From Impatiens glandulifera (lineage: Eukaryota; Streptophyta; Magnoliopsida; Ericales; Balsaminaceae), in the NCBI RefSeq assembly GCF_907164915.1, contig NC_061869.1, positions 27,149,616-27,213,615 of the forward strand: a stretch of 64,000 nt of DNA, given 5' to 3'. This document shows, piece by piece, positions 1 through 64,000 of this stretch; positions within the stretch are counted from its first letter, which is position 1; each line of letters opens with the position of its first letter. The notes under the pieces were generated by a model. It made no database searches. It was not told where the DNA came from and worked only from the letters and a program-made list of their open reading frames with translations. A program made the translations under genes and the position numbers.

Positions 1-1436
1 ATATCACATGATTTCTACAAAAGAAATCATAATGTTTCAAGCATCTTTGACCGAAGTCGCTTAAACATTTATTTCCGGTTGCACGTTTGCATCCCGTAAT
101 ATCGGCACGTTTGCCACATTATTTCTCAAATCAAACACAAATTTTCTTGCAGTTATTAGATTTCAAAAACATCAAATTAAACAAGTCTTTATGATGAAAT
201 TGAACCATGTATATCAAATATATAATCGAATAACATAATCAAATGATATGTCATATATATTATAATTACTTCATATATCATTAAACAAATATCTTTCTAA
301 AATACATCAATAATTGACAATTTATCTTTAATCAAATATAAATAACTAATTGTTATAAATAATTATTTATGTCATCAATTCAAACGTTTCTTAATTAATT
401 ATATGACTTTAACTTTTCATAAAAGTTTTTGTATACCAAAAGACAAATAGTTTTATGAAAAAAAAAATAGAATTTTATATTAAAACAAAATGCATTTATA
501 ATTGATCTTTATTCATATATGTATACTAATGCTATATAAACATATTATGAATGAACACGAATCATCATATTATTAACTAATATGCATGATATATATACAA
601 ATAATCACTTAGCAACATAATCAAATAAAATATAATTATAAATATATTTCATATCTTAATTGAAGCATTTACATTGCCATATTTTGAACAATAATCGACG
701 TGAAACGATTATACATGCTCAAAAATAACTTTGGGTAAATTGTTCTCACCGAGACAATTTTTGCAAAGACAATTTCGACTAACATAGTTGTGTCTTTTTA
801 AATGCATGATTATAATAAGTTCTAACACAAATAACTTATTTAATCTCAAGAAATTTAAATGCCTCAAAATATTAATAACAACATCATTTTAGCAAATTAA
901 ATTTCTATAATTTCTACACAAGAAATTAGAATGGCTCCAGCACTTAAAGAATCGTTAAGTGTGCCAATTCACATTTAATAATTTCTATAGAAGAAATTAA
1001 AATGATTTCAACATCCATGATTATTTAAATCAGATATCAGATATCATTCATCTCACAATTTTTTACACAAGAAATAGCAGTGATTTCAACATCAATGACT
1101 AGAGTCAATTTAGCAAGTCTGATTTTTACCAAGAAAAATCATTGACTATCCTTCATCTCATATTATTTTCACACAAGAAATTAGAATAATTTTAATATAG
1201 TTTCAGCATCAATGACTAAAGTCATTTTAACTAGTCTGATTTCTACCAAGAAATCATTGACTATCCATTCATATAATAATTTCAATAAAGAAATTTGAAT
1301 GATTCCACCATAAATGACTAGTGTCATTTTTTAACACATTCATCTAATAATTTCTATAGAAGAAATTTGAATGGTTTCGTCATAAATGACTAGTGTCATT
1401 TTTTAACACATCAGATTTCTACGAAAGAAACCATGA
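1..1436. repeat. AT-rich array of short palindromic repeats
   Basis: The stretch consists of degenerate units of about 70-90 bp. Two palindromes recur: ATTTCT-(3 to 5 nt)-AGAAAT, for example near 901-928, 981-998 and 1345-1361, and AATGACTAGTGTCATT near 1314-1329 and 1384-1399. Between them lie variants of TTCAACATCAATGAC. No open reading frame of note is present. The repeats are clearest between 900 and 1430 and fade to the left. Function is unknown; it may be part of a decayed non-autonomous element. Confidence 0.55.
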
Positions 1437-1503
1437 GATTCGAACTAGGGACCTTTAGCCTCCTTGCGCGTCTGAACTTCGAACCACTACGCCAATGCGC
1501 CAT
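1431..1503 (-). pseudogene. tRNA-derived relic (SINE-like or tRNA pseudogene)
   Basis: On the minus strand the sequence has a box A-like motif TGGCGTAGTGG (complement of 1484-1494) and a box B-like motif AGTTCGAATC (complement of 1437-1446) at tRNA-like spacing, within a GC-richer island in AT-rich DNA. The acceptor and T-stem pairings are poor, so a working tRNA is unlikely. It could be the head of a SINE or a decayed tRNA gene; I see no poly(A) or poly(T) tail to decide. Confidence 0.5.
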
Positions 1504-2359
1504 TTCCTTGTTGTACCGCTTTTATGACCTTTTGTCTTCTTTCTAGAGACAACTTATACTTCATATTTGACTAGACTCTGTCAACAAATGAATATATGTA
1601 CATTTAAAACGATAACTTATTATCATAATAAAATGTAATATATAAAACAATGTATAAATAAAGATATCATCTTTCTTTGTTTATTAAATCTTCCTACCAT
1701 ATTCTTATTAATTATATTGCTTAATTAAAAAGAAGATATATATTATAATTAATTATTTTAAAACTGAAACCATATGTTTCAATTATAATTAATTTTAACA
1801 CCATAAATTTTATAAAAATTGAAAGCTAACATATTAGTTACTTTCTTATTTTCATTCATTATTATTAATAATTTTAATAACCAAACAAATCTTCAAAATA
1901 AAACTAGAACAAATTAAATTAATTTTGTTCTAATTTATTTGATATATAATATTGATATAATGAATATACATATTAAAGTTCTTTAAGAAAAAATTTATAT
2001 CAAAATATATTAGCTTATAAAATTAAGCTTTAACAACATAAGAACATATGTGTTAATAATCAACATATTTATATACAATAAAGACTTATCTTTATTTGTT
2101 GATTTTTTTTTCTTAAGATGAATCATTTCCATTTTTCGAAATGAGCATTATCTCTTTCGCAACACCGCGACTCGTATTTCTGAAACATCAAAGACAAAAA
2201 AAATATTCGATGGCGCAAGCTCTTAAATAGCTTAACACAAAGAAACTGTTTTAAGATTGTTAGTATTCTTGTCTTGAAATAACAGAATATATATATAAAA
2301 TGGTGTTACAAATAAATAAAAATAAATAAGATATACAAAGAACGAAATCACCGATTGAG
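1504..2359. other. AT-rich intergenic DNA, nothing recognised
   Basis: Very AT-rich sequence with homopolymer runs and ATTAATTA-type words. No open frame, LTR boundary or structural RNA is recognisable here. Confidence 0.6.
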
Positions 2360-2640
2360 ATGTTGATTCGAGGCATGTGCTTAGCACATTTCCCTTAAAA
2401 CAGTTCCACCGTCTCCTGTTTGTGCTGGAGCTTATCGTAGATGGCTGTCTCCCAGGGTACAACGAATCTAGTAGTGATTCAGCACCAGAATCACTACACA
2501 ACGAACTTGACCAACGTACCTGAACTATCACCGGGATCAAAGCAGAATTGTGTGAAGCCACAATTAAAATGATCAATGGAAGGTTTTTCTGAAAAACTAA
2601 GAAGTAGCTAGCTTCTTGTGATGTTGAAAATAAAACCAAT
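2360..2640. other. GC-richer island of unknown origin
   Basis: About 280 bp of more complex sequence stands out from its AT-rich surroundings. An open frame of 135 codons crosses it on the minus strand (2232-2639), but it has an N-terminal hydrophobic run, low-complexity ends and no family motif I know, so I do not call a gene. It may be a fragment of an old LTR or an untranslated region. Confidence 0.3.
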
Positions 2641-3240
2641 TAAAATTCATTTAGGGTGATTAAAAGATATAAACTATGTAATTCTGCAATTGTTATATAT
2701 CTTCTTCACAACGTCTGATCAATTGAGATATATAAAGATAAATTAGTCAATCCACATAATGACTAATTTTTTAACGTAGGAATAAAATCAATTAATGCAA
2801 TCAATTGCATTTTCATCAGTTGCATGTGAAAGGTTTCAAATGTATGCATTTATCATTGCATTTGATTGAAAATTTCTCATTTGCACATTGATATTAATAC
2901 CCATTTAACTGACTCATTCAATTAATATTTAATCCAAATATATTATTTATTTTTATGCAATAAAATGCATTATGCAAATAAATTAAACCCCACTTCGATT
3001 AATTGAAAAATGCTACATTTTGCTATTTTTCCAATGTGGACGAATCCACTAACTCGATTTTATTCTTGGGACTCACGCATTCTCATTTCCATTCATATAA
3101 TGGAAATAATCTATATAGTCTAAATTCCAACAATTTATTGCAAATATTTTGTTTTCCTCATTCTTACAAATCTTCCGTTTTCCTCATCAATACAGATTTT
3201 CTGTTTCCATATTATTGAAAATCTTCTATTTATTTGTAAG
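2641..3240. other. AT-rich intergenic DNA, nothing recognised
   Basis: AT-rich spacer with short direct repeats of words such as TGCATTT and AATTAAT. A 71-codon open frame at 3003-3218 has no recognisable motif and is treated as chance. Confidence 0.5.
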
Positions 3241-4240
3241 AGTTGTAACGGGCCAAGAGTAATGCAACAAAGATTAGTGAAATGAGTGAATTTTGTATCC
3301 TATGCATGGGAGATGAGTACTGAACCAACAAACACAGATTTTATGGGAAAAAGATTCAAATTTAATGAACCTAGTTCTAAACCAAATAATACACCAACAC
3401 TAGTTGATTGACTACTCCAACGTAATGATGAATTGGACATGAGTTTGGACAAGGTTTTGCAAACATCATGAAAAAAGAGGTTGATTGAAAATTTGATTCC
3501 TTCAAATATTATACAAGATTTGGGGAAATTGGAAACCATACATGTGAATATCATTAGATGAAAGGTCACCCCATGGACTATTATGTTATATTAAGGGCTA
3601 GGATAAGAGTTTGATTGGCAATAAAACTCTTTCGAAGCCAAATGTGAATAAGTGAACATTATTTAAAATGATTAGTATAAATTCAACCACAAAAACCTTT
3701 TGGATATGATTATAGATCAAGATCACATGCTTAGTATGGTTGACTTCAAGGACGACAAAGAGAAAGATTCAATTTGCGAAGATGCCGATAGATTTTGGGA
3801 AGAGGATAAAGATGATGAGATTTCATTTACAAAGTATTAGAGAAATTAATCCTACATGTAGGGTATCGATAACTAGCTAAAATTTAAGAAGACAATTATG
3901 AGTGCCATATAGAAGGACATAACATAAGAAAGGGTTGAGTCAAAGCTGATGAGTCAAGAGCGCACAAAGGGGAGACGTGCTTTTACTTAATATGAATTAA
4001 ACCAATGTCAGAAACTTCATTTGTGAGTTGTTAATTATTTGATAACATTGAAAGAACTTATTGATTGTATCGAGAAAGCCTAGTATTTTTTTAACACAAC
4101 GCATGAAGAAAAGTTCAGAAATAGGGTTAATGACAAAGATTTCTGGGATATTAGATTGAATCATACAAAGGCATTATATATTTCTCTCTCGATGGTAGGA
4201 AATAATATCTCCATGCTACTTGTCTAAAAAAGATAAATAA
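3241..4240 (+). pseudogene. Coding-like debris, unassigned
   Basis: Codon-like composition runs through this stretch in several frames with many stops. Around 3730-3838 the plus strand reads an acidic peptide rich in Asp, Glu and Lys. Near 3900-3930 there is a CHIEGHN-like stretch that resembles part of a zinc knuckle (C-x-x-C-x-x-x-G-H-N) such as those in plant gag or MULE transposase proteins. Too little remains to name a family. It is probably a decayed transposon, not a host gene, because the surroundings are transposon remains. Confidence 0.25.
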
Positions 4241-4440
4241 GAGACATGAGTATCAACAAAGAAAACACACAAATAACACAAAATTTACGTGGAAATCAAA
4301 ACAAAAAAAAAAGAATAAGAGAAATTTTTTCATTATGTTGTCAATAAGAGATTATAACTTAGAGAGGGAGAGAAGAATAATGGTTGATATTGTGTATATT
4401 TTATATTATAAATAAGACCATATATTTAAGAATGCTAAAT
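4240..4440 (-). mobile_element. Degenerate Tnt1-like LTR fragment
   Basis: The words at 4265-4293 (ACACACAAATAACACAAAAT then TTACGTGG) closely resemble the LTR of the Tnt1-like element at 43525-43554. The sequence lies just left of a minus-strand RNase H relic, the position expected for a minus-strand 3' LTR. The outer boundary cannot be set because the sequence is too decayed. Confidence 0.4.
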
Positions 4441-5040
4441 TTAGTAATGGGGAGCGCCTTGGTCACCATATTAATATGATTATTATTAGTACGTCACGTG
4501 GAGTAATTGCATCACGTATAAAATGATATCGCACATCAATGTGCTTAGTTCTTTCATGGAATAATACTTTTTAGAAAAATATCATTTTGTCTATCACAAA
4601 AGACTTTCTATATCTATAAATCATTCTTGAGTTCTCTAAATAGGTGTTTCAGCCTAATAACTTCTTTATAAGCATCTATAATGACCATGTATTCTACCTC
4701 GGTAATAGACAATACGATTGTACTCTATAGAGTAGCTTTCTAACTAATTTCTCATATATCAATACAAAAACAAAACATATGAGCGATCTTCTTTTGTCAT
4801 GATTTCTAGCAAAATCAGAGTCGACATAACCGAAAACTCCATCTTTAGTCCTCCTAAACTCTAGGTGAACATCCGTTAAACCTCTTAAATACTGTAAGAT
4901 CCACAAAACTGATCTCCAATACTCTCTACCATAATTTGTCATGTATCGGCTAACTGCATTAACTAATTAAGTCAAATCTAATCGAGTACAACCCATTGCA
5001 TACATATGTAAACCAATGGCAATGAAATATAGATCTTATA
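4441..5040 (-). pseudogene. Copia reverse transcriptase/RNase H relic
   Basis: Read on the minus strand, 4694-4942 encodes a peptide typical of the connection and RNase H region of Copia polyproteins: a YWRSVLWILQYLRG-like stretch, then GYVDSDFA, then DKRRSL. These match the pattern found in the intact elements of this window ([27 protein letters not shown]). Flanking sequence out to 4441 and 5040 carries further frames of the same protein with stops and shifts. It ends abruptly at the LTR beginning at 5047, so the rest was probably cut off by that insertion. Inactive. Confidence 0.7.
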
Positions 5041-5046
5041 ATATAT

Positions 5047-6429
5047 TGTTAGCATCGGGTACAATAATGCAGGGGGTTGAATATTCTTGAACTAATAATC
5101 ACTTTAAATTATATTTTAATCATGTTAGAGATGAAAATTTGTTTCTCTTCTTCAAAAATCTTCGCAAACTCTTGAACGGATTCAAGTGTAAAATTTCTTG
5201 CTCGTTTTCAAGCGGCAAATAAACGATTACAAGATGTAGAAAAGAAATAATACAAGGAGTTTTATAGATGTTATGAGATAAAACTCCTATGTCACCCATT
5301 CTTATGTTTCAAGGTGTTTCACTAGAAGATTTTGATTCGTATAACAACTACACATACCCAGTTAGACAACTTACAACTAATTGTTTCTGAAATTTTAGCT
5401 AACACTCTGTTGAATAGATACAGTCCTGCTCAACTTACACTACTGAAATTATACTCAGGTAGTATAGTAATCTTAGAGAGAGTAAATCACAACAATTAGC
5501 AAAAAAAGAATTCATAATACGGAAGTTCAGGAAGCAAGTGCTGAGAGATTAAGAGTTTAGTGTGTAGAGAGCGAGAAATAAGAGATTCGTCGTTGTACAC
5601 TGATCACTTTTTATATTGAAGTGTAGCAACGGTCGAATGTTTATCTTTGATATGTGTCAACTTTCCATTAGACGTACGTCAGGTATATGGGAACGTACAT
5701 AAGAATATATATCCATTGGATCGTGGCGTACCGGATTGTACTGTAGAATATTCGGTAGAACGTGGTGTACTAGAATTTATAATACATGATAAAGAAATAA
5801 TTTAGTACGTGGAAGTTAAGCGTATAAAGTTGACTTGGCAAACGTCTAATAACGAACGTTGTTGTTTGCTTATGCTGATGAGTCATGCAGATAAGATGGA
5901 CACTTCTTCAGATTTCTACTCATGCTTCTTCATACTAGAGCGTTTGATGAGTAGAGACATCTGCTCGCGCACTTCTTCAGACCAGATCGTCTAATGAAGT
6001 GAGATGTATGCTCGCGCTTCTTCAGACTAACACGTCTGTTGAAGCAATATGTCTTCTCGTACACTTCTTTAGACCAGAGTGTCTGTTGACGTGAGACGCA
6101 TGCTCGTGCACTTCTTTAAAGTAGAGAGTCTGTTGAAATGAGACGTCTACTCGCGCACTTCTTCAGACTAGAGTGTCTGTTGAAGCAAGACGTCTTCTCG
6201 CGCTTCTTTAGATTAACACGTCTTTTGAAGCAAGACGTCTTCTCGCATACGTACCTACGCAAAGACAATTTACACAATTTAGTTTTGTTCATGAACACAT
6301 CATTAAAACTATGTCGTATTGATTTAAACTAATTCACCTTAGTTCATTTAAATCAATTAAAAAAATTTCCTTAATTAATTATTTCTATAATAATTAATTT
6401 TCCTTCTTCTTTATTTAACTTAATCCAAC
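5047..6429 (-). mobile_element. Copia 3' LTR (minus strand), relic element M
   Basis: On the plus strand the LTR runs from TGTTAGCATCGG to AATCCAACA, giving TG...CA ends. A polypurine tract (complement of 6430-6450, CATCATCAAAAAGAGGGAAAT on the minus strand) sits immediately inside its right end, so it is the 3' LTR of a minus-strand element. The accessory-gene relic to the right belongs to the same element. The interior holds a tandem array (5899-6246). The matching 5' LTR is not in the window. Confidence 0.7.
5899..6246. repeat. Tandem 44-47 bp repeats inside LTR of relic M
   Basis: Six clear copies, from about 5967 to 6245, plus degenerate ones to the left. Each copy contains CTTCTTCAGAC, a GTCTGTTGAAG-like word and AGACGTCTTCTCGCGC. 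The internal AGACGTCT palindrome makes each unit able to form a small hairpin. Copies differ by point changes and 2-4 bp indels. There are no unique spacers. Confidence 0.75.
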
Positions 6430-6450
6430 AATTTCCCTCTTTTTGATGAT
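6430..6450 (-). other. Polypurine tract of relic element M
   Basis: On the minus strand the purine-rich run AAAAAGAGGGAAAT lies directly before the LTR TG end. It parallels AAAAAAGGGGAAAT at 13247-13260 and AAAAAGGGAGAAAT at 38100-38113. In LTR retrotransposons this primes plus-strand DNA synthesis. Confidence 0.7.
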
Positions 6451-8608
6451 GTTAAAACTAAGTTAAAATTAGGCAATAAATAGTGAATAAGAACTTTGTA
6501 TAAACATGAAAAACATAAGATATACAAGGTTTGAGATTCCCCCTATTAATTATGGATAGAGATATTTTCCCCAGCCTCGACGACCTCTTCCACGATCTGC
6601 ACCTTGGCCATCTCCTCGGCTACCTCCTCGTCCTTCTCTATCTGGGTTCCTTCAGGAACGAGTGCCCCGAGCGGAAGTTCCCTCTCAATGGTTACCTTCC
6701 CCTTTTTAACATTATCAAGAGCAAGGGCATCAACTTTGGCAACTTCAGCAGCTGCATCTTCTTCAGCTTGGAAGCGTTGAGGAACTGCGTCGGCATATTT
6801 GATTCACTCTACTTCTACTGTTTTGAGGGATTTAGATATTTCGAGCATCTGATGGGTGAATATACCCATTGAAGACATTGTCTCATTGTGCAAATGGAAG
6901 GCGGTCGAGATCAAGGTTGACTGCATCATGGTCATCTGGTTTCTGATCAAAGAAACTTCACCCAAAGTCCTCGCTAACTCTTTGATTGCATTACCTTGAG
7001 CTAGGGCTGCATTAGTAGTAGCTTTTGCGTCCGAGGAGGTTCGCTCTTCCAGAATCTCCAACTTTTTAAAATTGTATTAATTCTCTATTGTATTGGCGCA
7101 AGCGCTTACATAATAAAGTTCTGGACATTGAGGGTTTAGGGGAATGATGGGCTGAAGAGACGATGTGGGAACCAGTTGGGACAGAGTAAAGAGGGGAGGG
7201 AGGAAATCTTACCTCAATAGCAGACTTTTCTGGTTCTTTAGCTGGAGATGAGTCTCGAGGCACATTTATCATAATTAGAGACTCATTGTTTTCTTCTTCA
7301 ATCTCAGCGTGCAGATCCCTGATAAATTCATTAGAACTAAGAGATTTATCGGAGATGGATTTCTTGGACGTAGAGAGAGCAGAACGTTTGGACTTAAGGG
7401 AAGATCACCTTTCCCTAGACGTTTCCTTGTCTGATGAGATTGTTTCAGACGTGGTCCTATTAGAGACATGAGCTAAGTGCAGCTCAGCAGTCGTGCAAGG
7501 CTCCTTCTTGGAAAAAGAATTATGCTCAGACGTGGTCAACTGTTCAGGAGTAGAGGAAGTCTCCTTCTGTGCAACTTTTAAGACCGAATCCTCAACAATA
7601 GAGGAGACTTGCTTATGCTCAACAGATTGAGACAACACCTTCTCAGCAGACAGAAGAATAATTTGTTGCTCTTCAGATTCAGGGAGCTACAACTCAAAAG
7701 AGTGAAGATCCGCCTACTCTTTAACTAATGAAGTCTATTACTACTCAGGAGTGAAAAGATCTTGAACACGAATCTCCTCAACAGACCGAGCAGGAGGAGA
7801 CTGTAAATTTTCAATGAATATCAACTCCTCTTTAGCATCCAAGCTATTTAGCTCAACATTGGGCGCATTCTTACGCAGTTCATCAGTTTTGAACGACTCT
7901 GTGCCATGAAGAAAGTACATAGTTGTTGAGCTATATGAGTCCATGATTAATTGCAGACGGATGTTAACCTTGTCTTCTACCTCATCCGTTCTCTCTAAAG
8001 GATTATAGTTGGCCTCCTTTTGGTTGATGATTGGGAATAAGGCACGCCCTCTAGCGACTACAACAATGAGCTCTCTTCGTTTGAGAGCCTCATTAACATC
8101 CTGGATGTGGGTCCAAGTGAGGACCGATTTCTTCAACTTAAGTTGTGTCTTCCACTACTTACATACATTGGTACCCTAAATAACTTCATTGAACTTTGTA
8201 TGAAGTCTTATGCTGCACCATTAGTCAAAAGATTATATTCTCTAAGAGGAAATTGTCTCAACATCCTCTATGATGAGGTCAAGAGTTTACTACAAATTCG
8301 AGAGAGATTCGGGAATGTCATCAATAACCAATGGTCCTTTACCCTTACCTATAAATTCTACAATCTTGGGACCTAGGGCAAGTTCTTTGAAGATGATACC
8401 CTGTGCAGCTTGAATCTATCTTACTATGGCTACTAGAGAAAGCTGGAAACGAGAACTGCTTCCTTCAAAGAAACAACTTCAAGTTAAGAGGTAACAGTCA
8501 GTTCTTCAATAGGAATCTGAACAACTGCTGTCTTGGCAACCAGACCAGCAACTTCAGCAGCCGTTGATGCTGCAGGAGAGACAACAACGTCCCCTACAGG
8601 TCTTTCTT
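6451..8608 (-). pseudogene. Decayed accessory gene, C-terminal part (relic M)
   Basis: The minus strand holds broken frames in order: a segment at about 8340-8400 reading a PKIVEFIGKGKGPL-like peptide, then 8136-7741 (a peptide with RGRALFPI and a hydrophobic/charged helix ending near YFLHG), then Ser/Thr/Glu-rich stretches (7638-7405), then 7061-6804 with a helical, possibly coiled-coil peptide. The same order occurs in the plus-strand relic at 9270-13035 (PKLVEVIRKGKDVA, RGIALFPIL, RYVHG), so both descend from one gene family. Placed between pol and the 3' LTR, it corresponds in position to accessory gene C of elements 1 and 2, to which it may be distantly related. Stops and frameshifts make it inactive. 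It is cut at 8608 by an LTR fragment. Confidence 0.6.
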
Positions 8609-9250
8609 TGTTAGAAAAATTAAGGAAGTTAATTTTACCCGGCCAAAGAACTTAATCAAACTCAATATTCTTGTGTAGGTACAGATCAAGCCGCATCATA
8701 TCGGCTGAAGTACATGATTAAATGATCTGGTCATAAGTCTATAAAACCGGCTGAACTCCTCAACCGGATCGGCTAGCAAAAGATGATTCATCCGGTTGAC
8801 TCTCTCGTATTGAAGATCATAAAAGTTAAACATAAAGATATGAAAAGTGGTGAATCTGATAAAATGACGTAATATGACGACATAGAGATATCTCGAAAAT
8901 ACAAAAGAAGATAAGATATGGATCAGAAACATGCAACGAAAACAATGATGAAACTGGTTATCCAACTCTACAAATAACCTTTGATTCAGGCGGCTGACTT
9001 GGTGCATGCATACCATGTGTCAAAAATACAAGCCGACCTAAGTGCATGACTGCCAAGTGTCCGAAATGACAAAGCGTGCACGCAACCTCTAAACCGGATC
9101 GGCGTGGCTTCAAATGACCAATCAAGCGGAGAGAGAAAATTATGACCGTTGTCATATTTTCTCTATAAATAGAAGCACACGGTGCCGAAGAAACATACGC
9201 ATGAGATCTCTACGAAAAAGCTTATTTAAGAGAGAAGAAACAACAAACAT
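8609..9250 (+). mobile_element. Truncated LTR of the element 1/2 type
   Basis: It begins TGTTAGAAAAATTAAGGAAGTTAATTTT, close to the element 1 LTR start at 25369, continues with GTGTAGGTACAGATCAA (compare GTGCAGGTACAGATCAA at 25436) and reaches a TATA box (TATAAATAG, 9164-9172). Similarity to the other LTRs fades soon after the TATA box, and accessory-gene-like sequence follows from about 9270. The 3' end of the LTR is missing. The exact break between 9170 and 9300 cannot be fixed by eye. Confidence 0.6.
9164..9172 (+). promoter_or_regulatory. TATA box of truncated LTR
   Basis: TATAAATAG lies at the position of TATAAAAG in the element 1 and 2 LTRs, after a conserved GACCGTT word. Confidence 0.5.
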
Positions 9251-9269
9251 AAGATCTATGTTGCGAAGA

Positions 9270-10971
9270 TCATCAAGGTCCTCTATTTCAAGAGGAGAAA
9301 ATTCAAAGGCGCCCCGCTCATCTAAATCGATGAAAGAGGCATCGAAGGTAATCTCTCCTCAATCTCTGCCCAGAGTGCCTAAATTCAATGTTCCTGAGAA
9401 GGAACAAGATAAGTCTGATTTTATTCCTGTTAAGGAATCTGCTGCCGAGCCAACTGTTGAGCCAGTTAGTCCAACCAATGAAAATTTAACAGGGTTGCGT
9501 CTCTTGTTCGTCAACCTGATCTTATAACCGCGGGTGCTACAGAACGTGTTGAACAAGAGCAAGGTGTTGCTCTTACCTCTGCTGTTGTTGTTGAATGCGA
9601 AAAGGCTAATTCTATATTAATAGAAATGCCTCACGTCCCAAACATTGTCCCAACGGAGTCTTTGGTGACTGACAAGATTGTACCAGCCGAACCTACACCA
9701 GGACTCTTCATCAAACCCCTGTCTGCCCATGAAATCATGTGTTCCACAAGAAAATCCGCTTGAATCGTTTTTGGGGAACCAAGACCCTTTCCAAAGCTTG
9801 TCGAAGTAATCAGAAAAGGGAAGGATGTTGCTATGAATCATGATGAAGAAGCTTCTGAGGCAACGTGTATTGTTGACTTCATGATGGATCAGATAAAGGG
9901 AGTTGCTACTGAAAAGATTGAGATCTTTGATACTTGGTATCTAAACAGAATGTCTATCAAGTACACCGGGTCATCAAAGGCAAAGGCATAACCAGTCCAT
10001 GGTTACAGCTCGTCAAAAATGAGAAATGAGTCTTGAAGTGGGCCAAGACTTCAGAGATGTATGAAGCTCTTAAGAGAAAATAGTTGGTTGAAGCAAACCT
10101 GAGAGGAATAGCCCTCTTTCCTATTTTGTAGGCCAGAAGAGCCAACTTCCACTCTCTAGAGAACAGTACCAAAGCTGAAGAGAAAGCCTTGAAGAGATTG
10201 GACGAGATCATTGAGGATTATATTTCGGTGGTTACACGGTACGTTCATGGAGCAAGCTGCTTAGGAGCTAGCCCATTTGGTAGTTCCTCAGATGAGGATG
10301 AACGAATGGACATCTCTGATGATTCTGCTGCAGATAAAGATGAGCAAGCTATTGCTCATCTGATTGAAGTTGGAAGTTTTTTCTACCGAAGAAAAACGTC
10401 TAATGTCTTAACCCTCTATTTAGCAAGCCAAGGAATCTATTCAAATGAACCCATCTATTGAAGAAGAAGAAGTTATTCAAGAGCATGTTCAAGCACTTGA
10501 AGAAGATGTTGATCAAGAGCCTGTTCAAGCTCTTGTTTCAAAAGAAAAAGAAGTTGTTGAAGAGCCTGTTCAAGCTCTTATTACCCATGAAGAAGAAGTG
10601 GTGGAATCCCCTGTTGTCAAATCATAGGCATCTCAAGAAAAAGAGGCTGAAGTCAGTCAGCCTAATGTTACCAGATCGGAGGGAAAACCCTCAAAAGACA
10701 AAGAAGCAGAGAAGAGTTCCTCATCTGAGGGGGAACGAGCGAATGTTAATTCATCCAAACCTCTACCATTTTCGGATATAAATGCTGCAAACATTTATGA
10801 TAATATTCTCCACCCTTATAACAATTCAGGAAATCTGCTCGAGAGAATTGACAGGGCATATGAAGAAATGGAAAATGTAGAAGAAGATAAATCTGAAAGT
10901 ATGTCAGATGAACTAGACAAGTATATGCAATTTCATGATCACTTCAACCATATTCAGACCTTTGTAGCTTA
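9270..10971 (+). pseudogene. Decayed accessory gene, left part (relic X)
   Basis: Successive plus-strand frames encode a Pro/Glu/Ser-rich stretch (to about 9527), a PKLVEVIRKGK-like segment (about 9780-9830), an acidic helix region, an RGIALFPIL segment (about 10105-10130), and a peptide ending RYVHG near 10250. Then comes an acidic repeat region (10445-10627) in which the peptide EEPVQAL or variants recur about four times with period 14-16 residues. Stops and shifts break it repeatedly. The gene continues across the solo LTR at 12258. Segment order matches the minus-strand relic at 6451-8608. Role unknown; from its place it is the last gene before a 3' LTR. Confidence 0.6.
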
Positions 10972-12257
10972 TGTTAGATAAAATCAGACCGGTTAAATAG
11001 AACTTAACAAACAAATTTCCCGTGCAGGAACGGTTAAAGAACCAGGATCAGTCAAATAATCCAACCGGTCAAGTAATCCAACCGATCAGGAAAATAAGAC
11101 CGGTTAGAAGACAAGGCAAAAGGCGTATCCAAAACCGGAAGTCATCCGGTTAACCTGAAGTTATGAAAAACCTGAAGTCATTCGGTCAACCTAAACAACC
11201 GGTAGAAATCCTAAACCGAAATGCATCCAATCGGAAAAACCGATGAAGAAGCTACTTAGAGAAAGAAGCTAAGAACATCAAACTAAGTACAATCTACAAA
11301 TCGATGCAAACAGATACTTTGAGTATCTGCAGAAGATGATACCAAAGGAACAGACTATAACATTGCCATATCCATACAAGTCTGAGGATATTCTGCAGGC
11401 TGCAGTAGACCGCTTGAAGAGATCTTTCCATTCTGGTACAAGTCAGAGGCGCAACCTTTCAGGTGCAGGCAACTGCCAAGCCGACAGTTGCCACATTAAG
11501 TAAAAGACAAACCTAGCCGGTTTGACCTATGCACTAGAAGCCTAAACCGCCAGGTCTGAATCACTGAACCTCTGCTCAGCCAATCAGACTCAAGGAGAAG
11601 AAATGTGACCGTTGGCACATTTCACCAATAAAAGAAGGAGTTGAAGTGGAGTAAACGTAGTTACCAGTCCTACCAGCTACAAGCTCTAAGAATTATAAAT
11701 TACAAGTTTATATGTCTACAAGATTCAAGGTTTTAAGTGTGCATTTGAAGTAAGATTACAATTTCGGTGAAAATTGTACGAGTGTTTAACGAGCAGCAAA
11801 TAAGTCTCGATCGGATTGTGTTTTTGTATTCTTTAGTGAATATCTTTCTCGCGATTTCGAGAAGAATGGGTGACGTAGGAGTTTTATCTCTGAACATCCA
11901 TAAAAACATGTCTTGTTCTTTACTTTCTACCGGCTTTACATTCTAACTGATCTATACTAACCGACTCATACCGCCCTAACCGATTCAACATCACCTAAAC
12001 CGATTTACTGAATCTCAAACCGACCCACTAAAACTCCAAACCGACCTTATCCAAATCCGGCCTTATTCATCCCGTGTGCGTGTTGCTTCTGTCTGAAGCA
12101 AACCATTTCCGCACTTGGACTCGGTTCAAGGGTTTGTGACAGCCTGTGTAGTATTGAAACCCGGTGTTAATCTCTAACCGGATTAAACACCAACCTTTGA
12201 GTAAAAGGTGATAACCGGCCAGACCCCGGTTCCCCAGCCCCGACCTAGATCCTAACA
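10972..12257 (+). mobile_element. Solo LTR (element 1/2 type) with 5-bp TSD
   Basis: The sequence starts TGTTAGATAAAATCAGACCGG and ends GATCCTAACA, the same TG...CA termini and CCTAACA end as the LTRs of elements 1 and 2. It is flanked by a perfect 5-bp duplication GCTTA (10967-10971 and 12258-12262). It contains the CCGGTT-rich 5' half and the GGGTGACGTAGGAG word near 11868-11881 shared with other LTRs. No internal element sequence is present, so it is a solo LTR, normally the product of recombination between two LTRs. Removing it joins the accessory-gene frame on both sides. Confidence 0.85.
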
Positions 12258-13035
12258 GCTTATTTGCAAGAAAACTCATCTAATGAAGGATCTTCAGTTG
12301 ATGGTACAAAACTCATAAAGTCCATATTAACTTTATTAACTTTGTTAGCAACGCTCTAGAAGAATGTGTCAGTAATGCAATCTAATATGACGATAATTAT
12401 GAAGACCCAAAAAGAGGACAAGAAGAATTTTTGTTGATCTTGTTAAAACTCATAAAGAGTTGGAGCAAACGTTGAAGAAAAACACGTACGAGGTTCAAGT
12501 CTCCAATACGAACTTTTCAAGATTTGAAAAGAAACTCTATAATCGACAATCTGAAATGATGAACGTTGAAAGAAAGATCAATGTTGATCTTCAACGAGTG
12601 GTTATGGAAGGAAAAAGCTTGGTTCAAAATCAGATGGTTGAAATTCAAGGCAGCATGAGAAGAACTGATGCTGGAAGATTAGAGTATGTTGATTACATTG
12701 CAAGAAAATTTCAAGCTAAAGAGAATGCAAAAGTTGCTGATGAGAAAGAGCCGAATCTCATTACTCAGGACGAGGCAGATAGAGATAGAAGAGGTGACGG
12801 TGTTTCTACCGGCACAAGTTCCAAGCGAAAGCAAACTAGCGATGCTGGCGGAAGACCAAATAAAAGAGGCGGTAGTCGTAGCAGTGATCGCGGTGGTATA
12901 AGCACTAGCGGCGATCGTGGTGGCCGAAGTGATGGAGCCGCTCGTGGTGGTAGAAGTGACGGAACTGGTCATGATGGTCACCCTCTTCCTCCTTTTCAAA
13001 ATCTGTTGACTGGTGAATGGATGAGCGGTGAATGA
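12258..13035 (+). pseudogene. Decayed accessory gene, right part with Arg/Gly-rich tail (relic X)
   Basis: The reading frame of the left part continues across the target site of the solo LTR to a stop at about 12358, then a frame change leads to an open stretch at 12460-13035 (191 codons). That stretch has a helical, probably coiled-coil N-terminal half and a C-terminal tail with repeated RGG, DRGG and ARGG motifs (about residues 130-175), as in RGG-box RNA-binding tails. The stop lies about 225 bp before the 3' LTR. It is the C-terminus of the accessory gene of relic X. The relic is broken as a whole, though this last exon-like piece remains open. Confidence 0.55.
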
Positions 13036-13246
13036 TTAACCTATCCAATTGATCCACGCGTAAAAAGGGAAGAACAATAATCTCCTTTCTTCTCCCCTGT
13101 TAGTTTATGAACTTTGTTTCTTGAAATTCGGTTTTTGAATATTGGTTTTGAAAAGTTTTGTGTAAGATGGATGAACAAGTTTAACTCTGCATTTTATATG
13201 ATGGATGTTTAAGTTGTTACTTATGCAAAGTTGTAACATCATCATC

Positions 13247-13260
13247 AAAAAAGGGGAAAT
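13247..13260 (+). other. Polypurine tract of relic X
   Basis: AAAAAAGGGGAAAT lies directly before the TG of the 3' LTR at 13261, as expected for the plus-strand primer. Confidence 0.8.
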
Positions 13261-14754
13261 TGTTGGGTCAAATTATTTTGACTAAGCATCAAAGTAGTTT
13301 GACTATTGGAATTTTGATGATGAATGTATATAAAACTCAATCTATGTCGTCTAATTGTTTTTGGTGCAGGTGTATCGAAAACATGTTATATTAGACTTAG
13401 TCTTAATAAAGTTCATTAGACTGATTTGGCATTAGATGCATTGAGTTATACGTTGTTAGACGTGCAGTCTAACAGACGGAGTTAGACGTGCAGTCCAACA
13501 GACGGAGTTAGTCGTGCAGTCCAACAGACGGAGTTAGACGTGTAGTCCAACAAACGGAGTTAGATGTGCAGTCCAATAGACGGAGTTAGACATGCAGTCA
13601 AACAGACGGAGTTAGACGTGCAGTCCAACAGACGGAGTTAGACGTGCATTCTAACTAATGGAAGTTAGACGTGTGGTCTAACTCCTTCAGATTAGTCTGA
13701 AAGGATGTATAGAAAGACGTATAGTCTAACTAATGGAAGTTAGACATGCGGTCTAACTCTTTCAGATTAGTATGAAGGGATGTGGTATTAGACGTGTTTT
13801 CTAATCCCATTAGACCATGTAGTCTAATGGATCCTGCTATTAGACAGGGGCGTCTAATTTCATTAGATGAGGTCGTCTAAGTGAAATACGTCTAATGCTA
13901 GGCTTAAGCAGTTGCTTGAAGCTAACACCCGTCTAACCACGATCAACTAGCTGTACGCTACTCCTGCTCCACTTTCCAGTGAATATCAGTACGACAACAA
14001 GTTGCAACTAATTGATTAATTCCATGTAAGCAAATATTCTTCCCACTACACATTTTTGCAGGATTATACTTGAAGAATATTTGGCGCAATACCAGATTGG
14101 TACGGCCATGATCCTAGTGCTCAAAGTCTACTGTGTACTATGGAGGTGTTCCAATGGAAGCTCGCCACGTATCATTATGAAAGATTCGACTATTGGTACC
14201 TGCTCCTTATTTAAAGATTCTGAAGGACAATGGAAGAACTGCCGGAACAAGAGAATTTGGTGAACACTGCTGTAATTATAGAGTATTCAATCTAAGCATA
14301 CAAACTGTCATATCGAGCGAGCTTCTCTCTTGTTTTTTACTAAGTGTTCAATCACGAGAGAGTTGGAATCAAAGCATTATTTTAGCTGAGTGATATTTTT
14401 CATATTGTAAGTTGAACAGAGTCTGTTCTGTTCAACAGTGAGCTATTCATGCAACTGTGATTCGAGAGTATAGTGAATCGTTCCGGTGGTTGGAAGAAGG
14501 GGTGACGTAGGAGAGTTAGCTACGAACATCCATAAACAAACTGCTGTGTTTTTTCATTATGTCATCTTCTCATTCTTGGTTCTTAGCTTCAAACCTAAGC
14601 AAACGTTTCTGCACTTGAATCGTTCAAGAGTTTGTAAGGGTTTGTGCATAATAGAATGTGATTTAAATCCTTAACATGATTTCTATCAAATCGTTTTTCC
14701 TAAGCCATTATCAATCGCCAGACCCCGTCTTTATTGATTACGCCGATCCTATCA
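13261..14754 (+). mobile_element. Copia 3' LTR of relic X
   Basis: Starts TGTTGGGTCAAATTATTTTG right after a polypurine tract and ends GATCCTATCA (TG...CA, 1,494 bp). It includes a 26-bp tandem array (13454-13661) and a GGGTGACGTAGGAG word near 14500-14513, also found in the other LTRs at 11868, 26199 and 52574. The 5 bases that follow (GTTTC) differ by one base from the corresponding word ATTTC in the 4.1-kb array, so relic X probably inserted into an array unit. Its 5' LTR is lost. Confidence 0.75.
13454..13661. repeat. 26-bp tandem repeat inside LTR of relic X
   Basis: Eight head-to-tail copies of a unit beginning GTTAGACGTGCAGTCCAACA and ending GACGGA, with one to four changes each. After the array the motif recurs in looser form (TTAGACGTGTGGTCTAAC, inverted halves) to about 13870. 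Spacer-free. Confidence 0.85.
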
Positions 14755-17700
14755 GTTTCATTTATTTGTTTTTTAATAATTCCTTATTAATTTTTAAATA
14801 TGAGTTATTGTTGTCCAATGCTATTAATAATAATCCATTTTTTCTTTAGATTAATGTTAAATAGTTTATATTTATGAGTTCAAAGAGAAAAAAATTTTTA
14901 AACTTTCTACGCAAGTAAATTTTAAGCATGTATTTTGAAAATATGAAAATAAATTGTAAATAGATTTAACAAGGATGTAATTATTATTTTTTAAGAAATA
15001 AAACACACTTCATTAATCTATTAAATTGCAAATATCGCAACATATTGTTAAAGAATTATTTGTTTAGCTCAAAGTTTTGACATGAATAATAATAAATTAT
15101 AAAAAATAATAATCAATTTAAAATATAAAAAATATTTGTGATCAACAAAAATTAAAAAAATCAACTTAAAGCTATTCCAATAGATTAAGGTAAAATTACA
15201 AAAAAAAAAATATGCAAGAGCAAGAAGAATAACACTATCTCAGGTAATAGATTTCTTTAGAAATCCTTTCTAATCATTGAAAAGTTATTATGAAATTACT
15301 GTATTGCCCCCATTCGAAAGAAGATACTCGTTAGCCAAGTTTAATGCAATAATTGGAAAAATGGTTTTACCCATCCTACAGAAACAACATTTGTCACATT
15401 GGGCACCTCAAGTCTTTGAGTTTCAAATCTTTTTTGCTCTTCTTTTTAATTGTCATCATTTAGAATATAATTTTGCAATTATCTTCAACATTTTTATCAT
15501 CATTTCAACAAATAAACAAAAACTCTTCTTCTGTATTAACTAATTACCATTGCAAATGAGAAAAGGTTCAATTACGATAGAATTTCAATAGTATTTTAAA
15601 GAATGTGGTGGCTAAGAACTGATTAATGTGTATTTCTCTTTCTCGCGGAGGTCTAGAAATTAACTATTTATTATTTATTGATGGAACCTACAATGTGGTG
15701 GATCCAAAACTAAGTTGTTACATTTGTTGGTTTGTCGAATATTCTCAAATACAAAAAATTGGAAAGTTAATAATTCTATAACAAATTTTTGATTAAAAAT
15801 GTTCTTTAAACTCACAAAACCAATTCCACAATCATATTTATCACTAAAAATGAATCGTATTTATTGGTGCAAATGGGATAAACATGGAGTGAATAAAAAA
15901 ATTAATCTAATAGTTAAAAAATCAAATAATGTTTGGTATGGTCTCATGTTCAAACTTTATTGTAATTCAAAGGTATATTTTCAATTAGGTATGCTTATTA
16001 CGCAAGGTATCAATATCCGGAAATAGAATATAATCATTACATAATTTTCGCCGCCATCTAAATTTTATAATTTCTTTAGTGAAACTCCGTGTCAATCTAA
16101 AATCTTTAATTATTTATGAAAATTTATTCAGAATACACTCCTTACGCGTGACAAGTTTTTTTTTAACATTTGACATTTTGTAGTTGAAAGAAATAAACAT
16201 TCAATTTTTTTTGGTCGTTAGCAGCCGACTAAATAAATTTGACATCATCATACAAAATTGCCTCCAACAGTGTTATACACCTCGGATCTTGGTTTAAATT
16301 TGTTTAGTAAACAAACTATTAAAATTTACTCCACTAGTTTCACTATGAAAACTAATCATTGCTATATTTTTATGATAGAAAGGCTCAAATTTACCATTAA
16401 AATCATTTAATTTTATCATTTACTAGTTTAAATGAAATAGATTAATATAACATAAGAGTCGCCTTAAATATTTTTATTTATTTAAGATTTTATTACAATC
16501 TCCTAATTTAATGATTCTACTTTAATTTAATACCTATTATCGTTATCTCATTTCCATTTAAAATGTTTTAAGTGAAAATTGTACGGGTAATTTTTAATTC
16601 TAGAGACACCAACTTTTGTGACTTAAATTATGTATTCGTATACTACATGCATTAGTTTTACATTTAACATTTTAATTGAATCAAATAAATTTTAAAATCA
16701 AAGTTAATTGTACAATTCTTTATGCCTCAATTTAAATTTTATTCCAATTACACGATTTTCAATTTTAGTTAGTATTTGACATAAATAATTAAATATTAGG
16801 AATTTTTCATTTACAAAATAAAAAGTTAAATTTAAATAATTTCATTAACAAATAATTTTATAACTTAAAATCTAACTCAGATTATGTTAATATTACACAA
16901 CTTTAAAAAAAATAATATTATAATTTACAATAGATGTATGTTGGCAATCTTATATTTTATATTACATAAATGTTTTATTTTAATATTTAAATTATATATA
17001 AATATATTAATTTACATTATATAAATTATATATATTTCAATATTAAAGATATTTTAAAAGAAAGTATTTTTTTATTAGGTATCCAACCTTTTAAAGATTG
17101 TAAATAATATTATAAACATGACCAATTAAACTTTTATAATTTGATTGTGACACCAAAAATAATGATTTCACATTGTTTTCCCTTTTATGTTTATTTATTG
17201 TGTTTAATTATTTTATTATTTTTATACTTGTGTTATAACTATAATGATAATTTGAATTATACCTTTTTATATTCAAAACATACTAAAAAAAATATCTCTA
17301 AATTCTATTGAAATATTGATGGAAATGAATCGAAATATTCAATACATAAATATCTAAAGAAAATATTATGTGCCCATAAATTAATTACCCTATCCATTTT
17401 ATCTTACATCATACAAATTATTAATAGAATCTAAATTTATATTACAACAATCATATAATTTTAATTTTGATTTATTTCTTATCCTAGATAATAGTAATAT
17501 GTTAACAATATTATGAGGACAAGATATTTTGAAAATATCATTAAAATATTATTATACCTTATAAGCATGATTAACATTATTATTTTCTATAAATACATCA
17601 TCTCTATCTAAATTACAATACTCTTTATAAGTATATATTAACTAGATACTATTTTATCTATTAATCAGGTGTAAATGTGTAGAGATTGACATAATTATTA

Positions 17701-18678
17701 TATATTAACTAGATACTATTTTATCTATTAATCAGGTGGATTGCAGTGTCTTCTTATATTTAATCAACAAGTAATCCCTACAGACACATTCGAAAAGTCT
17801 CCATCTTGCCAATTATTTTTTTCAATTAATTTGTCTCCGTTCATTGACATTACTCTCTCATGTTTAAGAGACTTTATTATTTTTATTAGTTAAAGAGAAA
17901 GAAAATCGACACTTATAGACAATGTTTTTATTAGGTATTAATAGGATCGAATTTCACACTTTAGACGAATACGACAAAGAAATCCAAGTGTTTCGAGGTT
18001 TATGATATTTTTGAAGTATCAATAGTAAGGTATATGTTTATGATAGTTAATATAGTTTAATTGTGAGTTAGTAAGATTTCGTTATATTTGTGTTTGATGT
18101 TGAAACATATTTTTTCAACTTGAACAAGTTTAAAGATATGAACATCAAACTCACGTATACTTTAATCTAAGTAACTTGTGATACAACTATATAAACCATC
18201 ATAGACATATAACTTTATATTAATACATATCCTATCATAAACTTCAATAACTCGTAATTTCTCATTGTATTCATGTTTGTTTTAAGTTTGAGATTATTAG
18301 ATTTTCACTTCTTGATAATTACATCAATGTCTGAACTTGTATTCTATTTCTTATCTTAACTACTCTAAATTTAAATAAGACTCTTAAATATGAGTGAGTG
18401 TGTCAATGAATGAAGACATGTTTATTGAAGAACGAAATTATTGACATGGTATGGAAGGAATGAAGACATTTTTATTGAAGAACGACATTATTAACATGGG
18501 ATGGAAGGAGTACAGATTTGTCAAATAATTTGTGAATTACCGATGGACTAATTGTGGATGAGAATTTTTGGAAGCAACGTGAGGCATGATAGGTCTGATC
18601 CTAATGTTATGGTCTAGAAGAGGCTATCTTATGTTTTATATCATTTAGAATATTCCTCTCAACTTAGAAGCGAAAATA
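14755..18678. repeat. 4.1-kb tandem repeat, unit 1
   Basis: The unit starts TTTCATTTATTTGTTTTTTAAT next to the relic X LTR and runs to the same word at 18679. Landmarks shared with the other units: the TATTGCCCCCATTCGAAAGA word (about 15304), the GTTTAGTAAACAA word (about 16302) and the TGAGTGAGTGTGTCAATGAATG word (about 18390). This unit lacks two small duplications found in later units, and its promoter and first exon are replaced (17632-17690) by a second copy of the intron-end sequence. No protein-coding gene is recognisable; small open frames at 15277-15543 and 15799-16026 are not conserved in the other units. Confidence 0.8.
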
Positions 18679-21600
18679 TTTCATTTATTTGTTTTTTAAT
18701 AATCCCTTATTAATTTGCAAATATGAGTTATTGTTGTCAAATGCTATTAATAATAATCCATTTTTTCTTTAGATTAATGTTAAATAGTTTATATTTATGA
18801 GTTCAAAGAGAAAATAATTTTTAAACTTTGTACACATGTAAATTTTAAGCATGTATTTTGAAAATATGAAAATAAATTGTAAATAGATTTAACAAGGATG
18901 TAATAATTATTTTTTAAGTAATAAAACACACTTCATTGATCTATTAAATTGCAAATATCGCAACTTATTGTAAAAGAATTATTTAAAAATATGTTTAGTT
19001 CAAAGTTTTGACATGAATTATAATAAATTATCAAAAATACTAATAAATATAAAATATCACAAATATTTGTGATCAACAAAAAAAATAAAAAATCAACTTA
19101 AAGCTATTCCAATATATTAAGGTGAAATTACAAAAACAAAAAAAAACAATATGCAAGAGCAAGAAGAATAACACTATCTCGGGTAATAGATTTCTTTAGA
19201 AATCCTTTCTAACCATTGAAAAGTTATTATCAAATTACTGTATTGCCCCCATTCGAAAGATACTGTATTGCCCCCATTCGAAAGATACTCGTTATCCAAG
19301 TTTAATACAATAATTGGAAAAATGGTTTTTCCCATCCTACAGAAACAACTTTTGTCATATTGTGCACCTCAAGTCTTTGAGTTTCAATTTTATTTTCTCT
19401 TCTTTTAAATTGTCATCATTTAGAATATAAATTTTCAATTATCTTCAACATTTTTATTATCATTTCAACAAATAAACAAAAACTCTTCTTCTATATTAAC
19501 TAATTACCATTGCAAATGAGAAAAGGTTCAATTACGATGAAATTTCAATAGTATTGTCAAGAATGTGGTGGCTAAGAACTGGTTAATGGGTATTTCTCTT
19601 TCTCGCGAAGGTCTATAAATTAACTATTTATTATTTATTGATGGAACCTACAATGTGGTGGATCGAAAACTAAGTTGTTACATTTGTTGGTTTGTCAAAT
19701 ATCCTCAAATACAAAAAATTGGAAAGGTAATACTCCTATAACAAATTTTTGATTAAAATTGTTCTTTAAACTCACAAAATCAATTCCACAATCGTATTTA
19801 TTAGTGAAAATAAATTGTATTTATTGGTGCAAATGAATCGTATTTATTGGTGCAAATGGGATAAACATGGAGTGAATAAAACAATAAATCTAATTAGTTA
19901 AAAATTCAAATAATATTTGGTATGGTCTCATGTTCAAACTTTATTATAATTCAAAGGTATATTTTCAATTAGGTATGCTTATTATGCAAGGTATCAACAT
20001 CCGAAATGGAATATAATCATTACATATTTTTTGCCACAATCTAAATTTTATAATTTTTTTAGTGAAACTCCGTGTCAATCTAAAATCTTTAATTTTTTAT
20101 GAAAATTTATTCAGAATATACTCCTTACGGGTGACTAGTTTTTTTTTACATTTGAAATTTTGTAGTGGAAAGAAATAAACATTCAATTTTTTTTTGTATT
20201 TAGCTGCCGGCTAAATAAATTTGACATCATCATACAAAATTGCCTCCAACATTGTTAAACACCTCGGATCTTGGTTTAAATTTGTTTAGTAAACAAGCTA
20301 TTAAAATTTACTCCACTAGTTTCACTATGAAAACTAATCATTGTCATATTTTTATGATAGAAAGGCTCAAACTAACCATTAAAATAATTTAATTTTATCA
20401 TTTACTAGTTTAAATGAAATAGGTTAATATAACATAAGAGTCGCCTTAAATATTTTTATTTATTTATTTAAGATTTTATTACAATCTCCTACTTTAATGA
20501 TTCTACTTTAATTTAATACCTATTATCGTTATCTCATTTCCATTTAAAACGTTTTAAGTGAAAATTGTACGGTTAATTTTTAATTCTTTAGACACCAACT
20601 TTTATGACTTAAATTATGTATTCGTATATTACATGCATTAGTTTTACATTTAACATTTTAATTGAATCAAATAAATTTTAAATCAAAGTTAATTGTACAA
20701 TTCTTTATGCCTCAATTTAAATTTTATTCCAATTACACGATTTTCAATTTTAGTTAGTAGTTGACATAAATAATTAAATATTAGGAATTTTTCATTTACA
20801 AAATAAAAAGTTAAATTTAAATAATTTCATTAACAAATAATTTTATAACTTAAAATCTAACTCAGATTTTGTTAATATACATTTACACAACTTAAAAAAA
20901 ATAATATTATAATTTAGAATAGATGTATGTTGGCAATCTTATATTTTATATTACATAAATTTTTTATTTTAATATTTAAATTATATATAAATAAATTAAT
21001 TTACATTATATAAATTATATATATTTCAATATTAAAGATATTTTAAAAGAAAGTATTTTTTTTATTAGGTATCCAACCTTTTAAAGATTGGAAATAATAT
21101 AATAAACATGACCAATTAAATTTTCATAATTTGATTGTGACACCTAAAATAATGATTTCACATTGTTTTCCCTTTTATGTTTATTTATTGTGTTTAATTA
21201 TTTTATTATTTTTATACTTGTGTTATAACTATAACGATAATTTGAATTATACCTTTTTATATTCAAAACTTACTAAAAAATATATCTCTAAATTCTATTG
21301 AAATATTGATGAAAATGAATCGAATATCTAAAGAAAATATTATGTGCCCATAAATTAATTACCCTATCCATTTTATCTTACATCATACAAATTATTAATA
21401 GAATCTAAATTTATATTACAACAATCATATAATTTTAATTTTGATTTATTTCTTATCCTAGATAATAGTAATATGTTAACAATATTATGAGGACAAGATA
21501 TTTTGAAAATATCATTAAAATATTATTATACCTTATAAGCATGATTAACATTATTATTTTCTATAAATACATCATCTCTATCTAAATTACAATACTCTTT

Positions 21601-22774
21601 ATAAGTATATAAATAGAGAAGTTATCTTAACCATCATTCTCACACTCTCAAATATTTTCTACAATTTTGATTTCATTCTTTAGTCCATCTAGCCTTTTAT
21701 GGATCATCAATTTGACAGGTAATGCAATTATTTTATATTTTCAATTTTATTGCTTAAATTGTAGATGTAAATGTGTAGAGATTGACATAATTAGTATATA
21801 TTAACTAGATACTATTTTATCTATTAATCAGGTGGATTTCAGTGTCTTCTTACATTTAATCAACAAGTAATCCCTACAGACACATTCGAAAAGTCTCCAT
21901 CTTTCCAATTATTTTTTTCAATTAATTTGTCTTCGTTCATTGACATTACTCTCTCATGTTTAAGAGACTTTATTATTTTTATTAGTTAAAGAGAAAGAAA
22001 ATCGACACTTATAGACAATGTTTTTATTATGTATTAATAGGATCGAATTTCACACTTTAGACGAATACGACAAAGAAATCCAAGTGTTTCGAGGTTTATG
22101 ATATTTTTGAAGTATCAATAGTAAGGTATATGTTTATGATAGTTAATATAGTTTAATTGTGAGTTAGTAAGATTTCGTTATATTTGTGTTTGATGTTGAA
22201 ACATATTTTTTCAACTTGAACAAGTTTAAAGATATGAACATCAAACTCACGTATACTTTAATCTAAGTAACTTGTGATACAACTATATAAACCATCATAG
22301 ACATATAACTTTATATTAATACATATCATATCATAAACTTCAATAACTCGTAATTTCTCATTGTATTCATGTTTGTTTTAAGTTTGAGATTATTAGATTT
22401 TCACTTCTTGATAATTACATCAATGTCTGAACTTGTATTCTATTTCTTATCTTAACTACTCTAAATTTAAATAAGACTCTTAAATATGAGTGAGTGTGTC
22501 AATGAATGAAGACATGTTTATTGAAGAACGAAATTATTGACATGGTATGGAAGGAATGAAGACATTTTTATTGAAGAACGACATTATTAACATGGGATGG
22601 AAGGAGTACAGATTTGTCAAATAATTTGTGAATTACCGATGGACTAATTGTGGATGAGAATTTTTGGAAGCAACGTGAGGCATGATAGGTCTGATCCTAA
22701 TGTTATGGTCTAGAAGAGGCTATCTTATGTTTTATATCATTTAGAATATTCCTCTCAACTTAGAAGTGAAAATA
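18679..22774. repeat. 4.1-kb tandem repeat, unit 2 (full length)
   Basis: 4,096 bp, the most complete copy. It has the duplicated TACTGTATTGCCCCCATTCG word (about 19234-19290), the duplicated TATTTATTGGTGCAAATG word (about 19828-19865), a TATA box at 21606 and a small spliced frame (21699-21859). Sequence identity to the neighbouring units looks well above 90% by eye. The 3' part contains a local duplication of about 54 bp (TGAAGACATGTTTATTGAAG and TGAAGACATTTTTATTGAAG, about 22508-22600). Confidence 0.85.
21606..21859 (+). other. Promoter, short exon, intron and exon in unit 2 (possible micro-gene)
   Basis: A good plant TATA box (TATATAAATAG, 21606-21616) precedes a pyrimidine-rich leader and an ATG at 21699. 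The frame runs 20 nt to a GT donor (21719), followed by a 113-nt T-rich intron ending in CAG (21829-21831), and continues to a stop at 21857-21859. The predicted peptide has only 15 residues (MDHQFDR, then about eight more). It may be the start of a longer ancestral gene, a non-coding RNA promoter, or chance. Units 3 and 4 keep the same arrangement with small changes. Confidence 0.3.
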
Positions 22775-25368
22775 TTTCATTTATTTGTTTTTTAATAATC
22801 CCTTATTAATTTGCAAATATGAGTTATTGTTGTCAATGCTATTAATAATAATCCATTTTTTCTTTAGATTAATGTTAAATAGTTTATATTTATGAGTTCA
22901 AAGAGGAAATAATTTTTAAACTTTGTACACATGTAAATTTTAAGCATGTATTTTGAAAATATGAAAATAAATTGTAAATAGATTTCACAAGGATGTAATA
23001 ATTATTTTTAAGTAATAAAACACACTTCATTGATCTATTAAATTGCAAATATCGCAACTTATTGTAAAAGAATTATTTAAAAATATGTTTAGTTCAAAGT
23101 TTTGAAATGAATTATAATAAATTATCAAAAATACTAATCAATATAAAATATCACAAATATTTGTGATCAACAAAAAAAAATAAAAAAATAAAAAAATCAA
23201 CTTAAAGCTATTCCAATAGATTAAGGTGAAATTACAAAAACAAAAAAAACCATATGCAAGAGCAAGAAGAATAACACTATCTCGGGTAATAGATTTCTTT
23301 AGAAATCCTTTCTAACCATTGAAAAGTTATTATCAAATTACTGTATTGCCCCCATTCGAAAGATACTGTATTGCCCCCATTCGAAAGATACTCGTTATCC
23401 AAGTTTAATGCAATAATTGGAAAAATGGTTTTACCCATCCTACAGAAACAACTTTTGTCACATTGTGCACCTCAAGTCTTTGAGTTTCAATTTTTTTTTC
23501 TCTTCTTTTTCATTGTCATCATTTAGAATATAATTTTTCAATTATCTTCAACATTTTATTATCATTTCAACAAATAAACAAAAACTCTTCTTCTATATTA
23601 ACTAATTACCATTGCAAATTAGAAAAGGTTCAATTACGATGAAATTTCAATAGTATTGTCAAGAATGTGGTGGCTAAGAACTGGTTAATGGGTATTTCTC
23701 TTTCTCGCGAAGGTCTACAAATTAACTATTTATTATTTATTGATGGAACCTACAATGTGGTGGATCGAAAACTAAGTTGTTACATTTGTTGGTTTGTCAA
23801 ATATCCTCAAATACAAAAAATTGGAAAGGTAATACTCCTATAACAAATTTTTGATTAAAATTGTTCTTTAAACTCACAAAACCAATTCCACAATCGTATT
23901 TATTAGTGAAAATAAATTGTATTTATTGGTGCAAACGAATCGTATTTATTGGTTCAAATGGGATAAACATGGAGTGAATAAAACAATAAATCTAATTAGT
24001 TAAAAATTCAAATAATATTTGGTATGGTCTCATGCTCAAACTTTATTATAATTCAAAGGTATATTTTCAATTAGGTATGCTTATTATGCAAGGTATCAAC
24101 ATCCGGAAATGGAATATAATCATTACATATTTTTTGCCACAATCTAAATTATATAATTATTTTTTTTAGTGAAACTCCGTGTCAATCTAAAATCTTTAAT
24201 TTTTTATGAAAATTTATTCAGAATATACTCCTTACGGGTGACAAGTTTTTTTTTTTAACATTTGAAATTTTATAGTGGAAAGAAATAAACATTCAATTTT
24301 TTTTTGTATTTAGCTGCGGCTAAATAAATTTGACATCATCATACAAAATTGATGGAAATGAATCGAAATATTCAATATATAAATATCTAAAGAAAATATT
24401 ATGTGCCCATAAATTAATTACCCTATCCATTTTATCTTACATCATACAAATTATTAATAGAATCTAAATTTATATTACAACAATCATATAATTTTAATTT
24501 TGATTTATTTCTTATCCTAGATAATAGTAATATGTTATCAATATTATGAGGACAAGATATTTTGAAAATATCATTAAAATATTATTATACCTTATAAGTA
24601 TGATTAACATTATTATTTTCTATAAATACATCATCTCTATCTAAATTACAATACTCTTTATAAGTATATAAATAGAGAAGTTATCTTAACCATCATTCTC
24701 ACACTCTCAAATATTTTCTACAATTTTGATTTCATTCTTTAGTCCATCTAGCCTTTTATGGATCATCAATTTGACAGGCAATGCAATTATTTTATATTTT
24801 CAATTTTATTGCTTAAATTATAGATGTAAATGTGTAGAGATTGACATAATTAGTATATATTAACTAGATACTATTTTATCTATTAATCAGGTGGATTGCA
24901 GTGTCTTCTTATATTTAATCAACAAGTAATCCCTACATACACATTCGAAAAGTCTCCATCTTGCCAATTATTTTTTCAATTAATTTGTGTCCGTTCATTG
25001 ACATTACTCTCTCATGTTTAAGAGACTTTATTATTTTTATTAGTTAAAGAGAAAGAAAATCGACACTTATAGACAATGTTTTTATTAGGTATTAATAGGA
25101 TCGAATTTCACACTTTTGACGAATACGACAAAGAAATCCAAGTGTTTCGAGGTTTATGATATTTTTGAAGTATCAATAGTAAGGTATATATTTATGATAG
25201 TTAATATAGTTTAATTGTGAGTTAGTAAGATTTCGTTATATTTTTGTTTGATGTTGAAACATATTTTTTCAACTTGAACAAGTTTAAAGATATGAACATC
25301 AAACTCACGTATACTTTAATTTAAGTAACTTGTGATACAACTATATAAACCATCATAGACATATAACT
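22775..25368. repeat. 4.1-kb tandem repeat, unit 3, left part
   Basis: Same unit as 18679-22774 but lacking about 1,060 bp: at 24347-24351 the word CATACAAAATTG runs directly into GATGGAAATGAATCG, which are separated by about 1 kb in unit 2. The junction shares the 4-bp word ATTG. The unit is interrupted by element 1 after TAACT (25364-25368) and continues at 39327. Confidence 0.85.
24665..24918 (+). other. Promoter and short spliced frame in unit 3
   Basis: Copy of the arrangement in unit 2: TATATAAATAG (24665-24675), ATG at 24758, exon end at 24777, acceptor CAG at 24888-24890, stop at 24916-24918. Here the donor is GC instead of GT (24778-24779), a rare but usable class. The predicted peptide is otherwise nearly unchanged. 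Confidence 0.25.
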
Positions 25369-26562
25369 TGATAGAAAAATTAAGTAAGTTAATTTTTGGA
25401 ACCGGCTAGATAAACTAAACAGTTGTTAACTTTCATGTGCAGGTACAGATCAAATCGTATGAACCGGTTGCTGAAATCCTTCAAAGAAAATCAGTTCCAA
25501 GTGATCAAGTTACAGATCAGAGAAACCGGTTTTCACTCTCTCAAGCAACCGGTCAGCAAAGACAAAAGTTTACATACCATCCGAACCATACTGCACAAGA
25601 GACAAAACCGGAAAATTCAAACTTCAAGAGTGACGTAACATGACGAAACAGACGTGTCTTGAAAGAATAAAAGAAGATCAGATTCGATCGGAAGCATGCG
25701 AGGAAAGCAATGATGCTTTATTGATCTGAAGTTGACAACCTGAGGTGCATGTACAGCATGTGTCCAAATCTGAAAACCGATTATGTCATCTTACACTCAG
25801 AGCTGCCTGCATGACTGCCAAGTGTTGAGGAAGGTGAAGCGTGCAAGCAACCTCTCTGCACCGGCGTGATAATGATCAACCAATCCAGAGGAGAGAGAAG
25901 AAAAGTGACCGTTAGCTCTTCTCAACTATAAAAGGAAGACGAAACGTCTTCATTTAATGCAAGTTACGGATTACGAAAAACGAATCATAAAAGCAATAAG
26001 TTAGAGAGATAAATTGTTACGATCCAAACCGGTGTGTCTAAAACCGGAAGCTTTCTGTATCGTGTTGTGTTGAGTTGTTGTATTACATCAAAGTGTGAGT
26101 TGGAGTAACCGGCGAGTAGCGAAGTTGGGCTCGACCGGCAGTGTTGTTGTAACTATAAAAGTTAGTGGAGATCCTTCTCATAACCTAAGAAGAAGGGGTG
26201 ATGTAGGAGGGTTTGCTCCGAACATCCATAAAAATCCTTGTCTCGTGTTCTTTCTTTCGCTTACATTACTTACTTACTTATCCTAACCTCAAACCAAATT
26301 AATCGCACTCCGTAAACCGGTCCACTCATATCCATAAAACCGACTCCTTCTAAACATCATCTAAGTCGCATACGTTGCTTCAACCTGAAACAGACATTTC
26401 CGCCCTTGAACCCTGTTCAAGAGTCTGTGACAGTTTGTGTAGTGCTGAGAACGGTTTTAGTCTCTAACCGGACTATCACCAAAGTGTTGTGTGTGTTGTA
26501 AGCGGCCACCCTTCCTGAAACCGGAAACACCCCGTCCTCCAAGGGCGTCCCCGATCCTAACA
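25369..26562 (+). mobile_element. 5' LTR of element 1
   Basis: 1,194 bp, TGATAG...CCTAACA. It holds a TATA box (TATAAAAG, 25927-25934), many CCGGTT words and a leader with GGGTGATGTAGGAG (26197-26210). Compared with the 3' LTR it lacks 19 bp after AACCGGTTG near 25463. Small open frames inside the LTR (for example 25423-25643) have no motif and are not called as genes. Confidence 0.95.
25927..25934 (+). promoter_or_regulatory. TATA box of element 1 5' LTR
   Basis: TATAAAAG, conserved at 38691-38698 and 52287-52294. It should drive the genomic RNA that starts about 30 bp downstream. Confidence 0.7.
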
Positions 26563-26564
26563 AG

Positions 26565-26576
26565 TGGTATCAGAGC
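26565..26576 (+). other. Primer binding site of element 1 (initiator Met tRNA)
   Basis: TGGTATCAGAGC lies two bases after the LTR end and is complementary to the 3' end of plant initiator methionine tRNA, the usual Copia primer. Confidence 0.95.
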
Positions 26577-26607
26577 GAGGTTCTTAGCACTCAAGCAACC
26601 GAAGAAG

Positions 26608-28470
26608 ATGGGAAGCATGACCCACAACGACAAGCCGCCAATGCTAAACAGCGAAGCGTTTAGCAGTTGGAAGAAACAGATGTATCTACATCTGATTACG
26701 TTAGATGATGAGATGAGCCGAGTCCTGAAAGAGGGACCGATCAAGATCAACAAGGAGGCAGACCAATGGACAAATGAAGATCGAAGACAGAGTAACCTGG
26801 ACAACCATTGCATGAGACACATCTACAAGGCTATAGATGATAACACCTTGAATAAAATATCAGAATGTGATAGTGCAAAGGAAGCCTGGGAAACGATCAT
26901 TCAGATCCATGAGGGAAACGAAAGAACTAAGGAGAACAAAATTTTGGTGGCTACACAGAAATATGAAAACATCAGGGTGAAACCGGGGGAAAACATGAAG
27001 GAATTCAGCAACCGGTTCACCAGTGTAGTCAACGAGCTTCAAACACTCGGAAAGAAGTATGACAACCGAGAAGTAATCATCAAAGCCCTAAGATCTCTTC
27101 CAAGCACTTGGGATATCAAGACCATGGTGATGAGGGAATCAAGCACCCTCGGGCAGAGGAAGTTGCATGATGTGTTCGAGGATCTAAAAGCCTACGAGTT
27201 CGAGATCAAGTCTCGGATCGAAGACGAAGTATCCACATCAACCGCAACCAGAGCTTTGGTTACATCGGTGGAACCGGCGGTCCAAGTATCAACCGTTCCG
27301 GCTTCAGTCAAAAGCACTGATCAAATCACTGAAGATGTGATGGCGATGCTAGCTCAGAAATTCGGGAAATTCATGAAGAAGAGCCAGCCACCATCTAACA
27401 ATGATTTTAATTATAATTATGTAGACAAATCAAACAAAAGATGTTATAACTGTGACGGTTTTGGACATTTCAGGTCAGAATGTAGAAAACCAAGTAGAGA
27501 CGATAGAAAACCGGAAGGAAGCTATCAGGGAAACAACTATCAGGGGAACAACTATCAAGGCAACCGGTACTAGGGAAACAACTACTAGGGAAATAACTAC
27601 CGGAGAAACGACAACCAACGAAACGACTACCGGAGAAACGATGATCAGCATGCAGACGAAGGAAAGGAGATTCAGAAGGCGCTCATTGCATCCGACGGTG
27701 GAAGCGAGTGGGCATACTCCGATAATGAAGACGGTGAAGAGAAAGTGACCTGCTTCATGGCAAACGACGAAGAGGTATTTGATTTCTCTTCTGACGAGTT
27801 TACCAAAGAAGATTTGGTTTCTGCACTCAACGAAATGGTTGCTGAGTTCAGAAACATATCTGCGTACATACCAACTTCGGTAGAATCTAAAATCGAACAA
27901 TCAAATGATGTATATGATAAAATCTGGGAAACCGAAATGTATGAACCGGATGAACTATTCTCTGATAATGAGATGACAGTTCAACCGGTAACTGAAACCG
28001 ATGAACGAGCAATGTACGTCACGGCTGCGTGGGAGAGATCACGTCAAGCGGTAAAACAAATGTGTAACTATAAAAGACACCCTAAGTGTAGGTATGGTAT
28101 CGGTTACGAACCAAATAAACAAAACGAATTAAAACAACCTAATGGGATGAAACTCACGAAAGACAACCTTCCATTCATAAGATTTGTCAAGAGTTCAAAA
28201 ACTGAAAATAACTTAAAACCGGAAGAAACACTTAAGTATGTAAGTCCTACTGAATCGGAAAAATGGCTTCATCCTGAGAGAAGGAAAGTCAATCAGAAAC
28301 CGAATAAACCAAATAAAACCCGACATCAAAGAAACTCATCACAACATAAGGCATTCTTGAGCAACAGCCAAGAAGTTAAGCCAAATATTATAAAAACAGA
28401 TACCGGGAAAGTGATCCGACTTATTCAAGTCTGGATCCCAAAGGGACTAATCAACCATGGACCCAACTAA
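26608..28470 (+). pseudogene. Gag of element 1 (two nonsense codons)
   Basis: Capsid-nucleocapsid precursor. The start is taken at MGSMTHNDKPPML, 31 bp after the primer site; an upstream in-frame ATG (26491) lies inside the LTR and precedes the primer site. Residues about 1-230 form the Copia gag domain (FSSWKKQMYLHL, KEAWETIIQIHEG, MKEFSNRF, LRSLPSTWD). A CCHC zinc knuckle CYNCDGFGHFRSEC lies at about residues 281-294, followed by repeats of GNNYQ and an acidic C-terminal extension of about 300 residues. TAG codons at 27571-27573 and 27586-27588 interrupt the GNNYQ repeats; the sibling (52994-54859) has glutamine codons there and is open throughout. The frame then continues to 28470. It overlaps the pol frame by 14 nt. 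Confidence 0.9.
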
Positions 28471-31400
28471 ATGTGGGTACCAAAAAGGTGTAAATAATTG
28501 TTTGTTGCAGGTTAGGAGGAGCAACCGGCTAAAGAATTCAGAATGGTACCTCGACAGCGGATGTTCAAGGCATATGACCGGAAACAAAGAGCTATTAACC
28601 GACATCAAGTACGAAACCGGAGCAATCATCACATTCGGGGACAACTCGAAAGGTAAAACAGTGGGCAAGGGTAAGATTGTCCATGGTAATCTATCCATAA
28701 GTAATGTATTGTTGGTAGAAGAACTGCGCTTTAACCTATTAAGTATAAGTCAAATGTGTGATGTGGGTTACAAAGTTGAATTTCATAAAAACTCATGTCT
28801 AGTTAAAAACCAGGATAATGACATTCTTTTAACCGGTAACCGGATGGGAAACATTTACAAAGTTAACTGGAAAACTGATTTTGAAAAACTTATGTGTATG
28901 ATAGCCGGAAATGATCCAAACTGGCTTTGGCATAAACGGTTAAATCACTTGAATTTCAAAACGATTAACTTCATATATTCCAAGGAACTAGTTCACGGTT
29001 TCCAAACGTTAAATTCTCAAAAGATAAAGTATGTGTTGCATGTCAAATGGGCAAACAAGTAAAATCATCTTTCAAAAGTAAAGGAAACTATCAATCTGAA
29101 CGATGCTTAGAACTTTTACACATGGATCTGTTTGGTCCGATTAAAGTGACCAGTTTAGGAGGCATGCATAATACCATGGTAGTTTTTGATGATTACTCTA
29201 AGTTTACTTGGGTTACTTTTCTAGCTTCTAAAAATCAAGCTACTCCAAACCTGATTAAACTGATTTTGAGGATACAAAATGAAAAATCTATTCGAGTAAA
29301 CAAAATCAGAAGTGATAGAGGAACTGAGTTTATAAACAGTAATTTAACTACTTTTCTTGATGATTCCGGTATTAGACACGAGTTGTCTAGTGCCAGAACT
29401 CCTCAACAAAATGGCCTGGCTGAGAGAAGAAACCGAACTCTCAAGGAAGCCGCAAGGTCGATGATAGCTGATTCGGGTATTGCTCAAAAGTTTTGGGTTG
29501 AAGCTATCAATACAGCATGCTTTACACAAAACCGATCTTTAGTAACTAAACGATTTTCTAAAACCCCTTTTGAAATTTACTTTGATCAAATTCCAAGCGT
29601 ACGGTATTTTCAAATTTTTGGAAGCAAATGCTTTGTTCACAATAACGGCAAGAATTACTTGACCGCTTTTGATGCTAAATCCGATGAGGGAATAATGTTG
29701 GGATATTCAGCTGTGAGTAAAGCCTACAGAATATACAATACTAGGACTTTAACAGTTGAAGAAACCGCACACGTTGTTTTCGATGAATCGGTTGAACGAA
29801 ACACTGCATTACCCTTCGATCTTCACAACAGAATGGAAAATTTCAATATCTATTCTGATGATGAAGACGAGGTTCCGGTTTTTAGACGTTTTATCAAGGA
29901 CCAAGAGGTTGATGCTGAAACTCAGCCTGATCAAGCTGCCTTACCTCAGAAAGTTGACTCTTCAGTTTCTACTGAAGAAATCGGTCGGTCTGACTCTGTT
30001 CAACCTACCGATCTGTCTAACCTTGATCAGCCAACCAAAAGCTTGATAGACACGTCTCGGATTAACCTTAGAAGGAACAAAAATCATCCTCTTGAATGAG
30101 TAATAAGTAACATATCCTCACCCGTCCGAACTAGGCAACAGAATTTGGATCACTATGAAAACTCAGCTTTCATATCACAAATTGAGCCGAAAAAGGTGGA
30201 TGAAGCATTGTCAGATCCAGATTGGATTTTAGCAATGCAAGAGGAATTAAACGAGTTTGAGAGAAATAAAGTCTGGTACCTAGTCCCTAGACCGAAAAAC
30301 AAACCGGTTATAGGAACACGATGGGTATTCAGAAATAAACTCAATGAAGACGGTTTAGTTACGAGGAACAAATCCCGGTTAGTGGCTCAAGGCTATAAAC
30401 AGGAAGAAGGTGTTGATTTTAAAGAATCATTTGCCCCTATAGCTAGACTTGAGGCCATTAGAATATTTCTAGCATACGCAGCCTTTAAAAATTTCAAAGT
30501 TTTACAATGGATGTTAAAAGTGCTTTTCTAAACGGTAAAGTAAATCAAGAGGTATATGTTAATCAACCTCCAGGTTTCAAAAATCCAAAACACGAAAATC
30601 ATGTCTACCGGCTGAACAAAGCCCTTTACGGTTTGAAACAGGCTCCAAGAGCTTGGTATGATACATTGAAACAATTTTTATTTGATCACAAATTCACAGT
30701 AGGTTCGGTAGACAAAACACTTTTCAAATTTGAAAGGAAGGAACACATATTACTTGTTTAGATATACATTGATGATATTATATTCGGATCAACCGATCAA
30801 AAGTTATGTGACAAGTTTTCAAAAATGATAACTGATAGATTTCAAATGAGTATGATGGGAGAATTGAGTTTCTTTCTAGGACTTCAGGTTAAGCAGATTG
30901 AAGCCGGAACCTTCATATGCCAACCGAAGTATACAGCCGAACTGCTGAAGAAGTTTGGAATGGATACATGCGCCGAAGCGGCTACGCCAATGAGTCCTTC
31001 CGTAAAACTGGACAAAAATGATGATGGTCAAGCCGTTGACATCATAGCATATCGAGGAATGATTGGATCACTGCTATATCTAACAGCCAGCCGACCTGAC
31101 ATAGATGATGATGGTCAAGCCGTTGACATCCAAGCAAATCCAAAGCAATCTCACTATACGGCGGCCAAAAGAATCCTAAAATATCTGAAGGGAACTCAAG
31201 AAGTGGGACTTTGGTACCCAAAAGACTCGAGCTTCAATCTTATAAGCTACTCAGACGCCGATTACGCAGGATGTAAGATTGATAGAAAGAGCACAAGTGG
31301 AACCTGCCAGTTCCTAAGTGACCGGTTAGTCACTTGGAGCAGCAAGAAACAAACATCTGTTGCAACATCAACCGCAGAGGCAGAGTACATAGCGGCCGGA

Positions 31401-31718
31401 AGCTGCTGTGCACAACTTCTCTGGATCCAACATCAACTAAGGGACTTCGGGATAGAAGCCAAGGAATCGCCAATCTTCTGTGACAACACCAGTGCTATAG
31501 CGATTACATACAATCCGGTGTTGCACTCAAGAACAAAGCATATCGATATAAGACACCATTTCATCCGGGAGCACGTTCAGGAGAAACACATCCGGCTGGA
31601 ATATGTCTCGACCGAGCAACAAGTAGCGGATATATTTACGAAACCGCTACAGGAAGCTAAGTTTTCTCACTTTCGAAATATTCTGGGACTTACTAATCTT
31701 AATCAACTGATATCATGA
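28457..31718 (+). pseudogene. Pol polyprotein of element 1 (protease, integrase, RT, RNase H), broken
   Basis: Copia order. Protease: DSGCSRHMTG (about 28550). GAG-pre-integrase: HKRLNHLNF (about 28931) and CVACQMGKQ (about 29033). Integrase: [14 protein letters not shown] and NGLAERRN carry the D, D and E residues. [37 protein letters not shown] and a YVDD region that here reads YIDD. RNase [24 protein letters not shown]. Breaks, judged against element 2: a 1-bp deletion near 28998 shifts frame; TGA at 30097-30099; a 1-bp deletion near 30500; TAG at 30759-30761; and a replaced segment at about 31097-31127. The pol frame is +1 relative to gag and opens at an ATG (28457) inside the gag end. 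Inactive. Confidence 0.93.
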
Positions 31719-32418
31719 TTATGCATGCATGTAAGAAACCGGGATATGTGTTCAGGGAGAAGCTCTCGCTTCTCAAACCATATTCAAATAGGCCATTGAT
31801 AAATCAAAAATGCTAACCGGGAGGAAGTCTCCGGTTATGCCCGATTACTTCATTATTTCAAATCACATGTATACTTACTATATGGTTGAAATAACCGGGT
31901 TGAAGTGGATAAAATAAATCCAAAGTTGAACAAACGTTGACATAAATCAACATTTCTTCACAATCGGAACAAAACATCCTACTAAAACCGGTAATGGAAA
32001 ACCGCTTAGTACAAATGCATTCTGGTCTGATGGAATGAACTTCTCCGGTTAACATGGGATGACTGACTGAGTTTTCATGCATATTTTGAAAAATGAAGCC
32101 TGTAATAAACAAAAATAGTCTACCACAATCGAGATGACGACATGTGTCCATCATCAAGAGAGGGAGACTCACATCTTGTCAATAGATATTTGTCATCATT
32201 AATATCTTGGTAATAATTAGATTTTTCCTTGGAAATAAACATTATTTACTTCAACAAGTTAAAGCCTATTAAATAACTGATGACATCATCAAGCATGCTT
32301 AAACCTATTAATCTAGCCGAATCCCTGACTATATAAACCACCCTTAAACCTTCACAAATCTTCACAAGATTACTATTCACAAATATCAGTCTTGAGCTTA
32401 AAACTCTCTCTCAAGAAC
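31719..32418 (+). other. Spacer between pol and accessory gene A (element 1)
   Basis: Non-coding region conserved in element 2 (58110-58816). It includes a CCGGGATATGTGTTCAGGGAGAAGCT word after pol, a TGATGACATCATCA near-palindrome at about 32279-32292 that resembles TGA-type bZIP sites, and the TATA box at 32329. It probably holds the pol 3' end and the promoter of gene A. Confidence 0.55.
32329..32337 (+). promoter_or_regulatory. TATA box before accessory gene A, element 1
   Basis: TATATAAAC about 90 bp before the ATG at 32419, in the same place as TATATAAA (58725-58732) in element 2. It suggests separate transcription of gene A. Confidence 0.5.
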
Positions 32419-33134
32419 ATGAACTCCAACTCTCTAACAAAGAAGATTCTATTGGCAGATTTTAACTCAATCTACCAATATGAAGATCACGAAGTTAAAG
32501 AAATGTTCTTAGCCGTCGAAAGAAGCGGGCTAAGAAGCTTCCTTGAAAACAGATTCATTCTCGACTACCTAGTAGTCGAAGAGTTCTTCCAGACCGCAAA
32601 GGAAGTGCATCGAGACATAATCGTTGCACAAGTTTACGGTCAAAAGTTTCTATTCAGCGAGACGGATTTCGCTGTATACTGCGGTTTGCCCACTGAAGGG
32701 GTAACCGATCTAACATACTCCCCGGTGACCATGGAAGAAATGTGTCGTCGGTTAGACCCTAGGGTGCTAAAAGCCAACTCTCTCACAAGTACCAGCTTCT
32801 CTGTGAGATTCTGGGAAAGTCCATCTTGGGCAGAGAGAAAAGCTACTATTACACCCAAAGGCTTTTCGAGATGATGATTGCTGTAACGGTTGGGACACCG
32901 GTCAACTGGTCCTGGATCATCTTCAGCAACCTGAAGAAGATGCTCCTCTCCAACAAAACTGGCTACGCTCCTCAGCTGAGCGGTTTTTGTGCCAGTCTGG
33001 ACATCCACTACGGACCGTTCGTAACCCTCCATCAAAGGCATGTGCTCACTAAAGAGAGAGTACAAGAGATGGTCGACCGGTGGGAAGCAGTCAAGGCCAA
33101 AAGAAATCAAGCGGCTGAATCATCTAACGTCTAG
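32419..33134 (+). pseudogene. Accessory gene A of element 1 (22-bp deletion)
   Basis: Unknown function. The start MNSNSLTKKILLADF matches the intact copy in element 2 (58817-59578). It encodes the accessory domain: a GLRSFLENR motif, VYGQKFLFSETDFAVYCGLP, EGVTDL, and after the break TPVNWSWIIFSNLKKML and FCASLDIH. Relative to element 2, 22 bp are missing at about 32750, where two GGTT words that flank the missing piece have collapsed into one; the frame shifts and reopens at about 32826 to the normal stop at 33134. No signal peptide or membrane span. Its own TATA box lies upstream and a hairpin (33171-33204) lies in the 3' region. The V-x-G-x-x-F-x-F...GLP pattern recalls plant transposon proteins of the Athila ORF1 type, but this is only a resemblance. 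Confidence 0.75.
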
Positions 33135-33170
33135 CCTGTCCTTTCCCTCCGTCTTATTTTATTTCTTTTC

Positions 33171-33204
33171 CAAAACCGGTAATTTTGTTGTACTACCGGT
33201 TTTG
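33171..33204 (+). other. Hairpin in 3' region of accessory gene A, element 1
   Basis: A perfect 11-bp stem (CAAAACCGGTA with TACCGGTTTTG) closes the 12-nt loop ATTTTGTTGTAC, 37 bp after the stop. The loop contains TTGTA, a word common in plant polyadenylation regions. A similar loop follows gene B. Confidence 0.65.
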
Positions 33205-33567
33205 CACCTCAATTAATGAAGCATATTCTCTTCCTTTTTTAATCTAAAATCTAAAAATCATAAATGATCAAACATTTAATGTGCCGTATCAAAATCAAAT
33301 CAGATCTCTCTTGGAAACAGAAATCTTCATTCTCAATGAGCATGCCTGACTTGATTCGACAAGACATTCCTTTATTCTCTTGAAAAATCACAAAGTCATT
33401 AATGACTAGACATAAACGGTTAGATTTTTCAAATATTTTCATTAAATGCATCCAACCGTCTCAAGCTATAAAAGGGGACTCATTCCTCCATTCTCAAAAA
33501 ACGCTTCCTGCATTCCTTCTCTCTAAAGCTTGAAAGTTCAGAAAATCTTTCCAAAACCTTTCTCACA
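33205..33567 (+). other. Spacer between accessory genes A and B, element 1
   Basis: AT-rich non-coding spacer conserved in element 2. It ends with the promoter of gene B: TATAAAAG at 33467-33474, about 100 bp before the ATG. Confidence 0.5.
33467..33474 (+). promoter_or_regulatory. TATA box before accessory gene B, element 1
   Basis: GCTATAAAAGGGGACTC is identical in core to 59885-59901 in element 2 and similar to the LTR promoter core GCTATAAAAGGAAG. The ATG follows at 33568. Confidence 0.55.
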
Positions 33568-34314
33568 ATGTCTTCTGAACTCAGAAACACCCTAATCGTC
33601 GATTTCGAAGACGTAAAAGACTGCAGATATCATGAATGGGTCTTCCAACCGATCATAGAATCGGGGCTCCAAGGTTTTCTCAAAGGCTCAAACACTATCC
33701 TTGTGGAGGAGGTGTGTGAGTTTTTCAACAATGGCCACATTCTAGATGATGGCAGCATCCGCACCATCATCAACGGCCAATTTCTTCGTTTTACCGAAGA
33801 AGAATTTGCCAACTTCTTTCACCTTCCAACCGATGGATTTTCAGACTTCCCCACGCCATTCTTGCCGGCTAAGGAAGACTTTTTCCAGATCCTCTCATCT
33901 TCCAACGCTCCGATCAAGGACTTTGGGAAGAAAGAGAAACTTGCTCCTCACTACCAAGTCCTGCATGACTTGGTTCAAAGGTCTATCATGGGCCGAATGC
34001 CAAACTAGAACTATAACCGGGAGGCGTTCGACATCATGATAGCCATCATCCGCAACTCCTCAATTAACTGGGCAACCTACCTCTTCAACAACCTGAAGAC
34101 GTTGATAACCGCTTCAAGGAGAAGGACCAGTTTCGCCCCTCAAATCACCCGGTTTCTGATGGCTCAGCGCCGCAACCTTGGACCCGGTGTTTCGGTCGGA
34201 CCGTCCAACACCATCACCATATCCATGTTGGAAAGATGGATATCAAGGATTGAGGAATGGACACCTGAAAACACCGTGAACAAGTGGTACGAAAGAATGG
34301 TGGAGGAGGACTAG
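33568..34314 (+). pseudogene. Accessory gene B of element 1 (one nonsense codon)
   Basis: Unknown function; 248 codons in a single frame with one TAG at 34006-34008, where element 2 has CAG. It starts MSSELRNTLIVDFEDVKD. The protein is a divergent relative of A and C: DFED near residue 12, GLQGFLKG at 33-40, EEVCEFFNNG at 47-56, FFHLPTDGFSDF at 83-94, then after the stop FDIMIAI, INWATYLFNNLK, FAPQITRFLMAQRRNLGPG. These align in order with GLRSFLEN, EEFFQTAK, YCGLPTEGVTDL, VNWSWIIFSNLK and APQLSGFCASL of gene A. Soluble, without membrane segments. Own TATA box upstream and a hairpin downstream (34350-34384). Confidence 0.75.
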
Positions 34315-34349
34315 TTCAAAGAAAACTAAGTTATCGGTTTTTTTCTTTC

Positions 34350-34384
34350 CGGTTTTTGGTCATTTTGTTGTACGACCAAAACCG
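34350..34384 (+). other. Hairpin in 3' region of accessory gene B, element 1
   Basis: TTTTGGTC pairs with GACCAAAA around the loop ATTTTGTTGTAC, identical to the loop after gene A, and the stem extends with CGG/CCG after one bulged T. The stem sequence is wholly different from that of gene A (ACCGGTA/TACCGGT). Confidence 0.6.
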
Positions 34385-34842
34385 CTCAATGTTCACTCTT
34401 ATCATTTATGAAATGTTTAATTTTAAAAGTCTCCGCTTTTCATTCATATATTTCCTTCCGGCTTTTAAAAGATAATAAACACAAAAACCTCATGTTAAAC
34501 GAAACTTCCGGTTAACAATGTTTCAAGTAAAACTGGAATCACAAGCAAAGATGAAAAGTTTGAAAATTTACCGCCCACGGTTTTACCTCCGAAAATTTAC
34601 CGCCCATTGATTCTCCACTTTTACCGCCGAAAGTTACTGCAATAACTTTTGGAGGGAAAATTGGCGGCAAAAAACATCAAGCGACGGTTCATCTTCCAAC
34701 CGTTCGGAACCGTCATCTATATAAGTTCTAACCATCCCATTTGACACATGTGCTTTCTCTCTCTAAAATTTCCAAATCTTCAAAAGCTTTCTACTCTCCA
34801 ATTATCATCGCTCTTCATTTCTTTTCTTCTCAAAAATCTATC
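34385..34842 (+). promoter_or_regulatory. Promoter region of accessory gene C, element 1
   Basis: Holds three copies of TTTACCGCC (34567-34575, 34596-34604, 34620-34628), a GGAGGGAAAATTGGCGGCAAA word (about 34650-34670), repeated AACCGTT/GAACCGTC words, and a TATA box TATATAAG at 34718-34725. The ATG of gene C is at 34843. Element 2 keeps the layout (60755-61288) with base changes. The TTTACCGCC motif resembles E2F-type sites but is not an exact match. Confidence 0.5.
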
Positions 34843-37782
34843 ATGGATATAAGCAAAGCTCCCTTCCAATTGATGTTGCAAGTTGATTTCGCGGATATTG
34901 ATGAACATGCTGAAGACAAAAACAAGGCTGTTCTTCAATCTCTAAGAGATTCTGGGTTAGAGGAATTCCTATCTGGTCCATTCACTGTTTATCCGGCGGC
35001 GGTGACGGAGTTTCTGGCGACGGCGACGCTCACAAAGAGGAAGATCTCCGCCACAGTCAACGGGAAGAACATTCTGATCACCGAGGAGCTATTTGCTGAA
35101 GCCCTCGGTTTGCCCAACACAGGCCTGGATCTCAAAACTGACCTAACCGCTGCAGAATCAAATGTTGTCCGGTTGGTGATATCGTTTTCAGATCAGGATC
35201 TAGTGATTCATTCCAGCAGGAAGAATAAGCTAAAACCGGAGTTCAAGTGGTTGTTGAACGTCATCGCCCGCTCACTTCAGGGAAGAGGAGGTAACTTCGA
35301 CAACCTGACGAAACTTAAGCTCAAAATGCTGATGGCCATTGTCCGCGGTGACAAGGTGGATTGGGGATTCGTTATTTTCGAAGAATTTTGCCAAATGGTG
35401 ATTCAGAAGGATGGCCGGGTTCAGGCCTTCGCAATGCAGATCGTCAAAATTCTTAAGTTCCTTAATGTGGAACTTGGTGAAGGTGAACCGCTCCCACTCA
35501 ACAATATTCTCAACTCAGAGTCAATGATTGAGAGACCGGAGAAAGCGGTCAAGCCGAAGTCATCAAGAACAAAGTCGTCCAAAGGGACCAGCTCTTTCGC
35601 TCCGGCTGAAGAAGTCTCCAAACAAAAGAAACCGAAAAGAAAGGCGGTTGAAACCGAAGCCGCATAAGAACCGAAGGGGAGGAAGAAGTCGACTGCAAGG
35701 AAGAGTTCCAACAAGCCGGCGGACTCCGAGAAAACTCTTTCCTCGGATAATCCACCAGAAAGAACCGGAGACGTTTTCCAACCCATCCCCATCAATACCG
35801 TTCACCCTACCCCTATTCCATCTAACTCACCAAGGCAAGCCGAACCCTCGGGGAGCCAGAAAACCGAGTCAGCTTCAAAGGAGGAAGCAGAGGTTAGTAT
35901 ACACTCTGAAACCTCCAAGTCTCCAAGCAAAAGAATCGAAGAGGTAATAGCCGACGTGGGCTTAAATACCTCTGAAGCCATTGAGGACGTTATCCAAGAC
36001 ATTGCAAGGGAAACCGAAGACGATGTGTCAAGTCGTCGCAAGTCAGTTGATAAGGTTCAGATACCCGATTAGAGTGAAGTTCAACCGGTCGAAGAAACGG
36101 CCAAAACCGCAGACATTACACCTCCGGCTCAGGAAGGTAATTTTGAAGAACAGGAACCATCCTGTTTCGCGGGGAACAAGTCAGCTTCAGATAACCAATC
36201 GGCTCAAGATGGGCCATCTGACTCAGCATCCATACCTGAAGGATCTGTTCAGGTCAACAAAGGAAAAGAAGTCCTTGTTGAAGATTCAGTGGTAACAGGA
36301 AAAGGTACCCTTCAAACCGGCCCTCAACCAGAAGTCATAATCGGGGACGAGGTCCCTTTTACCGCAGAACAAGAAGATGAATTATTCGAGGAACTTCTCA
36401 GGGACATGAACAAGGGTGCTAGTGATGCGATAGCACCATACCTCATGTGGGTAAAACTCCGTTGTGAAACAAAGATATCCGATATGGCTCCAGGACTGAG
36501 CGACAACAAGCATTGGGATAGACTCATCAAGCTGGAAGAAATGGCCCTCAAGTTAGCTTACACCAATCTTATCCAACCCGCCTTCAGCAAAACCGCGGTA
36601 ATTCTTGAATATGCTTGGTTGCAAGAAGTGGAGGATGCATTGAAAGAAGCTGAAGGAAAGACGCTAACTCCGATCGAAATAAGAATGACTGAACGGTTCC
36701 ATACGGTGCGAGAAAAGCTCTTACAAAGCCTCGACAATCTTGATGCACAATGGAGAAAAGGCTGCCGAAACCAACTCAATAATACCGATCTACATCAAAG
36801 TAAGCCATTCTATGTGGTCGGGGAGTCATCTATAACAGCGGAGAATCTGGAACAAGACTCATCTCAAACTGCTAAGGCTCCGGAAATCGATCAAAAGAAG
36901 CAAGCGGTGGTTGATACAATTGATTCATGTCTTGGCAGTTATAAAACCGCAACCGATGAGAGGATTGCAACTGCTGAAGCTAATCTGTCAAACACTATAC
37001 GGGGATCTGTACAAACCGAAATCGCCAACACCGTTCAAACATCTATCAAGTCTATGATAGATGAGGCTATGCAGACCTCCGTCAAATCCTTAATCGCAGA
37101 GTCCATTCAAACCGCAACCGCTCTACTGTTAGATATGTTGCAGGCAATGGCTATTCAAATTGGGGAGTTGTCCAAACTCCAAGTCAGCAAGACTCAAGCG
37201 CAAATCGAGTCTGATGCTGAAACCGCTAAAAGGCTGCAAGATGAAGAAAGGGAAAGGGAACGGGTGTAGAAGGAGATTGAGGACAAAGATTACGAGCTTG
37301 CCCAAAAGTGCAACAAGGAAGAACAGGCAGGTATCCAGGAACCTCCACCGGCTCAACCGTCCCATTCAATGAACACAAGAAACAAGAAGAAACGGAGTGC
37401 GGTTGCAAAGGTAATCAAGCGGGCAGAACGAAGCAGTCAAAGAGCAATTGAACCAGTCGGGCTGAATGTGCAACCTCTTGATGAAGAAGAAGAAGATGAC
37501 ACTGAAGAACTTAACCGGCGCAAGAAGAGGACAATTGAAGGTTCAACCGCAACTACAAGCTTCAGAACAGTTGTTGCTCCACCGCTTCATCCTTCAAAAC
37601 CAGTTTGTGCCGGTTTTGGATTTGGCAAAAGGACTCCCGGCATCTCAAGTGTATGGGCCGGAATGTTGATTGACGCTGAAAGACGCGACAGGGAGTGGAA
37701 GGCAGGGGAAGAGGAAGAAAGAAGACGGCTTGAAAAAGAACTGGAGAAAGATCTTGAAAAGGGGGGACCATCCAAGCCTTAG
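34843..37782 (+). pseudogene. Accessory gene C of element 1 (three nonsense codons)
   Basis: Unknown function, 980 codons including the final stop, all in one frame with stops at 35665 (TAA), 36070 (TAG) and 37267 (TAG). The start MDISKAPFQLMLQVDFADIDEHAED is preferred to an upstream in-frame ATG (34741) because the element 2 copy and the A and B paralogues start equivalently. Order: accessory domain (about residues 1-235, with GLEEFLSGP, EALGLPNTGLDL, VDWGFVIFEEF); a low-complexity Lys/Ser/Pro/Glu region with basic clusters (KQKKPKRKAVE); a second conserved region (about 500-640, with YLMWVKLRCETKISDM); a helical repeat region (IANTVQTSIKSMIDEAMQTSVKSLIAESIQ-type, possibly coiled coil); and a basic tail with NKKKRSAVAKVIKRAE that could be a nuclear signal. 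It is the last gene before the 3' LTR, as in relics M and X. Confidence 0.75.
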
Positions 37783-38113
37783 TCCTTTTCTTTATTTCCT
37801 TCAAAACAATTTATGTTTAACTATGCTTCAGAACTTGGTTATTTTATCATACTTTTCTATGTTAGTTTCCACATACCTTTTTGAAAAATCAAACACATGT
37901 TTTTAAAACATTTTCTTCAAACTGAAAATAATCAAAAAGGGAGAAATCGCTAAACAAGTTTTTCAAACCGGCCACACATTACAAGTTTTGAATATTTATT
38001 CTAAATAATCAAAAAGGGAGAAATTGATAGAAAAATTAAGTAGGTTAATTTTCAAATCGGCCACACATTACAAGTTTTGAATATTTATTCTAAATAATCA
38101 AAAAGGGAGAAAT
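37783..38113 (+). other. 3' region of element 1 with triplicated polypurine tract
   Basis: AAAAAGGGAGAAAT occurs three times: 37934-37947, 38011-38024 and 38100-38113, each after AATAATC. The second copy is followed by 36 bp that imitate the LTR start (TGATAGAAAAATTAAGTAGG) and then by a repeat of the CGGCCACACATTACAAGTTT stretch. Only the third directly precedes the LTR that matches the 5' LTR best. The tandem unit is about 77-89 bp. Confidence 0.75.
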
Positions 38114-39326
38114 TGATAGAAAAATGAAGTAAGTTAATTTTTGGAACCGACTAGATAAACTAAACAGTTGTTAACTTTCATGTGCAGGTACAGATCAAAT
38201 CGTATGAACCGGTTGGGGCATCATAAACCGATTGCTGAAATCCTTCAAAGAAAATCAGTTCTAAGTGATCAAGTTAAAGATCAGAGGAACCGGTTTTCAC
38301 TATCTCAAGCGACCGGTCAGCAAAGACAAAAGTTTACATACCAGCCGGACCATACTGCACAAGAGACAAAACTGGAAAATTCAAACTTCAAGAGTGACAT
38401 AACATGACGAAACAGACGTGTCTTGAAAGAATAAAAGAAGATCAGATCCGATCGGAAGCATGCGAGGAACGCAATGATGCTTTATTGATCTGAAGTTGAC
38501 AACCTGAGGTGCATGTCCAACACGTGTCCAAATCTGAAAACCGATTATGTCATCTTACACTCAGAGTTTCCTGCATGACTGCCAAGTGTTGAGGAAGGTG
38601 AAGCGTGCAAGCAACCTCTCTGCACCGGCGTGATAATGATCAACCAATCCAGAGGAGAGAGAAGAAAAGTGACCGTTGGCTCTTCTCAGCTATAAAAGGA
38701 AGACGAAACGTCTTCATTTAATGCAAGTTACGGATTACGAAAAACGAATCATAAAAGCAATAAGTTAGAGAGATAAACTGTTACGATCCAAACCGGTGTG
38801 TCTAAAACCGGAAGCTTTCGGTATCGTGTTGTGTTGAGTTGTTGTATTATATCAAAGTGTGAGTTGGTGTAACCGGCGAATAGCGAAGTTGGGCTCGACC
38901 GACAGTGTTGTTGTAACTATAAAAGTTAGTGGAGATCCTTCTCATAACCTGAGAAGAAGGGTGACGTGGGAGGGTTTGCTCCGAACATCCATAAAAATCC
39001 TTGTCTCGTGTTCTTTCTTTTGCTTTCATTACTTACTTACTTATCCTAACCTCAAACCAAATTAATCGCACTCCGTAAACCGGTCCACTCATATCCATAA
39101 AACCGACTTCTTCTAAACATCATCTAAGTCGCATACGTTGCTTCAACCTGAAACAGACATTTCCGCCCTTGAACCCTGTTCAAGAGTCTGTGACAGTTTG
39201 TGTAGTGCTGAGAACGGTTTTAGTCTCTAACCGGACTATCACCAAAGTGTTGTGTGTGTTGTAAGCGTCCACCCTTCTTGAAACGGGAAACACCCCGGTC
39301 CTCCAAGGGCGTCCCCGATCCTAACA
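38114..39326 (+). mobile_element. 3' LTR of element 1
   Basis: 1,213 bp, TGATAG...CCTAACA, followed by the target duplication TAACT (39327-39331). TATA box TATAAAAG at 38691-38698. It contains a 19-bp stretch near 38214 absent from the 5' LTR; element 2 also has this stretch, so the 5' LTR of element 1 probably lost it. Confidence 0.95.
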
Positions 39327-39794
39327 TAACTTTATATTAATACATATCCTATCATAAACTTCAATAACTCGTAATTTCTCATTGTATTCATGTTTGTTTA
39401 AGTTTGAAATTATTAGATTTTCACTTCTTGATAATTACATCAATGTCTGAAATTGTATTCTATTTCTTATCTTAACTACTCTAAATTTAAATAAGACTCT
39501 TAAATATGAGTGAGTGTGTCAATGAATGAAGACATGTTTATTGAAGAACGAAATTATTGACATGGTATGGAAGGAATGAAGACATTTTTATTGAAGAAAG
39601 ACATTATTAACCTGGGATGGAAGGAGTATAGATTTGTCAAATAATTTGTGAATTACCGATGGACTAATTGTGGATGAGAATTTTTGGAAGAAACGTGAGG
39701 CATGATAGGTCTGATCCTAATGTTATGGTCTAGAAGAGGCTATCTTATGTTTTATATCATTTAGAATATTCCTCTCAACTTAGAAGTGAAAATA
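39327..39794. repeat. 4.1-kb tandem repeat, unit 3, right part
   Basis: Continues unit 3 after element 1 with TAACTTTATATTAATACATA, the sequence that follows the insertion site in units 1, 2 and 4. Ends at the next unit start. Confidence 0.85.
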
Positions 39795-42700
39795 TTTCAT
39801 TTATTTGTTTTTTATTAATCCCTTATTAATTTGCAAATATGAGTTATTGTTGTCAAATGCTATTAATAATAATCCATTTTTTCTTTAGATTAATGTTAAA
39901 TAGTTTATATTTATGAGTTCAAAGAGAAAATAATTTTTAAACTTTGTACACATGTAAATTTTAAGCATGTATTTTGAAATATAAAAATAAATTGTAAATA
40001 GATTTAACAAGGATGTAATAATTATTTTTTAAGTAATAAAACACACTTCATTGATCTATTAAATTGCAAATATCGTAACTTATTGTAAAATAATTATTTA
40101 AAAATATGTTTAGTTCAAAATTTTGACATGAATTATAATAAATTATCAAAAATACTAATCAATATAAAATATCACAAATATTTGTGATCAACAAAAAAAA
40201 ATAAAAAATCAACTTAAAGCTATTCAAATAGATAAAGGTGAAATTACAAAAAAAAAAAAAAACATATGCAAGAGCAAGAAGAATAACACTATCTCGGGTA
40301 ATAGATTTCTTTAGAAATCCTTTCTAACCATTGAAAAGTTATTATCAAATTATTGTATTGCCCCCATTCGAAAGATACTCGTTATCCAAGTTTAATGCAA
40401 TAATTGGAAAAATGGTTTTACCCATCCTACAGAACAACTTTTGTCACATTGTGCACCTCAAGTCTTTGAGTTTCAATTTTTTTTTCTCTTCTTTTTAATT
40501 GTCATCATTTAGAATATAATTTTTCAATTATATTCAACATTTTTATTATCATTTCAACAAATAAACAAAAAATCTTCTTCTATATTAACTAATTACCATT
40601 GCAAATGAGAAAAGGTTCAATTACGATGAAATTTCAATAATATTGTCAAGAATGTGGTGGCTAAGAACTGGTTAATTGGTATTTCTCTTTCTCGCGAAGG
40701 TCTACAAATTAACTATTTATTATTTATTGATGGAACCTACAATGTGGTGGATCGAAAACTGTTGTTACATTTGTTGGTTTGTCAAATATCCTCAAATACA
40801 AAAAATTGGAAAGGTAATACTCCTATAACAAATTTTTGATTAAAATTGTTCTTTAAACTCACAAAATCAATTCCACAATCGTATTTATTAGTGAAAATAA
40901 ATTGTATTTATTGGTGCAAATGAATCGTATTTATTGGTTCAAATGGGATAAACATGGAGTGAATAAAACAATAAATCTAATTAGTTAAAAATTCAAATAA
41001 TATTTGGTATGGTCTCATGTTCAAACTTTATTATAATTCAAAGGTATATTTTCAATTAGGTATGCTTATTATGCAATGTATCAATATCCGGAAATGGAAT
41101 ATAATCATTACATATTTTTTGCCACAATCTAAATTTTATAATTTTTTTAGTGAAACTCCGTGTCAATCTAAAATCTTTAATTTTTTATGAAAATTTATTC
41201 AGAATATACTCCTTACAGGTGACAAGTTTTTTTTTAACATTTGAAATTTTGTAGTGGAAAGAAATAAACATTCAATTTTTTTTTTGTCGTTAGCTGCCGG
41301 CTAAATAAATTTGACATAATCATACAAAATTGCCTCCAATATTGTTAAACACCTCGGATCTTGGTTTAAATTTGTTTAGTAAACAAGCTATTAAAATTTA
41401 CTCCACTAGTTTCACTATGAAAACTAATCATTGTCATATTTTTATGATAGAAAGGCTCAAACTATCCATTAAAATAATTTAATTTTATCATTTACTAGTT
41501 TAAATGAAATAGGTTAATATAACATAAGAGCCGCCTTAAATATTTTTATTTATTTATTTAAGATTTTATTAAAATCTCCTACTTACTGATTCTACTCTAA
41601 TTTAATACCTATTATCGTTATCTCATTTCCATTTAAAACGTTTTAAGTGAAAATTGTACGGTTAATTTTTTATTCTTTAGACACCAACTATTATGACTTA
41701 AATTATGTATTCGTATATTACATGCATTAGTTTTACATTTAACATTTTAATTGAATCAAATAAATTTTAAAATCAAAGTTAATTTACAATTCTTTATGCC
41801 TCAATTAATATTTTATTCCAATTACACGATTTTCAATTTTAGTCAGTAGTTGACATAAATAATTAAATATTAGGAATTTTTCATTAACAAATAATTTTAT
41901 AACTTAAAATCTAACTCAGATTTTGTTAATATACATTTACACAACTTTAAAAAAAATAATATTATAATTTAGAATAGATGTAGTTGGCAATCTTATATTT
42001 TATATTACATAAATTTTTTATTTTAATATTTAAATTATATATAAATATATTAATTTACATTATATAAATTATACATATTTCAATATTAAAGATAATTTAA
42101 AAGAAAGTATTTTTTTATTAGGTATCCAACCTTTTAAAGATTGGAAATAATATTATAAACATGACCAATTAAATTTTTATAATTTGATTGTGACACCTAA
42201 TATAATGATTTCACATTGTTTTCCCTTTTATGTTTATTTATTGTGTTTAATTATTTCATTATTTTTATACTTGTGTTCTAACTATAACGATAATTTGAAT
42301 TATACCTTTTTATATTCAAAACTTACTAAAAAAAATATCTCTAAATTCTATTGAAATATTGATGGAAATGAATCGAAATATTCAATATATAAATATCTAA
42401 AGAAAATATTATGTGCCCATAAATTAATTACCCTATCCATTTTATCTTACATCATACAAATTATTAATAGAATCTAAATTTATATTACAACAATCATATA
42501 ATTTTAATTTTGATTTATTTCTTATCCTAGATAATAGTAATATGTTAACAATATTATGAGGACAAGTTATTTTGAAAATATCATTAAAATATTATTATAC
42601 CTTATAAGCATGATTAACATTATTGTTTTCTATAAATACATCATCTCTATCTAAATTACAATACTCTTTATAAGTATATAAATAGAGAAGTTATCTTAAC

Positions 42701-43365
42701 CATCATTCTCACACTCTCAAATATTTTCTACAATTTTGATTTCATTCTTTAGTCCATCTAGCCTTTTATGTATCATCAATTTGATAGGTAATGCAATTAT
42801 TTTATATTTTCAATTTTATTGCTTAAATTGTAGATGTAAATGTGTAGAGATTGACATAATTATTATATATTAACTAGATACTATTTTATATTAATCAGGT
42901 GGATTGCAGTGTCTTCTTATATTTAATTAACAAGTAATCCCTACAGACACATTCGAAAAGTCTCCATCTTGCCAATTATTTTTTTCAATTAATTTGTCTC
43001 CGTTCATTGACATTACTCTCTCATGTTTAAGAGACTTTTGATAGTAATCCGTACTTTTGACTATTTTATATTAATCAGGTGGATTGTGGTACGAATACGA
43101 CAAAGAAATCCAAGTGTTTCGAGGTTTATGATATTTTTGAAGTATCAATAGTAAGGTATATGTTTATGATAGTTAATATAGTTTAATTGTGAGTTAGTAA
43201 GATTTCGTTATATTTGTGTTTGATGTTGAAACATATTTTTTCAACTTGAACAAGTTTAAAGATATGAACATCAAACTCACGTATACTTTAATCTAAGTAA
43301 CTTGTGATACAACTATATAAACCATCATAGACATATAACTTTATATTAATACATATCCTATCATA
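39795..43365. repeat. 4.1-kb tandem repeat, unit 4, left part
   Basis: Starts TTTCATTTATTTG. It has a single TATTGCCCCCATTCGAAAG word (about 40355) instead of the double one in units 2, 3 and 5. At 43037-43092 about 105 bp of the usual sequence are replaced by a filler that includes a copy of ACTATTTTATATTAATCAGG, the intron-end sequence from about 130 bp upstream. Interrupted by the Tnt1-like element after TCATA. A 61-codon frame at 40654-40839 is not conserved between units. Confidence 0.85.
42675..42926 (+). other. Promoter and short spliced frame in unit 4
   Basis: TATATAAATAG (42675-42685), ATG at 42768, GT donor at 42788-42789, acceptor CAG at 42896-42898, stop at 42924-42926. The second codon differs (Tyr for Asp). 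Same layout as in units 2 and 3. Confidence 0.25.
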
Positions 43366-44087
43366 TGATGGAAATGCACCACAACAGTAAACAACAAATA
43401 CGAAATTTATCTTACGTTTGGCAACACTTTCCCAAACCGTTTAAACCTGTGAGGAAGCTAACAAATAGGTATACAAAATGCAATCAACACAGCCCTAAAA
43501 CAGTTAGTAACACACCAAGCAAGCACACACAAACAACACAGAATTTTAGCGTGGAAAACCCCTCAATGGGTAAAAACCACGAGACACCTAGTGCCGCTTA
43601 AAATCCACTATCACCAATAAGAGAGCAATACAAAAGTCTTCTCTAGACAATACTAGCGGCATACAAATTCATAATACCCTTGGAAACATGCACATGAAGG
43701 ATATAGAAACAATCAAAGAACAATAAAGGAAGAATATCACCAAAAACAACTGCTACTGTTCCGGCAACAAAACCCCGACCTCCAGACCTCAGAATCCGAT
43801 CTCCACCGTCCAGAATGTTGGCCCAGAAGTTGTGAAGCTTCTGTCCAAAAATTAGAACGATCCAACGGTGCAAACTCTGGCAATCATCAAAATACTAAGG
43901 CTGCTGAAATTGAAGTTTTTCCCCTCTTTTCTTTCTTGATTTTCTCTCTCTTTCTTTTGATCTTATTTCTTGCAAAAGAAGATTTCTCCCCTTTTATATT
44001 GCTCCCAAATAAGTGAATAAAGTGGGGCCCAAATGGGCCTATTTGCTGGGCTTTTCCTCATGGACTAAGGAATCAAAAAACCCAACA
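43366..44087 (-). mobile_element. 3' LTR of Tnt1-like element
   Basis: 722 bp; on the minus strand it begins TGTTGGGTTTTTTGATTCC right after the polypurine tract and ends CATTTCCATCA. It contains the AAAGAAAGAGAGAGAAAATC run typical of its family leader and no gene; open frames on either strand here are chance. Confidence 0.93.
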
Positions 44088-44101
44088 AATCTCCCCTTTT
44101 T
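44088..44101 (-). other. Polypurine tract of Tnt1-like element
   Basis: AAAAAGGGGAGATT on the minus strand directly precedes the 3' LTR. Confidence 0.85.
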
Positions 44102-44106
44102 CCTGA

Positions 44107-45963
44107 CTATGAGGAAATGTTCGCCATCCCGGCGATCGAACAACACACCTTCAACTTTTCCCTTGCCAATGCCTTTGTTAACATATCGGAACCATTATCA
44201 TCAGTGTGAACTTTATCAAGTTCAAACAACCCATCTTCAAGAGATTCTCTAATCCAATGATACCGCACATCAATATGTTTCGTTCTCTTATGAAACATGG
44301 AATTCTTAGCAAGGTGTATTGCACTTTGATTATCACAAAGAACTATGTAGCGCTGTTGCTTGAAGCCAAGCTCCTGTAGAAATCTTTTCAACCACAATAG
44401 TTCTTTGCAAGCTTCCGTTGCTGCCATATACTCAGCCTCTGTTGTCGATAAGGCCACACACTTTTGCAATCTTGATTGCCATGAAACAGCTCCCCCTGCA
44501 AATGTCATCAAATATCCAGAAGTGGATTTCATGTTATCCTTATTTCCAGCCATATCAGAATATGTGTATCCCATAAGCACCGGCTTTTCATTTCCAAATG
44601 TGATACCCAATTTGGAAGTACCGCGCAGATATATGAGAATCCATTTAACTGCTTCCCAATGCTTCCTACCAGGATTTGACAGAAACCGACTAACAACACC
44701 AACTGCATGAGCTAAATCCTTCCTTGTACATACCATAGCATACATCAAGCTACCAACCGCTGAGGCATATGGAACCTTATCCATATCTTCAATGTCCTCC
44801 TTTGAAGTAGGGCAATCTTTATCTGTTAGCTTAAAGTTGGTAGTAAGAGGAGAACTAACCACTTTAGCTTTGTCCATGTTAAACCTACAAAGCACCTTCT
44901 CAATGTATCGCTCTTGTGACATATGCAACTTCTTGGCAGCTCTATCTCGAGTGATCCGTACCCCAAGAATTTGTTTCACAGGCCCCAAGTCTTTCATTGC
45001 AAAAGACTTGCTTAACTACTGTTTCAACTTAGCAATTCTTCCTGCATTCTTGTCAACGATAAGCATGTCATCAACATAAAGCAATAAAATGATGAAATCA
45101 TCATCACCAAACCTCTGAAAGAAAACACAATGATCTGAAGTAGTCTTTCGGTAGCCTTGCTCCCCCATAACAGACTCAAACTTCTTATACCACTGTCTTG
45201 GTGCCTACTTCAGCCCATATAGACTTTTCTGACGTCTACACACATAGTCTTCTTTACCTTCTACCTGAAACCCTTCAGGCTGCTCCATATAGATTTCTTT
45301 ATCCAATTCACCGTGAAGGAAAGAAGTCTTGACATCCAGCTGCTCAACCTCAAGATCAAGACTGACCGCTAAACCGAGAACCACCCGAATAGAACCCATC
45401 TTCACAACTGGAGAGAAAATCTCATCGAAATCAATACCTTTTTTCTGGCTGAATCCTTTGACCACCAATATAGCTTTGTATCTGGGCTGTGAGGTGAACT
45501 CATCAGTCTTCACCTTATAAACCCACTTGTTCTTCAATGCTCTCTTGCCTTTAGGCAACTTCACCAACTCATAAGTATTGTTCTTATACAAGGAATTCAT
45601 CTCATCTTGCATAGCTTCAGCCCATTCTTTCTTATACTCATCTTCTATAGCTTCTGCATAACACTCAGGCTCCCCCTCATCAGTGAGAAGAACATACTCA
45701 TTTGCAGAATAACGTACAGAAGGATGACGATCTCTCGTAGACCGTCTGAGTGGAACACATGGTGGCATGTCTGGAACTAGTAACTCTGGATGAACAACTT
45801 CATCTACATCTTGCTCTTGAGCATCAACATCATCAGTACCATGGTCTTCAATAGGAACATCATCTCCAACCTGTGTGTCAACATGTTGTAGAGGAACTGG
45901 ACCCAAATCAATAAGATCATCACTATGTCGAGGAACTGTCTCTATCTTCTCAACATCCTTCAA
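44107..45963 (-). pseudogene. RT-RNase H half of Tnt1-like polyprotein (two nonsense codons)
   Basis: A single minus-strand frame with TAG at 45205-45207 and 45016-45018. RT: NKWVYKVK, LDVKTSFLHGELDKEIYMEQPEGF, KSLYGLK then the first stop where the family has Gln in KQAPRQW, and YVDDM (complement of 45067-45078). RNase H: YSDMAGNKDNMKSTSGY, STTEAEYMAATEACKELLWL, DNQSAIHLAKN, HKRTKHIDVRYHWIRE. It follows the gag-integrase frame through a frame change near 45985. The motifs are those of Tnt1-94-type (Tork lineage) Copia elements. Confidence 0.92.
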
Positions 45964-48113
45964 AATCTGATCTTCATAAACACAACATCCCGACTTCGAA
46001 CAAGTTTCTTCTGAACTGGATCATAAAGCCTGTATCCAAACTCATCATCGCCATAGTCGAGGAACGCACAAAGCTTAGACTTCACATCATGCTTTGACCT
46101 TTCATCTTTTGGAATATGCACAAATGCCTTGCATCCAAAGACTCGCAAGTGACTGTAAGAAACATCTTTGCCGCTCCAAACCCTGTTAGGAATATCAAAC
46201 TGCAAAGGAACACAAGGGGTTAGATTAATAACATGTACTGTCGTGTTCAACGCTTCACCCCAAAAGAAACGCGGCAACCCTGAATGTGAAAGCAAACATC
46301 TGACTCTCTCAACCAATGTTCTGTTCATCCGCTCTGCTAAGCCATTCAATTGTGGTGTCTTTGGAGGAGTCTTTTGATGCCGAATACCCTGCTCTCTACA
46401 GTAAGCATCAAATGGCCCAATGTATTCACCTCCATTGTCTGTCCGAATACACTTGAGCTTTTTTCCAGTCTCTCTCTCAACTGAGGCATGAAACTGCTTA
46501 AACACATCTAAAACTTGATCTTTAGACTTAAAAGTATAAAGCCATACCTTCCGGGAGTGATCATCAATGAATGTGACAAAATATGAGCAACCACCAAGTG
46601 TTTTTGTCTTCATAGGACCACAAACATCGGAATGAACAAGATCAAGTATACTCTCTCTTCTGTAGGGAGGATTGCTCTTGAAGGAAACTCTGTTTTGTTT
46701 ACCTGCAAAACAATGAGAACACCTCTTTAACTGGACATCATTTACACCTGATAACACTTCTTTCTTTGACAACAAAGCCATGCCCTTTTCACTCATATGA
46801 CCAAGTCTCTTATGCCATATCTCAGTCATGTCAGCATTCTCCACAGCATTAACAATGCTCTTAGAGATCTTCGGTTGTACCACATATAACTTTGAACACC
46901 TTTTACCTCTTGCCACAATCAAAGAACCACGAGTGAGTTTCCACAAACCATTACCAAAGTAGTTGTTGTACCCATCATCATCAAGTAAACCTGTAGAAAT
47001 TAAATTTAATCTCATATCCGGGACATGTTTTACATTTTGTAAAACCAACTCCATTCCAGTATCAAATTTCAAACAGACTTCTCCAATGCCAACAATCTTT
47101 GATAGCCCACTATTACCCATCTTGACATCCCCAAAATCACTTGGAGTGTAAGATGAATAAAAATCTCTTCGTGATGTAACATGACACGAAGCTCCACTGT
47201 CAATCACCCAACTCGCCTCATCATGTGCAAAGTTCACCAAATTATCATCACAACAAACAAAGAAATCATTAGTGATAGTATTCACTTCAACCTTGTCACT
47301 GCCATCGTCATCTTTCCTTTGATTGTTGTTCTGGTTGTTGTAGTTTTTCTTCTTGTTCTCTTTCTTTGCCTGTCTGCAGAACTTTACTGTGTGCCCCTTT
47401 TTACCACAATAGTAACACTCAATATTAGCATACTTCCTTTTACCGGAGTTGCTAGTACCACGCTGATTTCCTTTGTTACTCGGACCTATACTCTGACTTC
47501 TCCCCCGCTTTTCAAAGACCAAGACATCTGATTGTGAAGAGGAACCCTGTGACTTTCTTCTCATCTCTTCATTCATAACACTGCCCTTAGCCAATTCCAT
47601 GGTGATAATACCATCCGGTGCAGAGTTGGACAAGGATGCCCTAAAAGTCTCCCAAGAATCCGGTAATGTACCAAGTAGCCATAGACCTTGAATCTCATCA
47701 TCAAACTTGATACCCATTCCTGAAAGCTGATTCACAATGCCCTGAAATGCATTTAAGTGATCTGTAACAGGAGTGCCATCTTTGTACTGTAACTTGATCA
47801 ATTGCTTAATCAAGAACAGTTTATTGTTCCCAGTCTTCCGAGCATACAAATGTTCAAGCTTGTTCGAAAAAGTATGAGCATGTGTCTCCCCAATAATATG
47901 ATTCAGCACATTATCTTTCACCCATTGCCGAATATATCCACAAACCTGTCTATGCAAAATAGTCCATTCTGCATCTGTTTTATTCTCAGGTTTATCAGTA
48001 GCAAAAACAGATAAGTAATAATCTTTCACATATAGGAGATCTTCCATTTTTGCCTTCGAATCATGATAATTAGAACCATTAAAATTAATCATCCTACTTG
48101 TATTAGTTTCCAT
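45960..48113 (-). pseudogene. Gag-protease-integrase half of Tnt1-like polyprotein
   Basis: 717 codons open. Gag domain 1-220 (LLYVKDYYLSVF, LPDSWETFRASLS), CCHC zinc knuckle CYYCGKKGHTVKFC at 233-246, protease DSGASCHVTS from 305, GAG-pre-integrase HKRLGHMSEKGM and CSHCFAGKQ at about 434-473, integrase catalytic D496, D559 and E594 (HSDVCG, RTDNGGEY, NGLAERMNR). It ends early: near 45985 one base seems to be missing in a T run, shifting from the RT frame. The start MET lies 52 bp inside the 5' LTR on the minus strand. Confidence 0.92.
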
Positions 48114-48149
48114 CGTTCAAATAGTTCAATTCACAAATATGCAACCAAG

Positions 48150-48161
48150 GCTCTGATACCA
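48150..48161 (-). other. Primer binding site of Tnt1-like element
   Basis: TGGTATCAGAGC on the minus strand, 3 bases inside the 5' LTR, complementary to initiator methionine tRNA. Confidence 0.93.
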
Positions 48162-48164
48162 CTT

Positions 48165-48886
48165 TTATGGAAATGCACCACAACAGTAAACAACAAATGC
48201 GGAATTTATCTTACGTTTGGCAACACTTTCCCAAACCGTTTAAACCTGTGAGGAAGCTAACAAATAGGTATGCAAAATGCAATCAACACAGCCCTAAAAC
48301 AGTGAGTAACACACCAAGCAAGCACACACAAACAACACAGAATTTTAGCGTGGAAAACCCCTCAATGGGTAAAAACCACGGGACACCTAGTGCCGCTTAA
48401 AATCCACTATCACCAGTAAGAAAGCAATAAAAAAGTCTTCTCTAGACAATACTAGAGGCATACAAATTCATAATACCCTTAGAAACATGCACATCAAGGA
48501 TATAGAAACAATCAAAGAACAATAAAGGAAGAATATCACCAAAAACAACTGATACTGTTCCGGCAACAAAACCCTGACCTCCAGACCTCAAAATCCGATC
48601 TCTACTGTCCAGAATGTTGGCCCAGAAGTTGTGAAGATTCTGTCCAAAAATTAGAAAGATCCAACGGTGCAAACTCCGGCAATCATCAAAATATTAAGGC
48701 CGCTGAAATTGAAGTTTTTCCCCTCTTTTCTTTCTTGATTTTCTCTCTCTTTCTTTTGATCTTATTTCTTGCAAAAGAAAATTTCTCCCCTTTTATATTG
48801 CTCCCAAATAAGTGAATAAAGTGGGGCCCAAATAGGCCTATTTGCTGGGCTTTTCCTCATGGACTAAGGAAACAAAAAACCCAACA
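48165..48886 (-). mobile_element. 5' LTR of Tnt1-like element
   Basis: 722 bp, TGTTGGG on the minus strand to CATTTCCATAA. The inner end reads AA instead of CA, probably a point change or primer-junction variant, since the 3' LTR ends CA. Confidence 0.93.
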
Positions 48887-49326
48887 TCATAAACTTCAAT
48901 AACTCGTAATTTCTCATTGTATTCATGTTTGTTTTAAGTTTGAGATTATTAGATTTTCACTTCTTGATAATTACAAGAATGTCTGAACTTGTATTCTATT
49001 TCTTATCTTAATTACTCTAAATTTAAATAAGACTCTTAAATATGAGTGAGTGTGTCAATGAATGAAGACATGTTTATTGAAGAACGAAATCATTGACATG
49101 GTATGGAAGGAATGAAGATATTTTTATTGAAGAACGACATTATTAACATGGGTTGGAAGGAGTACAGATTTGTCAAATGATTTGTGAATTACCGATGGAC
49201 TAATTGTGGATGAGAATTTTTGGAAGCAACGTGAGGCATGATAGGTCTGATCCTAATGTTATGGTCTAGAAGAGGCTTATGTTTTATATCATTTAGAATA
49301 TTCCTCTCAACTTATAAGCGAAAATA
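48887..49326. repeat. 4.1-kb tandem repeat, unit 4, right part
   Basis: Continues unit 4 with TCATAAACTTCAATAACTCG after the Tnt1-like element, through the TGAGTGAGTGTGTCAATGAATG word, to the next unit start. Confidence 0.85.
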
Positions 49327-51692
49327 TTTCATTTATTTGTTTTTTAATAATCCCTTGTTAATTTGTAAATATGAGTTATTGTTGTCAAATGCTATTAATA
49401 ATAATCCATTTTTTCTTTAGATTAATGTTAAATAGTTTATATTTATGAGTTCAAAGAGAAAATAATTTTTAAACTTTGTACACATGTAAATTTTAAGCAT
49501 GTATTTTGAAAATATGAAAATAAATTGTAAATAGATTTAACAAGGATGTAATAATTATTTTTTAAGTAATAAAACACACTTCATTGATCTATTAAATTGC
49601 AAATATCGCAACTTATTGTAAAAGAATTATTTAAAAATATGTTTAGTTCAAAGTTTTGACATGAATTATAATAAATTATCAAAAATACTAATCAATATAA
49701 AATATCACAAATATTTGTGATCAACAAAAAAAATAAAAAATCAACTTAAAGCTATTCCAATATATTAAGGTGAAATAACAAAAACAAAAAAAAAACATAT
49801 GCAAGGGTAATAGATTTCTTTAGAAATCCTTTCTAACCATTGAAAAGTTATTATCAAATTACTGTATTGCCCCCATTCGAAAGATACTGTATTGCCTCCA
49901 ATCGAAAGATACTCGTTTTCCAAGTTTAATGCAATAATTGGAAAAATGGTTTTACCCATCCTACACCTCAAGTCTTTGAGTTTCAAATTTTTTTTTCTCT
50001 TCTTTTTAATTTTCATCATTTATAATATAATTTTTCAATTATCTTCAACATTTTTATTATCATTTCAACAAATAAACAAAAACTCTTCTTCTATATTAAC
50101 TAATTACCATTGCAAATTAGAAAAGGTTCAATTACGATGAAATTTCAATAGTATTGTCAAGAATGTGGTGGCTAAGAACTGGTTAATGGGTATTTCTCTT
50201 TCTTGCGAAGGTCTACAAATTAACTATTTATTATTTATTGATGGAACCTACAATGTGGTGGATCGAAAACTAAGTTGTTACATTTGTTGGTATGTCAAAT
50301 ATCCTCAAATACAAAAAATTGGAAAGGTAATACTCCTATAACAAATTTTTGATTAAAATTGTTCTTTAAACTCACAAAACCAATTCCACAATCGTATTTA
50401 TTAGTGAAAATAAATTGTATTTATTGGTGCAAACGAATAGTATTTATTGGTTCAAATGGGATAAACATGGAGTGAATAAAACAATAAATCTAATTAGTTA
50501 AAAATTCAAATAATATTTGGTATGGTCTCATGCTCAATATTTATTATAATTCATAGGTATATTTTCAATTAGGTATGCTTATTATGCAAGGTATCAACCT
50601 CCGGAAATAGAATATAATCATTACATATTTTTTTGCCACAATCTAAATTTTATAATTTTTTTAGTGAAACTCCGTGTCAATCTAAAATCTTTCATTTTTT
50701 ATGAAAATTGATTAAGAATATACTCCTTACGGGTGACAAGTTTGTTTTTTAATATTTGAAATTTTAAAGTGGAAAGAAATAAACATTCAATTTTTTTTTG
50801 TATTTAGCTGCCGGCTAAATAAATTTGACATCATCATACAAAATTGCCTCCAACATTGTTAAACACCTCCGATTTTAATAGTAAACAAGCTATTAAAATT
50901 TACTCCACTAGTTTCACTATGAAAACTAATCATTGTCATATTTTTATGATAGAAAGGCTCAAACTAACCATTAAAATAATTTAATTTTATCATTTACTAA
51001 TTTAAATGAAATAGGTTAATATAACATAAGAGTCGCCTTAAATATTTTTATTTATTTATTTAATATTTTATTACAATCTCCTACTTACTGATTATACTTT
51101 AATTTAATACCTATTATCGTTATCTCATTTCCGTTTAAAATGTTTTAAGTGAAAATTGTACGGTTAATTTTTAATTCTTTAGAGACCAACTTTTATGACT
51201 TAAATTATGTATTCGTATATTACATGCATTAGTTTTACATTTAACATTTTAATTGAATCAAATAAATTTTAAAATCAAAGTTAATTGTACAATTCTTTAT
51301 GCCTCAATTTAAATTTTATTCCAATTACACCATTTTCAATTTTAGTTAGTAGTTGACATAAATAATTAAATATTAGGAATTTTTCATTTACAAAATAAAA
51401 ACTTAAATTTAAATAATTTCATTAACAAATAATTTTATAACTTAAAATCTTTTTCAGATTTTGTTAATATACATTTACACAACTTTAAAAAAAATAATAT
51501 TATAATTTAGAATAGATGTATGTTGGCAATCTTATATTTTATATTACATAAATTTTTTATTTTAATATTTAAATTATATATAAATAAATTAACTTACATT
51601 ATATAAATTATATATATTTCAATATTAAAGATATTTTAAAAAAAAGTATTTCTTTATTAGGTATCCAACCTTTTAAAGATTGAAAATAATAT
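49327..51692. repeat. 4.1-kb tandem repeat, unit 5 (cut by element 2)
   Basis: First 2.37 kb of a further unit. It has the double CCATTCGAAAG word (about 49860-49910), so it groups with units 2 and 3. It lacks the GAGCAAGAAGAATAACACTA stretch (loss near 49803). Element 2 interrupts it within GAAAATAATAT; the part carrying promoter and exon lies outside the window. Confidence 0.8.
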
Positions 51693-52948
51693 TGATAGAA
51701 AAATTAAGTAGATTAATTTTGGAACCGGCCAGACAAACTAAACAGAAGTTAAACTTCATGTGCAGGTACCTCTAAAACCGTATGAACCGGTTGGGGCATC
51801 AAAAACCGGTGGCTACTACTTCAAAGAAACCAGTCTCAATTGATCAAGTTAAAGATCAGAGGAACCGGTTTTCACCTTCTCAAGCGACCGGTTAGCCAAG
51901 ACATAAATTTCCATTCCAACCGGATTATACTACAAGACACAAAAACCGGATGGTTCAGAACAAAAGTCAGAAGATTCAAAATTCAAGAGTGACGTACCAT
52001 GACGGAAGAAACGTGTCTTGAAAGAATAAAAGAAGATCAGATCCGATCAGAAGCATGCGAGGAAAGCAATGATGCTTTGTTGATCCGATGCTGACAACCG
52101 GAAGCGGATGTTCAACACGTGTCTCAATCTGAAAACCGGCTATGTCATCCTATGCTCAGAGTCACCTGCATGAATGCCAGGTGTTGAGGAAGTTGAAGCG
52201 TGCAAGCAACCTTTCTGCAAACAGGCGTGATAATGATCGACCAATCCGCAAGAGAGAGAAGAAAGTAACCGTTGGCTACTTTCAGCTATAAAAGGAAGTC
52301 GAAACGTTTTCATTCATGCAGTTCGGCAGTTGTAGTTGTGAGCATCATAAATTCTGAAAGTCATAAAGCATTAAATTCTAGAGAGATAAAGTCCTGTATT
52401 CCAAAACCGGTGTGCCTAAAACCGGAAGTTCTTTGTGTGTTATTGTGTTGTGTTGTTGTATTACATCAAAAGTGTGAGTTTGGTGTAACCGGCGAGTAGC
52501 GAAGTTGGGCTCGACCGGAAGTGTAATTGTAACTCTAAAGAGTTAGTGGAGATCCTTCTCATAACCTGAGAAGAAGGGGTGACGTAGGAGGGTTTGCTCC
52601 GAACATCCATAAACAAATCTCGTGTCTCGTGTTCCTTCTCTTGCTTTCATTTCTTGGTTACTTAAACCTTAACCTCAAAACCAATCATACTTCTAAAACC
52701 GGTAACTCACATCCATAAAACCGAATCCTCCTAAAAACATCATCTACAGTCGCAAACGTTACTTCAACCTGAAACAGACATTTCCACCCTTGAACCCGGT
52801 TCAAGAGTCTGTGACAGGTTGTGCAGTGCTGAGAAAGGTTTTAGTCTCTAACCGGACTATCACCAAAGTGTTGTGTGTTGTGTAAGCGGCCACCCTTCCT
52901 AGAAACCGGAAACACCCCGGTCCTCCAAGGGCGTCCCCGATCCTAACA
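51693..52948 (+). mobile_element. 5' LTR of element 2
   Basis: 1,256 bp, TGATAG...CCTAACA. TATA box TATAAAAG at 52287-52294. It shares the GGGGTGACGTAGGAGGGTTTG word (about 52574-52594) and the CACCCCGGTCCTCCAAGG end with element 1. Confidence 0.95.
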
Positions 52949-52950
52949 AG

Positions 52951-52962
52951 TGGTATCAGAGC
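52951..52962 (+). other. Primer binding site of element 2
   Basis: TGGTATCAGAGC two bases after the LTR, for initiator methionine tRNA. Confidence 0.95.
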
Positions 52963-52993
52963 GAGGTTCTTAGCACTCAAGCAACCAAAGAAG

Positions 52994-54859
52994 ATGGGAA
53001 GCATGACCCACAGCGACAAGCCGCCAATGCTAAACAGCGAAACGTTTAGTAGTTGTAAGAAACAGATGTATCTACATCTGATTACGATAGATGATGAGAT
53101 GAGCCGAGTCCTGAAAGAGGGACCGATCAAGATCAACAAGGAGGAAAGCCAATGGACGAGTGAAGATCGGAGAAGAAGTAACCTGGATAACCATTGCATG
53201 AGGCATATCTATAAGGCTATAGATAACAACACTTTGAACAAAATATCAGAGTGTGAAAATGCAAAGGAAGCCTGGGAAACGATCATTCAGATCCACGAAG
53301 GAAACGAAAGAACCAAGGAGAACAAAATCTTGGTGGCTACGCAGAAGTATGAAAACATAAGGATGAAACCGGGAGAAAATATGAAGGAATTCAGCAACCG
53401 GTTCACCAGTGTAGTAAACGAGCTTCAAACACTCGGAAAGAAGTATGACAACCGAGAAGTGATCATCAAAGCTCTAAGATCTTTGCCAAGCACGTGGGAT
53501 ATCAAGACCATGGTTATGAGGGAATCAAGTACCCTTGGGCAGATGAAGTTGCATGATGTGTTTGAGGACTTGAAAGCCTACGAATTCGAGATCAAGTCTC
53601 AGATCGAAGATGAAGCATCCACATCAACCGCAACAAGAGCTTTAGTCACATCGGTGGAACCGACGGCTCCAGTATCAACCGCACCAGCTCCAGTCAAAAG
53701 CACCGATCAAATTACCGACGATGTGATGGCGATGCTAGCCCAGAAATTCGGGAAATTCATGAAGAAGAGCCAGCCACCATCTAATAATGATTTTAATTAT
53801 AACTATGTAGATAAATCAAACAAGAGATGTTATAACTGTGATGGTTTTGGACATTTCAGGTCAGAATGTAGAAAACCAAGAAGAGACGATAGAAAACCGG
53901 AAGGAAATTATCAAGGAAATAATTATCAAAGGAATAACTATCAAGGCAACCGGTATCAGGGAAACAATTATCAAGGAAACAATTATCGGGGAAACAACAA
54001 TAACCAACGAAATGACTACCGAAGAAACGATGATCAACATGCTGATGAAGGAAAGGAGATTCAAAAAGCACTCATTGCATCCGACGGTGGAAGCGAGTGG
54101 GCATACTCCGATAATGAAGATGGTGAAGAGAAAGTAACCTGCTTCATGGCAAACGACGAAGAGGTATTTGATTTCTCTTCTGATGAGTTTACTAAAGAAG
54201 ATCTAGTTTCTGCACTCAACCAAATGGTTGCTGAGTTCAGAAATATATCTGCGTATATACCAACACCTGTAGAACCTAAAACCGAACAAACAGAATATGT
54301 ATATGATAAAACATGTGAAATCGAAACGTATGAACCGGATGAACTATTCTCCGATAATGAGAAGACAGTTCAACCGGTAACCGAAACCGATGAACGAGCA
54401 ATGTGCGTCACGGCTGCGTGGGAGAGATCACGTCAAGCAGTGAAGCAAATGTGTAACTATAAAAGACATCCGAAGTGTAGATATGGTATCGGCTATGAAC
54501 CAAGTAAACAAAATGAAACAAGACAACCTAACGGGATGAAACTAACGAAAAATAATCCTCCATTTATAAAATTTGTCAAAAGTTCACAAACCGAAAATGA
54601 CCTAAAACCGGAAGAAACGCTTAAATATGTAGGCCCTAACGAATCTGAAAAATGGCTTCATCCTGAGAGAAGGAAAGTCAACCGGAAACCAAGTAAAACA
54701 AATAAAACTCGACCTCAAAGAAGCCCATCACCACATAAGGCATTCTTGAGCAACAACCAAGAAGTTAAGTCAAATATTATCAAAACAATAACCGGGAAAG
54801 TGATCCGACTCATTCAAGTCTGGATCCCAAAGGGACTAATCAACCATGGACCCAACTAA
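52994..54859 (+). CDS. Gag polyprotein of element 2, intact
   Basis: 621 residues, capsid-nucleocapsid precursor that would assemble cytoplasmic virus-like particles. Starts MGSMTHSDKPPML 31 bp after the primer site. Gag domain about residues 10-230; proline/threonine-rich linker; CCHC knuckle CYNCDGFGHFRSEC at about 281-294; then about ten GNNYQ/GNRYQ/RGNN-type repeats (about 305-345), basic and Asn-rich, likely RNA-binding; then an acidic extension with EEVFDFSSDEF and a basic end (PQRSPSPHK). The long C-terminal extension is unusual for Copia gag but fits large SIRE-like elements. It ends WIPKGLINHGPN, overlapping the pol frame by 14 nt. Sister copy at 26608 has two stops. Confidence 0.92.
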   Translation: MGSMTHSDKPPMLNSETFSSCKKQMYLHLITIDDEMSRVLKEGPIKINKEESQWTSEDRRRSNLDNHCMRHIYKAIDNNTLNKISECENAKEAWETIIQIHEGNERTKENKILVATQKYENIRMKPGENMKEFSNRFTSVVNELQTLGKKYDNREVIIKALRSLPSTWDIKTMVMRESSTLGQMKLHDVFEDLKAYEFEIKSQIEDEASTSTATRALVTSVEPTAPVSTAPAPVKSTDQITDDVMAMLAQKFGKFMKKSQPPSNNDFNYNYVDKSNKRCYNCDGFGHFRSECRKPRRDDRKPEGNYQGNNYQRNNYQGNRYQGNNYQGNNYRGNNNNQRNDYRRNDDQHADEGKEIQKALIASDGGSEWAYSDNEDGEEKVTCFMANDEEVFDFSSDEFTKEDLVSALNQMVAEFRNISAYIPTPVEPKTEQTEYVYDKTCEIETYEPDELFSDNEKTVQPVTETDERAMCVTAAWERSRQAVKQMCNYKRHPKCRYGIGYEPSKQNETRQPNGMKLTKNNPPFIKFVKSSQTENDLKPEETLKYVGPNESEKWLHPERRKVNRKPSKTNKTRPQRSPSPHKAFLSNNQEVKSNIIKTITGKVIRLIQVWIPKGLINHGPN

Positions 54860-57800
54860 ATGTGGGTACCAAAAAGGTGTAAATAATTGTTAGTTGCAGG
54901 TTAGGAGGAGCAACCGGTTAAAGAATTCTGAATGGTACTTGGACAGTGGATGCTCAAGGCATATGACCGGAAACAAGGAGCTACTGACCGACATCAAGTA
55001 TGAAACCGGAGCATTCATCACATTCGGGGATAACTCAAAAGGTAAAACCGTGGGCAAGGGTAAGATTGTCCATGGTGAACTATCCATAAATAATGTACTA
55101 TTGGTAGAAAAACTAAGCTTTAACCTGTTAAGCATAAGCCAAATGTGTGATGTGGGCTACAAAGTTAAATTTCATAAAAACTCATGTTTGGTCAAAAATC
55201 AAGATAATAACATTTTGCTAACCGGTAACCGGATAGGAAACATTTACAAAGTGAACTGGAAAACTGATTTCGAAAAACCTGTGTGTATGATAGCCGGAAA
55301 TGACCCAAACTGGCTTTGGCATAAACGGTTAAATCACTTGAATTTCAAAACGATTAACTTTATTTGTTCCAAAGAACTAGTTCACGGTTTTCCAAATGTT
55401 AAGTTTTAAAAAGATAAAGTATGTGCTGCATGTCAAATGGGGAAACAAGTGAAATCATCTTTCAAAAGTAAAGGAAATTATCAATCTGAAAGATGCTTAG
55501 AACTCTTGCATATGGATCTGTTTGGTCCGGTTAAAGTAACCAGTTTAGGAGGCATGCATTATACTATGGTGGTTATTGATGATTACTCCAAATTTACTTG
55601 GGTTACTTTTCTAGCTTCTAAAAATCAAGCAACTCCAAACTTGATTAAACTGATTTTGAGAATACAAAATGAAAAATCTATCCGAGTAAATAAAATCAGA
55701 AGTGATAGAGGAACTGAGTTTATAAACAGTAATCTAACAACTTTTCTTGATGATTCCGGTATTAGGCACGAGTTGTCTAGTGCCAGAACTCCTCAACAAA
55801 ATGGCCTGGCTGAGAGAAGAAACCGAACTCTCAAGGAAGCCGCAAGGTCAATGATAGCCGATTCGGGTATCGCTCAAATGTTTTGGGCTGAAGCTATCAA
55901 TACCGCTTGCTATACACAAAATCGATCTTTAGTAACTAAACGGTTTTCGAAAACTCCTTTTGAAATTTATTTTGATCAAGTTCCAAGTATACGGTATTTT
56001 CGAATTTTTGGTAGTAAATGCTTTGTTCACAATAACGGCAAGAATTACTTGACCGCTTTTGATGCTAAATCCGATGAGGGAATAATGTTGGGATATTCAG
56101 CTGTGAGTAAAGCCTACAGAATATATAATACTAGGACTTTAACAGTTGAAGAAACCGCACACGTTGTTTTCGATGAATCGGTTGAGCGAAACACTGCATT
56201 ACCCTTCGACCTTCACAACAGAATGGAAAATTTCAATATTTATTCTGATGATGAAGACGAGGTTCCGGTTTACAGACGCTTTGTCAAGGACCAAGCGGTT
56301 GATGTTGAAATTCAGCCTGATCAAGCTGCTTTACCGCAGAAAGTTGACGCTTCAGTTTCTACTGAAGAAATCGGTCGGTCTGACTCTGTTCAACCTACCG
56401 ATCAGTCTAACCTTGATCAGCCAACCGAAAGCTTGGTAGACACGTCTCGGATTAACCTCAGAAGGAACAAAAATTATCCTCTTGAACTAGTAATAGGTAA
56501 CATATCCTCACCCGTCCGAACTAGGCAACAAAATTTGGATCACTATGGAAACTCTGCTTTCATATCACAAATTGAGCCGAAAAAGGTGGATGAAGCACTG
56601 TCAGATCCAGATTGGATCTTGGCAATGCAAGAGGAATTAAACGAGTTTGAGAGAAATAAAGTCTGGTACCTAGTCCCTAGACCGAAAAACAAACCGGTTA
56701 TAGGCACACGATGGGTATTCAGAAATAAACTCAATGAAGACGGTTTAGTTACGAGGAACAAAGCCCGGTTAGTGGCTCAAGGCTATAAGCAGGAAGAAGG
56801 CATTGATTTTGAAGAATCATTCGCCCCTGTAGCTAGACTTGAGGCCATTAGAATATTTTTAGCATATGGAGCTTTCAAAATTTTCAAAGTTTATCAAATG
56901 GATGTTAAGAGTGCTTTTCTAAACGGTAAAGTAAATGAAGAGGTGTATGTTAACCAACCTCTAGGTTTTAAAAATCCAGAACATGAAAATCACGTTTACC
57001 GGCTGAATAAAGCCCTTTACGGTTTGAAACAAGCTCCAAGAGCTTGGTATGATACTTTGACTCAATTCATATTTGATCACAAATTTACAATAGGTTCGGT
57101 AGACAAAACCCTTTTCAAATTTGAAAGAAAGGAACAAATTTTACTTGTTCAGATTTATGTTGATGACATCATATTCGGGTCAACCGATCCAAAATTATGT
57201 GACAAATTTTCGAAAATGATGACTAATAATTTTCAAATGAGTATGATGGGGGAAATGAGTTTCTTTCTAGGACTTCAGGTCAAGCAGATTGAAGCCGGAA
57301 TCTTTATAAGCCAACCGAAGTATACAGCCGAACTGCTGAAGAGATTTGGGATGGATACCTGTGCCGAAGCGGCTACGCCAATGAGTCCTTCCGTGAAGCT
57401 GGACAAAGATGATGATGGTCAAGCCGTTGACATCACAGCATATCGAGGAATGATCGGATCGCTGCTGTATCTCACGGCAAGCCAACCTGACATTCTGTTT
57501 GCGGTTGGAGTGTGCGGAAGGTTCCAAGCAAATCCAAAGCAATCTCATTATACGGCGGCCAAAAGAATCCTAAAATATTTGAAGGGAACTCAAGAAGTGG
57601 GACTTTGGTACCCAAAAGACTCGAGCTTCAATCTAATAAGCTACTCAGATGCCGATTACGCGGGGTGCAAAATCGACAGAAAGAGTACAAGTGGAACCTG
57701 TCAGTTTCTAGGTGACCGGTTAGTCACTTGGAGCAGCAAGAAACAAACATCTGTTGCAACTTCAACCGCAGAGGCGGAGTACCTAGCGGCTGGAAGCTGC

Positions 57801-58109
57801 TGTGCACAACTCCTCTGGATTCAACAGCAACTAAGGGATTTCGGAATAGAAGCAAAGGAGTCTCCAATCTTTTGTGACAACACCAGCGCCATAGCGATCA
57901 CATACAATCCGGTGTTGCACTCAAGAACAAAGCATATCGACATCCGACATCATTTCATCCGGGAGCATGTTCAGGAGAAACACATCCGGCTGGAATATGT
58001 GTCGACCGAGCAACAAGTAGCGGACATATTCACGAAACCGCTACAGGAAGCTAAGTTTTCACATTTTCGAAATATCTTGGGTCTTACTAATCTTAATCAA
58101 TTAATATAA
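54846..58109 (+). pseudogene. Pol polyprotein of element 2, nearly intact
   Basis: The frame is +1 to gag and opens at an ATG inside the gag end. TAG at 54891-54893 (TTG in element 1) and TAA at 55407-55409 (TCA in the sister) interrupt it; from 55437 to 58109 it is open for 890 codons. Protease DSGCSRHMTG at about 54942. Integrase (numbered from 55437) D27, D90, E126, a classic D,D-35-E spacing, in [14 protein letters not shown] and [32 protein letters not shown] at residues 574-577. RNase [45 protein letters not shown]/Maximus-like. If transcripts are spliced at the TTGCAG near 54894-54899 the first stop would be avoided; that is untested. Confidence 0.92.
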
Positions 58110-58816
58110 TCATCATGCATTCTTGTATATAAAACCGGGATATGTGTTCAGGGAGAAGCTAAAGCTTCTCAAACCATATTCAAATAGGCCATTAATAAAT
58201 CAAACATGCTAACCGGGAGGAAGTCTCCGGTTATGCCCGACTACTTCATAATTTCAAATCAAATGTATATCTACTATCCGGTTGAAATAACTAGGCTGAA
58301 GTGGATAAAACAAGTCCAAAGTTGAACAACTGTTGACACCAATCAACTGTTCTTCATAAATGGAAATATCCTACTAAAACCAGTCATGGGAAACCGCTTA
58401 GTACATATGCACTCTGGTCTGATGAAATGAACTTTTCCGGTTAATCTGAGATGACTGACTGAGTTTTCGTGCATGTTTTGAAAAATGAAGCCTGTAATTA
58501 ATTAGAACAAGTCTACCACAATCGAAATGACGACATGTGTCCATCATCAAGAGAGGGAGACTCACATCTTGTCAATAGATATTTTCCATCATTGCTATCT
58601 TAGTAATAATTAGATTTACCTTGGAAATAACCATTAGTTAATTCAACAAGTTAAGTCTATTAAATAGCTGATGACATCATCAGGCATGCTTAACCTCATT
58701 AAAGACCAAGCCGAATCCCCGGGCTATATAAACCATCCTTAATCCTTTTCAAAACATCACAAGTTCACTATTCACAAGTATCATTCTTGAGATAAAATCC
58801 TCTCTCTCTCAAAAAC
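58110..58816 (+). other. Spacer between pol and accessory gene A, element 2
   Basis: Counterpart of 31719-32418, conserved though non-coding, with CCGGGATATGTGTTCAGGGAGAAGCT near 58135 and TGATGACATCATCA near 58668. Carries the gene A promoter at its end. Confidence 0.55.
58725..58732 (+). promoter_or_regulatory. TATA box before accessory gene A, element 2
   Basis: TATATAAA, 92 bp before the ATG at 58817; conserved with 32329 in element 1. Confidence 0.5.
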
Positions 58817-59578
58817 ATGAATACCAACTCTTTAGCCAAGAAAATCCTATTGGCAGATTTTGAATCAATCTACCAATATGAGGATTATGAAGTAAATGAA
58901 ATGTTCTTAGCCATAGAAAGGAGCGGGCTAAGAAGTTTTCTTGAGAACAGATTCATCATCGACTACCTTGTAGTCGAAGAACTCTTTGAGACCGCGAAAG
59001 AGGTGCATCGAGATATACTCGTTGCACAGGTCTACGGTCAAAAATTCCTATTCAGCGAGACGAATTTCGCTGTATATTGCGGTTTGCCCAATGAAGGGGT
59101 AACCGACCTAACTTACTCTCCGGTGACAATGGAAGAGATGTGTCGCCGGTTTTCAGGATCTGACATCCCGGTTAAACCCTGGGGTCCTAAGAGTCAACTT
59201 TCTCACAAGTACCAGCTTCTCTACGAGATTCTGGGAAAATCTGTCTTGTGCAGAGAGAAGAGTTACTACTACACCCAAAGGGTCTTCGAGATGATGATCG
59301 CCGTAACGGTTGGGACACCGGTCAACTGGTCCTGGATCATCTTCAGTAACCTGAAGAAGATGCTTCTCTCCAACAAAACCGGCTACGCTCCTCAGCTAAG
59401 CGGTTTCTGTGCAAGTCTGGACATCCACTCCGGACCCTTCGTCACTCTTCACCCAAGGCACGTGCTCACCAAGGAGAGAGTACAAGAAATGATCGACCGG
59501 TGGGAAGTAGTCAAAGCCAGAAGAATTCAAGCGGCTGAGGCATCAAATGCTGAAGCGGCTGAGTCATCAAATGTCTAA
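58817..59578 (+). CDS. Accessory gene A of element 2, intact, unknown function
   Basis: 253 residues. The start MNTNSLAKKILLADFES follows a CT-rich leader (CTCTCTCTCTC). Accessory domain: DFESIY at 14-19, GLRSFLENR at 37-45, VYGQKFLFSETNFAVYCGLP at 72-91, EGVTDL at 93-98, VNWSWIIFSNLKKML at 169-183, APQLSGFCASL at 191-201. The tail has a duplicated AAEASN/AAESSN peptide. No signal peptide, membrane span or catalytic motif is visible. It shares its fold-like motif order with B and C, so the three probably arose by tandem duplication. The V-x-G-x-x-F...GLP pattern faintly recalls Athila ORF1-type plant transposon proteins. Own TATA box upstream, hairpin and AATAAA downstream. An RNA-binding, silencing-related or host-derived role are all open. 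Confidence 0.75.
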   Translation: MNTNSLAKKILLADFESIYQYEDYEVNEMFLAIERSGLRSFLENRFIIDYLVVEELFETAKEVHRDILVAQVYGQKFLFSETNFAVYCGLPNEGVTDLTYSPVTMEEMCRRFSGSDIPVKPWGPKSQLSHKYQLLYEILGKSVLCREKSYYYTQRVFEMMIAVTVGTPVNWSWIIFSNLKKMLLSNKTGYAPQLSGFCASLDIHSGPFVTLHPRHVLTKERVQEMIDRWEVVKARRIQAAEASNAEAAESSNV

Positions 59579-59611
59579 ACCTGTTCCTTTTTCTTTCTTT
59601 TATTTTCTTCC

Positions 59612-59647
59612 ACAAAACCGGTACTTTTGCTGTACTACCGGTTTCGT
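59612..59647 (+). other. Hairpin in 3' region of accessory gene A, element 2
   Basis: ACAAAACCGGTA pairs with TACCGGTTTCGT (one A-C mismatch) around the loop CTTTTGCTGTAC. AATAAA follows at 59653-59658, a likely polyadenylation signal. Equivalent of 33171-33204. Confidence 0.6.
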
Positions 59648-59658
59648 ACTCCAATAAA

Positions 59659-59996
59659 TGAATCAGATCTCTTTCCCTTTCAAGTCAAAATCTAAAATAT
59701 TAAATGCGCCATATCAAAATAAATCATATCTTGGAAACACAAACTCTCATTATCAAAAAGCATGCATGACTTGATTAGACAAGACATGTCTTTATTCTCT
59801 TGGAAAATCACAAAAACATTAATGACCAAGCATAAACGGCTAGATTTTTCAAATCCTCTCATTAAATGCTCTCATTCATTCCAGGCTATAAAAGGGGACT
59901 CAACCCCTCATTTTCAAATCACGCTTCCAGCACTTCTTCTCTCTAAAAACTCGAAAGCTCAAAAATTTCTCTCAAGATCTTCTTCTCTTCATCACC
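59659..59996 (+). promoter_or_regulatory. Spacer and promoter before accessory gene B, element 2
   Basis: Non-coding and AT-rich; TATAAAAG at 59887-59894 in GGCTATAAAAGGGGACTC, 110 bp before the ATG. An 89-codon open frame here (59762-60031) is not conserved in element 1. Confidence 0.5.
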
Positions 59997-60754
59997 ATGT
60001 CTGCCGAACTAAGAAACACTCTTATCATTGATTTTGAGGATATCAAGCATAGCGCCCACTATGAATGCATTTTTCAGCATATCATAGATTCTGGATTGCA
60101 AGGCTTTCTCAAGGGTTCAGACACCATCCTCGTGGAGGAGGTGTGTGAATTCTACAACAATGGTCACATATTGGATGATGGCAGCATTCGCACCATCATC
60201 GACGGGCAGTTCCTCCAGTTCACCGAGGAGGAATTTGCCACATTCTTTCACCTTCCGACCGAAGGTTTCTCTGACTTTCCGACGCCGTACTTACCGGCTA
60301 AGGAAACCTTCTTCAAGATCTTCTCTTCCTCCCACACTCCTATCAAGGACTTTGGGAAGAAAGAAAATCTCGCCCTCATTACCAAGTCTTCCACGATTTG
60401 GTCCAAAGGTCTATCATAGGCCGAATGCCCAACCAGAACTACAGCCGGGAGGCATTCGATATTATGATAGCCATCATCCGCGACTCCGCCGTCAACTGGG
60501 CGTCCTATCTTTTCAACAAGCTGAAGCAGCTTATGACCGGTAAAAGAGGAAAGATCAGCTATGCTCCTCAAATCACCCGGTTTCTTATGTCCAAGCGTCG
60601 CAACCTTGGAACCGGTGTTCCAGTTGGACCATTCAACACCATCACCATAGAAATGATCTACAGATGTGTGTCAAGAATTGAGGAATGGTTTCCTCAAAAC
60701 ACCATGGAGAAATGGTATGAAAGGAGAATGGAAGGAGGATGGTTCACAGAATAA
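59997..60754 (+). pseudogene. Accessory gene B of element 2 (1-bp frameshift)
   Basis: Starts MSAELRNTLIIDFEDIKH. Motifs GLQGFLKG, EEVCEFYNNG and FFHLPTEGFSDF lie in the first frame. Near 60373 a C run is one base shorter than in element 1, shifting the frame to a stop at 60419. The true continuation is in the frame 60398-60754: RSIIGRMPNQNYSREAFDI, VNWASYLFNKLKQL, YAPQITRFLMSKRRNLGTG. Element 1 has no shift here but has a TAG further on, so neither copy is intact in this window. Confidence 0.75.
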
Positions 60755-60781
60755 TTTCTTTCCTTCCTTTCGTTTTCTTTC

Positions 60782-60816
60782 CGGTGTTTGGTCATTTTAC
60801 TGTACGACCAGAACCG
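60782..60816 (+). other. Hairpin in 3' region of accessory gene B, element 2
   Basis: TTGGTC pairs with GACCAG (one G-U) around the loop ATTTTACTGTAC, flanked by CGG and CCG. Equivalent of 34350-34384. Confidence 0.55.
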
Positions 60817-61288
60817 CCCCAATATTAACTATTTCCCTTATCTATTAATGAAATACTTTAATCATAAAAGTCTCCGGTTTTTCTTTGTCTTATCATTCCT
60901 CTCGGCTTTTTTTTTTAAACTCATTCAAATATGTTAAAGTTAACCTAAAACTTCCGGTTAACAAGATTTCAAGAGAAACCGGACTCTCAAACAAAAATGA
61001 AAGTTTGAAAAATTTTAACCGCCCACAGTTTTACCTCTCACAATTTGCCGCCCACTGAATTTCGGCTTTTACCGCCGAAAGTTACGACAGTAACTTTTTG
61101 GAGGGAAAGTTGGCGCCAAAACATCAAATTGACGGTTCATCTTCAAAACCGCTTGGAACCGCCATCTATATAAATTCAAATCAGCCCATTCAACACATGT
61201 GCTTTCTCTCTCTAAAAATTTCCAGAACTTCAAAAGCTTTCCTCTCTCCGATCATCATCGTTCTTCATCTTTTCTTTTCCAAAACATC
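60817..61288 (+). promoter_or_regulatory. Promoter region of accessory gene C, element 2
   Basis: Contains TTTACCGCC-like words (AACCGCCCAC, TTTGCCGCC, TTTTACCGCC between about 61015 and 61077), GGAGGGAAAGTTGGCG, and the TATA box TATATAAA at 61167-61174, 122 bp before the ATG. Confidence 0.5.
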
Positions 61289-64000
61289 ATGGATCTAGGC
61301 AAAGCTCCATTTCAATGGATGTTACAAGTAGATTTCGCAGATATTGACGAGCATGCTGACGATAAGAACAAGGCTGTTCTTCAACTTCTACGAGAATCTG
61401 GGTTGGAAAAATTCCTTTCTGGTCCGTTCATAATCCATCCGGCGGCGGTGATGGAATTCTTGGCGACGGCGACGCTGTCGAAGAGGAAGATCTCGGCGAC
61501 TGTTAGCGAGAAGGCCGTTCTCATCACCGAAGAAATTTTTGCGGAAGCACTTGGTCTGCCCAACACAGGTTCGGACCTAAAGATTGACTTAACCGAGGCA
61601 GAATCAAATGCTGCCCGGTTGGTGGTATCTTTTTCAGGTCAGGATCTGGTGATCCACAACAGCCAGAAAATCAAGCTCAAACCGGAATATAGATGGTTGG
61701 TGACCGTCATCGCCAAATCAATTCAAGGAAGGGGAGGTAATTTCGACAACCTCACAAAATTTAAACTTAGAATGTTGCTGGCTATTGTCCGCGGTGACAA
61801 GGTGGACTGGGGGTACGTTATATACGAAGAGTTCTGCCAAATGGTGATAAAGAAAGATGGCCGGGTGCAGGCCTATGCTATGCAAATCGTCAAAATTCTT
61901 GAGTTTCTCAAAGTGGAACTCGGAGAAGGCATACCGCTTCCGATCACCAACATTCTTGACTCAGAGTCAGTGATCGAAAAACCGGAGAAGACTATCAAAC
62001 CTAAATTCTTAAAGACAAAATCATCCAAGGGAGCCAGTTCATCGGTTCCGGTTGAAGAAGAAACCAGACAGAAGAAACCATCAAGAAAGGCGATTGAAGC
62101 AGAAGTTCCACCAGAACCGAAAAGGAGGAAGAAGGTAGCTGCGAAGAAGAGTTCAAAGAAATCGGCGGACTCCGAGAAAACGCTTTCCTCGGACAATCCA
62201 CCGGAAAGAACCGCAGATGTTTTTCAGCCCATCCCACTCAACACCGTCATTCCCGTTCCCATTCCATCCCATTCTCCAAAGCAAACCGAATCGTCGGGGA
62301 GCAAGGAGAACAAGTCAGTTTCCAAGGAGGAAGCAGAGGTAACCATTCACTCTGAAAACTCCAAGTCACCTAGTAAACAAGTTGGAGAGGTATTGGCCGA
62401 TGTGGGCTTGAATACCTCAAAAGCAATCAATAATGTGGTCCAAGAGATCACAAAGGAAACCGAAGAGGACGATGTTTCAAGTCGTCGGAAGCCAGACAAT
62501 CAGGTTGAAATACCTGATCAGACAGAAGTTCAACCGGTCGATGAGACGACCAAATCAACAGAAATTGCACCTCCGGCTCAAGAGGGAAATATTGAAGAAC
62601 AGGAACCTTCCGGTTCCGCAGGAGGGAAGACAGCCTTGGAAATCCAACCGGCCACAACACCTGAAGGTTCCACTCAGGTAAACAAAGGCAAAGGCATTCT
62701 CATTGAAGAAACAACGACAACCGGAACAGGCACGCTGGAAACCGATCCTCAACATGAAGCCATAACCGGGGACGAGGTTCCCTACATCATAGAGCAAGAA
62801 AATGAGATTTTCGAGGAGCTCATTCAAGACATGAACAAAGGTGCAAGTGATGCGCTAGCGCCATACATCTTATGGGTGAAGCTCAGATGCGAAACCAAGT
62901 TATCCGACATGGTTCCAAGTTTAAGTGGCAACAAACAGTGGGACAAGCTCATCAAACTGGAAGAAAGGGCACTTAACCTAGCTAACACCAACCTAATCCA
63001 ACCGGCGTTTAACAAAGCTCCGGTAATCCTTGAAAATGCTCGGTTACAGGCTGTTGAAAACGCTTTTCAAGAAACCCAAGGAAAGACGCTAAACTCGATT
63101 GAAATGAGGATGGCCGAACGATTTCTTGGGGTACGAGAACAGCTTGTGCGAAATCTTGATCGTCTTGACATGCAATGGTGGAAAAGTTGCCAACGTCAAT
63201 TCAACAATGCCGAGTTATATCAAAGTAAGCCATTCTTTTTAAGTGGTGGGACATCCGGAACCTCTGAAAATTTGGAACAAGAAACTTCTCAACCGGTCAA
63301 ATCTCCGGAAATAGATCAAATCAAGCAAGCGATGGCTGAAACAGTTGACTCATGCATTGGAAATTTTAAAGCCGTAACCGACGAAAGAATTGCAGTGGCT
63401 GAAGATAAACTGTCAAACTCTCTACAAACCATGATGGAAACGACCATGCAGACAACAGTAAAAACCATGATTGCCGAGTCTGTCAAAGCCGCAACCGCTC
63501 CACTATTGGACATGCTGCAAGCAATGGCTATTCAAATCGGGGAAATGTCCAAGGTTCAAGTCAGCACAACCCAAACGCAAATCGAAAAGGATGCTGAAAC
63601 CGCAAAGAAACTGTAAGAGGAAGAGATAGAAAGGGAACGGTTACAGAAGGAGATTGAAGATAAAGACTATGCGCTTGCCCAACAATGCAACGAGGAAGAG
63701 CAGGCCAACGCCCAGGAACTTTCATTGGCTCAACCGTCCCACTCCATGAATACAAGGAACAAGAAAAAGCGAAGTGCAGTTAAGAATGTGATGAAACGGG
63801 CAGAACAGAAAACAGCCGCACCGGTCGCGATAAATGCGGAACCGCTTGATGAGGAAGAAGAAGAAGATCCGGAGGAACTTAACCGGCGAAAGAGAAGGAC
63901 AACCGGAGAATCTACAGCAACTCCAAGCTTCAGACCTTCAAATACTCCACCACCTCCACCACCAAAGCCAGTTTGTGCCAACTTCAATCTCAAGAATAAG
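61289..64000 (+). pseudogene. Accessory gene C of element 2 (one stop; 3' end outside window)
   Basis: Starts MDLGKAPFQWMLQVDFADI (an upstream in-frame ATG at 61199 lies in the leader). Open for 775 codons to TAA at 63614-63616, where element 1 has CAA, then open in the same frame to the window end. Domain 1 (residues 1-235): GLEKFLSGP at 38-46, EALGLPNTGSDL at 86-97, VDWGYVIYEEF near 180. Residues about 235-490: disordered, Lys/Pro/Ser/Glu-rich, with KPKRRKK-like and other basic clusters. Domain 2 (about 495-650): EIFEELIQDMNKGASDALAP, YILWVKLRCETKLSDM. Then a helical stretch with Met/Thr repeats (MMETTMQTTVKTMIAESV) and, after the stop, NKKKRSAVKNVMKRAE and a Pro run. Function unknown; basic clusters could direct it to the nucleus. 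Confidence 0.75.

Follow-up and report, generated by a model that had tools for sequence, protein, structure and literature searches.

VANC proteins are the anti-silencing proteins of VANDAL (MULE) DNA transposons, and strip silencing marks from DNA. Genes in the slot between pol and the 3′ LTR are usually assumed to be env-like. To our knowledge, neither the env-like genes nor the repeated boxes of Sireviruses have an agreed function. Sireviruses have spread in the genomes of many plants, particularly grasses (PMC3414828). One of their defining features is the presence of several polypurine tracts upstream of the 3′ LTR, and a regulatory role was suggested by Bousios et al. for their repeated boxes; the consensus boxes in Table 3 of that source have a CGG-CCG core, and AACCGG(TT) is absent from that table (PMC2829016). 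The Pfam domain Transposase_32 has been reported as a partial match in the 3′ extra ORF of Athila in sunflower (PMC11728184), and for the plant mobile domain (PMD) of plant transposable elements a connection with silencing and anti-silencing has been proposed (PMC5418596).

The window, the whole stretch analysed, is 64,000 nt of Impatiens glandulifera (Himalayan balsam; NC_061869.1, 27,149,616-27,213,615, forward), and all coordinates below are window positions. It carries elements 1 and 2, belonging to a retrotransposon with many copies in the Himalayan balsam genome and bearing three genes, A, B and C.

Element Structure

25369..26562, plus strand, element 1 5′ LTR (TG...CA, 1194 nt)
26565..26576, plus strand, element 1 primer binding site, TGGTATCAGAGC
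26608..28470, plus strand, element 1 gag, broken (Copia-type gag domain, PF14223, shown on the element 2 copy)
28471..31718, plus strand, element 1 pol, broken, with integrase, RVT_2 and RNase H region (Pfam run on element 2 pol)
37936..38112, plus strand, three polypurine AAAGGGAGAAA copies of element 1, at 37936, 38013 and 38102
38114..39326, plus strand, element 1 3′ LTR
51693..52948, plus strand, element 2 5′ LTR
52994-54859, plus strand, element 2 gag (Pfam)
54894-55409 and 55437-58109, plus strand, element 2 pol pieces (Pfam; gag and pol region 52994..58109)

The LTR pair of element 1 had a K2P distance of 0.030 (1193 sites) and its target site duplication was TAACT; the polypurine copies at 38013 and 38102 lie in an 89-nt tandem repeat preceding the 3′ LTR. 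Pfam placed PF14223, PF13976, PF00665 and PF07727 in this order on element 2, with integrase before RVT_2 as in Ty1/copia, and the three polypurine tracts of element 1 lie 5′ of the 3′ LTR as in Sireviruses. By domain order and polypurine tracts, the host element of A, B and C is a Sirevirus-like Copia retrotransposon. An AT-rich repeat occupies 14.7-25.3 kb of the window.

Accessory Genes

The initial annotation had placed three tandem genes downstream of pol, with the trio repeated in element 2, and the coordinates bear out both points:

32419-33134, plus strand, element 1 gene A (frame change near 32751)
33568-34314, plus strand, element 1 gene B (single in-frame stop, 34006-34008)
34843-37782, plus strand, element 1 gene C (in-frame stops at 35665, 36070 and 37267)
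58817-59578, plus strand, element 2 gene A (open, 253 aa)
59997-60754, plus strand, element 2 gene B (frame change near 60374)
61289..64000, plus strand, element 2 gene C (stop at 63614-63616; continues past the window end)

Copies in this window are mostly broken, gene A of element 2 being open. Across 21 element copies, A was open in 17, B in 10 and C in 4, and all three were open together in none (0/21) by the length criteria applied. Gene C consists of the homologous domain 1 (about 34843-35571), a basic NLS-like stretch (residues 225-300, pI 10.1) and a long charged tail that is coiled-coil-like by eye; in C the common domain is probably extended by a basic stretch for nuclear targeting and by a tail of coiled-coil-like character. 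Decayed relatives of the trio had also been proposed in relics M (6451-8608) and X (9270-13035), and neither relic matched: with A, B, C, gag and pol as queries, tblastn gave no matches at E 1e-3, and a profile search of all six frames with every filter disabled yielded only rows at chance level (E 1 or higher).

A and B were 27-33% identical (E down to 3e-27), A and C mostly 24-29% (E down to 2e-18), and B matched C at E about 1e-11 (all by tblastn); an 11-row alignment of A, B and C had 27 invariant columns, including DF, SGL, FL, LP, G and W. The paralogy claimed from motifs thus stands on tblastn and the alignment as true homology rather than motif coincidence. A, B and C are under purifying selection of about the strength seen on RNase H (frame control with 12 open copies), and therefore a dN/dS near 1, which would have marked the frames as free of selection, does not describe them.

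Between element families, identity of the trio was far lower than that of pol. The B and C types predate the divergence of two element families, and so does the A type by pairwise score alone. Capture and triplication of a gene, as first proposed, is not supported by this age or by the identity of only about 24-33% among A, B and C, and no host source gene was found. Duplication of whole units in place was considered and rejected, the spacers sharing short stretches only (the best 45 nt, E 0.001, and 20 nt, E 0.004), which is too weak. Word-based searches of limited sensitivity against 5.8 billion proteins for homologues beyond Impatiens returned Impatiens gene models only (3 and 4 matches), and with A alone matched 0 of 290 candidates. 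Neither RT nor the trio was found in a third random Sirevirus-like element (L046 with L050).

Domains and Predicted Fold

C genes of sister families exceeded the curated cut-off (45 bits) of Pfam PF20167, Transposase_32 ('Putative plant transposon protein'). Genome scoring put 43 of 150 scored places over this cut-off (best 56.3 bits), and the best four matches were sister-family C genes, each with B upstream and 36-40% identical to C of the window family (E 2e-42 to 1e-50). C of the window family scored 24.0-37.2 bits, below the cut-off, with domain 1 at E down to 3.5e-9; B gave E 0.005-0.03 in three of four copies, below the scores of C, A of the sister family gave E 0.018, and A of the window family had no Pfam match to this domain. 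On these profile scores C belongs with Transposase_32, already reported as a partial match in the sunflower Athila ORF, and is thus represented in databases. Neither DUF1985 nor the plant mobile domain PF10536 was matched by Pfam in any trio protein scanned.

Structure models of A and of C domain 1 agreed in the order of helices and strands and had none of the unrelated folds that would have spoken against a common origin; the predicted fold is mixed alpha-beta and soluble. The nearest solved relative of the A and C domain 1 fold is predicted to be VANC21, with no chain of any kind reaching a Foldseek E under 0.06. The top Foldseek row for C domain 1 was an Ebola nucleocapsid-subunit chain (probability 0.06), and a viral fold library, with A as sole query, gave nothing at E 0.001 or better. 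A dynein-docking protein, the best PDB sequence row, had E 0.0029 with the first profile and 0.13 with a wider one, and was taken as chance.

Promoters and Repeated Boxes

32330..32336, plus strand, TATA box of element 1 gene A, 89 nt 5′ of ATG
33467..33473, plus strand, TATA box of element 1 gene B, 101 nt 5′ of ATG
34718..34724, plus strand, TATA box of element 1 gene C, 125 nt 5′ of ATG
58725..58731, plus strand, TATA box of element 2 (locus L021) gene A, 92 nt 5′ of ATG
59887..59893, plus strand, TATA box of element 2 gene B, 110 nt 5′ of ATG
61167..61173, plus strand, TATA box of element 2 gene C, 122 nt 5′ of ATG

The TATA boxes of A, B and C are fixed across element copies (21 copies surveyed, B without L023 and C without L026 and L029). 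In sister families, gene C had a TATA box in all four copies with a located start, with the same box at the matching place in L054, and, under the strict pattern, gene B had one in just 1 of 5. Each of the three genes would be transcribed separately, from its own predicted TATA promoter.

There are 18 AACCGG/CCGGTT sites in 51692-52993 (element 2 5′ LTR and leader), and AACCGG, which is present in coding DNA too, is strongly enriched in the element. The boxes are located in the LTRs and 5′ of the internal TATA boxes; CCGG abuts the TATA box of gene A on its 5′ side in 19/21 copies. The high-copy box has the core CCGG (AACCGG, often AACCGGTT), versus the CGG-CCG core of Sirevirus boxes. AACCGG density tracked Sirevirus-like DNA in the loci sampled. 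The result for motif conservation across element copies was negative (densities from 18 of 21 copies, leaving out L023, L026 and L029, in which the start of B or C had no location).

Discussion

The reading favoured here, with a probability of about 0.42, is that the homologous A, B and C are accessory proteins kept by selection and most likely acting like VANC, with their own promoters, box binding and anti-silencing activity. The predicted shape resembles that of VANC, and from this resemblance A, B and C would likely help the element to escape silencing. Their binding sites would be short boxes repeated in the noncoding DNA of their own element, with AACCGG as the putative target, and this binding would cause methylation to be lost and the element to stay unsilenced. 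The broader proposal, that elements of the Sirevirus type encode in the env slot three VANC-fold proteins, with their own promoters, which bind CG-rich boxes and form a sequence-specific means of escaping silencing, is more doubtful.

The placement of the boxes in LTRs and before internal TATA boxes, with CCGG beside the TATA box of gene A, would also suit DNA-binding transcription activators that bind AACCGG and raise transcription without removing methylation, in keeping with the regulatory role suggested for Sirevirus boxes (PMC2829016); this is unlikely, as the known function of the nearest fold is anti-silencing and Pfam recognised no activation domain. Selection at about the level of RNase H indicates that the proteins matter in the life cycle, where they could help the virus-like particle structurally or in handling RNA, or suppress RNA silencing, and an extra ORF of Tekay has been suggested to modulate RNA silencing (PMC11728184); such roles are less likely still given the weak results with Foldseek and, for A, with the viral library, the Ebola row included.

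The basic stretch and long tail of C could belong to chromatin tethers steering integration, with the domain contacting a chromatin partner and the tail the integrase complex, but A and B have no tail and individual promoters would be unexpected in a component of the particle, which makes this quite unlikely. Env-like membrane proteins would suit genes that follow pol and precede the 3′ LTR in the same sense as gag-pol, and are nonetheless very improbable: the trio has three copies and a predicted soluble mixed alpha-beta fold, and no transmembrane span was found, the highest 19-residue hydropathy (1.27 in A, 0.93 in B and 1.17 in C; one copy each) not being near a membrane-span value. The initial doubt about env is sustained by this measure.

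If genes and boxes are partners, two puzzles would become one testable protein-DNA pair, anti-silencing by an element's own proteins, as described in VANDAL DNA transposons, would extend to LTR retrotransposons, and Transposase_32 would have a likely role. On the broader proposal, the env-like genes found in many Sireviruses, and Transposase_32 proteins in general, would be anti-silencing factors, and VANC of VANDAL and the trio genes would be two branches of one superfamily of plant transposable element proteins.

The sunflower Athila is a Ty3/gypsy element with one Transposase_32 ORF (as described in PMC11728184), whereas the present element is Ty1/copia with three tandem genes and their own TATA boxes. 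MAIN, MAIL1 and their Gypsy and MULE relatives share with the trio a plant transposable element-borne domain with a proposed silencing or anti-silencing link (PMC5418596), but the trio has no Pfam PMD match. The slot between pol and the 3′ LTR is that of Sirevirus env-like genes, and palindromic, CG-rich boxes present in high copy in the LTRs and the linker, and several polypurine tracts, also recall Sireviruses; three genes, the lack of a membrane span, and a box not among the CGG-CCG consensus boxes of Table 3 (PMC2829016) set the trio apart. Like VANC, the trio is encoded by a plant transposable element, may have a similar fold by prediction, is conserved inside a family and much less between families than the replication enzyme, and accompanies a short motif dense in noncoding DNA of the element (AACCGG, the putative target, which occurs in coding DNA too). 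Unlike VANC, it lacks a DUF1985 match, belongs to another class of transposable element, comprises three paralogues instead of one, shares its motif among diverged families, and is known here from sequence and models.

Accessory genes and their copies

The three accessory genes lying in tandem between pol and the 3' LTR of elements 1 and 2 (A, B and C) were homologous, in the order that the initial annotation had claimed (tblastn, alignment). Gene A matched well at no fewer than 150 places in the 654-Mb genome of which the window is part (150 scored out of 19,054 first-look candidates). The copy sample (n = 21) comprised 20 fetched places picked by similarity to A, one of them element 2, plus element 1. 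The whole trio was present in 20 of the 21 copies, the exception (L029) being without B and without most of C. Frames were full-length and open in 17 copies for A, 10 for B and 4 for C, and for all three genes together in 0 of 21. Trio homologues had also been claimed for relics M and X, where none was matched by tblastn with A, B, C, gag and pol or by a six-frame profile search, and that part of the annotation is not confirmed.

One copy of the element 1/2 family (L043; G000:C4:30000001-30008000) had A ending nearly at LTR sequence, without B and C between. In the NCBI gene model 'sesquiterpene synthase 2-like' (P0005), a terpene synthase model had been fused with a fragment of gene C. A further open frame overlapped A:
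32640-33110, - strand: 156-aa frame antisense to gene A of element 1, a probable side effect of codon usage.

Selection

Median pairwise dN/dS was 0.076 for A (17 copies, 136 pairs), a value lowered because the sample was picked through A protein similarity, 0.161 for B (10 copies, 45 pairs) and 0.192 for whole C (4 copies, 6 pairs). The N-terminal domain of C homologous to A and B (C domain 1) had a median of 0.099 (gap-free comparison, 16 of 21 copies); along C, dN/dS was about 0.08 over the first 240 codons and 0.14-0.30 thereafter. The RNase H end had 0.055 (10 of 21 loci). Elements 1 and 2, whose comparison was unaffected by the choice through A since both lie in the window, gave 0.073 and 0.077 for A, 0.057 and 0.315 for B, 0.125 for C domain 1, 0.087 for gag and 0.110 for integrase. 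The out-of-frame control in the A region gave 2.77 and 1.78 (12 open copies). The in-frame values, the comparison of the two elements and the frame control together identify A, B and C as selected coding genes, with medians (0.076-0.192) not near 1, as the proposal of frames under selection had implied. Selection on them is about as hard as on gag and pol, and less hard on the second half of B.

Promoters

A TATAWAW box lay 89-95 nt upstream of A (21 of 21 copies), 101-113 nt upstream of B (20 of 20) and 103-125 nt upstream of C (19 of 19); such a box occurred in fractions of 0.037, 0.041 and 0.012 of shuffles, respectively (1000 shuffles, one copy each). These near-invariant boxes argue for separate predicted promoters in the element 1/2 family, each gene likely having its own. 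In sister families, the C box was kept in all four genes whose start could be located, and the B box was seen in 1 of 5.

Structure of the elements

Element 2 was Ty1/copia from its order gag, integrase, RVT_2, and element 1 was Ty1/copia by similarity. Both had LTRs of about 1.2 kb and the primer site TGGTATCAGAGC. The LTR pair of element 1 (K2P 0.030) corresponded to about 1.15 My at a rate of 1.3e-8. Three polypurine copies preceded its 3' LTR, and repeated polypurine tracts are described as a Sirevirus trait (PMC2829016). Other features of the window were:
14700-25368, 39327-43367 and 48467-51692: AT-rich repeat (GC 0.23-0.25), period near 4 kb, 5 copies partly >90% alike, interrupted by the inserted elements 1 and 2 and another Copia element.
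43368-48466, - strand: this other Copia element, which had long open frames, an LTR-like stretch of 300 nt at both ends (97% alike) and zero AACCGG sites in 5.1 kb.

AACCGG boxes

AACCGG/CCGGTT was the top enriched hexamer in noncoding DNA of elements 1 and 2 and ranked 1 of 90 composition-matched hexamers. Box density per kb was 10-14 across the 5' LTRs plus leader, 7.4 across the 3' LTR of element 1, 7.1, 4.4 and 7.7 across the three spacers (18 copies), 2.9-4.1 within A, B and C, and 0.40 in the remainder of the window. Among nine round-coordinate loci, the three with related gag or pol had 30, 33 and 13 sites, and the six without had 0, 0, 1, 2, 0 and 5. Boxes were no better conserved across copies than their surroundings, were also present in coding DNA and were common to families with very different trios, all of which argues against tight co-evolution.

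The stretch of relics M and X (8000-13000) held 14 of the 15 sites outside elements 1 and 2. A shortened Sirevirus-like element (L046 and L050; G000:C5 about 9.985-10.007 Mb) had gag and integrase, but neither RT nor a trio was found in it; AACCGG remained dense in the stretch that followed.

Sister and Pfam families

One round-coordinate locus (L041) was a diverged sister element with the same gene order and its own, partly decayed, trio. Its identity to the element 1/2 family was 84.9% in pol, 34% in A, 33-39% in B, 35-42% in C domain 1 and 25% in the C tail. In a small tree, sister B grouped with B (0.956) and sister C with C (0.984); sister A had no supported grouping (0.222), its top pairwise score being with A.

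C domain 1 matched Pfam Transposase_32 with a score under the cut-off, B matched it weakly in 3 of 4 copies, and A of the element 1/2 family had no match to it in the Pfam scan. Genome-wide, 43 of 150 scored Transposase_32 places exceeded the cut-off (3,707 candidates); the best four of the 150 (L051-L054), the ones characterised, were sister-family C genes, each with a B gene upstream. Neither DUF1985 nor PMD matched any trio protein scanned. DUF1985 matched the genome at no fewer than 150 places; many of these had open frames of roughly 519-538 aa and scored nearly the same, which suggests a recently amplified VANDAL/MULE-like family. Plant mobile domain matches clustered at C1:149.5-151.0 Mb and C6:42.4-43.0 Mb.

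Discussion

Sequence-specific anti-silencing encoded by the retrotransposon through its trio would be the simplest account uniting predicted fold, niche, tempo and boxes; its last steps (transcription, binding, target and effect on methylation) we infer. Sunflower SIRE elements, an independent context for this account, are described as having dramatically reduced CG methylation between the LTRs, with CHG methylation still high (PMC12844716). A literature search, mostly outside subscription journals, found nothing linking extra genes of Sireviruses or other LTR elements to the VANC fold, and nothing on 9lnj.

The boxes have a CCGG core, whereas the core described for Sirevirus boxes is CGG-CCG (PMC2829016), which makes the two kinds of box comparable rather than identical. 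From the identities of the sister element and the dN/dS within one family, the accessory genes share much less identity across families than pol does, yet are constrained within one; their low identity between families may reflect either fast change or module exchange. The anti-silencing proteins of VANDAL elements (VANC) are described as standing to VANA as the trio does to pol, being less alike between families while constrained within them (PMC5735166).
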